Below are positions 1 to 64,000 of a stretch of DNA of 64,000 nt, in pieces. The first letter of the stretch is position 1. Each line of letters opens with the position of its first letter. Source of the stretch: Escallonia rubra (lineage: Eukaryota; Streptophyta; Magnoliopsida; Escalloniales; Escalloniaceae); the NCBI GenBank assembly GCA_033065855.1, contig JAVXUO010003028.1, forward strand, positions 52,262 through 116,261, read 5' to 3'. A program made the translations under genes and the position numbers. The notes beneath the pieces are model-generated. The model was not told where the DNA came from and ran no database searches. It saw only the letters and a program-made list of their open reading frames with translations.

Positions 1-754
1 ACTCCCATGGTTTAGGAGCAATGCTTTCAGAAGACTTGTTCTTGTCTCAGACTGACCTGAGGGTCAAGGTCTCTAGGGGTTCCCATGAAGAGCCCCCAGT
101 GTCGAAACATGTAGACTAGCCACGTAGACACTCTGTCAAAGATGGGGTCATAGAGGAGTCGCATATGATGTAGTGAATCCTTGTGTTAGAGTAGTCAGGC
201 GAACCAAGGTACTATTCCGGAGAAGTGGGTTGAGGACCCACAGTGGTGCAGCCTCTGGCCCTTGCCGGTGGTTGCAGATTTTTGGCAGTGGTATGGCAAA
301 ATAGTAGTGGCCACTGGAGATCAGTTGGTAGGTGATAAGTACCGTGCGGTGGTGGCAGCGCCGCATTGGTTCCGGTGGCGTAAGGTGGTCAACGGTTGGT
401 GCAACCAACGCGTTGTGGTGACTGATGGAGGTGATGGGCGGTGCATTTGGTGGAGGCATCGGCCGGAGTTACTCGCTGGAGACTGAATGGGTAGCCAGCG
501 ACAGCAATCGCACAGAGGCTTAGCGGTGGCAGCAGTACCTTGGCTATGGCACGGAGATCATGGAGGTGTTGTGCGGTGGTGTTCGGTATAGGCGCGGTTG
601 GAGTTAATCGTCAACGACGGAGTGTCGACAACAGTGGGGCCGTCAGAGATGGGAGTGACGCTGCCCAATTTGGGCCGGCTGCCTGCTTAAATCCTTTCCT
701 TTTTCTCTTTTCTGTTTCCCGTCTCTGCTATTTTTTTTTTACTTTTTAATCATC

Positions 755-826
<72 letters not shown>

Positions 827-1179
827 CTCAATTGCCTCCAAATTTTACTTCCTTTTTTTTTCTCCCCAACTCTCTCTCATTCATTTCAAGATCCCGCAAT
901 TTTCTCCATACATCTCTCTATGACGTTTTAAAATAAAAAAGATGAGACATCAATTAATTATATAATAAACCCTTATTAATTATAACTTCTCCAGAGTGAT
1001 CGGCTACGTTTTATTTATTTCCCTATTGCACCCATTTTTATCTGTAACTACTGGTATTATAAATTGTCACTGATAATATTGCCCAAGTCAAACGTCTCTA
1101 AGAACTCAAAAAAACATCACTCATAGAAATTGTCGCTAAAGTAATATTAATCGGCTAACTCTAGGTTCGGGGCATTACA
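1..1179 (-). repeat. Candidate LTR of an old retrotransposon (open at the window edge)
   Basis: The sequence ends on the right in GGGGCATTACA, which on the minus strand reads TGTAATGCCCC, a typical start of a plant Ty3/gypsy LTR. The last ~150 bases resemble those before the second edge at 5623: both have GTCGCTAAA-like motifs, a CTAACTCTAGG/CAACCCTAGA block and then GGGG(C/T)ATTACA. The interior is GC-rich at 250-680, then pyrimidine-rich with a long microsatellite. No coding similarity was recognised, and short ORFs here look accidental. The left LTR end lies outside the window or has decayed. The element assignment is an inference from the edges. Confidence 0.45.
759..824. repeat. Compound (AC)n(AT)n microsatellite
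   Basis: About 16 AC units run directly into about 17 AT units. It lies inside the LTR-like sequence. Confidence 0.95.
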
Positions 1180-2859
1180 AAGATTGTCAACTCAACCCCT
1201 TCGATCAGATATAACCAAATGTCGCTTTTAGATATAATATAACAGAATCATATGATATTGACATGAGCATATGGTAAATAACATTTAAGTAAGCCACACA
1301 GGCAGTGCAGTGTAACACTTAGTAAAGCCACACAGGCAGTGCTCACTATCACAAACTACATATGCATATGTACACCGGCTAATCTATCAAGGTGCTAGCC
1401 TACACCAATACGCACCAATTCCTCCAATAAATACCAACTCCCACCAAAACAAACCAATACAGAATTTCATGTCAATATACCCAATGCAATAATCACTAAT
1501 TCAATGAATAAATCGATTCTCAATAAGTAATGAATAATGAGCATCCATAAGAATTTGTAGCGAACGCTTAAGGCTCAAAGTGTGGTTTTAAAGGCAAAAA
1601 TATATGCTCATCTCAAACATAAATAGAGTTTAGCGAATTTCGAAAACAATTCAAAAAAAATTCACAAAATCAAATTTGAGGAAATAGGTTACGGATAATA
1701 AACCACTTACATCGGTCCACATCTGACTAAAAGAATCGCCCAAGCCATTTCAAGCTCCCCTTGAACGAGGCAATAGTATACACGCCCGTCTCCAGTTCTT
1801 CCAAAACTCACTTAGAGTGCGCAAATCTTATTATTTTCCTCAGATTCTTTCATTCTCCTTCTCTCCGTAGGCGCCCAACCTCATTTAGCTTTTCTAACTC
1901 TCTGACTCGCTCTCTCGAACTATACAGGACAACAACTAACACATCCCACTATCTCAACAACCCGTACTAATACACCTCCCCTTTCTTTCTCTCTGTCACG
2001 GCCTCTTATAAACACGCACACAAACCAACAACACATCACACACACGCACTCATATCACTCACACGATAATCCTTGTTAAAAATACACAAATACATCCATA
2101 TTGCACACCTATATCAGCATAAAATACACCTGCACGATACCATTAAGTTCGCCAACGGGTATGAAAAATTACCAAAAAAATTCACTTATGTATTAAAATT
2201 ACCAAAATACCCCCTGACAGCCATCTCACCAACAAAAATCTCAAAAATACTTCAAAGCGGTTTTATAAAATTACTAGGCTAAAATCAGGCCAAAAAGTCC
2301 TTTGAAAATTTTATTTAAATCCAAAAACTCCCTCCGATTATTAACAGCATTCAAGGCAACCCATGTCACCACACATGACAAACGATATGCACCCGTCTCC
2401 ACTTCTTCCAAATCTCACTTAGAGTAAATCCTATTATTTTCCTCAAATTCTTTCATTCTCCTTCTCTCCGTATGCGCCCAACCCCATCTAGCTTTTCTAA
2501 CTCTCTGACTCGCTCTCTCGAACTCTACAAGACAACGACTAATAAATCCTACCATCTCGGCAACCCGTACTAATACACCTCCCCTTTCTTTCTCTATGTC
2601 ACTTCCTCCTATAAACACGCACACAAACCCACATCACAGCACACACGCCCACTCATAGCACTGACACGATAATCCTTGTAAAAAATACACAAATACATCC
2701 ATAGTGCCCACCTATACCAGCATAAATACAACTGCACATGGTACCATTAAATTCGCCAACGGGCATGAAAATTTACCAAAACAACCCCCTAATGTATTAA
2801 AATTATCAAAATACCCCCTGGCTGCCATCGAACCAACAAAAATCTCAAAATACTTAAAA
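1180..2859. repeat. LTR-like non-coding region with a ~610-bp tandem duplication
   Basis: A block starting near 1782 (CGTCTCCAGTTCTTCC, then a TCTCTC/CACACA-rich tract and TACCAAAATACCCCCTG) recurs from about 2392 with the same order of motifs. The first copy runs to about 2391. The second is interrupted at 2860 by a Mutator-like element and continues after 4028 with GGTTAAAATCAGGC-type sequence. It looks like old LTR or untranslated retrotransposon sequence. Small ORFs are not conserved between the copies, so no gene is called. Confidence 0.6.
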
Positions 2860-4028
2860 GAGTTAAATACGCGGTTGACCACTGTATTATAACGCAAATT
2901 TAACTTTAGTCAATAGATTTCAATTTGTGTCAAAGTGGCCATTGGACTTATTAATTTGTCCAATTAGATCATTATGTTATGTTCTGTCAAGCTTAAGTCC
3001 GTTAAGTGATTTAATTTAAGGGCAAATTCGTCACTCCCTATTTTTCTTTTTCTCCCTCCTCCTCCTCCTCCTCCTCTTCTTCTTCTTCTTGTTCTATCTT
3101 TAATCTTCTTTCTCCTTTCTTATTCGACTTCTCTGACTAATGAGCATAGACACGAGTACAAACCAAGAACCACCTCTCTCTCCTCCTTGCTTGACAATCA
3201 AAGTACAGTTCCATTATCCGGGTGAAATTTCAAACAATTAAAAATCAAACCCTTTCAACTTAACCATCAAACCCTTTTGGATTATTGGGAATGAAAACAG
3301 TTTTTTTGGTTTGTTGTTGTGGTTATGATGGTGGTGCTAGATATGGTTCTGATGGTCGATCTCCTCCTCCTCTTCTTCTTCTTCCATAACCCTTCCACAT
3401 GCCACCGCTAAGTCCCTATACAGTATCACGTACCCCAACTCTGTAGTGCCGTCAACATTTTGGGATCTAATTGGGTCCTTGTTGAAAGTGCGGGATAGAT
3501 CAATTAAATCCAGTTGTGTGTTTGTGTGGAGCTGATGAAAGTGATCTGGGAGGACTTGAAGAGGTGTTTTGATGAATGATTTTGGAGCTAAAATGAGGAG
3601 AATGGGAGAGGGAATTGAGCCACATGACTGTGATACTTATGTGTGTTGTGGTTCTGATGGTGGTCCTAGAAATGGGTAATGGTTGGTGGTGGCAGTGTAG
3701 TTGGGTGGGGGCAACAGTGGCGGCGGTAGGTAGGTGGGCAATAGAGGAAGAAGAGGAGGAAAATAAAAAAGAAAAAAAAATTAAGACCTAATTTTTTTTT
3801 TAAAATATTAAAGTTCTGTATTTTGACTATTTTGCCCTCAATTTAAGCCCCATATGCGAGGCACATGGTCACTTAACGGGCCTCTATTCTATTGAAACTC
3901 ACGGAATGACCTAATTGGAAAAATTGACACAAATTGACGAGTCGAGTAGTCATTTTGACACAAATCAAAGTTCAGTGATTAAAGTTGAATTTGCGTTATA
4001 GTATAGTGGTCAACCGCGTATTTAAATC
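2860..4028. mobile_element. Mutator-like (MULE/MITE) element, non-autonomous
   Basis: Long terminal inverted repeats are visible. The left end reads GAGTTAAATACGCGGTTGAC and the right end, reverse-complemented, reads GATTTAAATACGCGGTTGAC. Similarity continues inward for about 80 bp (GTGTCAAA.TG, AATTTG.GT). Flanks TACTTAAAA (2851-2859) and TACTAAAAA (4029-4037) match at 8 of 9 positions, fitting the 9-bp target duplication of Mutator-like elements. The tandem-duplicated host sequence without the insert (near 2235-2270) shows the empty site. The interior has (CTC/CTT)n near 3053-3090 and GGTGGTGG stretches but no transposase. Confidence 0.75.
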
Positions 4029-4037
4029 TACTAAAAA

Positions 4038-5623
4038 ACGGTTATGTAAAATTATTAGGTTAAAATCAGGCAAAAAAGTCCTTTGAAAAATATTCTTTAA
4101 ATAAGAAAATTCCCTCCGGTTCTTAACAGCACATAAGGCGACCCAAGTCACTACTACATATAACCAACGATACTAAAAAGCCTTGAAACTTTATAGTTTG
4201 CTATTTTTAATAAATCAAGAATCTCATTTTTAATAAATCAAGAATCTCATTTTTCAGATAAAATCATTTCACGCTCTTCGAGGACACAAAAAAGTCCAAT
4301 AAAATTACACATCATAGATCTTGCAAAAATGATAGTGGTTACTGTTTTGCATTTAGCCAAATCAAAGCGGAAATGGCTTTTAAAAAATAAAAATCTAGAC
4401 CGTAGAAAATAATAGACTTATAGCAACACTTTCCATTTTCTTCTTCCTCTAGACCCCTGAATCATACACATTTTACACCCACTTTCTCCATTTTCAGCCA
4501 CGCACATCTCCACCTTACATCACACACAGCTCCACAAAATTTTACACACCTACACCCATTAAAAGACTCTAGAAAACCACACATTATACAAACACTCGTC
4601 ACCTATAATCACACACATACTCGGTATTACACACTAACACGCACTGAACTAACGCGCACACCCTGAAACACACACAAAAATGCACACTGTATACACACAT
4701 ACACTTACACACCATAGACATACACTCACACACCCACACATACACACAGCCATTTAAACACATACCTATTTGTGCATAGCCTCACACACATACACCCACT
4801 TGTATTCATACCCCCACTTCCACACACACACACCCTACGCGCACACACTTGCGCCGAACCAACCACCCGTTCGTCATTACGGTTAACAATTATCTCAAAC
4901 TCACTGCTTACTAACCGATATCTCGCCACAATGACCACCATTTTCAACCATTGTAACACATCAAGCACTAATTACGTCAAGCCATGACCCACGTTGTCGC
5001 ACCCACAGGCACCATTCATCTGTCGCCAACCCCATCGCCGCAGGCATCCATGCGTGCGGCCGGTAATCCCATGCACACACAAAACCCCGTCAGATTTGCC
5101 CTCTATCTTTGGCCGTCTCTCTCACCCTTTCTCTTCATCTTCTCTTCCATTATTGACTTTTCTTCCTTTTACCTTTTCTAATGTAACCGAAATGAATATA
5201 AACAAAATGCTCTCTCTCGGTGTGTGACTTTCATTTCCTTCCTTTTTTTTAATGATAGTTTTTTCTCTCTCCACTAATCCCTCCCTTTTCTATTTCAAAT
5301 TATAATTAAAAAAATGCATACAGAAGACTGTCGTTAAAGGTTGCCAATTTTTTTCACACCAATCGTCGCTAAAGAACCCAAATAACTACTTTTAAATCAA
5401 TCGCCAAAGAAATAAACCTGCTACGGTTTACCTTTCATACAACAAGCTTCATTTTTTGCAACTTATACTCATTTATAAAAAAAAACGTCACTGTCCTAAA
5501 TGATACCACTTACTACAATCGTCACAAAAATCCTATAATATCACTTACAAAAATTGCAGCTAAAAAAAATTAATCATCAGCTAAAATTTACCATAGGCCC
5601 AACCCTAGATTTGGGGTATTACA
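4038..5623 (-). repeat. Candidate 3' LTR (minus strand) with CACACA-rich tract
   Basis: The right edge GGGGTATTACA at 5613-5623 reads TGTAATACCCC on the minus strand, an LTR start, and is preceded on that strand by a polypurine tract. The inner part is rich in CACACA runs (4600-4850) and pyrimidines. GTCGCTAAAG-like motifs lie at about 5350-5600, as in the candidate LTR ending at 1179. The left edge is not resolved because of the duplication and the MULE insertion. No gene was seen; the ORFs at 4726-5227 are low-complexity. Confidence 0.5.
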
Positions 5624-5636
5624 TTCTTCCCCACAT
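5624..5636 (-). other. Polypurine tract beside the 3' LTR
   Basis: TTCTTCCCCAC on the plus strand reads GTGGGGAAGAA on the minus strand and abuts the LTR start TGTAATACCCC. This is the expected arrangement for plus-strand DNA priming of an LTR retrotransposon. Confidence 0.6.
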
Positions 5637-6347
5637 ATAGCATTTCATACTCGATATTTGGTTTCCTTAAATTGCTGGTCTTAATCATTCGTGATCTCAA
5701 TATCCACTAACATACACCTCAAGTATTTATAGGTCCATTTAGATGAACCAAGTAGAGTTCGAGCACTTTACAAAGTAAACGTACACAAGGCCTCAAAGTA
5801 CAAATTACATTTAAGACACTTGACTCACCAAACAATATTACCTTAAGTAATCACAAGTTCCATCTCGATGTAAGTGTTATCTCTACCTTTTAACCTATCT
5901 CCATTTCTGCCAGTAAATTATTGTTATACTATAAGGTCTAACTAATGTCTCATGACTGTCAACTTCAAATATTTCACCATACTAAAATTTAGAATATAAC
6001 CCCGGATTCCATGACTCAACCAACAGGATCATTACTCAACTTCGAGATATTTGTGACTTAGCTAGTATGAAACTAAGTTAATTAAATTTCTCCAATCCAA
6101 ATTGAATTAATATATAACAAATCAAATAAATCTCTAATCCATCGTGTTCCGCTATGCTACTCTAATGGTGTACCAACCTATACTCTTTGCTCGATCTACT
6201 AACAGTGACAAGCTTAAGTTCAAGCTTATGATGCACTAAAGTACTAAGCAATTATTACATATGACTTTCACTCTAAAGGATCCAACCTTGAGTTCTAACT
6301 TGTACTCTCGCTAGCCTAGTTACGAGTCTACGAAATCATATACCTAT
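5637..6347 (-). mobile_element. Short internal region of a defective LTR retrotransposon
   Basis: Only about 710 bp separate the primer binding site (6348-6359) from the polypurine tract (5624-5636). No gag or pol similarity is seen in this AT-rich stretch. The element is therefore either a small non-autonomous retrotransposon or an internally deleted one. The orientation is set by the two priming sites. Confidence 0.5.
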
Positions 6348-6359
6348 GCTCTGATACCA
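6348..6359 (-). other. Primer binding site, tRNA-iMet type
   Basis: GCTCTGATACCA reads TGGTATCAGAGC on the minus strand, the standard plant retrotransposon site complementary to the 3' end of initiator tRNA-Met. The LTR edge TGTAACGCC starts two bases away at 6362. Confidence 0.8.
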
Positions 6360-6361
6360 TC

Positions 6362-6960
6362 TGTAACGCCCTGGAAATCCAGAACATTAGAGAGTCACTC
6401 GATTAGTTACACTAACACAATAATATCCTCACAACCAAAATGGACAACTATCATCAGAGCAACTGAACTCTCAGTCAAACCTTACTCTTAGTAGACTATC
6501 ATAAATGAAACATCAAATCTAAGTCAGAAATTTTTTAAATAACAATATTCACCCATGCAGGGGTTCTAATGATCAATACTAGCTTAACTAAATTTCCCTC
6601 GATTGGCTCAAATCTATACTCAGGTAACCTAATGCCGGTGATTACCTACAGAATGAAGTCAAAGGAGAGTGAGCTTTTGAGAGTCTAGTAAGATCGAAAA
6701 ACAGAGCGATTTGAACGATTTTTTATATACAGTTAAATGATAATTTTTAAAGGACAATAAAAACTAATATTTCGATATAAACAAAGGGAAGAGTATCAAC
6801 TCAATCCTAAAAAAACAATAAACATTTCAAAACATTTCAGATAAAATAAAACATAATGGATAACATTGAACATGAGCAGTACAAATTACCAAAGCCACCC
6901 CAGAAATATTTGATTGAAATATTTCAAAAGCAACCTACAGAGTCCTTCACGTATCTCCAT
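6362..6960 (-). repeat. Remnant of the 5' LTR (minus strand)
   Basis: The edge TGTAACGCCC at 6362 reads GGGCGTTACA on the minus strand, an LTR end next to the primer binding site. No matching LTR start (GGGGTATTACA form) appears before the P450 gene begins at 6973, so this LTR is truncated or lies under the 3' flank of that gene. AT-rich and without coding potential. Confidence 0.4.
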
Positions 6961-6972
6961 AGACACTGTAGG

Positions 6973-8769
6973 TTAACTTAGGTCGTAAGAAGGAGAGTTG
7001 GCAATCAAGTTTAAGTTTTGATTTCTTCCTGCAGTCCCTCCAATAGTCTCGGTCATGTCTAAGTCTTCTGCTTTGAGACCACTAGGCAATTTCCAGTTAA
7101 AGTGATAGAGCAGCGCAGCAAGAGGCAACTCAACATTGGCTAAACCTAATGAAATGCCTGGACACATTCTTCTTCCTGCTCCAAATGGAATATACTCCAA
7201 ATTGGTTCCTATGAAATCAAGAGAGCTTCTCTCAAACCTCTCCGGAATAAAACTTTCAGCATCATGCCAGTAATCAGGATCCCTTCCCATTGCCCATGCA
7301 TTGACGATGACTTTTGTTTTCACGGGAATATTATAACCACCAATCTTGCGTTCCTCCCTGCATTCTCTAGGGACCAATAGCGGAAGAGGGGTATGCAATC
7401 GCAGTGTTTCTTTGATCACCAACTTTAGGTAGCTCAATTCTTGAATATCAGTCTCGCCTATTGTTTTCTTTTGCTTAAGGGCTTGTCTCACTTCGGCTTG
7501 TGCCTTTTCCATTACTCTTGGGTTTCTTATCATTTCTGCCATTGCCCATTCAATCGTTGTAGAAGACGTTTCAGTTCCAGCTCCGAACATATCCTACATC
7601 AAAATGCCGAACTTATGTAGCATAATTACATTGAGCTGACTCACATCTACTGCAAGTACATGGTATGCGACATCCCAAGTAGCATCGTTTTACACAATTA
7701 CTACTATTGCTTATCTGTGTTTGGAGCAATTATGAAATATTTAAGAAGAACCATAAGCAGGGTATACATTCAGATATCATGCTTTTTAGTTGAAATGTGC
7801 AACAAGGACATAAGACAAGTGTATTTTGCAAGCATACCAACCATTATAACTTAAATCCGTTTCAAGCATACCAACCATTATAACTGCCTTGACGTTGTTG
7901 GATGTGATGGGCACCTCAAGACCACTGCTATCTTGCAGTCTTAATAGAACGTCGATTAGATCTTCCTCCTCTTTGTGATCGGTGTTACCTTTCTTTGTGC
8001 TTGCTAGGATCTCTCTCCGCTCACTGATAATGTTGTCCAAGATCTTGTCAACCTTGTGGTGTACTCTCAGTAATTTAGGCCTCAACCCCGTAAGGACATG
8101 AAGAAATTTCTTGGATGGAAATAAATCAGAAACATCAAAGCCTCCTGCCAACCTTGCTAACTCTTTGATTAATTGTATAAACACGTCTTGATCCTTGCAT
8201 CTCTTCCCAAATGTTGCTCTGCAAATTATGACATTTAGCAACGAGTAAATTTTTTCTGTAAGATTGATTGTCGTTCCCAAGGATGACTGAATGGATTCGG
8301 TGAGATGCCAGACTTCTTCCTCTCTTATTGAGCGGAATGATCTTACTTTCTTTGCAGTTAAGAGTTCCAAGGTGCATATTCTTCGCATTTGTCTCCAATA
8401 ACTGCCGTAGGGAGCAAAGACGACGTCTGCGTTATCGTACAAAATTATCCTGGTTGCTAGGATTTCTTGCCTGTTTGCAAAGGCAATATCATGGGTTTTC
8501 AGTACCTCTTTGGCTATTTGAGGCGTTGATACAACAATCGCAGAGATTTCACCAAGTTGTAGATGCATCAGCGGTCCGTGTTTCTTAGCCAAATCTGAGA
8601 GAGCTCGGTGTGGTACTGAACCGACCAAGCACAACAAATTCCCAATTAGAGGTAGCTTCCGTGGCCCGGGTGGCAATTTATCTGTGCTCTTTTTTGTGGC
8701 AACATTGAAGAGGAAGGACAAGAGGAGGACAAGGGAAGCAATGAGAAGGTATGGGAATTGGAGCTCCAT
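6973..8769 (-). CDS. Cytochrome P450 monooxygenase, CYP71 clan (CYP71D-like)
   Basis: Predicted haem-thiolate monooxygenase anchored in the ER membrane and fed electrons by cytochrome P450 reductase. CYP71D members usually oxidise terpenoids or other specialised metabolites; the substrate here is unknown. Exon 1 is 8769-7876 (298 aa) and exon 2 is 7593-6973 (206 aa), giving 504 aa, normal for the family. The intron (7594-7875) is phase 0 and sits before the I-helix, as usual for this clan. Seen: N-terminal hydrophobic anchor (residues 5-24), PPGP hinge (33-36), C-helix WRQMR (125-129), I-helix AGTETS (303-308), K-helix ETLR (360-363), PERF (415-418), and haem loop [10 protein letters not shown] (435-444) with ligand Cys442. 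All key residues are present. Oddity: the 5' splice site lies in a 23-bp direct repeat. TATA-like ATTATATAAT lies about 165 bp upstream of the ATG. Confidence 0.93.
7594..7875 (-). other. P450 intron with duplicated 5' splice-site segment
   Basis: A 23-bp block (7863-7885) spanning the exon 1 end and donor is repeated perfectly at 7829-7851, an offset of 34 bp. Using the exon-proximal donor (ATG|GTTGG) keeps the reading frame into GATATGTTCGGAGC of exon 2. Using the second donor would add 34 bases and shift the frame. Confidence 0.8.
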
Positions 8770-10114
8770 TAAAGATGTTGAGGTAAGCTATATGATTTCC
8801 ATGAGAGTAGTGAGCATCCTGTGTTTTTAAACTCGTGCATTTGCCCAGTCTTTTGGACTCTTTCATAATGCCAAGATGCTTAGTTGCTACTATCTGATGC
8901 TGTACAGTATTATAAAAACCAATGTACCTATTATATAATTTGATCAAAAGTCAGAAGCAGATGATGAGCATCATCATGGAACAGCCGCTGATAGGAACCG
9001 CTTGTATTGTTTTGTTAAAAGCTATTTTATCATATCTTTGGTAGTCGGCATTTTATACAATTTACACATTATTTGCTGGGAGAAAATGAACGGACATCAA
9101 AACAGTAGTTTAGTACAAACAAATTCTACCATTTGCCATGGGAAAGACTGCAATTTACACTTCTTCAACATTTATCCCTTTGATCCTGTAGCTCAGATTT
9201 CCCTCAAGCCTGAATTCATAATCTAGTGAATCCTAAATTGTCGGCATTGTTTGTTCATCAATTTTTTTTTTGGGAGGTTGTGTGCGTGAATACAGAACTG
9301 CAGTCGACTTTATATCGGGGTTAGAAGAGAATACAGAGCGCCATGAAGGATAAAAACCTTGACTGCTCACTCAGATGCAGCAGGATTATGCTTTATCAAG
9401 AAAATCAAGATTTGATAAAAGAGTTGATGTCAGTTTAATATATCTAGAGAACTGCAACTTTAACCCATACAAATGCACGGGGATGGATGCTAAGTGCTTA
9501 GTTTTCTTCCAATGTGTCTGGATGGTAGGGGAACCGATGATGCAATTATATAGATACAGATAAATCTTTCTCCTTTTGCCTGCGGTGCTTTTGACTACAT
9601 TTTTTTGGCATTTAAGGTCTACACTATTATAAACACACAGTAATGGAGCATTTTAACAACTAAGTTGTGTCCCTGCGCATAATAGCTGGTCAATGATTGT
9701 CAGTAAGCGATGACTGTCTTTAATGTTTCAATCATATTGCCAACTCCTGTTTTAACTCTAGAGTCACGCTAATATTACTACAATGATGATGAGAAGAAAG
9801 GCTAGAGCAAAAAGATTACACATCTGACTTGCTTTCAATTTTTGGCGCGTAAATGCAGGAATCGAGGAACTTAATTTGACAGAAAACGTTATTCACTATA
9901 ATCAATGAGGGAAAAATCCATTATAATCCAATTAAGGCATATTTCTAAAACTCTCTTGAATGAAAATGAATTTATGATATCATAACACAGAACATGATTA
10001 TTGAGAAGTTCATTCAGTGCTTGTCTCGTTTCCATACATGTGCAGAGGACTCCTCAACTTGAAGTTACCTATGTGCTTGGTGGTGCTTGGTGGTGGTGCA
10101 GCACCTGCTTGATA
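8770..10114. other. Intergenic, upstream of the P450; nothing coding recognised
   Basis: This holds the likely P450 promoter (TATA-like sequences at about 8905-8940 on the minus strand) and then AT-rich non-repetitive sequence. Short ORFs at 9002-9226 and 9375-9563 show no recognisable domain or codon structure and are not called. Confidence 0.5.
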
Positions 10115-10215
10115 TTTATGGTTAGAAAGGTGAGTATTTATTTTGCAGCAGTCATAGTAAAGACCAATACTATATCAGTTCTAAATCTTCATCTACTCGT
10201 AATATTACAAATAGT
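10115..10215. repeat. Duplicated segment, copy 1 left part
   Basis: The sequence AAAGGTGAGTATTTATTTTG through CTACTCG matches 18390-18475 closely (TAGTCATAGTAAAGACCAAT in near-identical context). The copy continues beyond the hAT insertion at 17097-17300, which matches 18858-19010. Confidence 0.75.
10208..10215. other. Target-site duplication of the hAT element (left)
   Basis: CAAATAGT is repeated exactly at 17097-17104, flanking the two element ends. Confidence 0.9.
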
Positions 10216-10675
10216 TAGAGGTGTCAATGGGCCGGGCTTGGGCCGGCCTAGCCTGGGCCCAGCGGACCTGACGTGAAAACGGGCCGGGCCGACCCAGATT
10301 AATGGGATATCTTGGCCGAGTCCAAGCCCTGGTCCTAGGCCCAATATTTAGGGCCGGGCTTAGGCCGGGCCCGGGCCCTTGGCCTTTTTTTTTCTTTCAA
10401 TTTCTTGTTATTCGAAGTAAAGACTTGAATTGCGGTAATTTCTTGTTATTATGTAAGCAATTGTAATGTAGTACTACGACTAAAATTCTGTAAAGGAGTA
10501 TAAGATTTGTACATGTAGTAATATGTGTGTATACATAATACATATTACCACATATATGTGTATGCAACTTGCAATTGAAAATTAGTAAGGAATTAGAATT
10601 TAGAGCAATAGTTAGTAATTAGAATTTAGAAAGAGTAATAATTAGTAAACAAACAAGTAATACTTGTAAACAAGT

Positions 10676-10692
10676 AAGTAATAGTTGTAATT
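10676..10692. other. Target-site duplication of the LINE (left)
   Basis: AAGTAATAGTTGTAATT recurs exactly at 16663-16679, just after the A-rich 3' tail of the LINE. Confidence 0.9.
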
Positions 10693-10990
10693 AAAAGGTC
10701 TTCGTCTGTTGCGGTTTGAACACACGATCACGTGCTTATTACCTGGATGCAATAATCCCACGCTCTCCCCTGTGAGTAGCGTCTTGCCCCACCTTCTTCT
10801 TCGAAGGTTTTTCCTGGTAGTCAATAACCAATACCAAGATCTAAGCTCGTACATCCACTTCATTCCATCCACCCTCACCTGTGTATTGTGCGATTTACTC
10901 ACCCTCCCTTGAATTCCTACCAAAATCTGTCCCAAAATCTGCAGTCAATAACTCATTTCTCTTTCAAACCCATCTCCATGATTTCCATTA

Positions 10991-12247
10991 ATGGCTTTGT
11001 TTCATCAACAACCGGACCTGGACACAATCATTTCCAAAACCACGCAACTAAAATGTGAAGAAACTATAGATTTGGAAGAGGATGAATCCAATGTTGCCAG
11101 AGAATACACTCTCACTCTGCTGGAAAAAGTGATCAGTAGCAAGAAATCCAACCTCAAAGCAGTGCAAACTATTCTATCCAAAGTGTGGAATCCAACAAAA
11201 GGCATTACGACCACTTCATTGGAAGACAATATTGTTTGTATAACTTTCAATAATGAATGGGATATAACGAGAATCCTTGCAGCAAGACCTTGGTCCATCA
11301 TGAGTTCCCATCTTGTGGTTCGGGACTGGCCACCAAATCTTTCGATCAATGAAATCGAGTTTAATTACTCACCTTTCTGGGTCAGAATCTGCGGTCTTCC
11401 TCCAAATCAAATGACGAAACGAAATGCTGAGAAAATTGCGAAAAAGATTGGCAAGCTCAAAGAGTTTGATTTCACGTCATATGGCAAGATATCATGGTTT
11501 AAATACCTTCGAATCAGGGTAGAACTTGATGTCTAAAAACCACTCCGAACCGGTTTCAACCAAAAAAAAAATGATCAATCCAAAGCCTGGAGTCAACTTC
11601 AATATGAACGTCATGCTGATTTTTGTTTCAATTGCGGCAGATTAGGGCACGCAAATCGATTATGCCCAAGCCCTCCTCTGGAGAAACTGGAAAACTTCTC
11701 GAGCCCTTTTGGTCTGTGGCTGCGAGCGGAATACAATGAATCAGCACCTCCAGAAGCTGAGTGGAGTCCTACTTCGCCTATCAAAGAACCCAACTCTGTG
11801 CAGAAGTCATCAGGTAAGGAAACTAATGCCATAATTTCCTCATCTTCTCTGCGATCATCTTCTCTGCGATCTTCCGGAAACACTCTGACAGATCCTCACT
11901 CTATCTCCACTGAGATAGGCCAGAAACCCACCGACGCTATTCCACATCTCCTATATGATGACACTATTCCCAAAATCTCTGATGTCTCTGACCAACCTCA
12001 CTTTTTCCCAAAAACCAACCCACCAACCAAGCAAACCTGCTCTGACACCCTCAAGCCTCCAAAATCTGACATAAAATCCTTTAACACTCAACCAGACACC
12101 CCTCGTCAACCACCTCCCTTATTCCCCAACTTCAAATCCCTAACACCTCTGAATTCTAACCAAGAAGACACAGACACGAACCAACCCATTTATTCTGGTA
12201 ATGTGTCTCATTCGAAGCCCAGCCCAAAAAAGAAAAATAAGCCATGA
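10991..12247 (+). pseudogene. LINE ORF1 (gag-like, DUF4283 and CCHC zinc knuckle)
   Basis: ORF1 encodes the RNA-binding protein of plant L1 elements. Residues about 20-175 (10991-11536) fit the DUF4283 region (TFNNEWD, RILAARPWSI, LVVRDWPP, FWVRICGLPP). One in-frame TAA at 11534-11536 interrupts the frame. Downstream the same frame stays open, including a knuckle CFNCGRLGHANRLC (residues 212-225; C-x2-C-x4-H-x4-C), then a Ser/Pro-rich C-terminus to TGA at 12245. Total 419 codons including the early stop. A single nonsense change is the only lesion seen. The start at 10991 is the first ATG, and alternative initiation is possible. Confidence 0.85.
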
Positions 12248-12507
12248 AGAAACCCACTCACAAAAAAAGCCCAAACTTAACCTTCCCCACCTAAGCCTAA
12301 TCCCCCCTGTCTTGAGCTCGCAGATCCAAATCCCCTTAAACATTACCCAAACCCCCAAATAAAACACAAAAAACACGAGATCAAGACAATTCAGCAAGCT
12401 GAAAACCAAGCCAGAAAACTTCCTTCGTCTTTTTCCCTTCCCAGTTCCTTCACTCTAGACTCTTCCTTTACTGAGGTTCCAAGCTCGAGCTTGCCCCTGA
12501 AACCACC

Positions 12508-15500
12508 ATGATCATACAAGCCTGGAATGTCAGAGGGCTTGGGTGTGTGTCGCGCGTCAGGGCTCTCAAAAAGGATGCCAGAATGCTTAACTCTGACATC
12601 CTTTTCCTCTCTGAAACACTCTCTCATTCTTCCTCTTTAACCCCCGTTCTAAACTCTCTCGCCTTTTACAATTTTTGTTGTGTCCCTCCCTCCGGCAATA
12701 AGAAATTAGCTGGTGGCCTTTGTCTTGCTTGGAAATCTGGAGTTCACTTAGAAGTCACTCTTCAAAACAACAACATCATAAATGCTTTAATCTTCTTTGA
12801 TCCGCAAAGCCAACCTTGGATGCTCTCGGCAATCTACGGCCCCCTCACTGAGGTAGTAAGAGACAGTTTTAGGCTGATATGAAGCTCGTAGCAAATTCAT
12901 TTGAAGGACCTTGGATATGCTGTGGTGATTTTAATGCAATCACAAGTCAAGTGGAAAAACAGGGTGGTCGGCCTGTTCCTTCTTCTGAGAGAGGTTTTAG
13001 TGGATTCATTAACAACAATCATCTTTTGGATTTGGGTTTTAGTGGAAACCCTTTTACTTGGAGTAACAACAGACCATTGGCAGCCAACATCAAAGAAAGA
13101 CTTGATAAGGCATATGTTAATATTCATCGGAGAACTTTATTTCCTGATGTCTCTGTGACCTATCTCCCCGGAAAAAGCTCCGATCATCATCCCATTGTCA
13201 TTAAGACTCATAAGTCCATTGCCACAGGACTTAAACCTTTCACATTTGAGGCAGCGTGGACGAGAGATCCAACTTCGCATCATGTCGTAAAATCTTCGTG
13301 GCGGCATCCAACAGAGGTAGCGCATGGGAAAGCTTAAGTCAAAAAACAGCCCGTACGTGTCAGAACCTGCGAAAATGGAACTTCACTCATTTTGGCCATA
13401 TCCAATCTAAGATCAAGATGTTGACTGAGAAACTTGATGCCATTCAGCAAATGGAACCGTCCATCAGGAACATGGAATTGGAAAAGAACATTAAATTGGA
13501 GATTGATGAGCAATGCAAGCGAGAGGAATACTTATGGTATCAAAAGTCTAGAATCAAATGGAGATGTGAAGGGGACTTGAATACCAAATTTTTCCATCTT
13601 AGTACACTTCTCAGGAGGAGAAGAAATTCAATAGATTTCATCAAAGACAAAGAAGGAAGATGGATATCGAAACGGGATGAAATTGGGGAGTGCTTAAATG
13701 ATCACTTTCAACAAGTTTTTTTTATCTTCGAATCCATCAATCCCCCCGGACCTTGAAGGACTTATAGCCCCAGTGATTACTTCGGAAGAATCCAATGCGC
13801 TCTGTGAAATCCCTTATATGGAGGAAATCTAAAAAATGTTGAAGTTTTTCAATCCTCTCAAAGCCCCAGGTCCCAACGGCATGCCCACTCTGTTATACAA
13901 AACGTATTGGTCAACAGTAAAGGAGGATGTGTGCAAAAGAGTTCAAGACTTCTTCATAAACAACTCTTTTATCCACGACATCAACCACACCAATATTGCT
14001 CTGATCCCAAAAAATAATGCCCCAACAAAGCTGAGCACTTCCGACCCATTCGCCTTTGTAATGTTGTATACAAAGTTATCTCCAAAATTTTGGCTAACAA
14101 GCTCAAGCCTCTTCTTGAGAAGATGATATCTCCACTGCAAGCAGCTTTTGTGCCGGGAAGATTGATCAACGACAATAATATTATTGTCCAAGAAATATGG
14201 AATACTATGAGGAAAAAGAAGGGAGCGAGATTAATGGCGATAAAGCTAGATATGGAGAAGGCTTATGACAGATTGGAATGGCCTTTTATCCTAGCGATTT
14301 TGAACAACTTCGGTTTCCCTCCAACATGGATCAACTAGGTGAAGCTTTGTATCACTTCAACAAGCTTCTCAACCATGCTAAATGGAAGTCCTTTTGGTTT
14401 AATCACGCCACAACGAGGGATTCGTCAGGGAGATCCGCTATCTCCCTTCCTTTTCATTCTTACTTCTGAAGTGCTCACCAGATTAATACTTAGAGAAGAA
14501 GAAAAGGGACTGATTCACGGCATCAAGGCCAGCAGGGGAAGCCCGACAATCTCTCACCTATTATTTGCTAACGATCTTTTCATATTTTACAGGGAAAATA
14601 CCTCTAAAACCAATCAGATTCGTTCATGCTTGGAGATAAACAATGGCTGGTTAGGTCATTGTGTAAACAACAACAAATCCCAGAACCATTTTTGCAAGTC
14701 CACAAGCAATAATGACATCAGAGAGATATACAGGGTGCTGAATTTCCAGAATGTTTCTAAAAAATCCAAATATTTAGGATTGCCGTTGTTTACGAACCAC
14801 TCAAAAAAGGATGTTTTTGGTGGAATTGTTGAAAGAGTTGAAAAAATATTGGCAAGCTAGAAATCTAAACTGTTATCTCAAGCCGGAAGAGCTACACTTA
14901 TCAAAGCAAGTGCCATGGCCATCCCCACCTATATGATGTCCACCTTTGTATTACCCAATATCATCACCAATAGGCTGGATAAATGCATTAGAAAGTTCTG
15001 GTGGGGTTTCAAGAAGGATGATGAGCATCACTTTTATCATGGGATTCAATTTGTACCCCAAATCGACTGGAGGACTAGGATTAATTAAGAAGATGCAAGA
15101 TTTCAATCTGGCACTTATTGCAAAAATCGGATGGTCCCTTATCACGAAACTAGATTCTTTATGGGCAAGAATCTTGAGGTCTAAATATTTGCGAGGTACC
15201 CACTTCCTTGATCACAAACCGAAGAATACTGCTTCTTGGACATGGAAAGGATATTGCAAAAGCAAAAACCTTCTGAAGAAAGGAATGGGACACATTATTG
15301 GAGATGGAACATCAACCAATAGTTGGACTGATGCATGGATCCCCTGGCTAGAAGGTTTTAAACTAGCCACAACTTTGGTAACCCACTTTAATTCCTCATG
15401 GTATGTGATCTTTTCGTACCCAATGTTGAAAGCTGGGATATTCCAAAACTTCACAGCCTTTTTGATCCTCCTACCGTGGAAGCAATTCTGAAAATTCAAG

Positions 15501-16588
15501 TTCCTTCAAACCAATCCCAAGATTTTATAGCTTAGACCCTCAATAAGAGAGGCAACTTTACTTCAAAATCTGCCTATCTTAAGGAGAATGAACTCAAATT
15601 CACTATGAATAGTGCCTTCCCGCCTTCTTTTTGGAAACAAGTTTGGTCTGCAAAAATTCTGGAGCGACATAAAATTTTGATTTGGAGAATTGCTTGGAAT
15701 ATACTCCTCTGTCGGCAAATCATAGCCAGATTTAATTCGGAGATTGACACTAGCTGCCCCCTTTGGAATCAGCCCTCTGAATCTGCTACTCATTTGTTTA
15801 TAAACTGCGACATGACTAGAATTTTGTGGGTGATGTCCCCCTGGGGTTTTAGACCCCCACAAGACTTGGTATCCCCTATTGATTGGTTGTTTTTCTTCTT
15901 AAAACCTCTTGGTTTGAGTTCTGAAAATCAAAGGAAATACACTCTATTTTCAACAACTTTGATGGATTTGGTTTGGATGGCTAGAAACAAAAAGTACGTG
16001 ATCAGGTGGATTTTAATCCATTGACCATATCTGAAAAAATCAACTCCTCTGTTCTTTCTTACTGGGAAGCGTTTGTCACTTCCAAATATTCGGAGACTAA
16101 AAAGAGTACTTGGTTCCCTCCTCCGATTGGATGGTGCAAAATAAACTTTGATGCGGCAGTCCAGGGAGATAGAGCTTGCATAGCCATGATTTGTAGAAAC
16201 TCGAAGGGGGATTGTGAATTTAGAAAAACAGCCATAATCAATACTAAGGATCCTACAGTTGCTGAGGCAGAAGCAACTCTCCTAGCCATTCGGACAGTTT
16301 TAGAGCAACAAAAGCTAAGTATCATTGTACAAGGAGATGCTGAATCAGTGATCAACATGATAACAAATCAATCCACACCTTTTTTGGAACATTAGAAGAT
16401 CCACTGAAGACTCCAAAAACTTGCTGATGAAGTTTGTCAACTGGGACTATGTTCATATTTCTAGAGCTGCAAACAGAGCTGCCCATAATTTAGCTGCTAG
16501 AGCTTATTTTGATAGCCATTTTGATTTTGTTCCTCCATCTTCCAACCTTTTGTCTAGCTTGGAAGAAGACAGGAACATTCTAGCTTAG
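12508..16588 (+). pseudogene. LINE ORF2 (endonuclease, reverse transcriptase, RNase H), broken
   Basis: ORF2 nicks target DNA and copies the LINE RNA at the nick. The N-terminal APE-type endonuclease is visible (WNVRGLG, LSETL, IYGP; GDFN and SDHHPI at 12930-13200), but the frame changes near 12880. The RT follows in pieces: PLKAPGPNGMP (about 13855), QAAFVPGRLI and KLDMEKAYDRLEW (14130-14290), RQGDPLSPFLFIL (14425-14465). The catalytic box reads FAND instead of FADD at about 14564-14575. A zf-RVT-like stretch is at 15605-15830. RNase H lies at 16120-16588 (NFDAAVQGD, GDAESVINMI, ANRAAHNLAARA), ending at TAG 16586. At least six frame breaks or stops divide it. Confidence 0.9.
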
Positions 16589-17096
16589 TTTGCTTTTCTT
16601 CCTTTCTTTGTACTCTGTTTCTGTGTTTGAATGCAAGTTCTCTTCTACCAAAAAAGAAGAAGAAGTAATAGTTGTAATTGAAAATAGTTAGTAAACAAGT
16701 AATTAATTAGATATTACCACATATAAGAGCAGTAGTTACCACATAATACATGGGTAAGCAGTTTACCCAAGTGATTCTTCTCTATGGAGCTCTGCCAACT
16801 TTAGGGTCAGAAATGTTTGAAAAATGGTGGGGCCAGCCCATTTTAGGGCCAGAAAATCGGGCCAAAAATCAGGCCAGATTAGGGCCAAAACAGGGCCGGG
16901 TCAGGCCTGGGCCTAAAAACTGGCCGATTTCTGGCCAGCCTATTTTTTCGGGCCAGGCCCGGGCTTTTTAAGGCCAGGCCTAGATAATTTTTGGAGATCC
17001 TTAGGCCTAGCCCGAGGCCCTAAAGGTTAGGGCCTGTACTGTTCACCTACAGGGCCAGGCCAACCCGCGGGCTGGCCGGCCCTTTTGACAACTCTA

Positions 17097-17304
17097 CAAA
17101 TAGTACTTGTTGCAACAAATTTTTTTTTTGACATATTCAGCAACTGCAGAAGGATTTGTCAAACATATTGTATTTAACTAAGTCTAAGAGATCAAAGTCA
17201 TCTAGAATATGTTTGCAAAATGATCTCTTGCTGAAAGGTTATGAAGACATGAGACTGGTTCTAGATATAAGGAGGACTAATTAGAACTTTCGGCGGAAAG
17301 GTAC
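17097..17304. repeat. Duplicated segment, copy 1 right part
   Basis: CAACTGCAGAAGGATTTGTC through GAAGACATGAG matches 18893-19010, including AAACATATTGTATTTAAC. It begins with the right 8-bp duplication of the hAT element. Confidence 0.75.
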
Positions 17305-18379
17305 AAATTTTGGTGCTTTACAGTGGCAATGGCAATAAGTTCACATTAGTTATGGAATCAAAGAAGTCGGAGTTTGTTGTCCAAACATCTTTGTAGGGAG
17401 ATACATGCATGAAAAGTACTAAAATAGCTAAATCTAACCTGGAACCCTAAGCCTTGAATGTTAAGGTGGTAGGGGCTGGAGATAAATATAGCGAATCAGT
17501 TACAAACAGTGTGACAGTGCTCAGCTGAAAAATTGCCCAAGTGCTTACTAGTATATGCGTACTGGTCAAACTTAGGTTAGAATAAGTTGAGAAAATGTTA
17601 CTATACATTTCCTATAAATATGCTCTTTTTCTTAACCAGTGGAAGCAGTAATTAAATATTCATCATCGTTCTGCCCTCTCTTACTGGTTCTCTATTACTG
17701 CTACCATATCTTTTCCTCCACCATCACCATCTGTCACGACTACCATTATTGTCATTTGCACCTTCATAACCACCATAACTATTTCTCAACCTTCAATTAC
17801 CAGGCATTCCAAGCATTGTCGGTTCGTAGTTGCTACCTTCAATCATCAAGTGTCTTTCAAATATCAACTTCTTCTCTCAAAGACAACGATTGTCACCATC
17901 ATGAAACATATAGAACCACCTTGCCATCTTACGGAAACCCCCATTACTGAAGCTATCCTCAACCCCTCAAAACCCCCTTTTACCACCAAACACGACCACC
18001 CATGACTCCATCTCTTTACAAACCCAACCACAACAGTCCCCTCACGAGGCACAATCATTCTTCATGTCTCTCTTTTTCTCCCTTTGGTCTTGCCCTTTTT
18101 TGTGTAATTCCTTACTCCGTTAGAAAGCTGATGTGCTCGGCAGTCCGAGTAAGCTTCAGGCAAAAATTCAAGGCTATTTTCATAGATTATCAAAAGACCA
18201 GTGTAATTAACAACATCAGCTTGAATCTATGAGTGTCTCTGTGTGTAATAAAGGGTGGTCAAATGAGGAGGCGAGTGGTTAATTGACCACAAGGGTATCA
18301 TTAAGTAAGCTATGCAACCTTGAAAAGAAAGGGCTAAATCCATTCTTGGCAACCATTGGTATGTTTTAGTCCCGAACAA
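17305..18379. other. Non-coding, AT-rich and CCACCA-rich sequence
   Basis: No domain, intron-exon structure or repeat boundary was recognised. CCACCATCACC-like patches (17700-17800) recur in diverged form near 19180-19400 and 23560-24130, which suggests old shared repeat sequence. The ORFs at 17639-18232 are not supported. Confidence 0.4.
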
Positions 18380-18488
18380 ACTGATATAATCTATGGTTGG
18401 AAAGGTGAACATTTATTTTGTAGTAGTCATAGTAAAGACCAATAGTATATCATTTCTAAATCTTCGTCTACTCGGAACATAGCAAATA
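18380..18488. repeat. Duplicated segment, copy 2 left part
   Basis: This matches 10115-10215 (GTCATAGTAAAGACCAAT, TAAATCTTCGTCTACTCG). It ends in AGCAAATA, where a Stowaway-like MITE starts. Confidence 0.75.
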
Positions 18489-18857
18489 CTCTCTGTCCCT
18501 TAAAAACTGATCATATTTCTTTGTTGGGCCGTCCCATAAAAATTGATCACTTCCAAATTAGGAAAGATTTTGTAAGTATTTTTACATATTTACCCTTTTT
18601 ATACTTTTTTATTCTATTTCTCTCACCATATTTAATTTTCTACCAACTCATTTTCTCTCTCTTGGCCCACCACTTTACACTTTTTTATTTTATTTCTCTC
18701 TCCACATTTAACACTCTACCAACCAATTTTCTCTCTCATGGCCCACTCTCTTCCCCCGTCTCTCTAAGGGTAAAATGGGAAAGAGAAACAATATATAACC
18801 TAAATTCTCAATATACGTACAAAGTCAAATGGATCACTCTTTTAGGGACAGAAGGAA
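18489..18857. mobile_element. Stowaway-like MITE (Tc1/mariner-type ends)
   Basis: The left end is CTCTCTGTCCCTTAAAAACT and the right end is CTCTTTTAGGGACAGAAGGAA. Reverse-complemented, the right end starts TTCCTTCTGTCCC, close to the common plant Stowaway terminus CTCCCTCCGTCCC. TA flanks both sides (18487-18488 and 18858-18859). About 370 bp, no coding capacity. Confidence 0.75.
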
Positions 18858-18859
18858 TA

Positions 18860-19055
18860 ATAGTTATAGGAAAAGTTTTTTATTTACATATTTAGCAAAT
18901 GTAGAAGGATCTTGCCAAACATATTGTATTTAACCGAGTCTAAGAGATCAAAGGAATGATCTCTTACTCAAAAGGCCGTGAAGACATGAGCTACTGGTTC
19001 CTTAACATTGAAATTAACTAATGACCTTCAAAGTCTCTTCCGAATAAAAAGATTA
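18860..19055. repeat. Duplicated segment, copy 2 right part
   Basis: This matches 17105-17300 (CAAATGTAGAAGGATCTTG; CAAACATATTGTATTTAACC; GAAGACATGAG). Confidence 0.7.
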
Positions 19056-19621
19056 GTACCATGTACTCGAGCTAGTTATCTAACATTTGACCCATAAACT
19101 AACATTAGGATCTCAATTTTTGTGAGATCATCACACATGCCCCTGCCCTCTACTGGTTCCTTAACATTGTTGATGTGTTCTTTCCTCCACCAATGGCAAT
19201 GTCCTACAACCACCACCAGTGCCATATCTGCACCTCCACAGCCACTATATATGTTTATCATTTTCTTAAGTAAGTTCTTTCCTTTAAAGTAAAAAATATA
19301 TATATTAAAAGATCATCGTTTATTTGATCGCTACCACGTTTCTCCCACCACCATAACCATCTACCACATGACTTAAATTTTAATCACCGTCCATTCAAAG
19401 CATTGCCACGCCGTCAACAACCACTACCTTCAATCATCCATCTATTCCACCACAACCTTTCATGTTATTGTTCCTTAATCTTTAAACTGTTGAAACCTAT
19501 TTATATACCAACTTAACCTCTAGATATCAATACCCTAAAAGCAGGCTATTACTCTCTCTTCCTGTAAACCTACGTTTAGCCATCATCATAACAGTCACCT
19601 CATAACCAATAGTCACCCTTC

Positions 19622-19657
<36 letters not shown>

Positions 19658-19856
19658 CACTGATTTTTTAGCTTGATTGCATAACCCCAGTGAGATCTCT
19701 TACTAACTCAAAAGCCTATATATACCTTCTTGTACATCAATAGCATACAAAAGCCTTGCATTTTCAATCGATGGCATAATCTGGTGGCATCTCTTACCAA
19801 CCCCAAGATATACTTTCTCATGAATCCATATCATACAAAAGTTGAGGAGGTATGGC
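19056..19856. other. Non-coding; contains a (TC)n microsatellite
   Basis: AT-rich sequence with CCACCACC patches and a run of about 13 TC units at 19624-19651. No gene or element boundary was recognised. Confidence 0.5.
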
Positions 19857-19859
19857 TAC
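19857..19859. other. Target-site duplication of CACTA element 1
   Basis: TAC before CATTACAAGAAAA matches TAC at 23509-23511 after CTTGTAGTG. Confidence 0.8.
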
Positions 19860-20457
19860 CATTACAAGAAAAACAATTTTTAGCGACGGACAGAAATTCG
19901 TCGCTAAAAGTGGCCTTTAACGACGGATTTACCAGTCTCTAAAAGTTCGTCGCTAAAAACTTTTACCAACAGTTTTTCCGTCGGTAAATGTTTTCAGCGA
20001 CAGACTTTTATCGACGGATTATCACCGACGAAATAATCCGTCGCTAAATATTATTTTTTAACTTTCTCATTTTTTTACTTCTTTTGAAAATTTTTAAAAG
20101 AGTATTAGCGACATATTGTTAATGACGGATTTAAATCCATCGCTAAAGGTGATTAAAAGAAAAAAAAAACCTACTATTTTCTCTTTCTTCCCGCCGCTCA
20201 CCTATCCCTCTTCTCTCTAACCCCCCCACCCCAATCCATAATCAGCTTCGCCGCCCACCTCCCACACCCATATCCCAAGCTGCCAACCACCCTACTGTTC
20301 TCGTAGCCCCAAGCCACCCACCCGCTCTTTCGCCGCCTGCTGCCGTCCACAATCAATCTACTCATCTTCAAGTGTTTGACAATGGTGCCCCTTCCTCTCT
20401 CTATCTCAGGGCAGCAGGTCACCGGCCAACATGGGTGAAGATCAAGTCCATGTACTC

Positions 20458-20715
20458 TTATTTATAGGCATCCAAAATGTCGACTGGATTTCTCTCCTCA
20501 GGCATTTTATCGGCATCACTAGTATGTTTTTCTTTCGAATCACTTTCCTTATTGAATATGATTAGGGTTTGGTTCCAAAATTTGGAAGGATTTAAAATAA
20601 AATCTTGATTTTGGACGAATGTATGCATCGTGTGATATTTTTTTTTAATTTGATTTTTATCTAAAAAATTTGTCTCTTTTGTTTTTTGGTTGATTTTTTT
20701 GTTTTCTAGAATCAT
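20458..20715 (-). pseudogene. Short antisense ORF in CACTA element 1, unknown
   Basis: An 85-codon frame ends in a charged stretch (ESDSKEKHTSDADKMPEE, then NPVDILDAYK). The C-terminal third looks protein-like, while the N-terminal part is AT-rich low complexity. It is not clearly preserved in element 2. It could be a remnant exon read on the strand opposite to the other exon-like pieces, or chance. Function unknown. Confidence 0.25.
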
Positions 20716-22197
20716 TGGATTGGGCGTTTTTCTTATTCATTTTGTTTAATTTTTTGGTTCAAGGGGTTCTTGGTTCCATGCGACATTAATATGTTGTGGT
20801 TTATGTAACTCTATGATCAAATGCTTTGCAATCCTTGTTTTCTTCGTTGCTGGGTTTTGGTTTAATTGCTGATAGTTTACATGCTATGTTTCTTTTGACA
20901 GCACGCCTTTCTTATTTCTAACAGTTAACTAACTTAATGTTTTAGATTGATGTTGGTTTTTCATATACAATTAGGGCACTAAAGACTAAGATTTAGGCAC
21001 CTATTCATTTGGAATAAAGTGGAGGAACCCAAGTAATTCCTTGGTTAATTGTTGGATAACTATAGATTCTTGTCTGCTCACTTATTCTGGTGGAGGTGAT
21101 TTAGCTTGTCCTTATGATTCAAATTTAAGATCAATTATACTTAGCCTTTTTGCCTATGACTAAGCTAATTGGGTTTCAGCCACAAAAACTCTTTACTTCC
21201 CCTCAACTATCTTTACTCATGTTCAATGATGCGTTTCTAGAACTTAGACCTTTCTCACTTTTCCTTCTATGCATAGATAACATCTGTTTCTAGATATGTG
21301 AAAATTATCATGCAAGTTGGAGCTTCTAAAGGGTTTCAATTTTATATTGAAGATTTAGAAAGTTGGTTTGAGATGGGGATCAATGAGGCTTGACCCTCCC
21401 ACCGTGACTCCTCATTCCGTTCTAGGTCTTCAGCTTCTTCTCTTATTGTACATCCAAATGAGTGCATATATGTGTTTAGATCATAATTTGGTATTATCAA
21501 GTGTATACATGGGTGTACATGGAGTTTTCTACGAAATGGGTTCTGGTTCTTTGCTCTTGGTATCCTTGTTCTCCTTTAATTCCAACTCTTTCCTTACTCC
21601 TCACCTCTAAATTTCTTGATTTAGATTGCTATACGTACATGTTTGTCTATATTATCCTATTATATTCTTATTTCTTTAGTTGTGAGCATCTTGAAGATGT
21701 GTTGGCCTGAATATACACACACATGCGTTACTGTATGTTTCTACTATTGCTGAGTGGAAAAAGAATTTGCTTACATGATGGAAATGCATTAAGTGGAATG
21801 GCAGTAAGGATGGTGTTAGGTATCAAGGCACATACAGAAGAGTGTTGCCTACTTGCCTATCTCTCGGCTCGTTCTCGTAATTGGTCAAATTGGATAGATG
21901 TCGAATTTGCTAGGGGAGAAGGCAATTAACATCTTAGGAAAAAGCCTTTCGAATGGCATGAAATGTGTGATCAATTTATCATGGGCATGTTAGAACACAA
22001 TTGGTAACCAGTTGAATAATTCAATAGGTGGACATTTGGCCCTTATAAGTGCTAAAACTATATTTTTTCTTTTGGAACCTCTCTGTCTTTGTTCTTTTAG
22101 AAGATTAAGTGCTATGTAATTCTCATTATATAGTTAACGCATTTTAGTTATATACCCGTATTATGCGAATGTCAATACTCATATTCGCTTTATCTAG

Positions 22198-22398
22198 GAA
22201 GAAACAATCAAGAAAAAGGATGAAGGCCTTTTACCAAGGAAAACTCCATTGATATTAAAGGTGATTCAACTATTTGCTGCTATTTTGGTTTAATATTGGT
22301 ACTCACAGCCGAGTTTAGTTACTAACTGCTGCTATTTTGTTACCACTAATGTTATCTAATCCCAGGATCATGAGCATGCCTTATTTGCTTATGCTAAG
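22198..22398 (+). pseudogene. Two exon-like pieces inside CACTA element 1
   Basis: Piece 1, 22198-22260, follows TATCTAG and precedes GTGATT; it reads EETIKKKDEGLLPRKTPLIL plus one residue. Piece 2, 22366-22398, follows CCCAG and precedes GTGTGT; it reads DHEHALFAYAK. Both are multiples of three. Piece 2 has a counterpart in element 2 at 33737-33769 (minus), GHERGLFSYAK, with the same splice borders. The parent gene was not recognised. Confidence 0.5.
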
Positions 22399-22458
22399 GT
22401 GTGTTTTTCGTTAAAACTCTAGCTACATGTTTCAATTGCAATTCGCACCTCAAGTATG

Positions 22459-22526
22459 CTATGAGCTTCGTAGCAAAGTTCACACGGGTAGATCTACCCG
22501 TGTGAACTTTGCTACGAAGCTCATAG
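22459..22526. repeat. Perfect 68-bp palindrome
   Basis: The two 34-bp arms are exact reverse complements with no spacer; the centre GATC is at 22491-22494. The arm starts CTATGAGCTTCGTAGC. The matching place in CACTA element 2 (near 33655-33690) has a single half-site only, so the palindrome is an extra in this copy. Confidence 0.95.
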
Positions 22527-22736
22527 AAGTTATATAGATTTATTAGATGGTTGTTTATTTCGCTAGTGCATCTATCAAATAATTAGCTACTCCATTTTTG
22601 TTTTTAGCTCTATGATTTTTTCATAATTTATTGCAGTTGGTTTTGACTGGATTTTTGGTTGAAATTTAGCAAGTAGTCTTCTTCTATTCATTTTGTTCAT
22701 TGTAAACAAATTTGTACAACTGATCTTCCTGTCCAG

Positions 22737-22903
22737 CTAATGATTGACAAAGAAAAACAAGCAACAACTGTGGAGAGAGAGATATTGTCCAAGCTTCGAA
22801 GAACAAGGATCTTGATTTATATTTTTTTACTTGACATGAAACTTTTAATTTTGTTTTTGGGATTTGTACGATATGATCTATTTTATGTAGTGAACATGTA
22901 AAT
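22737..22903 (+). pseudogene. Exon-like piece with IDKEKQATTV motif in CACTA element 1
   Basis: After a pyrimidine tract and GTCCAG the frame reads MIDKEKQATTVERE and continues for about 55 codons. The counterpart in element 2 (33401-33445, minus) reads VVIDKEKQATTVDG and then stops at TAA. Its retention in both copies suggests an old coding exon carried by the element. Gene family not recognised. Confidence 0.45.
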
Positions 22904-23511
22904 TGTTGGATTGAGTATTACTTGGTGGTGCATATGATATAATTTTATTTATTTTACTTGGAATTTAGTATAGGATGAATCCTAGTTTAAAAGAATTAAA
23001 TTTTTTATTGGATTGGTTAGTTAGGGTTAATTGTTTGAAACATGTTTCAATTTATAAAACATAACAAAAAAATACAAAATAGCCTTTTTTTAATTTTAGT
23101 GACGGAATTCCGTCGCTAAAAGTCCTTCTATAGATCAATAAACATTTTTAGAGGCAGATTTTTTGTGACGAATGTTTCTAAAAACATTTTGTGATGGACT
23201 TTTAGTGACGGAAATTCCGTTGCGAAAAGTTTTTTAAATTTTTTTTCCAAAAATTCAGAAATTAGATAAAAATATAAGAAAATATCTTTAGCGACGAAAA
23301 ATTCCGTCGCTAAAAGTAATTAATTCCGTCGGCAAAAGTTTTATTTTTGCTGACGGATCACCAAATTCCGTCGCTAATCTTTTAGCAACGGAGTTTTTAC
23401 CAACGGACTTTTAGCGACGGACAGTCCGTCGCTAAAAGTCTTTACCAACGGAAAGTGAACTTTTAGCGACGGAACTGCCCGTCGCTAAAAGTGTTTTTTC
23501 TTGTAGTGTAC

Positions 23512-25140
23512 ACCTTCTTTCTGCTAAATTATCACCATTCTCCTGTCATCTATCAATTATCATCTCCCATAGCCACCAACATTTCTATGTTTAGACCTCC
23601 ATAGCCGACCGTCATTAGCACACGTCATGCATTTATCTCCTTTCCTCGAAAGTGAAAGTAATAAAATAAAATGATCGTTATTGTCATCTCTACCTCAATC
23701 GCCACCATAACTTTTCCTTAACCTTCCCTCACCGGGCACTGCAAGCATTACCACTTCATCAATCATTACCTCATATATCTTGCCTTTCCAATTCCCGCTA
23801 AGCTATTATGAGTATCTCCCACTACACTCCTGCATTGCGATATTTGTACCACCAATACACTACACTCCTGCATTTATCTCTTTTCCTCTAAGGTGAGAAT
23901 AATAAAATAAATGATCATCATCATTCTCCTATCTCTCATCTGTACTCTAGCATTCCCTATCATGTTTCTTCCTCCACCATGGCCATCGAAACATTATTGC
24001 CATCTGCACTTCCTCAATGTTCAGTCACCCTTAAACCTTACCACCTTCAATCATCAGCTAATCCCTCTAAGACAACAATTTTGTACCATCACCATGAAAT
24101 TTAGACCACCACGGCATCTTACCACAACCCTTTGGGCTAGTATTGAACATCAATCCTCAATCATGAGCTAGTAGCCTTGGATATACCGGTGGAAAGGGTC
24201 GAAGATATTAAACTGATTTAAATTTATAACAATATAGTGTTGTAGTAGTAGTATTGATGGTGCTCACCTTAACAATTGTCAAAGAGACTAAGCTGATATG
24301 TTTAAACTCACAATTACATATCGTGGTCTCTTTAATTCAATGCACTCGTGCACATAAACTCGGCACCTGTTGAAGCAAACTATCAACTTTGAGGACATAC
24401 GATGTTTTTTTTTCTGGTCATTAGAAATCACTTTAAGATGCAACAATGAGGGGGAAAAGGTTATCGGTATGCCATACAAAGAAAATAAAAGAATTGGAAA
24501 AATCAATTTTATGGCTTTTCGTTTCAATAGTTGTGAAAAAGCACTCTAATATAATAAAAAAAGAAATTTCTTTCTGTGTTTCTTTCAAAACCAAATACTA
24601 CCAACATCTTATGAAGAAACTATACTGACCAATTACTGTTAACTATGCTGCTTTGATTCTAAATATTCTAAATCGACTACATTAGATCAATCTAAAACAA
24701 ATGCAAATAGTTAACCTTTCCAATTTCAATTCTCTCCGTTCCTCTCCTACGAACTCTCACTAAACAAAAATGTGTTATGAGTTCTCTCTGATCGGAAAGA
24801 GCACTCATTAAGTTGGTCTTAATTAACGGAATAATGCTAAATATAGGAAATGGTTCTAAATTAAATCTAGCATGATTTTCATATAATAATCAAGATAGAG
24901 AACCATTCTCAGTGTGAAATCATGAAGGAGGAGAAACAGGCACCATTCGTTTAATATAAAACGAAGCATAAACATACAGCTTTTGGATCAATTCATACAT
25001 GCAATTGTAATTTTTGCTCATACTGCTTTGAGCAATCCAGCCATTCAAGAATGCAAGCTATTTATGCATGCACTTTCAGTGCTCCTGTACAAACCATAAC
25101 ATTAATTGTATTTTGCTTAAAAATAGGGGTTACCTGGTAT
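23512..25140. other. Non-coding region between CACTA element 1 and a tandem repeat
   Basis: Contains CCACCA-type patches (23570-24130) and AT-rich sequence. No domain or repeat boundary was recognised. Confidence 0.4.
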
Positions 25141-25430
25141 AGAGACAGCAAAAGTACGGTGGAGGAAGAGAGGATTGATGGATTGAAGGAGCCTTCTTGC
25201 TTCAATAGAATCTAGGCAGGACAGAGGAGTGCTGCTTTTGTGGGTTTGGTTAAAGGAGCAGGGCTACATGGTAGCGTCGACTTGAAGAGTGCACAGTGGA
25301 GGAAGAGGAGATTGACGAATTGAAGGGGGCTTCTCAGTTGGATAAGATCAGCAAACAGGAGTTTTTGTTTTTCTGGGTTTCATAGAGTTATCTGATGTTG
25401 AAAGAGTTTTGTTTTAGGAGAGTCTTGATG
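25141..25430. repeat. ~140-bp tandem duplication
   Basis: A block with GTGGAGGAAGAG, ATTGA.GAATTGAAGG.GGC and TTCT(T/C) occurs near 25158-25200 and again near 25296-25340. Both have CAGGA.AG and TTTTTGTGGGTTT/TTTTCTGGGTTT downstream. It resembles an untranslated or coding fragment, but no protein family was recognised. Confidence 0.5.
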
Positions 25431-25585
25431 TCCCTAGAGAGCCCATATAAGTTAGGGAGACTCTCACAGAGAATGTTAAAGGCTGATTTGTCAAGGAGAG
25501 AAAGCTCTTTAAATTCTATTTGTCGCAAATATGAAAGGCCAAAAATCTTTTGTGTTACAATTTTAAGTGAAGGTTTCAGCTTTAT

Positions 25586-25587
25586 TT

Positions 25588-25618
<31 letters not shown>
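25586..25618. repeat. (AT)n(GT)n microsatellite
   Basis: A short AT run followed by about 10 GT units. Confidence 0.85.
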
Positions 25619-25773
25619 TCGTAATGCGTCTTACAAACTGAAGGCCAAACATGCTTACAACACTCAAGATATTGAGTATGAACCTATATACACAGTTAGG
25701 ATTCAAGTAAGGACTAAAAATCTTATGCATGAACCTATATACATGGTCACAATTGAATTAAGGATTTGACCAA

Positions 25774-27036
25774 GAGTCAAATACGCCATACAACATTGAA
25801 ATATACAGGAAATTTTATTTTGGCTATTGGATTTTTGATTGTTTCAAATCGACTATTTAATTCTTCAATTGACCCCAGTGGGGTCATTCTATCAACTGCA
25901 GGAATGCACAAGGCCGTTAACTCTCTTCGTCAAGGGCAAGTCCCTCACTTTCTTTCTTTTTTCGTTGACTTTTACTGTTCTTCCTCTTCTTCTTCTCCCT
26001 CCACCCACCTACCATCTCACACTACCACACCCCATAGCAACATTGGTTACCCCACCAAAGCCTCACTACCCACCTCCACGACCATAACTAAGCAGCCACC
26101 TCACTCAAGCCTCGCCACCCACCACCAACACCACAACCAAGCCGTTGCCCCACCTATTAGCACCACCATACCTTTATCACAACCACCACCAAAATTGACA
26201 ATATTGAAGAATTAATTTTCAATCAGTGTGTGCACGCGCGTGCGTATGCGTGCGTGCATGCGTACATGCATGTGTGTGTGATTGTGGTTAATTAATCAGT
26301 TTGTGCATGTGTGTGCGTATGATTATTGTAAATTAATCATTGTTTGTGTCCACACTCATGTCTATGTGATTGTGGGCTAATTCAATGAATCATTGTGTGT
26401 ATGTGTATGCGTGCAAGCTAGCATGTGTGTTTGTGATATGGGCAAATTCAATTGTCATGTATGTGCCCGCGCATGGGTACCCTCGTGTGCGCTCACGTGT
26501 TTGTGATTGTGGGGTGGTTGGTAGTGGATTTGTGGCTTTGCTTTATGGTTAATGCTGGTGTTAGTTGATGTCTGGTTTATGCCCAGTGGTTCGAGGTGGT
26601 GTTAGGTTGGAATCATTGTGCTTGGTGATTGATGGTGGAATTATGTTGGTGCCATTGTTGTGCTTGCTGGTGGAGTTATGGTAGTGGTGGTCTGTGCCGA
26701 CATGGTGGTGGTTGGTAGTGGGGTGTTTTACTTATAGGAGGAATCTGGGATGCACAGGCCGGTGGCAGTGGTGCTTGGCAACGTGGAATAAGACAGAAGA
26801 AGCCGAAGTAAAAGAGGAGAGAGAAAATTAAAGGAAAAGATAAAAAAGTGAATGATGGAATTGCCCTAACTAAGCCAGTTAACCGACTTGGGGCAAACAT
26901 AAGCTAACAAAATGACTTCATTCGACAAATTGATTGACGAGTTCAATGGTCACTTTTAATTTACAAAAAAATAAGTTTAATAACCAAATTAAATGAAATC
27001 TGCATTATACTGAGTGGTCAACTGTGTATCTAACTC
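25774..27036. mobile_element. Mutator-like element of the same family as 2860-4028
   Basis: The right end, reverse-complemented, reads GAGTTAGATACACAGTTGAC with CACTC..TATAATGCA following, close to the element at 2860-4028. The left end reads GAGTCAAATACGCC and is more diverged. Inner parts also agree (GGCCGTTAACTC, AAGGGCAAGTCCCTCAC). No matching 9-bp duplication was found. The interior holds CCACCAC-rich sequence and an alternating TGTGTGCG stretch (26225-26500). No transposase. Confidence 0.6.
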
Positions 27037-27049
27037 TTGGTAAATGTAA

Positions 27050-28030
27050 TCTATATTTATATAATATATAATAAACGAAGCGAGAGCTTCTGTACGTGAC
27101 ACATCATCACAGAAATATGGTTTCTTTCCTTGACTCGTCATCACATTATGTTTTCAATGTGAAATAGAAGTATAACTATTATAAGTGTCGCTAAAGGTTT
27201 AAAATATTATCTTGAATGATGTTCTTATTTTTTGAAAAGTTAATTTCCATATTACTAAGCGTTATATAATTGAAAAACTAATTCAAACGTTCTAAAACCC
27301 TAGTTGATTAATGAACTAACTTATTAGGACTTAATTTTAACTATTGTATCTTTAAAACCATTCTCTAATATGAATATAAAAACTCCTATATCTTAAAAAC
27401 GAAAATAACATACTAGATTAAAAGAGAAAAAATAAATGATGCTACAATTGAGATTGAAAAAGATAAGGGATATAGCTTCTTTTCTTGACACGTCATCATA
27501 TTATGTTTTCAATGTGAAATATAATTATAACTATTATAAGTGTCACTAAAGGTTTAAAATAATATCTTGCATGAGATTCTTATTTATTGATAAGTTCATT
27601 TTCATCTTACTAAGCCTTATATAATTGAAAATTAATTCTAAACATTTTAAAACTCTAACTGATTGATGAACAACTTACTAGGACTTAATTTTGACTATTA
27701 CATCCTTCAAAATACTCTCTAATATGAATATAAAAGTTCATATATCTTAAATGAAAATAACATACTAGATTTAGAAGAGAAAAAAATGATGCTACAGTTG
27801 AGAATATTATTTTGGATGGGTTTGTTATTTCTTGATAAGTTAATTTTTCATATTACTAAGCCTTATATAATTGAAAAAGCAATTCTAACGTTCTAAAACT
27901 CTAACTGATTGATGAACTAACTTATTATGACTTAATTTTGGCTATAATATCTGTAAAGCAACTCTCTAACATGAATATAATAACTTATATATATATATCT
28001 TAAAACCGAAAATAGCATATTGGATTTAGA
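27050..28030 (+). mobile_element. Helitron-like 5' end with a ~355-bp tandem repeat
   Basis: The start TCTATATTTATATAAT, an AAACGAAGCGAGAGCTTCTG hairpin-containing block and GTACGTGACA follow an A, typical of plant Helitron 5' ends. A unit with GACTCGTCATCACATTATG, TAAGTGTCGCTAAAGG and TTATATAATTGAAAA is repeated about 355 bp later (27478 on), with a third partial copy from about 27800. No CTRR 3' hairpin terminus was identified, so the right limit is a guess set by the start of gypsy sequence. No Rep/helicase. Confidence 0.45.
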
Positions 28031-28044
28031 AGAGAAAAAAAAGG

Positions 28045-28841
28045 AGATGCCCCCTGCTCCAAAGAGGACAAAGGTCAGTCTTCCCGAGCACTCCCCACGG
28101 TCCATTGAGGAAGACCCTATTTTTCGGCCTATATTGACTATTAGGCGTGAAGACATGGGAATGCCAAACAACCACATCTCCAAGTAGCCTCTTCTTCATG
28201 GTCTTCTTCCCAAAGACAAGTAGGTTCTCCAGAACCAAACTCATGAGTCTTTTGCTTGTTCTTTTGCCCAGGCTGTGTATTCGGTAGGATCTCGCTTTCA
28301 TTATCTTTTATTTTCAACTTGTCTTTCATCTAGCTGACGGTTCCAATCTCGCGCTTCAGATGTATTCCTGCGGATCACAGATGCTATCAAGCTTTGAGAT
28401 GATGAGGGGTGTAGCAGCTATTGATGCTCAAGAGAAAAGAGATAATGTTAAGTAGGCTGAGGCGGCCACTCTTTGCACGGAAGAATTGAGCAAATGCGGG
28501 GCTGATCACTTTGCCATATTGAAGCTTTTGAGAGGAGTTTGGAGAGGGCAAAGAAGAAGATAGTTAAGGCACGAGATCAAGGCATTCGAGACTTCCTTGA
28601 CGGGAATGCGGGGGATGAGTGGCTGAAGAAGCATGCTGATGATGGCCTATAGATCTATGAGATGGGCTTCATGAAGGGTAAGGACATGTTTCCTGAGTGG
28701 GTTCCCGACATCCCTTTAGACGACTTTGTGATGCCCGCAGCTGCGTCTCCATCTGGGGAAACCGTTTTGCCTTCGGAGGCAGGGGATGCAGCTTCTCAAC
28801 CTCCAAAGGATGGCCTTTCAGGCATTGCCCCCGAGCCTTAG
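28045..28841 (+). pseudogene. Antisense ORF of a Tat-lineage gypsy element (decayed)
   Basis: Plus-strand frames between pol and the presumed 3' LTR show protein-like segments. It starts MPPAPKRTKVSLPEHSPRSI at 28045, has ARDQGIRDFLDGN (about 28570) and ends GFMKGKDMFPEWVPDIPLDD with an Ala/Pro/Ser-rich tail at TAG 28839. Stops and frame changes separate the parts. Gypsy elements of the Tat lineage (for example maize Grande) are known to carry such reverse-strand ORFs of unknown role. The assignment rests on position and orientation. Confidence 0.45.
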
Positions 28842-29214
28842 ATTTTGTCTTTATCTCTAGGCTCTTCTTTCTGTTTTTCCAGACTCGGTGTCTTTTATGC
28901 CATTTTAAGGGCTTTGTATGAACTCTATCTTTGTTCATCAAGATATTACCCTCCTTTAAGGGGTGTTTTATTCATGGCACGTGTTCACTACTTGTTTATT
29001 TGGTTTATTCTACCATTCACATAGCGTTATTTGCATTTACTTTGACTCAAACTCTCTATTCGTCACTTAAAGAGTTAGCAAAGAAGCCAGTTCCCTCGCT
29101 CGGCTAAGTTGTGAAGAAGAAAAATTCGGGTGGAGTGATGATGCTCCCATTAACCTTTGTTGCTTCAGGGGTTACATCTGTAGCTAAACCATTGGCCTTT
29201 TACTTGGGTAAATG

Positions 29215-29545
29215 ACCGTTTCTTCCTTGTGTTTTTACAAAGGCCAACATTCTGCTCGGGAAGAATTTTTTGGCTAATTTTGGGCACTCAGCTCGGGCAG
29301 AATGATTGGCCAACATTCTATCTGGGTAGAACATTTTGGCTAACTTCAGACACTCTACTTGGGCAGAGTCTTTGGTCAACATTCTGTTCGGGCAGAATGC
29401 TTTAGTTATCTTAGAGAATCTGCTCGAGCATAATGCTCGGCCAACATTCGGCTCGGGCAAAATGGTTGGTTCCTCTCGGGCACTCTGCTCGGGCAGAGTG
29501 CTCGGCCAAAATTCTGCTTGGGCAGATACTTTGGCCATTAATGCT
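29215..29545. repeat. Minisatellite, ~65-bp period
   Basis: About five imperfect units carry GCTCGGGCAGAATG and TTGGCCAACATTCTG, each made of two ~33-bp halves. It lies between the antisense ORF and pol, a common place for tandem repeats in large Tat-lineage elements. Confidence 0.8.
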
Positions 29546-29750
29546 ACATTATAATAGTGTTCAGGAAAATAACTTTATTGCTTGGGCAAAAAATAGAGTA
29601 TACACTGGATCGTTTAACAACCCATTTATTTATAAAATATGCTAAAGACTATTATAGAAAAGAAATTTTTCATAAGCATTACTGGGGTTTGAGAAGGTCT
29701 GAGCCCCTTATCCCTCCAAAAAAAGAAGTATTTTGCCTCGGGGCAAGATG

Positions 29751-31760
29751 CTACTGATAATAATTTCGCAAATTCTCAGCACTCCAGGTACGAGGGATTA
29801 GGTTTCCAAAAAGTATTCCTAGTGCATAGGCACCTGGCTTAAGTACCATTAGTACACGGTAAGGTCCTTCCCAATTCAGAGATAACTTTTATGTTACTGC
29901 CCTAGGATCATATACTTCTAATTTGTGAAGAACCAAGTCTCCCATTTGAAACTGCTTGGATCGTACCATTTGATTGTAATAGCACGCAACGCGTTGTTTT
30001 ATGACAACGGATTGTTCATGGACTTGAGTCTTAACTTCTTCTATCAGATCAAGATTTCCTCGGAGTCCAACTTCATTGTCTTTTTCATTGAAGTGTAAAG
30101 CTCGTATTGTTGGGACTCCCACCTCAATAGGTAACATTGCCTCTGTCCCAAAGCAGAGTAAGAAGTGTGTTTCTCCTATCACTAAATATGGAGTCGTCCG
30201 ATATGCCCGCAACACCTTCGGGAGTTCGTCGACCCATCCCCCTTTGGCTTTATCTAATTTATTCTTCAGTCCTTGCAAGATGTTTTGATTCATGTTCTCT
30301 GTCTGGCCATTGGATTGCAGATGGGCAACAGAAGTAAAACGTAAATCGATTGAAAAATTTGTGCAAAAGGTTCGGAAGTTATGATTGTCAAAATGTTTCC
30401 TGTTGTCAACGACAAGAGCCTTGGGTACTCCAAAACGGCAGACGACATTCTTCCAAAAGAAATCTTCACATTTGGCCGAAGTAATGGTTGCTAGAGCTTT
30501 TGCTTTGGTCCATTTTGTGAAGTAGTCAATCACCACTATCACAAATCGTGGTGGGACAGATGCTAACGGAAATGGTCCCAGTAGATCAATTCTTCATATG
30601 GAAAAAAGAATTAGAAAGACGACTGAACTCAGAGGGGCGACTGGTGTGTGTGATACTGGGGCAAATTTCTGACACTTGTCACACCTTTGTGTGAATTTAA
30701 TCGCGTCCTTTTGCATCCCCGACCAATAATATCCTTGCCTTAAGATTTTCAGAGCCAAAGTCCTCCCTCCTAGATATTGTCCACCTTTTTGTAGCGCGTA
30801 TAAGGATTCTGATGGGCGTAAATATCTGAGATAAGGAAGGCTGAAGGATTTTTTTATATAAAACCCCTTCCACTAAGGCATATCTAGCAGCTATGACATG
30901 AAGATTTTGTGCTTCATGTCTTTCGCTGGTAACTCTCCTGAAGATAGATACTTGATGATTGAATCCCTCCAACACGGTTCTTGGTCTACCACTCCAACGT
31001 CAGCTTGAGAACTGATACTACACTCCTTGAGGAACTCAAGGTAGACAGAGCGCTGAACTTCTGGGACCTCGGTGGATGCGAGTCTTGACAATGCATCTGC
31101 CTATGTAATTTGATCTCGGGGAATTGGACAAATCGTGAAGTTCTTGAACTTTGATGCCAACGTCTTAACTAGCTGGAGATATTGAACCATTCTTTTATCT
31201 CTGGCTTCATAATCTCCCAAAACATAGTTGACCAATAATTAGGAATCACTATGTACTGATAGTGAATCGACCTTCAAAGCGCGTGCTAGTCTTATTCCCG
31301 CGAGAGGGCCTCATATTCTGCTTTATTGTTTAAAGCCTGGAACCCAAACTGGAGTGCATACTCAATGATAAAACTCTTTGGGCTGATGAGGATGATTCCT
31401 GCGCCACTGCTTCTTACGGCTAAGGAGCCGTCTTCATAAAGATTCCAAGGATCTTGGGCTTCAGAAATCACCAAATGAGGGGGATCTTCAGGTAATGTAC
31501 ATTCAACAATAAAATCTGCTAAGGCTTGAGCCTTGATCGCAGTACGCGGCTTGTACTAGATATCAGACTCCCCTAATTCCACTGACCAATTCACCAATCT
31601 TCCTGATGCCTCGAGGCTCAGTAAAACACTTCTGAGTGGTTGATCCGTTAAAACCGGAATGGTACAAGACTGAAAATATGGTCGGAGACGCCTTGCCAAT
31701 GTGATGAGGGCTAGCGCTATCTTGTCTGTTCACTTTTACCATAATGCTCCTCCATCATTT
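29751..31760 (-). pseudogene. Ty3/gypsy pol fragment, Tat-like lineage (RNase H and integrase)
   Basis: Read leftwards: a remnant of the RT-linked RNase H (RLRPYFQSC, LVNWSVELGE; about 31760-31560), then a second RNase H of the type acquired by Tat elements (LYEDGSLAVRSSGAGIIL and NNKAEYEAL, 31474-31292). Next come a zinc-binding linker and the integrase core (30542-29889), with VVIDYFTKW, VVDNRKHFDN and SNGQTENMNQ covering the three acidic positions. The C-terminal NWEGPYRV and IPRTWSAENLRNYYQ follow, ending at TAG 29751-29753. Stops occur near 31560, 30600 and 29889. There is no chromodomain. gag, protease and most of RT are absent, so the element is truncated. Confidence 0.88.
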
Positions 31761-32689
31761 TCTTTTTCAAAACTGAAGCTTTATAGCAACATGTTACTGA
31801 GAATGAATAATACTCAGTAAGCCTCATTGTTTGCAGATTATCACCAAATCTTAACCGTCAAGGCTAATTTTGCGCTTCTTCTATGAAAACAAAGAGTAAT
31901 GGTGACAAAATTTGAGAAGATTAGGTGACAACAAAGTTGGCACTAGAATTCATGAAAATGTGACAACTCTGATGCTGTCACAACGAATTTCAGATTTCTA
32001 ATACTTACATAAGGTTGTCACTTAAAGTACTGGCCTATAGTAACGACACTTTTTTCACTATAACCTTCAGTGACAAATTTATTTTTATTATGACAACTTG
32101 TCGTTGGTTGTAGAAATACGATCGTCGAGCACTCACTTGGCAAAGATGGTGGTGGTGGCCATTTACTGCTGGTGGAGTTAGGATTCAGTGGTGGTGATTG
32201 TGGATAGGTGGTGGGAGTTGTGGATCGGTTGCGGAATAGTTGGTTGCAGGGTGATTGGCGGAAGTAGGGTAACATTGTTTGTGGTGGGTTGTGGGGCAAT
32301 CAACGATTGTAGTGGTTCGGTTGTATACTTATGGTGTGTTTGGCGATTCGTGGTTCTTGTGGTATTGATGGTGATGTTAAATACTTGAGGTGTTGTTGCT
32401 TTGGTAGTAGGTGCTGGAGTGGTGATGTCGATCCGCTGGTGTTAATGTTGGTGTGGAAGTGATTGTGGTGATTGATGATGATGGTTGTTTGAATATGATG
32501 GTAGGTGACAATAAAACATACAGATAAAATAAAATTGTAGGATTAAAAAAATATATATCTTGAACTATACATGTGGCAAGATGACGGAAAAACTTAAATA
32601 AAAGCCAGATCTGGCCTCCATTTGCAATGGATGGACGACCAGATCACCGGCGCATACACGCTCACACACGCGCGCTCGGTATGTGTGTG
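31761..32689. other. Non-coding; GGTGGTGG-rich stretch
   Basis: AT-rich sequence followed by TGGTGGTTG-like low complexity (32140-32500). No element ends or coding domains were recognised. Confidence 0.45.
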
Positions 32690-33400
32690 TATCACTACAA
32701 GAAAAGGCACTTTAAGTGACGGATAGTTCCGCTACTAAAATTCAACTTTACGTTGGTAAAGACTTTTAGCGACGGACCGTCTGTCGCTAAACTCTGTTGG
32801 CGAAAACCCCGTCGCTAAAAGATTAGCAACGAAATTTGGAGATCCGTCGGGAAAAATAAAACTTTTGCCGACGAAATTAATTATTTTAAGCGATGAAATT
32901 TTCCGTCACTAAGTATATTTTATCTAATTTCTTGGAAAAAATATTTTAAGAAACTTTTAGCAACGGAATTTCATTCGCTAAAAGTCCATCACAAATATTT
33001 TTTAGAAACATTCGTCGCTAAAAAATCTGTCTCTAAAAATATTTATTGATTTATAGAAGGGCTTTTAGTGACGGAATTCTGTCGCTAAAATTAAGAAAGG
33101 CTATTTTGTATTTTTTGTTATTTTTTTTATAAATTCAAACATGCTTCAAACAATTAACCATAACCAACCAATCCAACAACAATTTTAATTCTTTAAACTA
33201 GGATTCATCCTTCACTAAATTCCAAGTAACATAAATAAAATTATATCATATACACCACCAAGTAATACTCAATCCAACAAATTACATGTTCACTACATAC
33301 AATAGATCACATCGTACAAATCCCAAAAACAAAATTATAAGTTTCATGAAATGTAAAAAAATTTAAATCAAGATCCTTGCTCTTCGAGCCTTCACAATAT

Positions 33401-33769
33401 TTATCCATCCACAGTTGTTGCTTGTTTCTCTTTGTCGATCACAACCTGAACAGGAAGATCAGTTGTATAAATTCATTTACAAAGAACAAAATGAATAGAA
33501 GAAGACTACGTGTTAAATTTCAACCAAAAATCCAGTCAAAACCAGCAGCAATAAATTATGAAAAATCATAGAGCTAAAAACAATAATGGAATAGCTAATT
33601 ATTTAATTATATGATAGATGCGCTAGCGAAATTAGCAACCATCTAATAAATCTATATAGCTTCTATGAGCTAAGAGCACACTAGAGGTGCAAATTGTAAA
33701 TGAAACACGTAGCTGGAGTTTCAATGAAAAATGCACCTTAGCATAAGAAAATAAGCCACGCTCATGACC
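33401..33769 (-). pseudogene. Exon-like pieces in CACTA element 2
   Basis: 33769-33737 reads GHERGLFSYAK, bordered by CCCAG and GTGCAT. 33445-33401 reads VVIDKEKQATTVDG then TAA, preceded by a pyrimidine-rich stretch and TTCAG. These correspond to the pieces at 22366-22398 and 22737 in element 1. They look like the last exons of a small gene carried by both elements. Confidence 0.5.
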
Positions 33770-34979
33770 CTGGGATTAGATAACATAAGTAGTCCAAAAT
33801 TTTGATTATACTTTGTTTTCATATCAGCACAAAAGCTCATGGATACTTTACATTATTAAAGTCTTAAAGTTTAATGGGAGAAGCCATGCATCTTTGATGA
33901 CACAAATAACATAATCAAACTTACTGGTCGAGGAGCTGCATGCAAGGGGATGTTCACCTTATTCTTTTCTTGGTTGGGATAGAGTGGCTAGAAGGATATT
34001 GTCATAAGGAGGTATGAAAAACAGGGTCCCTAGTTTAACTGGGACAAAAACGACGACTAGAACTGACATGCTTTTGTAGAGAAAATGAGGGGAAGTAAGT
34101 TCCTAGATCATTTTCTTTCTTCTTCCCCATTTTGATTTTTTTTTTTTCTGTTTTCTCTGAGTAAAAATGCACCCCCGAAAAATAAGTCGAGGTGTTTACA
34201 AGCAGTTATTTAGTTGTTTTAACAATCAAGGGTTAAAAAGAGAAACAAAAACAAAAAGCGGGACAGTAAAACTGGGCAACCAAAAAACCAGAATATTAAA
34301 AAGGAAACAAGCTATGCCCCAGGCTAATAACAAAAGGAGCTAAAAGAAGGTGTTGAAACAATGTGCTACAAGAGAATGACGTACCATGGAAGTTAATAGT
34401 TGTATTTTAGAGCATAAAGGAATCCCAATGGTCAAAACCGACTTGGAAATATACATCATTCCTACTAACCACCTAAACCAGTCTAACAACATTCGAGTGC
34501 GTTAAGTAAGATAGTAGAACAAACCAGTAAGTAGAGCACGATATATGGGAAATAGCAAATTCAAGCATTCTGAAAAATTATAAGCTTTAACAGAATTTTC
34601 CCAAACAGGTTCAACACTAGTAAGCATTATGCTTTGCTTCACTGGGGGAAAAAAAGGAAGGAGGGGGTAGCAATTCTTGTAATAATGTATCTCTTTGACT
34701 TTGGCTTTTTTCCTAGATGTTTCCCTTCCTTCAATAATGTAAAGAAACAACTTAATTACCTATAAATAGATTGTTTCTATGTATTAGAAAAATAAAAAGA
34801 CAAATCCAGATACATTTCGAGCTTACACATTATCAGAATATAGAGGATTAGCTCACAGTATAACGATTTCTACTTATTTGAAAGGAGATGTATAGCATAC
34901 AAAGGACCAATAACTAACAAAATACAGACCAAGTTCTACAAGAATCAAGTTTCTTTCAATGATTTTTAGAATTTTGGGG

Positions 34980-35185
34980 CAAACAATAAGATTGGTATCG
35001 TTAATATGGTCAAATGTAAACAAATTACCTCCCGATGTTTTCTTTTTGGAGGACTGACTAGCTATGGCGCTACTATTTGTTTTGTTCTTTGTATTCTTTG
35101 TAGACCCTTCATTGTCTTCGGTGTCCGTATCCGACGCTGGGGGAATCATCTTCATCGTCACTCCACGGCATCGCCCTTTTCATGG
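34980..35185 (-). pseudogene. Acidic/Ser-Lys-rich exon-like piece in CACTA element 2
   Basis: After TTTTTCAG (minus strand, near 35195) an open frame carries PWSDDEDDS and, after an apparent one-base shift, SDTDTEDNEGSTKNTKNK and SQSSKKKTSG, followed by GGTAATTT, a possible donor. The charged composition is protein-like, but no family was recognised. It was not clearly found in element 1. Confidence 0.35.
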
Positions 35186-35840
35186 TATAAAGATGACTGA
35201 AAAACAAATAACAGAATCAAACTTACGCAAATAACATGCATTTTGGATACCTATAAATAACAATACATGGGCTTGATCTTCACCCATGTTGGCCGGTGAC
35301 CTACTGCTCTGAGATAGAGACGTGAAGGGGCACTATTGTAAAGCACTTCAAGATGAATAGATTGATTATGGACGGCAGTAGGCGGCAAAGCAGCGGGTGG
35401 GTGGATGGCTTGGGACTGCAGGAGCAGTAGGGTGGTTGGCAGCTTGGGATGTGGAGGTGGGAAGGCGTGGGAAGTGGGCAGCGAAGTAGTGTGAGAGAGA
35501 GAGAGAGAGAGAATAGGGGAAAGGTGAGCAGCGGGGAGAAAGAGAAAGGAGTAGGGTTTTGCTCTTTTAATTACCTTTAGCGACAGATTTTAGTCCGTCA
35601 CTAATACTCTTTTAAAAATTTGAAAAAAGGAGAAAATTAAAAAAAAAACAATTTAGCGACGGATTATTTCGTCGGTAATAATCCGTCGGTAAAAGTCCAT
35701 TACTAACAACCTTTATCGATGAATTTTTTGATGGTAAATGTTTTTAACAACAGACTTTTATCGACGGGCAAATCCATCGGTAACAGCTGCTTATAGCGAT
35801 GGATATCAGTTCGTCACTATAAATTGTTTTCCTTGTAGTG

Positions 35841-35854
35841 TGTGTGTGTGTGTG

Positions 35855-35908
<54 letters not shown>

Positions 35909-36875
35909 CTTGACCCTCACCGACCATTGCTGCAAGAAATGAGCATCATTAGAAAGAAACAAGATAGATAATGGATGATAGTGAAAGTCCTAAATGATGA
36001 CGGTTTTAGCTTCATTGGATATGCACGCTGAAAAAAGGGCCATAATTTTAAAAGTGGACAGAAGAAAATTTAGGAAGATCCTTGAAGGCTACACATATTT
36101 GCTGCCGAAGGAATTAACTTCTTAGTTGTGCCTTGCTAGGTCTCTTGAGTTCATATGACTCTTGGATCTAAAAATATAACATTTAAGATCGTAAGTCATT
36201 CCATTCTATAAAACTTGTTATACACCCTAACTCTTTGCCATCGAAAACTTTACTTTAAAAGATCCTTTTTGGGCTAAAATATTTGAACTTTTGTGAATAT
36301 CACTTGGTTATTAATCCAACTTTCATGTCACACTTCCTAAACTTATATACATGTCACATAATTAAATTACAAGAGTTTGGAGAACTTCAATGTGCATACT
36401 TCACGGTTCTTAATTTTCATCTCAAGGTTTGGTCATTTTGAACGGTGCACTAGATTGGCGCACTGTTTTTTAGACTTTTTGAAAAGGATCTGGAGCCGTC
36501 CAGATGGGTTGGGATAAAGAGCTCATCCTGGCGTTGGGTGAGGATGAGTACCCTATATACATAAGAGCTGATCCACTGCCGCCACTCGCAACTTCACTAA
36601 AATGTAGGCTCTAATATGGTCATTCATACACGATCCGTGGACGGTTTAAATCTTTTTTCGGAATTCCTTAAAACCAACTGCTAGGACTAGAGGGTGCCTT
36701 TGACCTTTTTATCCTTTCTCTTACGAAAAGAAGAAAAGAACAAAATGTCACTGTCCGCCCTTGTTTTTTTATTGCCTTAGCTGTTTTCGTTGCTATCTTT
36801 TTCCTCTTCCTTTTCCAACATCACACACACACACACACACACACTCACACTCACTATATATATGTAAATATATAC

Positions 36876-36916
<41 letters not shown>

Positions 36917-37496
36917 CATGTTAATAACACTAAAAAGGAAAAGGAAGTAGGTGGTGTGACACACATATTCGCAACACTAAAATCCCAAACAGAGCTACGT
37001 AGGGATGTTATTTTCTCATTATCATTCCTCTAGAGGGAACTATAGGCGACAAATATCATTTACTATGTTTATCTCGAACATTGCTACGAGTTTAATGCAT
37101 GTCTTGAGCATTGCTCATAGATGTTAAGTTGATGTAGACGCAAAAAGCAAAAAAGCAGCAGTAGTCTAATGTTTCACATGCAAGAATAAAAAGAAACACT
37201 TGACTACAAGTTGTACTGGTATATTTCACCAGTTGGATATTTGCTAGGCATGAGTTTTTGTTGCGAGAGAAACATAATATTGTCTCCGTGAGTGAGGACC
37301 ATTTGAGCCATGTGCACGTATACACTTCCTACATATATCAGAGAGAGAGAGAGAGAGAGAGATAGATGGATTTGTAATTTAGAAAGTATTATATTTACAC
37401 TTCTTGCCTCGAAGAGAGAGAGGGAGAGATATTTACTAATTTAGGCAGTATTATTGCACTCATTTACGAAAGAGTATCTTGCGGTAGTATATATCA
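35841..37496. other. Non-coding; several microsatellites
   Basis: Holds (GT)n(AT)n at 35841-35906, (AC)n at 36823-36844, (AT)n at 36886-36913 and (GA)n at 37341-37362. A pair of similar ~60-bp blocks with GAGAGAGAG and TAATTTAG..AGTATTAT lies near 37341-37460. No coding sequence was recognised. The left end of the outer CACTA element should lie here but no CACTA terminus is seen. Confidence 0.5.
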
Positions 37497-37506
37497 GAGT
37501 GATAGG

Positions 37507-37932
37507 TTGGGAGTTTGTCGACATGGGATTGTAGACGTTAATATGAGGTCAAGGCTCGGATCATACGAATCATTTGTATTTGCAGCTCAAGCAACGCAGG
37601 TCTTCTATGCAAAGGGTGTGGCAAGGAAGGACCCAAATTGGCATACTGTTATCAAGACCAAAAAAGGCATTGTTGATGATGATGTGTTCGTTGAGATGTA
37701 CCAAGACGATGATGCTCCCACGGTGATACCACTTTAAGAGGATAACGATCTTGTTGACGAGCCTCTTTGCGATTTAGGCCTTGCTGGAGAAGTGGTCGAT
37801 GATGATGATGATGATGATGATGATGACAATTCCGAGGAAGAAGTTGATGACGAAGAAGAAGACGATGAAGATGAAGGGGACGAAGATGACAATGAGGAAA
37901 ATGTTTTGTTGTCTATTAATGATAGTGATTGA
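37507..37932 (+). pseudogene. C-terminal fragment of TNP2 transposase (outer CACTA element)
   Basis: The frame GVCRHGIVDVNMRSRL, FVFAAQATQVFYA and WHTVIKTKK matches the C-terminal part of the intact TNP2 in this window (GIVDVNVKSRLASDEPFVFA and WYTTIKSKK at 45960-46100). A TAA at 37735-37737 interrupts it. The same frame continues through an Asp/Glu-rich tail partly encoded by (GAT)n and ends at TGA 37930. Everything upstream of this exon is lost. Confidence 0.85.
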
Positions 37933-38210
37933 CTGTGTAAAGCAAAAAATTCTTATAAATCTACTATTGCACTTGTGGTGTTTATTATTTAAATTGAATT
38001 GTCTATTATTGATGGTTGTTGGCTATTTAAATTGAGTTGTCTTTTATACTCGGTCGTGCCACATTGTTATTAATTAACTTTTGTACGTAAGTTGTTTATT
38101 ATTCAAGCGAACTACATTGTTATCAATTTACTTTTGCACTTAAATTGTTTATTATTCAAGCGAACTGCATTGCTATCAATTAACTTTTTTACTTAAGTCT
38201 TTTTATAGAT

Positions 38211-38676
38211 ATGTCGAGATCCAGTGCACCCCAAGGTCATGGAGGTGGCCGTCGCGGACCTACTCCTGCACAATTAACCCCCTTCCCCAGGATTGGTGAC
38301 ACAACTATTGATAAGCAGCCGATGTCATCATCAGTAGCTTCAATAGATGGTGAGACAATATTAGTTTTGTGTCGAATTGAAACATATTTGTTGTGTGTGT
38401 GTGTGTGTCGTCTTCCTTTTTCATCGTTTATAGCGTCTAGTGCATCTGTACCTAGAGGTATCACATATGGGATACCTCTTCTAGCCACCCCGAAGCAGAG
38501 GATTACTGCTCATGTCCTCAAACATTAGTATGTTTTAATTTTTAAAGGTCAATTGTTACCATCGTTTAGCGCACCTATCTAACTTAATACTTTGTTATAT
38601 TGGGATTAATGTATATCTCTTGTGATTTCTTGTAATTAGCTTTTGTTGAGGATTGTGTTAGGACCAAAATCGGTCA
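38211..38676 (+). pseudogene. Second gene of the outer CACTA element, 5' part
   Basis: It starts MSRSSAPQGHGGGRRGPTPA at 38211. Exon 1 ends before GTGAGAC at 38349. An exon 2-like piece from 38434 reads SSASVPRGITYGIPLL. A third exon (from about 38640) carries VEDCVRTKIG and is cut at 38676 by CACTA element 3. By position and by its continuation after 48864 this is the TNPA-like partner gene. It was never complete after the insertion. Confidence 0.7.
38674..38676. other. Target-site duplication of CACTA element 3
   Basis: TCA here and TCA at 48862-48864 flank the two exact CACTA termini. Confidence 0.9.
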
Positions 38677-38999
38677 CACTACAAGAAAAGACATCTTTTG
38701 CGACGGAGTTTTAGCGACGGAATCGATTCTGTTGGTAAAATGAGTTTTACCGACGAAACCTCCGTCAGTAAAACTCCGTCGTAAAATATTATTTAAGCGA
38801 CGGATTTATTCCGTCGCAAAAAACTCCATCCGTGAAAATGCGTTTTACCGACGGAAACATCCGTCAGTAAAACTCCGTCGTGAAATATTATTTAAGCGAC
38901 GGATCTATTCCATTGCAAAAAACTCCGTCGGTACAAATAGGTCTTCACCGATGGACTTTTAGCGACGGAATAAATCTGTCGCTAAAAGTCTATTTAACT

Positions 39000-39295
39000 C
39001 TGAGATCTGGTTTGAACTGTCACTGCTTCTCTCTTCGAAAATCCCAAAACCCATTTCCGGCGATTGTGCCACCGCCGTTCTCACATCATGCCCCACCTTC
39101 GGCGCCACCGAAAGCCTCAACACCGGCGGCGACCTCCCTCCACACCGGCGGTGACTTCCCTCTACCCCGGCGGCGACCTCCCTCGACACCGGCGGTGACT
39201 TCCCTCGACCCCGGCGGTGACCTCCCTCGACAACGGCGGTGACTTCCCTCGACACGGCGGTGACCTCCCTCGACGCCGGCGACTCCCATCAGGTA
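39000..39295 (+). repeat. GC-rich minisatellite near the 5' end of CACTA element 3
   Basis: About seven units of 22-24 bp (CCGGCGGTGACTTCCCTCGA) follow a CTTCTCTCTTCGAAAATCCC block and precede GTAATTTTTT, a possible splice donor. It may be the 5' untranslated exon of the transposase transcript. Long ORFs on both strands here arise from the repeat and are not called. Confidence 0.8.
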
Positions 39296-39649
39296 ATTTT
39301 TTTGATAGTGTTTATTATCACTACCCATTATTTTATTTTATTATGTAAAAATTAAATGCCCTTTATGCTTCATTTTCGGTAGCAATCGCCGACAGTCACT
39401 CCGGCAAACTCTGATAGCCGTCCCCCACCGATCATCGCTGCCGTCCAACTCCAGCAGCCACCTTGGTCCGCTGCCTCTACCAACTAGAATAATGAAAATA
39501 ATCTCATCCAAAAATATGACTAGTTTCAAAGAAAATAAATTAGAAGCTAAAAAAGTTGACTCGTATTGTAAATGATCGAGTTAAGTGGCGTTGGATCTAG
39601 ATCGGATGGGACGGGACGGAATTGGGCAAGGGACATTAAAATTAAGATG

Positions 39650-40010
39650 ACGCAAACCCTAAACCCTAAGCCCTAATTGAATCGAATCCTAAATTAAACT
39701 AATTGAACCCCTAATTAAACCCTAAATTGATTGCCCCAATCTAACTGAACCCTAATTAAACCCTAAATTGAATGCCCTAATCCAACCGAACCCTAAATTG
39801 AACTAATTGAACCCTAAATTGAATGCCTCAAATCAACCGAACTCTAAATTGAATCAATAGAACCCCCTAATTGAACCCTAAATTGAAGTAAATGAACCCT
39901 AAATTGAATGCCCTAATCGAACCGAACCCTAAATAAAACTAATTGAACCCTAATTAAACCCTAAATTGAATGCCCCAATCAATCGAACCCTAAATTGAAA
40001 TAATTCAAGC
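39650..40010. repeat. Telomere-like degenerate array (AAACCCTAA-type)
   Basis: At least 20 occurrences of AACCCTAA, alternating with TTGAA(C/T). Plant telomeres are (TTTAGGG)n, so the core resembles them, but the regular ATTGAA spacer marks it as an internal tandem repeat of the CACTA element. Confidence 0.8.
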
Positions 40011-40610
40011 CCATCGGATATGTGAATTTTAAATTGAACTAATTTGAACATTGAATTTGTTTGATAATTTTAGGATGTTAATTTGAATTTTAGAATTGTG
40101 ATTATTGATCGATGATTTTAGGTTATTAGCTGTGCATTTGAAGTGCGATTATTAATTGATGATTTTAGGTTGTTAATTGAATTTTAAATTGAATGTGCAT
40201 TGAGCATTTGAGATATTAAATTATTGACGGAGGATTCAACCCATTGGATATGTGAATTTTGAACATTTTTTTTGCATTGAACATTGATCATTTGTTTGAT
40301 AATTTTAGGATGTTAATTGTGCGTTTTAGAATTGTGATTATTGATCGATGATTTTAGGTTATTAGCTGTGCATTGAAGTCATTGCGATTATTAATTGATG
40401 ATTTTAGGTTGTTAATTGATGATTTTAGATTGTTAATTGTGCATTGAGCATTTGAGATATTGAGATTATTGACGGAGGATGGGACCCAATTGGATTGAAT
40501 GTGTGATTTTTGTTAATTTTTATTGCATTGAGCATTTGAGAATTGAGAATTGAGATTGTTGACGGAGGATGAGACCCAATTGGATTGAGATACCTGTTAG
40601 TTAGCGCAGA
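40011..40610. repeat. AT-rich direct repeats with GATTTTAGGTTGTTAATTG
   Basis: Blocks such as ATTATTGATCGATGATTTTA, GTGCATTGAGCATTTGAG and TTGACGGAGGATG(G/A)GACCCAATT occur two to four times. The block recurs in reverse in CACTA element 4 at 58360-58560, so it belongs to the family. Confidence 0.75.
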
Positions 40611-40800
40611 CACGGACACCACGTTTTATCGACGGTGTCCAGCATTTAAAAAACAAATTAACGTATGCCGATGTGTCTGGAGGTGCGTGTCGGTGGGCGT
40701 CGGACACGTGTCCGGAGGCGTCGGACACGTGTAGAACACGTATCGGACACCATATCGACACCCTATATGAGGTGTCGGAATTGAGGTTGTTGAATATGCA
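40611..40800. repeat. Short GTGTCGGACACGTGT-type repeats
   Basis: Several palindromic GTGTC(C/G)GACAC-like units occur within 190 bp. They are expanded in CACTA element 4 at 58120-58340. Confidence 0.85.
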
Positions 40801-40859
40801 TTAAATTTAGGTTAGTTAGGTTAATGCGACATTTTTAGCATGCACCCCATGGAATCTAA

Positions 40860-41990
40860 TCGTGGCTCCAGCACCGGCTATAATTAGCCCTAATTAGTCC
40901 TGATTAACAATATTTTAGTAAATCAATTCACCCTAATTAGCTCTAACGAGCCTAATTAGTTTTAATTAACCATAAGAACCTGATGAAATTCAAATTAGCT
41001 GTAATTACCCCAAATTAGCCCAAATGAACCCAATTATGCGCATATTGATTGTAGTTAGCCTAATTAGTCATAATTTGCACTAACATAACCCAATTACGCC
41101 TAATTAGCGCTAGTTAGGACTAATCAACACTACTCGGCACCATCAAAACCCTAATTAGGACTAAATAACCCTAATTAGTCCTAATCAACCCTAGTCAGCT
41201 ATAATTATCCGAAACTATCCCTCATTAACATTAATTAGCTCTAACATAACCCAATTAAGCCTAATTAGCCCTAATTAGGACTAATCATCACTACTCGGCA
41301 CAATTAAACCCTAATTAGTCATAATCAACCCTAATTAGCTATAATTATCCGAAACTAGCCCTCATTAACATTAATTAGCCCTAACATAACCCAATTAAGC
41401 CTAATTAGCTCTAATTAGGACTAATCAGCACTACTCGGCACAATTAAACGCTACTTAGGACTAAATAACCCTAATTAGTCCTAATCAACCCTAATTAGCT
41501 ATAATTATCCGAAACTATCCCTCATTAACATTAATTAGACCTAACATAATCCAATTAAGCCCAATTAGCCCTATTTAGGACTAATCATCACTACTCGGCA
41601 AAATTAAACCCTAATTAGTCATAATCAACCCTAATTAGCTATAATTATCCGAAACTAGCCCTCATTAACATTAATTAGCCCTAACATAACCCAATTAAGC
41701 CTAATTAGCCCTAATTAGGACTAATCAGCACTACTCGGCACAATTAAACCCTAATTAGGACTAAATAACTCTAATTAGTCCTAATCAACCCTAGTCAGCT
41801 ATAATTATCCGAAACTATCCCTCATTAATATTAATTAGCCCTAACATAACCCAATTAAGCCCAATTAGCCCTAATTAGGACTAATCATCACTACTCGGCA
41901 CAATTAAACCCTAATTAGTCCTAATCAACCCTAATCAGCTATAATTAATAATCGTAATTAACCCTAATAACCCAGTTAGCCCTAATTAGC
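40860..41990. repeat. CTAATTAG array with alternating ~140/160-bp spacing
   Basis: The landmark TACTCGGCA occurs at 41131, 41292, 41432, 41592, 41732 and 41892, giving spacings of 161, 140, 160, 140 and 160. The true unit is thus a ~300-bp dimer. Units are nearly identical, with CCCTCATTAACATTAATTAG and AATTATCCGAAACTA as other landmarks. It is AT-rich with abundant CCTAATTAGG palindromes. Confidence 0.9.
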
Positions 41991-42311
41991 CCTTGTACAT
42001 CCCATAATTACTCCATGTTGCCCAGAGATGGTTCAATTACTCGTTGTTTACAAACCCTGCCTTCTTTATATTAATTGTTGTTTTGAGAAGTCCATTGGCA
42101 ACGAGATGGTTCAACTCGTTGCCAACGAGTTCTATTTAATGTGGAATTGGTAACATATGCAACGATCATTGTGTAGTTTTGATATTTCGGAAAGATTCTT
42201 GCATATCTTATCAATTTCTGAACACATGCATGCATAGAAACCCTTAGTTCCCGTTCAAAGGTACTCATTACAAAGTAATGCCTTGTAATGAGCCTTTGGA
42301 TGTCCAGTTTG

Positions 42312-42594
42312 GACAGTTTGGAAAAGCTAATTGTTTATAAAACAGTATTTTGACTCATGCTTTATGTTCTATGTCGTGGATATTTGGTACACGTTCTCGT
42401 GTGTTTCTCCGGGTGCATACAGATCTGGTGTTCTAACATCCGTCAAACCTTCCTGAGCAAGGTTAGATGAATGTTAGAACACCTAATCGATGTGGTGTAC
42501 TTGGAGAAATGCGGGGAGGTGCTGCCGAATTTTCCACAGACATCGGACTAAGCATGAGTTATTCACTGTTTTATAAACATGTGCTTTTCTGAAT
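42312..42594. promoter_or_regulatory. Large imperfect inverted repeat upstream of TNP2
   Basis: Left arm GAAAAGCTAATTGTTTATAA ... GGTGTTCTAACATC pairs with right arm ... GAATGTTAGAACACC ... GTTTTATAAACATGTGC. The central 25-nt stems (42430-42485) pair almost perfectly around CCTGAGC. The structure is preserved in CACTA element 4 (56710-56995). It ends about 140 bp before the TNP2 start codon, so it lies in the promoter or 5' leader. It could alternatively be an old fold-back MITE fixed in the family. Confidence 0.75.
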
Positions 42595-42734
42595 GGGATA
42601 GGACCACTACCTGTTCAAGAGTGGAGGGGAAATATGTAGACATGTTGTAACATTCATGCATTGATATTTACATCGGCAATGCCTAATCACTGGTCATTAT
42701 TGAAGGTGGTATACAGTACGATAATTCAGTCGTC

Positions 42735-45700
42735 ATGTCAGTCGATCGAAGTTGGATGAAAAGGAAGAATGCTGAAGATTTTGAGTGTCGCGTTGACGAA
42801 TTTCTCGACTTCGCTTATGCGCATCCTGCACATGTTGACCTTGATAAGATAAGGTGTCCGTGCGGTAGATGTGAGTTGTTGCACTGGAGAAAAAGAATTG
42901 AAGTAAAATGGCATCTTCGTCGGTACGGTTTTATGGGTGGATACACAAGGTGGACGCAGCACGGGGAAACGATAGTATTGTCGTCCAACCTGGCTAGTCA
43001 AACTGAAGTTAGGGAGGAGGCACGATATGATTTCCGAGATATGATTATGGATGTTGGGCATGCTAATGTTGACTGGGGTAACGACAGTCCACAACCGCCG
43101 AACGAGGGGGCTCATCAGTTTTATGAGTTGTTGAGAGCTGCGGAAGAGCCGCTGTGGGATGGAGCTCCGAAACACACACGGCTGTCTGCGGTTAGTAGGT
43201 TATTACAGTTAAAATCAGACCACGGGCTGAGTGAGAAAGGTTTTAACGAGTTTGTTACCTTCATCAAAGAAATACTGCCCGAAAGTGAAAAGCTACCGCC
43301 GTCGTACTATGACGCGAAGAAGATGATGAGGAAACTTGGGTTGAGCTATGACCGGATAGATGCGTGCAATAACGATTGTGTATTATTCTGGAAAGAGAAT
43401 AAGGATTTGTCATTATGTCCAGTATGTGATCATTCGAGGTACAAACCGGACAAAGGGAAGAAGAAAAACATTGCATGGAAGATATTGCGATATTTCCCGG
43501 TCACACCACGGCTTCAGAGAATGTACTACTCCTCCAGTACGGCTGAACATATGAGGGCTCACCGTGAGACTCGCAGCAACGATGCCGATGTGCTGACACA
43601 CCCAGCTGATGGAGAGGCGTGGAAGGAGTTTGACCGCAGGCATCCAGTCTTTGCTCAGGAAGTTCGGAATGTTAGACTTGGTCTGGCAACCGATGGGTTC
43701 AACCCTTTCGGTCAGTCTACCACGCCTTACTCCTGTTGGCCTGTTATTATTGTCCCTTACAACCTTCCACCAGGCATGTGCATGAAGAAGCCGTATATGT
43801 TCTTGTCGTTGCTTATTCCGGGGCCGAAGAGTCCTGGTAAGGACATAGATGTGTATTTAAGGCCGTTGATTGATGAGTTAAAACAATTATGGAATCATGG
43901 AGTCGAAACATATGATGCATCCCTTAAACAAAATTTTCAGATGAGGGCTGCTTTGATGTGGACTATACATGATTTCCCCGCATTGGGAATGACGTGTGGC
44001 TGGAGCACACATGGGAAGCTAGCATGCCCTGCTTGTATGGGCGTGAACCCCGGTCATACGTTAAAGCACGGCGGAAAGGCCTCGTGGTTCGGATGTCACC
44101 GTAAGCTTTTGCCACCGGGCCATCAGTTTCGTAGGCAGAAGGATAAATTTGACGGGACAATCGAGCGTGAGGTTGTCACACTGGACTACCCATCTGGTGA
44201 AGAAGTACTCTCACACCTGGAGGCACTTGATACTGACATACCACACGGTAAGGGTGTGCCGGATCAGAAGATTGCAGGGTTCGGGAAAGAGCACAACTGG
44301 AGAAAATTTTGTATCTTCTGGGAGTTAGCCTACTGGAGGACGCTCGTTATCCGAAACAACATGGATGTGATGCATATTGAGAAGAACGTTTTTGATAATG
44401 TGTTCAACACAGTGATGAATGTCAAGGGCAAATCGAAAGATCACCTTAAAGCGAGAAGGGATCTACAACAGTTGGGTGTACGCCGTGAATTGCATCCTCG
44501 GACAGTCAGTGGGAGGACCATACTTCCGAAAGCACCTTACTGTCTAGACAAGAAACAAGTGGAGAAGGTCTGTCAGTGGGTTAAGAATTTGAAGCTTCCG
44601 GATGGGTTTGCGTCCAACATATCTCGTTGTTGCAATGTATCGGAATGCAAGTTCCAAGGGATGAAGAGTCACGACTGCCACGTATTCATGGAGAGATTCA
44701 TTCCTATTGCCTTCCGGGGACTGTTGCCACGGGTTGTTTGCGAGACTTTGACTGAATTATCTCATTTCTTTCGAGATATATGCTCTTCTACGATCCGGGT
44801 GAGTAACATGGAAGTGCTTGAGAAGAACATTGTGGTGACGATTTGCAAGCTGGAGAAAATCTTCCCACCTTCGTTCTTTGATTCAATGGAGCATCTGCCT
44901 GTTCACTTGGCATATGAAGCTAAGATGGGTGGACCCGTGCAATATCGGTGGATGTATCCCTTCGAGAGGTAATCCTTAAATTGTTACAGTTGTTCGTTTA
45001 CACTTAATGCGACATCTGTTATCATTGATATTCCACCTAACTCGATTCGCTAAACTTCTAGGTTCATGTTCCATTTAAAGAAAAAAGTCCGTAATAAGGC
45101 TCGGGTTGAGGGCTCAATTGCGGAGGCTTACGTAATGGAAGAACTTGTAAACTTTTGTAGTCAATATTTCGGGCCTGATGTTGGTACAAGGTTAAATCAA
45201 CTAGGCCGAAATGATCCCGGAGCAAGCACAAATTTGGAAGGGCAATTGTCAATATTCAAGCAGTCAGGTAGTCCGTTCGGCCGAACGTATACTCGATGGC
45301 TAACAGATGAAGAGTACAGTGCTGCAACAATATATGCCCTTCTAAATTGCGATGAAGTTTCGGCATTCGTTGAGTAAGTTAAAGTCTTAATTCACTTACA
45401 TTGATGTACATAATTGAAAGTGTGTGTTAAGCGAGTTATATGCATATTGGTTTGCAGTGAGTTCGATGCGGAATCTTTAATAACTGATCCCGCTATACTT
45501 GAATCTCATCGGAAATCACAATTTGTACAGTGGTTCAAAATCCGTGTAAGATTATTTAATGAAATTATATTATGTGTTATATACAGTTCTGTGGCCAATT
45601 AGTATACTGATTTATCCTTAATTTTTACCGTCATCTACAATAGGTTCAGTCAATGGATAGACCAGTGGCCTCCTGCTTGAAATTACTAGCCGAAGGCCCT

Positions 45701-46393
45701 AACAAACAAACATCCTGTTACGGAGGCTATATCATCAACGGGTTTAGGTTTAACGTAAAAGATGATGACCGAACAAAACAAACCCAAAACAGTGGAGTCT
45801 TGGTCAACGGCGACTGTTATGCCGAGAATTGCATGGATTTTTACGGAGAGCTAGATGAGATTGTTGAGCTAACATATCTGGGTTCCCAAAACCGCCTGGT
45901 AATGTTCAAGTGTACGTGGTTCGATGTCACATGCAGTAGAGGAATCCGTGTTAGCTCTCAAGGGATTGTAGATGTCAATGTCAAGTCAAGACTTGCATCA
46001 GACGAGCCCTTTGTGTTTGCTAGTCAAGCTGTACAAGTCTTTTACGCGGAGGACGTCGCCAATCCCAAATCTCATTGGTATACAACTATCAAGTCCAAGA
46101 AATTGCCCGTGACATATGACAGTGAGCTAGACTCCTTTCAAGCCGACCAACCACGTGTCTTGTTCCCTGTTGAGGTCAACAACGAGGAGGACGATCTTCC
46201 TCTTCCAACAACACTTCTTGTGGGAGAAGAAGTCGTAGATGATGACGCGGAAGATGTTGAAAGTGTTGGAGATGATGTGACCGAGTCTACTGATGAAGAG
46301 GATGAATTAGAAGATGAAGAGGACGACGAGTCCCACGAAGAAGAGGGCGACGAGGAAAGTGATGAAGATGATTCGCAAACTGAAAATGATTGA
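42735..46393 (+). CDS. TNP2: TNP2-type CACTA transposase (4 exons, intact)
   Basis: Catalyses excision and insertion of CACTA elements, in the nucleus. Exons: 42735-44968, 45062-45373, 45458-45545 and 45644-46393. All introns are GT-AG, junction codons join in frame, and the total is 1128 codons with the stop, within the usual range. Domains: transposase-associated N-terminal region (residues 3-75; RSWMKRKNAEDFECRV, CPCGRCELLHW); Tnp2/Transposase_21 core (about 300-520; DELKQLWNHGVETYDASLKQ, HGKLACPAC); DUF4218 (about 620-745; GMKSHDCHVFMERFIP); DUF4216 (about 925-1000; DCYAENCMDFYGELDEIVEL); Asp/Glu-rich tail (1040-1127). No premature stop was seen. The ATG used is the first after the inverted repeat and matches the start in the diverged copy at 56599. 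Confidence 0.92.
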
Positions 46394-46473
46394 CTTGTAA
46401 TGTTGTAACATCACGGGAAAAATGTAGTAACATTTTAGAACTTGGTGTTTATTGATGTGTTTTTGCACATCCG

Positions 46474-46477
<4 letters not shown>

Positions 46478-46510
<33 letters not shown>
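46478..46510. repeat. (AT)n microsatellite between the two CACTA genes
   Basis: About 16 AT units. The equivalent place in CACTA element 4 (52905-52912) has only a few, so it expanded in this copy. Confidence 0.9.
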
Positions 46511-46512
<2 letters not shown>

Positions 46513-46575
46513 CCGATGATGATTTATGCCTAAATTATTGTTTTTCACGTGTTAATGTCTTTGTATATAATCTAT

Positions 46576-48166
46576 ATGAAGTCAGATATGGATAGGATAC
46601 GGGCTATTCGTGGCCGGGCTGGACGCCGAGCTGCTTCCTCCCCGGTTGGTCCCACCTCGTCATTGCCTACTGATGACGAGGCACAGAGTGATCGCGGACA
46701 GCCATCGGGGGCCCAGCCCCAGCCGTCACCGTCGCCCCAGCCCCATCCATCGCCGTCGCCCCAGCCCCAGCTCAAGCCGTCGCCCCAGCCCGACGCATAT
46801 TCATTCCACACGCGCGTGCATTCTCCATCTTCCGTGGGTTCTACCTCAGGTATAGTTGATAACGGTGTTTCGTACATTTTCGCTAGCCTTATATTTGAAC
46901 TGTATTAATGTCTGTGTTTTGTAGGATCTCGACGAGGCCGTGGTCCGACACGCGGGGTACGCATCGACCCCCAGCGTAAACAGAGAGTTACGCTCACGCA
47001 GGAGGGCCTGTAAGTACTAAAAATATCACCTCATGCCTTATGTTTAAAATTTTGGGGTGTTAATTTATATTTGAACTGTATTAATTAATTTAATTACTTC
47101 TTTGGCAGGATCCTGGAGAATATGGCGAGGACGAAGATCGGCGTTCTTGTGAAGGGCCGATTCTTCGAGCCACGCCTGTACTGGAAGGACTGGGATGCCG
47201 CTGCGAGGAAGGCCCTATGGGAGGAGTGGCTGGTACGGTGAAGTATTTTTTTCAGCGTTAGTAAATGTTAAATTACAGTTTGTTTTATGTTGTTAATTTG
47301 TGTTATTGAATGCCTTACAGGAGGGGTTCACGTTTGACACGCCTCAGCAGCAGGTACTGGGGCAGCAGGCTTTCTTTGCCTACATCGGCAAGAATTACCG
47401 CCGATGGCTCCACGATGCACGGGACCGGGCGAAGAAGGCGCTGCCCGCGGGTGCCCCGATGACGGACATGACGAGATATCCCCCACATTGGATATCTCAC
47501 CGTGTATGGGGGGAGATGATAGATCGGTGGGCTGCGGATCCAGGTTGGGACGCCAAGAGTAAGAGCGGGGCTGAGAACAGAAAGAACAGAGATCCGACGC
47601 ACACGGGGGGGTCGGTGCCACACGACATCGTCCGACACATGAACGCGGTCGAGCACCCGGATCTGGAGGAGGATGAGGTCATAGCTCTGACCTATACTCA
47701 GACGCACGTGCGGAAGAAGGACAAGGACGAGACGCACCGGGCGAGCGACTATATTTCAGATATTGCCCGGCGGATCGATGTGAGTCAATTTATTTAAGTT
47801 AATGTTTTTTCTTTCTATCCTCAATGTCTGTTTCGTTAATTAATGCCCTAACATATCGTTAAACCACTATTTTTGCAGGCCTCGTATGAACAGCTAAGGG
47901 GGTCCGAGCAGCAGTCCGGACAGCCATCAGCGTCCACTAGTACGGCTGCGAGTACTGGGGGGTTGAAGCGATGGCTGGATACGCCGGAGGTCGTGAATCG
48001 GCCGAAAGGCCGCATACGCGGCCTGCCTAGCACGACTGCTCGTGCCGTGATAGGAGCGTCCTCACCCCCTGCTGCCCCTCCACAGACACCGGCTCCTCGG
48101 CCTCAGTTGGACGACGAGGAGATCCAGCGCATTGCTACAGTGGTGTGCCGGATGATCAGGGAGTAG
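46576..48166 (+). CDS. Ptta/En/Spm-type CACTA accessory protein (TNPA/TNP1-like), 5 exons, intact
   Basis: Likely the partner protein that binds the subterminal repeats and works with TNP2, by analogy with En/Spm TNPA; this role is inferred. Exons: 46576-46849, 46925-47009, 47109-47232, 47321-47779 and 47879-48166. All GT-AG, all joined in frame, giving 409 aa; an ATG at 46549 would add nine residues. Exon 1 encodes a Pro/Gln/Ser-rich repeat (PSPSPQPHPSPSPQP). Exons 3-4 carry the Ptta/En/Spm (Transposase_24-like) region: GRFFEPRLYWKDWDAAARK, ISHRVWGEMIDRW and KNRDPTHTGGSVPHDIVRHM. The C-terminus is Pro-rich, ending DDEEIQRIATVVCRMIRE. Codon use is more GC-rich than the flanks. The downstream copy of the same gene (51320-52838) is broken. 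Confidence 0.85.
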
Positions 48167-48861
48167 GGCACTGCTGGACAGGCCGCCCCGGCCCCGGATC
48201 AGCAGGATCCAGATCCGGGACTCAGGAACCCCTTATGAGCCCCTTCACGTGCCCGTTCCTAGCTTCTCCCCCCCCGCCCCCCGCGCCCGGCTTGTACTCT
48301 TCTCCCTTCTCCTAACCGGCTATATCCGGTTCCCAGCTTGTACATATATGAGTTTTTTTTATAATAAATATTTTTTATAATTGATTATATATATATTTTT
48401 CTGTATTGATTATTGCGCGTTGTTGTTGAGAATTGAAAATTGTATTACAGGTCTGGGTAATTGAAAAAAAAAATTCAAAAAAAAATTTGACTTTTGGCGA
48501 TGGATTAATTCTGTCGCTAAAGTATTCCTACAACCAGTTATTTAGTGACAGAATATTCCGTCGCTAAATAAGTTTTCTAGCGACGGAATATTCCGTCGTG
48601 AAAATATCAAATCTGTCGCTAATTTGACAAAAAAGAAAATAAATTAAAATTCTAAAAAAATAATTTGCGACGGAATATCCGTCGCTAATGAAAAATAAAT
48701 CCGTCTGTAAAAATGACATATTTAGAGATGGATTTAAAAATTCTGTCGCTAAACTATTAGTGACGGGCTTTTATATGAGGGATATTTAGGGACGGTGAAT
48801 CCGTCGCTAATTCTTTTAGCGACGGATTTCCCGGTCGCTAAAACCATGTTTTCTTGTAGTG

Positions 48862-48864
48862 TCA
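48862..48864. other. Right target-site duplication of CACTA element 3
   Basis: TCA immediately after CTTGTAGTG; identical to 38674-38676. Confidence 0.9.
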
Positions 48865-50090
48865 TATTATCAAGGCCCACATCCCACGGCCTTATGCGAC
48901 ATGGAAGGCGTGGATGGAAGAAGACAAGGAACTTGTCTGTGGGAAGTTCTTGGTGAGGATTGTCTATTTCTAATTGCTTTATTTGGTTTTAGAAGTACAT
49001 TATTGCTGAATTTTTCTTGTTAATCGTGTTTGAAATTGTGTTGAATTTTGTTCATGACTATTTCAAATTTGAGTCCGACGGAGACCAAGAACTTGGATGC
49101 AGGCCTGGGAGTGGCATTGTTCTGAAAACTACAAGAAATGGATGCTCAATGCAAGGAGGCAAGCGCTAGCTCGAGCGGGTGCGACATAGATCTCTATTGA
49201 CAGGGACCACAACCCCGAGTACTTCTCAAAATCCATGTGGGGGTTGCTGGTGGGCCATTTGTGTACAACATATTGGGCGAAGCTGAGAGCGAGGCAAGGA
49301 TATGGCTCATAGCGAGAAGAAGATAAAGCATAGTGCTGGATCTTGTCCATATGTTGTGCACCAGATGAAGTTGAGAGAAGACGACCTTGCAAAAAGGCCC
49401 CCTACGATGCTCCAAAGCTTTGAGCACGCACACAAAAATAAATACGGGAAGTGGGTTTCTGAGAGCGCGGGGCAGTTCGGTGAGCACATAACTTTTGTAT
49501 TACTTTTGCATTCTTATTGTATCCTTATTGGTTACGGCTAGTTGCATTCTTCTAACATTTCTGTTGTATTCTTATACAAAGTTCATATAGAGAAAAGGTT
49601 TAGGCCAACTCCCAGGCATACGGTAGCCAATCAGTGGACAAGGTCTCTTTGTGGTCAGAAGCTATAGGGGGTCTTAAGAAGGACAATATGCTCGGTCTCC
49701 ATTGTCAATCCACACGTTCGTTGCTACGCAGAACTCAATCATCAGGCACGACCAGTTGTAGCAATCCTCAAGTTGAAGTGACGTATAACGAGCGCTTGGA
49801 CAAACTTCTTGAAGAAAAAATTACGAAGATGATCCAAGACGGTTTTACTATGCCCGGACCCAGACTTCAGGTACTACCAATTTTCTCAAGTAATTATGTT
49901 TTTTGGTCATTATATATGTGATCTTGATTTGTATATATTATGTTGAATCATTTGTATGCCTTCCCACATAGCGATATTGTGCCTAGTGCCGGTGATTCTC
50001 AGGGCGGTGAGGACATTGTTGGATCGAGCGTGCCTTCATTGTGGAATGAAGAACATGATGACGGGGTTGGTCGGTCTGCTGGCTGGTAAT
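48865..50090 (+). pseudogene. Second gene of the outer CACTA element, 3' part
   Basis: The exon cut at 38676 resumes here with IIKAHIPRPYATWKAWMEED and ends before GTGAGGATT at 48953. A following exon-like stretch (49104-49480) reads EWHCSENYKKWMLNARRQ, then KKIKHSAGSCPYVVHQMKL and HAHKNKYGKWVSESAGQF. This fits the conserved part of Ptta/En/Spm proteins (W...N..NR...H..GS). Further pieces are 49634-49870 (LDKLLEEKITKMIQDGF) and a short last exon near 49971-50087. Stops near 49190 and 49310 show decay. When read without element 3 and one TCA copy, the frame is continuous across the insertion point. Confidence 0.75.
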
Positions 50091-50630
50091 ACTGATTGGG
50101 GTATTATGTATTGGTTGTAGTACTTGTGTAGCTTTGAGTCATATACTTGACTCGTTTTTCAAATTTTGGTTCATTTCATATACTTGATTTTAATGCATAT
50201 GTTTATAGTTTGATGATACTTTGTGATTGACGTATTCAAATGAATACGACACTTGTGTCTTATTTTGTAGAGTAGATAGGTTTTGGACAAATTATTTGAA
50301 TGAATGGGGGACAGGGGGTTCAATTGGTTTTTGAATGAATGTGTTGAAAGCTTTTAACGCATTCATTCAAAACCGATTCAACCGAAGTTGAATCAGTTTT
50401 TTGACCGATTGTTGAATTGGTTTTGGATAGGTTGAATCGATTTTGGGACATGTTGTTGAATTGGTATTGGATTGGTTGAATTTGTTTTCGACAGGATTTT
50501 GGACCTAATCTTTTTTCTATAGCAAAACCCAAGTTTAGCAATCGCACATCGCGGTCGCTAAACAGAACAAAAGCGGTAGCTAAATTAATATTTAAAATAA
50601 AAAATTAACGACCGCGCCTAGTGGTCACTA
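50091..50630. other. 3' part of the outer CACTA element
   Basis: AT-rich sequence with a run of TTGAATTGGTTTTGGA-like short repeats (50320-50500) and GCGGTCGCTAAA subterminal motifs near 50550-50625. It is cut at 50630 by CACTA element 4. Confidence 0.65.
50628..50630. other. Target-site duplication of CACTA element 4
   Basis: CTA is repeated at 60875-60877. Without the insert the flanks rejoin as GTGGTCACTAAAAG, a subterminal repeat of the outer element. Confidence 0.9.
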
Positions 50631-51319
50631 CACTACAAGAAATAAGGCTTTTAGCGACGAGAAAATCCGTCACTAAAAGCCTTAAATCTGTCGTGAAAAG
50701 TCCCTCGTTTAAAACCCCGTTATTAAAAGTTTTGCGACGGAATTTTAAAATCCGTCGTCTAATAATGAACTTTTTGCAATGGATTTACTTATAAATTAGT
50801 GACGGAGTTTCCGTCGCTAATTCTGTTTAAAGTATTTTAATTTATTTTCTTCTTTGTGAAATTAGTGATGGAATATAATATTTAGCGACGGAACATTCCG
50901 TCTCTAAATAAGATTTTTAATGACGGAATATTCCGTCGCTAAAAATCTTAGATTTAAGGACACTTTTAGTGACAGAATTAATCCGTCGCTAAAAGTCATT
51001 TTTTTACAATATTTTTTTATTTTTCTAATGCCTAATCTTGTAATAAAAAATTCAATCCTAAACAACAACTCATAATCCCCAAGACACAAACAACTATATA
51101 TAATCAACGTTAAAAATGTTTATTATAAACAAAACTCGTAATGTACAAGCCCAGAACTGGATACAGCTGGTTAGGGGAGGGGAGAAGATCGAGTACAAGC
51201 CGAGCGGGGGGGACAACCTGGGACCGGGCATGAGAAGGGGCTCATCAGGGGTTGTCGAGTCCTGGATCTGGATCCTGCTGATCTGGGTCCGGCTCAGCAT
51301 GTCCAGCAGGGGTGCCCTG

Positions 51320-52838
51320 CTAATCCTGCTCCCTGCTCATCTTCAACACCACTATAGCAATGCGCTGGATCTCATATTTGTCCAATGGACGCCGAGGAGC
51401 CGGTGTCTGTGGAGGGGCAGCCGGGGATGGGGACGCTCCTATCACGGCATGAGCAGTCGTGCTAAGTAGGTCGCGTATGCGGCCTTTCGGCCGATTGACG
51501 ACCTCCGACGTATCCAGCCATCACTTCAACGCCCTAGTACTCGAACCCGTACTAGTGGACATTGATGGCTGTCCGGACTGCTGCTCGGACCCCTTAAACT
51601 GTTCATACGAGGCCTGCAAAAACAGTGATTTAAAGATATGTTAGGGCATTAATTAACGCAATAGACATTGAGGATAAAAAGGCAAAAAATTAACAACTTA
51701 AACAAATTGACTTAAATCGATCTGCCGAGCAATATCCAAAACATAGTCGTAGGCCTGGTGCGCCTCGTCCTTGTCCTACTTCCGCACGTGCGTCTGATTA
51801 TACGTCAGAGCTATGACCTCATCCTCCTCCAGATCTGGGTTCTGGACCGCATTCATGTGTCAGAGGATGTCGTGTGCCACCGACCCCCCCATGTGCATCG
51901 GATCTCTGTTCTGTCTGTTCTCAGCTCTGCTCTTACTCTTGGCATCCCAGCCTGGAGCCACAGCCCACCGATCTGTCATCTCCCCCCATACAGTCAGAGA
52001 TATTTAATGTGGGGGATATGTCTTCATCTCCGTCTCGGGGCACCATCGGGCAGCATCTTTTTCGCCTGGTCCTGTGCGTCGTGGAGCCATCGGCGGTAAT
52101 TGTTGCCAATGTAAGCAAAGAAGGCATGTCGCCCCAGTGCCTATTGATCAGGCGAGTCAAACGCGAACCCATCCTGCAAGGCATTCAATAACAAAAATTA
52201 ATTTAGTAAACAAATTCTAATTAAACAAATACTATCGTAGAAAAAAATACTTCAACATAACAGCCACTCCTCCCATAGGGACTCCCTCGCAGTGGCATCC
52301 CGGTCCTTCCAGTACAGGCGTGGCTCGAAGAATCGGCCCTTCACAAGAACACCGATCTTCGTCCTCGCCTGATTCTTCAGGATCCTGCCAAAGAAGTAAA
52401 TAAATAAATTAATACAGTTCAAATATAAATTAACACCCCAAAATTTTAAATATAAGGCATGATGTGATTTTTTTTACTTACTGGCCCTCCTGGGTGAGCG
52501 TAACTCTCTGTTTACGCTGGGGGTCGATGCGTACCCCGCGTGTCGGGCCACGGCCTCGTCGAGATCCTACAAAACACAGACATTAATACAATTCAAATAT
52601 ACTTTAAATATAAGGCTAGCGAAAATGTACTAAACACCGTTATCAACTACACCAGAGGTAGAACCCACGGAAGAAGGAGAATCAACGCGCATGTGGGATG
52701 AATCAGCATCTGCTGTACGCGAGCACTCTGTGCCTCATTATCAGTGGGCAATGATGAGGTGGGACCCACCGGGGAGGAAGCATCTCGGCGTCCAGCCCGA
52801 CCATGAATAGCCCGTATCCTATCCATATCTGACTTCAT
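51320..52838 (-). pseudogene. Broken Ptta/En/Spm-type gene of CACTA element 4
   Basis: Same exon order as the gene at 46576-48166. It starts MKSDMDRIRAIHGRAGRR at 52838, and the Pro/Gln repeat of exon 1 is shortened and out of frame. Exon 2 (about 52567-52483), exon 3 (52386-52263) and exon 4 (about 52174-51715) are recognisable by RKQRVTLTQ, GRFFEPRLYWKD and GGSVAHDIL-like sequence. There are frame breaks and the exon 3 donor is changed. It cannot encode the full protein. Confidence 0.85.
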
Positions 52839-52995
52839 ATAGATAAATTGTAAAGACATTAACACATTAAAAACAATAATTTGGCAGAAATCATCATCGG
52901 CACTATATATATGAACGGAGGTGCAAAAACACATCAATATGAACCAAGTTCTAAAATGTTACTACATTTTTTCCGTGATGTTACAACATTACAAG

Positions 52996-55900
52996 TCAAT
53001 CATTTTCAGTTGGGAATAATCAACATCTTCATCACTAGACTCTTCGTCCTCTTCTGTGTAGCCCTTGTCGCCCTTTTCATCTTATAATTCATCCTCTTCA
53101 TCAGTAGACTCAGTGACGTCATCTCTAACACTTTCCACATGAAGTGTTGTTGGAAGAGGAAGATCGTCCTCCTCGTTGTTGACCTCAACAGGGAACAAGA
53201 CAGGTGGTTGGTCGGCTTGAAAGGAGTCTAGCTCACTGTCATATGTCACGGGCAATTTCTTGGACTTGATAGTTGTATACCAATGAGATTTGGGATTGGC
53301 GACGTCCTCCGCGTAAAAGACTTGTACAGCTTGACTAGCAAACACAAAGGGCTCGTCTGATGCAAGTCTTGACTTGACATTGACATCTACAATCCCTTGA
53401 GAGCTAACACGGATTCCTCTACTGCATGTGACATCGAACCACGTACACTTGAACATTACCAGGCGGTTTTGGGAACCCAGATATGTTAGCTCAACAATCT
53501 CATCTAGCTCTCCGTAAAAGTCCATGCAATTCTCGGCATAACAGTCGCCGTTGACCAAGACTCCACTGTTTTGGGTTTGTTTTGTTCGGTCATCATCTTT
53601 TACGTTAAACCTAAACCCGTTGATGATATAGCCTCTATGACAAGATGCTTGTTTGTTAGGGCCTTGAGCTAGTAATTTCAAGCAGGAGGCCACTGGTTTA
53701 TCCATTGACTGAACCTATTGTAGATGACGGTAAAAATTAAGGATAAATCAGTATACTAATTGGCCACAGAACTGTATATAACACATAATATAATTTCGTT
53801 AAAGACTTACACGCCTTCTGAACCACTATACAAATTGTGATTTTCGATGAGATTCAAGTCCAGCAGGATCAGTGATTAAAGATTTTGCATCGAACTCACT
53901 GCAAACCAATATAGTTGACTCGCTTATCACACATTTTCAATTATGTACAGCAATGTAAGTGAATTAAGACATTAACTTACTCAACGAATGCCGAAACTTC
54001 ATCGCAATTTAGAAGGGCATATATTGTTGCAGCACTGTACTCTTCATCCGTTAGCCATCGAGTATACGTTCGGCCGAACGGACTACCTGACTGCTTGAAT
54101 GTTGACAATTGCCCTTCCAAATTTGTGCTTGATCCGGGGTCATTTCGGCCTAGTTGATTTAAACTTGTATCAATATCAGGCCAAAAATATTGACTACAAA
54201 AGTTTACAAGCTCTTCCATTACGTAAGCCTCCGTAATTGAGCCCTCAACCCGAGCCTTATTGCGGACTTTTTTCTTTAAATGGAACATGAACCTAGAAGT
54301 TTAGCGAATCGAGTTAGGTGGAATATCAATGATAACAGATGTCGCATTAAGTGTAAACGAACAACTGTAACAATTTAAAGATTACCTCTCGAAGGGATAT
54401 ATCCACTGATGTTGCACGGGTCCACCTATCTTAACTTCATATGCCAAGTGAACAAGCAGATGCTCCATTGAATCAAAGAACCAAGGTGGGAAGATTTTCT
54501 CCACCTTGCAATTCGTCACCACAGTGTTCTTCTCAAGCACTTCTATGTTATTCACCCGGATGGTAGAAGAACATATATCTTGAAAGAAATGAGATAATTC
54601 AGTCAAAGTCTCACAAAATACCCATGGGAACAGTCCCTGGAAGGCAATAAGAATGAATCTTTCCATGAATACGTGGCAGTCATGACTCTTCATCCCTTGG
54701 AACTTGCATTTCGATACACTGCAACAACGAGATATGTTGGACACAAACCCATCCGGAAGCTTCAAATTCTTAACGCACTGACAGGCTTTCTCAACTTGTT
54801 TCTTGTCTAGACAGTAAGGTGCTTTCTAAAGTATCGTCCTCCCGCTGACTGTCTGAGGATGCAATTCACGGCGTACACCCAACTGTTATATCTCTTCTCG
54901 CTTTAAGCTGATTTTTTTTATTTCCCCTTGACATTTATCACTGGGTTGAACACATTATAAAAAAAACATTCTTCTCAATATGCATCATATCCATGTTGTT
55001 TTTTATAACGAGCGTCCTCCAGTAGGCTAACTCCTAGAAGATACAAAATTTTCTCCGGTTGTGCTCTCTCCCGTACCCTGGAATCTTCTGATCTAGCACA
55101 CACTTGCCGTGTGGCATGTCAGTATCAAGTGCCTCCAGGTGTGAGAGCACTTCTTCACCAGATGGGTAGTCCAGTGTGACAAGCTCACGCTCGATTGTCC
55201 CGTCAAATTTATCCTTCTTCCTACGAAACTGATGGCCCGGTGGCAAAAGCTTACGATGACATCCAAACCATTAGGGCTTTCCACTGTTCTTCAACGTATG
55301 ACCAGGGTTCACGCCCATACAAGCAGGGCATGCTAGATTCCCATTTGTGCAACAGCCACACATCATTCCCAATGCGAGGAAATTATGTATCGTCCACATC
55401 AAAGCAGTCCTCATCTAAAAATTTTGCTTAAGGGATGCATCATATGTTTCGACTACATGATTCCATAACTGTTTTAACTCATCAATGAACGGCCTTAATA
55501 CACATCTATGTCCTTGCCGGGACTCTTTGGCCCCGGAATAAGCAACGACAAGAACATGTACAGCTTCTTCATGCACATGCCTGGTGGAAGGTTGTACGGA
55601 ACAATAATAACAGACCAACAGGAGTAAGGCATGGTAGACTGACCGAAAGGGTCGAACCCATTAGTTGCGAGACCAAGTCTAACATTTTGAACCTCTTAGG
55701 CAAAGACTGGATGCCTGCGGTCAATCCCCTTCCACGCCTCTCCATCAGCTGGGTGTGTCAGCACATTGGCATCGTTGCTACGAGTCTCACGATAAGCCCT
55801 CATATGTTCAGCCATATTGGAGGAGTAGTACATTCTCTGAAGCTGTGGTGTGACCGAAAAATATTGTAATATCTTCCATGCAATGCTTTTCTTCTTTGTT

Positions 55901-56599
55901 TTGCCCGATTTGTACCTCGTATGATCACATACTGGACACCGTGACAACTCTTTATTCTCTTTCCAGAACAATACACAATCGTTATTGCACGTATTTATCC
56001 GCTCATAGCTTAACCCAAGTTTCCTCATCATCTTCTTCGCATCATAGTACGACGGAGGTAGCCGTTCACTTTCGAGCAGAATTTCTTTGATGAAGGTAAC
56101 AAACTCCTTAAAAGCTTTCTCACTCAGCCCGTGGTCTGATATCAATTGTAATAACCTACTAACTGCAGACAACCGTGTGTGTTTCGGAGCTCCATCCCAT
56201 AACAGCTCTCAATAACTCATAAAACTGATGAGCCCTCTTGTTCGGCGGTTCGGGACTGTCGTCAACATTAGCATACCCAGCATCCATAATCATATCTCAG
56301 TAATCGTACTGTGCCTCCTCCCTAACTTCAGTTTGACTAGCTAGCTTGGACGACAATACTATCGTTTCCCCTTGCTGCATCCACCTTGTGTATCCACCCA
56401 TAAAACCGTACTGATGAAGATGCCATTTTACTTCAATTCTTTTTCTCCAATGCAACAACTCACATCTATCGCACGGACACCTTATCTTTTCAAGGTCAAA
56501 ATGTGCAGGATGCACGTAAGTGAAGTCAAGAAATTCGTCAACGCGACACTTAAAATCTTCAGCATTCTTCCTTTTCATCCAACTTCGACCGACCAACAT
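52996..56599 (-). pseudogene. Broken TNP2 transposase of CACTA element 4
   Basis: It starts MLVGRSWMKRKNAEDFKCRV at 56599, parallel to the intact copy. Exon 1 is divided by stops or shifts into blocks 56599-56297, 56172-55696, 55618-55415, 55246-55034 and 54765-54382. Exon 2 (54288-53977) and most of exon 4 (53705-53082) remain open, with DFYGELDEIVEL present. The acidic tail is shortened and shifted. Overall similarity to the intact gene is high, so decay is moderate. It could only be a source of truncated protein or antisense RNA. Confidence 0.9.
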
Positions 56600-56709
56600 G
56601 ACGACTGAATTATCACACTGTATACCACCTTCAATTATGTAAATATGAATGCATGAATGTTACAACATGTTTATAAATTTTCCCTCCATTCTCTAATAGG
56701 TAGTGGTCC

Positions 56710-56995
56710 TATCCCATTCAGAAAAGCACATGTTTATAAAACAGTGAATAACTCATGCTTAGTCCTATGTCTGCGGAAAATTTGACAGTACATCCCCGCA
56801 TTTCTCCAAGTACACGACATCGATTAGGTGTTCTAACATTCATCTAACCTTGCCTTGGATGGTTTGACGGATGTTAGAACACCATATCTGTATGCACCCG
56901 GAGAAACACACGAGAACGTCTACCAAATATCCACGACATAGAACACAAAGCATGACTCAAAACACTATTTTATAAACAATTAGCTTTTTCAAATT
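56710..56995. promoter_or_regulatory. Conserved inverted repeat upstream of the TNP2 pseudogene
   Basis: GGTGTTCTAACATTCATCTA pairs with TTGACGGATGTTAGAACACC around TTGCCTTGGA (56829-56885). Outer arms contain GTTTATAAAACAGTG and CACTATTTTATAAACAA. It has the same position relative to the TNP2 start as in element 3. Confidence 0.75.
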
Positions 56996-57289
56996 GTCCA
57001 AACTGGACATCCAAAGGCTCATTACAAAGCATTACTTTGTAATGAGTACCTTTGAACGGGAACTAAGGGTTTTTATGCATGCATGCGTTCAGAAATTGAA
57101 TACATATGCAAGAATCTTTCCGAAATATAAAAATTGTAGAAAGATCGTTGCATATGTTACCAATTCCACTTTAAATAGAACTCGTTGGTAATGAGTTGAA
57201 CCATCTCGTTGCCAATGGACTTCGCAAAACAACAACGAATATAAAGAATGCAAGGTTTATAAACAACAAGTAATGGAACCATCTCTGAG

Positions 57290-58350
57290 CAATATGGAGT
57301 AATTATGGGATGACCAAGGGCTAATTAGGGCTAACTGAGTTATTAGGGTTAATTATGATTGTCAGGGTTTAGGTTTAGCGTTATGGGTTTAATTGATCTA
57401 ATTAGGATTTATTAGGATATGTTAGGGCCAATTAATGTTAATGAGGAGTACATTGGGCTAATTATATCTAATTAGGGTTTAATTGTGCCAAGTAGTGTTG
57501 ATTAGTCCTAATTATGGCTAATTAGGCTTAATTGGGTTATGTAGGGCTAATTATTGTTAATGAGGAGTTGTTTCAGATAATTATAGCTAATTAGGGTTGG
57601 CTAGGAGTAATTAGGGTTATTTAGAGCTAATTAGGGTTTAATTGTGCCGAGTAGTCCTAATTAGGGCGAATTAGGCTTAATTAGATTATGTTAGGCTTAA
57701 TTAGGACTAATTAGGCTAAGTATAATCAATATGTGCGTAATTGAGTTCATTTGTTGCTAATCAGAGTTTAGTTAGGTTTGAGGGTTTAGAGTTTAATGTT
57801 TATTTAATCTAATCACGGGTTGCTAAGATATGAGCAATTAGGGCTAATTAGGGTTTAATTTGGGCTGATTAGTATTAATTAAGGCTAATTTTGGGTAATT
57901 ACAGTAAATTTGATTTTCATTGGGTTCTTAGGATTAATTAAAACTAATTAGGCTCATTAGAGCTAATTAGGGTTAATTGGGTTAAAATATGGTTAATCAA
58001 GACTAATTAGGCCAATTATAGCCATTGCTGGAGCCACGATGAGATTCCAAGGGGTGCATGCTAAAAATGTCGCATTAACCTAATTAACCTAAATTCAATG
58101 TACAGTCAACAATCGCAATTCCGACACCTTATATAGAGTGTCGATATGGTGTCCGATACGTGTCCGACACCTCTGGACACGTGTCCGACACCTACTAAAA
58201 CGTGTCCAAGTCTTCCAGACACGTGTCCGACACCTACGAATACGTGTCCGATACCAACCGACACGCACCTTTGGACACATCAGCATACGTTGATTTATTT
58301 TTTAAATGTTGGACACCGTCGATCAGACGTGGTGTAGGTGTCCGTGCTAA
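57290..58350. repeat. CTAATTAGGG and GTGTCCGACAC repeats of CACTA element 4
   Basis: Reverse-oriented counterpart of 40610-41990. The AT array (57290-58030) is shorter and lacks the clean alternating spacing. The GTGTCCGACACCT units at 58130-58340 number about eight. Confidence 0.8.
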
Positions 58351-58557
58351 CTAACATATATCTCAATCCAATTGGGTCTCATCCTCCGCCAACAATCTCA
58401 ATTCTCAAATGCTCAATGCAATAATAATTAATAAAAATCACACATTCAATTTAGTTAGGTCCCATCCTCCGTCAACAATCTCAATATCTCAAATGCTCAA
58501 TGCACGATTAATAGTCTTTAATCATCAATTAACAACCTAAAATCATCAATTATTGAA

Positions 58558-58760
58558 AGACTTTTAGCGACGGAATAAACCCGTCGCTAAAAGACCATCG
58601 GTCAAAGACATTTTATTAGACATATGTTTTTTAGCGACGGTATTATTTTGTCGCTTAAAAAATATTTAAAAACCCTTAGAATTTACAAATTCCCTAAAAA
58701 TATTTAACGACAGGAACCCCGTCGTTAAAAATCCGCAGACAAAAGGTTTTTACCGATGTA
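58558..58760. repeat. Inner block of CACTA subterminal motifs
   Basis: TTTTAGCGACGGAATAAACC, CCGTCGCTAAAAG and similar units lie 2.1 kb inside the 5' end of element 4, although no CACTA terminus is present here. The arrangement suggests that a related element end was incorporated or duplicated. Confidence 0.75.
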
Positions 58761-58799
58761 TTATTCAGTTAACAAAATTATATAAAGAATGAAAATTAA

Positions 58800-60540
58800 T
58801 ATAGAGAAGTCTAACAATTAGAACTAAATCACAAATATCTCATATAGCTATTGCATTACTGCAACATGGGAAATGTAATCTAAGAGAATGCATAGGAATA
58901 ATTCTACCATTTCCCTTTTTGTAGCTTATTTAGTTATTATAAGGAAAATGTAGGTGGGGCTTGGGGGTATGGCAACTCTGTAGAGCAAGCACCATTTGCT
59001 TCCTTAATAGCTGTCAGAGCCCCTTCCCTATGTGAGTCACAAAGGATGTGGAGCTTGTTAGCAGGTGCAGACTCATCAGATAACTTTTATTTACGCGATT
59101 ACATGCAATTATAATTGCAAGTTCTGCAGTTTTGAAGCCTTATTTACTACAATAATTACGTATCTTTGGTTGATTCCAGGTGAAATTCACTGAAAAGGCC
59201 GCATGCTCGAGGAATCCAGTGATAATAGTTATTATTGAGCAGTGCCCGGGGGGTCCTTGCTTGGAGTCGGTGCATTTCGATATGAGTGGTAGTGCTTTTA
59301 GAGCAATGGTGACTTCTGGCCAGGCAGATGAGCTACCCCAGTCGATGTGAGTGGTAGTGCTTTTGAATGCATGAATTAAAGTCGAAAGGTACCTACCTCA
59401 CCTTGAAACCTACCCCAATTGAACTATTCAACCGAACAAATAGTCTAACGCGGTCTCAAATATAGTCAATTATCCTATCATAGTACAAGCCCGGACTACA
59501 CCATGTCCTTGAATAGAGCTTAAAATAATGAAGATAGCCCTCTACTGTCAATTCAATAAGGTAACGCTGCAACATAAGTAGCAAGGAGAACAATGTTGAA
59601 GATCCCATAAGCCATTGCATGATCCAGTAGAATAGTTGATATTGCTACCCTGTTAAAGTCTTAGAATAAACATGTATTCCCATTTTGATAATGTCAACAG
59701 AAGAAGTGTTATGTCTTCTCTTGTTGCCTATAAGCAATCTACTTATATTGGTGCTACTTCTACCATCTCACTTGTGTGTTGATTTTCTGTTGGCTACTCT
59801 TATTTTACCCATCCACCCAATCATCAGAATCTCCTCTACACTACTAAGCATAACGTCTCCTTTGTTATAGATATGCATAATTCTGAAGCACCGCTCCTCG
59901 AAAATGATAAAACCACTCCAATAATCTACCCACCCACTGCATCCTCACTCATATGAATACTGTAGTTTTAGAGTGTACTAGCAAATGAATATCAATTGGC
60001 CGAATTCTTTTATTTCTGCACTTAAGGGAAGAATAGAACAGTTAAGCTTTGTACCCAATTGTGGTAAACATATTGATTAGCAATTGGAACACATCAACAA
60101 AAACAGTGTCATGTTAAAGGCTCAAATATAGTTTGCATACTTAAGTCCAGCAGATATATATACACATCACACTGCAAAATGCCTAGAAGAAACCCAGAGC
60201 CAGATTCGAGAAGCTGAAAGTGCAATCAACAAAGGACTAGATGATAACCCAGTTCCGATGGCATGAGATCAGAAACCAGTTCGAGACTTATCGGAGTTGG
60301 CTGGAGCTCAATTCCAGTAGGCAGCCTACGCTAGATCTGGTCAGAGCTGCTGCAGACTACGCCGCTGGAGGTGGCGCGGCTTCGGGGGGAAGACGGGGGT
60401 GTCGTCAGAGGGGTGCCAGAGGTGGGTTGGCATAGAGAGGTTGCTGGAGTAAGAACGCCAGTGGTAAGAGATTATAATTAAGAGAGAGAGAGAGAGAGAG
60501 AGAAAGGAAAGAAAGGAAAGATATGAGATCTGATATTTAA
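58800..60540. other. Extra segment in the 5' part of CACTA element 4, no gene recognised
   Basis: AT-rich sequence with no counterpart seen in element 3. It ends in a GC-rich stretch (60240-60470, CCGCTGGAGGTGGCGCGGC) and an (AG)n run (60481-60502). The GC-rich part occupies the place of the 5' minisatellite exon of element 3 and may be an alternative leader exon. ORFs are short and unsupported. Confidence 0.5.
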
Positions 60541-60874
60541 GCGGGACTTTTAGCGACGGGAAGACTCTGTCGGTAAAAGTCCATTTTTACCGACGGACTT
60601 TTTAGCGACGGTAATATTCCGTCGCTTAAATGTTTTTAAAAAATCATCAAAAATATTAAATTCTCTAAGATAATTAGCGACAATTTTATTTGTCGGTCAA
60701 AGACCATCAGTAAAAATCCGCTGGAAAATCCTTTACCGACAAAAGTATCCGTCGGTAAAACTTTTTAACGACAGATTTTTACCGACGGTTATTTCCGTCG
60801 CTGAAAGGCCTTTTAGTGACGGAATATCTTCCGTTGCTAAAAGTTTGTCGCTAAATCTACCTTTTCTTGTAGTG
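60541..60874. repeat. Terminal subterminal-repeat array of CACTA element 4
   Basis: About ten TTTAGCGACGG/CCGTCG(C/G)TAAA units lead to the terminus CTTGTAGTG. Confidence 0.85.
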
Positions 60875-60877
60875 CTA

Positions 60878-61174
60878 AAAGTATACACCGCGGTCTCTAA
60901 CGAAAAATAAAAAACATTTAGTGTCCACAGGGCACAGTCACTATAGTGGAGAATTTGGTCGCTAAATAGAAAATTATTTAAATTATAAAAAATATTTTGC
61001 GACTGCCAAAACAATCGCTAATTATGGTTAACGCGATTAGGAAATGCAGTCGCTAACATTTAGCGACTGGACCTCTAGCGACCGCTTCTTGTGGTCGCTA
61101 AAACAGTTTATCGACCGCTAAAACACCTTTAGCGACCGCCCGCTGCGGTCGCTAAAGGGCAGTTTCTTGTAGTG
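60878..61174. repeat. Right subterminal array and terminus of the outer CACTA element
   Basis: Units of the form TTTAGCGACCGC/GCGGTCGCTAAA lead to CAGTTTCTTGTAGTG. TAC follows at 61175-61177; its left partner is not found because the left end is missing. Confidence 0.85.
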
Positions 61175-61177
61175 TAC

Positions 61178-62549
61178 AAACTACATCCTACTTTATGTTA
61201 CCTTAGGTAAACAAATTTATCTTAGGACCATCAAACCGACTGTTTCACTCACTCAAACAATCAGCAAAGTGTATCCAATTTATGAATTAGCGCCTTAAAT
61301 TGTTCACTACAAACACTATGAAGGTAAACTGCCTTTTTGATTTTTATGCTTGGTTTGATTTGGAGTATGTAGGAGTAGATTAGGTAGAAGTAGCGGTAAC
61401 TTAAATAGTACTGAAATAGTGGTAAAGTTTTACGTTAAAAGAACTCTGAGGATATTCACATATCCAATTAAATCGTTTAAAAGAAGTCAGATGTTAGATT
61501 ATTCAATTATTTTGGAATGTATTTACACGTGAAACATCAAAATATGGCACGTATGTGCATTATGAAATTACTATTACACAGGGGCACGCGTGCTTAAGCG
61601 TCTTACAAGCAAACAGGCTTAGATCCGAACATATAAATGCTTTATCAAGACTACTTTTTTTTATCTAGTTACTACGTCTCTCCTAAGCATTTTTGTGCAA
61701 CAACTTGGGATTTGTGGAATAAAATATTTTGAAGACATATTGAGGGCTGTGACACTCTGTCAAGGACTTAGTAAATGGCCATACTTGAAAAGATTCTCCC
61801 ATTAGGCCTTTTACGCATGCATATATTATAAAAGAATTCATTGGAACTTTATCCACCAATTGAGCATCTGTCGTGATAGGGAACTCACTAACAAGCTAGA
61901 AATGAAACGATCTAATTGAGATGGGTTTGCATGATTATTGTGTTTTTATTTCTCCGAGTCTGCTATTTACGTTGTTGGAGATTGTACCCATGCTCGGGAG
62001 GTATGGTGCTCTCTTGTTGAACCGTAAGAGATTTGAGACAGATTGGAATAGGCTTCTACATGATGAGCTTGTTGCTTTATATCTTACCTCTTGCACAAAA
62101 TATATCCAGATAATCTCTGAGTCCGCTAATTCATTTTCGTATAAAAAATGGTTGGCTTGTAGGTGACTTAATTGTACATGTATTTGCAACCAAAAAAAAA
62201 ATATGAAGGCCCTTTTAAACCAATCGCTAACAAATAACTCAAGAAATAGGAAAAGGCTGCTTTTCAAAAGAAACTAATAGACTGGTCATCAATCCTAAAT
62301 ATTAACAAGGATGCAATCAATATATGAAACGCATAACAATCATTGATTAAATCCCAAGAAGAAAAAGACTCTGTAGTTACACAATTACTTTTCAAGCATA
62401 TATTAGCCATGTTCCTTTGGAACATGTAGTGTTCCTAGTATGCATTTTTATCACAAAGGCAATCTAAGTATATAATTAACATCCCACTCAGTTGACTGAC
62501 TTCAGTTAATTTCATCCTCGTGCTATTTGGTTAGTTTTTTTTTTTTAAC
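61178..62549. other. Non-coding, AT-rich sequence
   Basis: No gene recognised. An 81-codon frame at 61921-62166 has ordinary amino-acid composition but no recognisable domain or splice partners, so it is not called. Confidence 0.4.
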
Positions 62550-62993
62550 AGGGGAATTTTCATATATATGAAACATGATATTTTCATGGTTACAAGAGTA
62601 GTTCGGACTACTATCCATGAGAATAAGTTTACCAGTAGCCAATAACATAAGTATTTAGTAATAACAACCCATTGAACTACGAATTAGAAAAGAAAACACA
62701 ATTATATACATAACTGATGAACTGAAAGGGTGAGAAACATTTTTCTTGTTCTATTCTTCTCATCATGAGGTAAATATATACAAGTATTCTATTCTAGGTA
62801 AATACATATTTAAGGTAACAAATTATGCTTGCTAGCTGATGATTCCTATAATCACGATCATCAACTGTAATCAAGGGATTATTGACTCCTATACTGATTC
62901 CTATAATCATGCTAACTACAATCTTGGGATTATTGTCTTCTATGATCACGATTTATGCAATCTTGGGATTTGATGGAATCCTTCATGCCAACA
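62550..62993 (-). repeat. 3' LTR of a Ty1/copia element
   Basis: On the minus strand it starts TGTTGGCATGAAGGATTCC next to the polypurine tract and contains repeated AATCCCAAGATTG.A and CCTATAATCATG blocks. The far end is approximate (near AACAGGGGAATTTTCATATA); no clear 5-bp duplication was identified. Confidence 0.7.
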
Positions 62994-63006
62994 CTGCCCC
63001 TCAAGT
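62994..63006 (-). other. Polypurine tract of the copia element
   Basis: TTGAGGGGCAG on the minus strand directly precedes TGTTGG, the usual copia layout. It overlaps the stop codon of pol. Confidence 0.75.
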
Positions 63007-64000
63007 TGGTGCATAGATATCTATCATGCCCAGCTTGTCAATCACTACATGAAATATCTTCCTTGAGACAACTTTTGTGAGGATATCGGCAAGTTGGCTC
63101 TCTGACTTGACGAATGGAAATTGAATGATCTTCTAGTCTAGTTTTTCTCTGATAAAATGACGATCAACTTCAACATGTTTAGTGCGATCATGTTGTACCG
63201 GATTTTGTGCAATTTCAATTGCAGATTTGTTATCACAAAACAAACTTATTGGCCTTGAACACTCAATTCCAAGGTCCTTTAGAACTCCTTTGATCCATAA
63301 TAGCTCACATAAACCATATGCCATACTTTGGAATTCTGCTTCTGCACTTGACCGAGTGACAACCTTATGTTTCTTACTCCTCCAAGTAACAAGATTGCCT
63401 TCTACAAATATGAGATAACCCGAGGTAGATTTCATGTTTAACTGATCTCCTGCCCAATCAGCATCGGTGTATCCTTCAATGGTGGATGCTTCATTCTTTG
63501 AGTACAATAGCCCTTTTCTTGGAGCACCTTTCAAATACCTTAAGATTCTATAGACTGCATTCATGTGTTTTTCACTTGGAGCATGCATAAACTGGCTTAC
63601 CATACTCACGACATAGGCTATTTCTGGCCTAGTATTAGTCAGATAGATCAACTTCTCCACTAGTCGTTGATAACGACCTACATCTACCAGACTTTGGCTG
63701 GAGGAAGTTCCAAGTTCATGATTTATCTCCATTGGTGTTTCAACTGGCTTGCACGTTAGCATCCCGGTTTCAGTACGCAAATCCAACACATACTTTCGTT
63801 GGGAAAGAGAGATTCCATGTCTTGACCGTGACACTTCAATACCTAGGAAATATCGCAGTTGTCCTAGGTCTTTCATTTCAAACTTGGAGGCCAAATTATT
63901 ATGTAGCCTCTCTATTTCTTCAGGATCATTACCGGTTAACACCATATCATCTACATATACAACTAATGTTGTTACCTTTCCTCCTTTATGTTTAATAAAT
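63001..64000 (-). pseudogene. Ty1/copia pol: end of reverse transcriptase and RNase H (open at the window edge)
   Basis: On the minus strand the frame enters at the window edge with the RT catalytic motif YVDDM (about 63950), then KFEMKDLGQLRYFLGIEV and RYLKGAPRKGLLY. RNase H follows (GYTDADWAGD, SGYLIFV, TRSSAEAEFQSMA, LFCDNKSAIEIA, HVEVDRHFIREKL). A TAG at 63133-63135 interrupts it; the same frame continues with ESQLADILTK and ends at TGA 63001-63003, beside the polypurine tract. One nonsense change is the only defect seen in this part. The upstream pol and 5' LTR lie beyond the window. Confidence 0.92.

Follow-up and report, generated by a model that had tools for sequence, protein, structure and literature searches.

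An apparently near-complete CACTA transposon from a large and probably recently expanded family in Escallonia rubra

We analyzed a 64,000-nucleotide stretch of Escallonia rubra DNA (here the window; assembly GCA_033065855.1, contig JAVXUO010003028.1) and describe a CACTA element, E3, at positions 38677-48861. The element has the left terminus CACTACAAGAAAA (38677..38689, plus strand) and the right terminus TTTTCTTGTAGTG (48849..48861, minus strand); the 13 nt of CACTACAAGAAAA are alike at both ends, starting from 38677 and from 48861, and form inverted repeats. On either side lies a copy of the target-site duplication (TSD) TCA (38674..38676 and 48862..48864). Two subterminal arrays of GCGACGGA motifs follow inside the termini, the 5' array (38690..39000) with motifs in both orientations, and the 3' array at 48490..48848. 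Counting either orientation, we found six exact GCGACGGA motifs in 38677-39000 and six in 48490-48861, against a mean of 0.01 and a maximum of 1 in 200 dinucleotide shuffles of each end; with up to one mismatch, the counts were 11 and 11, versus 8 in the intervening 9.5 kb. The exact CACTA termini, identical TCA duplications and dense arrays reported in the preliminary description were all recovered, and E3 thus has the inverted CACTA ends, the 3-bp TSD, and the direct and inverted subterminal motif arrays that define CACTA (En/Spm) elements.

Two genes are predicted on the plus strand. The first, TNP2, consists of four exons (42735..44968, 45062..45373, 45458..45545 and 45644..46393) adding up to 3384 nt and 1127 aa without an internal stop. 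The second, which we call the partner, consists of five exons (46576..46849, 46925..47009, 47109..47232, 47321..47779 and 47879..48166), with 1230 nt and 409 aa, also without an internal stop. The nine exons join in frame, as had been claimed, and all seven predicted introns are GT-AG; the exon junctions are predictions only, because other GT/AG choices also keep the frames open (TNP2 has six such combinations and the partner 72).

The domains of TNP2 are complete: Transpos_assoc, Transposase_21 (PF02992; E=1.9e-85), DUF4218 and DUF4216, all four Pfam domains of plant CACTA elements. Exon 1 encodes motif I of Transposase_21 (residues 313-337) as printed in PMC1636069, both aspartates described for this domain (D320 and D413), and a CXXC motif (431-434); exon 4 encodes DUF4216 and an acidic tail. 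The two aspartates are 93 residues apart, and the same source gives a spacing of 80 for SmTRC1. A search for relatives with 744 aa of TNP2 returned none in contig collections of viruses and prokaryotes, a result that says little because of what those collections contain. AlphaFold2, run on 463 residues without an alignment, gave a mean pLDDT of 35, too low for use. We did not find a peptidase domain in either TNP2 or the partner, both of which were scanned.

The partner has a proline-rich 24-bp repeat in exon 1 (46712-46791) and a borderline match to Transposase_24 (PF03004; E=4.3e-6, 27.4 bits versus a cut-off of 28.7), which starts in exon 4, covers residues 222-367 of 409 and ends ahead of the stop codon at 48164-48166. 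At the position of this stop, the 22 assembled sister copies read CAG (19), CAA (1) or a gap (2), and in 15 of them the frame runs on for 23 further codons. Hence E3 was called "apparently intact" with only partial justification: TNP2 is complete and both frames are open, but the partner stops 23 codons before those 15 sisters. Among eight sister bodies, the partner frame was open up to the E3 stop in three and broken in five; working partners may be scarce in the family, or the assembly may be faulty there. The E3 stop may be a mutation or a consensus error, since within the elements this assembly can be shown to be uneven.

Upstream of the genes, a possible TATA box (TATTTAA, 38991..38997, plus strand) lies in a region that aligns with the matching segment of E4, a related element described below. 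It is followed on the same strand by a possible untranslated leader exon (39020..39292) ending at CAG/GTAATT, which would possibly join an acceptor near 42716. The intron-like stretch between them (39293..42716) has many CCCTAATTAG-type repeats, and includes 2.9 copies of a 300-bp unit at 41071-41947. A candidate polyadenylation signal, AATAAA, is found downstream of the partner at 48363..48368 (plus strand).

The insertion site of E3 is the third partner exon of a copy from an older CACTA family. When its flanks are joined and one TCA is removed, an uninterrupted match runs across the junction (87-91%) in all 40 of the 40 best genome places listed, and the peptide of the joined flanks scores 60 when aligned to exon 3 of E3's own partner, the highest of 2000 shuffles being 46. 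The empty-site alignment places the left half of the interrupted exon at 38651..38676 and the right half at 48865..48952, both on the plus strand. Domain searches identified two further pieces of the host element on this strand: the end of its TNP2 (37432..37929; DUF4216, E=6.8e-9, then an acidic tail) and a Transposase_24-like stretch (49287..49541; E=1.5e-5, 25.6 bits, below the cut-off). The frame that crosses the empty site is 57 codons long against a control median of 66, so its length was rejected as evidence; it is the similarity across the junction that counts.

E4 (50631..60874, minus strand, TSD CTA) is related to E3 and oppositely oriented, and, as previously noted, it is no longer intact. 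The two are separate insertions, 1.77 kb apart and inverted, 88.6% alike over 5.2 kb, and share 1561 of 10165 21-mers. A stretch of 316 bp in TNP2 exon 4 (E3 45839-46154, E4 53519-53204) is identical base for base, although E4 is otherwise about 9% diverged. Loss of CpG was seen at 80 sites in E4 versus 21 in E3 (p 2.7e-9). Substitutions C>T and G>A together numbered 226, versus 102 in the reverse direction. Since E4 is dead, the dN/dS values between the two (TNP2 0.43, partner 0.72; column-wise, in E3's frame) were not taken as a selection test. E4 might also be a source of a silencing hairpin, a lead suggested by the arrangement alone.

A genome-wide search for near-identical copies, proposed earlier as a check, was productive: TNP2 exon 1 occurs at a rounded 100% identity over 2234 of 2234 nt in at least 39 other places. 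Sister copies were selected by this near-identity, which in part accounts for how extremely alike their exon 1 sequences are. Within this sample, TNP2 was open in all 26 copies readable throughout, contrary to the expectation that most copies of such elements are broken. TSDs matched in nine of the ten copies with both ends found (15 looked at), and CTTGTAGTG was present at 22 of 25 right ends fetched. Exon 1 of E3 has a single private amino-acid change among 16 copies compared. The ends are less alike: among the best 40 matches listed, none exceeded 97% for the 5' end or 94% for the 3' end. Two copies absent from the best 40 exon 1 matches, C2283 and C3072, have 5' ends 97% and 95% like that of E3, and 3' ends at 92%. 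A very recent jump from a sister does not predict ends without a closer match, unless these were poorly assembled.

Taken together, our results point strongly (probability about 0.92) to E3 being a near-complete CACTA (En/Spm-type) cut-and-paste transposon in a large, recently multiplied family, with a partner of its own that may or may not work. Its biology is that of an ordinary, already-known CACTA type, of which E3 is a new member. A single transcript unit would start from a promoter near 38991. TNP2 would act as a DDE-type transposase at the CACTA ends, and the partner (Transposase_24-like, TNPA-type) would most likely bind the GCGACGGA arrays and help bring the ends together. Insertion generates the 3-bp duplication, as when E3 jumped into partner exon 3 of the older copy.

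E3 may be autonomous, as suggested by its two open frames, by the complete TNP2 domains with motif I and both aspartates, and by near-identical TNP2 genes at no fewer than 39 other places; the partner stop and the borderline Transposase_24 match count against it. Full autonomy, with both proteins working as encoded and the shorter partner harmless, is nonetheless rather unlikely: the Transposase_24 match does not extend into the missing tail, whose loss could therefore be harmless, and TNP2 exon 1 has just the one private change, but the 23 codons are there in most assembled sisters. Since its own partner ends before theirs and may not work, E3 may instead depend on sisters. That E3 is non-autonomous, moving only with proteins from sisters in which both frames are complete, has somewhat less than an even chance; it is favored by a stop where 20 of 22 sisters read a CAG or CAA codon, and by a partner frame open past this position in three of the eight sister bodies, and weakened by the possibility that the stop is a consensus error, given that a doubly assembled insertion (below) differs at 29 of 897 sites. 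Against this doubt, its two versions differ at only 1 of 184 sites in the stretch 48100-48299. A takeover of the gene pair by the host would also fit open frames, but such domestication is extremely improbable for an element with these ends, arrays and TSD and with dozens of near-identical copies scattered through the genome.

The family presents one core common to copies with quite different 5' ends. Purifying selection was rejected as the sole cause, because intron sequences, too, are similar among copies (0.4-1.1% difference; exon 4 is lower, at 0.16%). We consider it fairly probable that the assembly produced this pattern, reads of many copies having been mixed or unevenly polished; this would exaggerate both the likeness of the cores and the divergence of the ends, arrays and proline-rich exon. 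One insertion was assembled twice, as C1913 and C211 (flank identical at 289/289), yet in the 3' part of the element 29 of 897 aligned sites differ, with 79 gap columns in addition; 17 of the 29 differences are private to one version, and 14 are transitions. This case also led us to drop the argument that, because no two copies share ends, all insertions are old. Across the 3' ends of 22 copies, 140 of 176 two-state columns are singletons, with 90 transitions versus 86 transversions, and several contigs end inside the element. An assembly effect does not readily explain 5' end types that recur among copies and are about 25-30% apart, more than noise would give, nor TSDs that match across elements, nor the identical 316-bp stretch in the diverged E4. 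A core common to copies with different 5' ends could also mean that one TNP2-partner core is passed between CACTA elements that keep their own 5' ends and promoters, through SDSA gap repair after excision, and the patch in the dead E4 gene would be a small instance of it. We regard such exchange as unlikely, its odds having been lowered by the doubly assembled insertion. If true, the family could switch promoters, perhaps evading end-directed silencing, with its proteins unchanged; more generally, DNA transposons could exchange their ends and yet retain uniform proteins.

Where plant CACTA copies are complete and have many near-identical kin, one can ask which of them are still mobile and what function the second protein has; for E3, kin, TSDs and an empty site are already available. 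The case also carries a caution: an intact-looking frame in one copy may prove short beside its sisters, and the consensus of a repeat in an assembly can mislead.

Among known systems, E3 resembles maize En/Spm and the CACTA superfamily of plants, whose TNPD and TNPA roles are described in PMC2613891, PMC8195511 and PMC5105172, in its CACTA ends, 3-bp TSD, subterminal repeats, TNPD/TNP2 transposase and second protein. Alternative splicing of one transcript yields both En/Spm products (PMC2613891), whereas the E3 frames are consecutive and were read from sequence alone. Jozin and other dicot CACTA elements have TAD, Transposase_21, DUF4218, DUF4216 and Transposase_24 according to PMC8978399; E3 shares their TNP2 domain order and internal tandem repeats and has a borderline Transposase_24 match in the second region, but this match lies in a separate predicted gene, and no peptidase domain was found in the two scanned proteins. 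The putative autonomous elements TpnA1/TpnA2 (Ipomoea nil) and Tgmt* (soybean) are, like E3, rare both-gene copies among many relatives, as outlined in PMC5105172 and PMC2613891; they are backed by transcripts, whereas E3 is described here from its DNA sequence, and its family differs from theirs in having dozens of copies with open TNP2. Finally, E3 and E4 recall Mu killer of maize (PMC3440606), in that read-through of the inverted relatives could fold into a hairpin; unlike Mu killer, they are two separate, diverged insertions of which the arrangement is what we observe.

The CACTA element E3 (38677-48861) is a well-preserved member of a known CACTA kind, and both its insertion and its family are now demonstrated. 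Its two ends read CACTACAAGAAAA and are flanked on each side by TCA, and the subterminal arrays carry the motif GCGACGGA in both orientations, with six exact copies per end where shuffled sequence averages about 0.01. A TNP2 gene of 3384 nt in four exons is followed on the plus strand by its partner, of 1230 nt in five exons; together they contain seven GT-AG introns, and neither has an internal stop. This reproduces the exon and length figures and the open frames of the preliminary description. TNP2 has nearly full-length Transpos_assoc, Transposase_21 (E=1.9e-85), DUF4218 and DUF4216 domains; the partner matches Transposase_24 at 27.4 bits, just below the curated cut-off of 28.7. TNP2 also matches motif I of Transposase_21 as printed in PMC1636069, from which the putative catalytic residues are taken, and has D320, D413 and a CXXC. 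Upstream, our reading of the sequence predicts a leader that ends near 39292 with CAG/GTAATT, a long intron filled with repeats and, as a possible TATA box, the TATTTAA at 38991. The presumed 5' intron holds a CCCTAATTAG-type array (41071-41947; 300-bp unit, 2.9 copies, 94% matches), and a related array lies in the neighbouring element E4 (57398-57997).

The sequence left of E3 includes the final part of another TNP2, recognised by DUF4216 (E=6.8e-9), and the sequence on its right includes a stretch resembling Transposase_24, at E=1.5e-5 and below the cut-off. When the flanks are joined minus one TCA, they give EDCVRTKIG-HIIKAHIPRPYATWKAW, which aligns to exon 3 of E3's own partner with a score of 60, the highest in 2000 shuffles being 46; frame length through the joined flanks was uninformative (57 codons, control median 66). 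In a genome-wide search covering 566 Mb on 3222 contigs, the joined 471 nt matched across the junction in 40 of 40 scored places at 87-91% (scored among 219 candidates), and the right flank alone was found in at least 39 other places at 81-87% (among 320 candidates). The target of E3's insertion was therefore the partner gene of an older CACTA family. E4 begins 1.77 kb beyond E3, in opposite orientation and with a TSD of CTA. The stretch beyond it closes at 61174 with another CACTA right end, followed by TAC, its own left end being absent from the window; this right end is probably that of the older element hosting both E3 and E4.

The genome-wide search for near-identical copies, suggested in the preliminary description, found TNP2 exon 1 at full length and a rounded 100% identity in at least 39 other places (the best 40 of 1979 candidates). 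Base by base, 16 of these copies differ from E3 at three or four positions each; three of the differences are peculiar to E3, with 15 or all 16 of the copies agreeing against it, and one alters an amino acid. TNP2 is open in all 26 copies that span the whole gene (29 were fetched around exon 1), and CTTGTAGTG is present at 22 of 25 right ends retrieved. The left end was found in 10 of the 15 copies examined for both ends, with matching TSDs in all but one (C1477). Two copies, C1913 and C211 (L044 and L051), are one insertion on two contigs; therefore the copies are not all separate events.

Copies differ by 0.00-0.11% per segment in TNP2 exon 1, the probe that selected them, so that its sameness is partly chosen. 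Its unselected neighbours differ by 0.56% (intron 1), 0.68% (exon 2), 1.1% (intron 2) and 0.16% (exon 4), the 900 nt upstream by 0.4-1.0%, and the 3' end by 4-5%, with identities from 92.2% to 98.3% around a median of 95.3%. The C1913/C211 pair serves to measure how well repeats are assembled: its flank is identical at 289 of 289 sites, yet inside the element the two versions differ at 29 of 897 sites and in 79 gap columns, 17 of the 29 being private to one version. Most of the 3' variation consists of singletons (140 of 176), and transversions are about as frequent as transitions (86 and 90). Uneven consensus accounts for most or all of the 3' divergence. It does not account for the 5' end types. 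E3, C1477, C771, C2969 and C1516 share one type (mutually 80-97%), C3160, C2953, C2359 and C1849 another (88-96%), and C211 and C1389 are each about 70-75% identical to all others; copies of different types are still 97-98% identical along some 7 kb. The best other matches genome-wide to the 5' 624 nt and 3' 692 nt of E3 are 97% and 94%, respectively (each among 40 scored). A shared core with differing 5' ends would fit core exchange by gap repair, to which we give low odds; repair by SDSA following excision is described in PMC4423477, and none of the titles listed in literature searches on conversion or chimeric structure among DNA transposons, CACTA included, dealt with core exchange.

E3 had been proposed to be apparently intact and possibly autonomous. 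The open frames and nearly full-length TNP2 domains agree with this, but the partner's stop (48164-48166) may not: 22 assembled sisters read CAG (19), CAA (1) or a gap (2) there, and in 15 of them the frame extends 23 codons further, the remaining seven differing. The stop lies downstream of the Transposase_24 match. Among eight sister bodies read through, the partner frame is open to E3's stop in three and broken in five; much of this variation sits in the first exon, a proline-rich stretch likely to contain assembly errors. The case for autonomy thus depends on a possibly short partner, or on a stop that is a possible consensus error.

E4 (50631-60874, minus strand) is 88.6% identical to E3 over 5.2 kb and is broken, as first described: read in E3's frame it has 10 stops in TNP2 and five in the partner, as well as frame-changing gaps, two altered donor sites and asparagine in place of both D320 and D413. 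From E3 to E4, C>T plus G>A changes total 226 and the opposite changes 102, and CpG sites lost number 80 in E4 and 21 in E3, as fits the decay of methylated dead elements. At 45723-46154 (E3 numbering) one of 432 positions differs, compared with 424 of 4820 outside this stretch, and 316 nt of it are identical; this patch looks like copying between elements. Two short CACTA-like elements are also found in the window. One (19860-23508; TSD TAC, left end CATTACAAGAAA) has ends related to those of E3, and a search for a transposase within it found none. The other (32693-35840) adjoins a GT/TA microsatellite, is flanked by mismatched triplets (TAT, TGT), and matches the first in opposite orientation at 82% over 1187 nt and 77% over 631 nt. 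By eye, open frames resemble a two-exon cytochrome P450 (6973-8787, minus strand), a decayed LINE (10982-16395, plus strand) and a Ty3/gypsy integrase (29889-30593, minus strand).

By analogy with En/Spm, whose protein roles are given in PMC2613891, PMC8195511 and PMC5105172, TNP2 most likely makes the cuts at the element's CACTA ends and attaches these to a target cut with a 3-bp stagger, and the partner most likely binds the subterminal motif. E3 and E4 stand tail to tail, 1.77 kb apart, and 1561 of 10165 E3 21-mers recur in reverse-complemented E4. Read-through over both would yield a hairpin resembling that of Mu killer.
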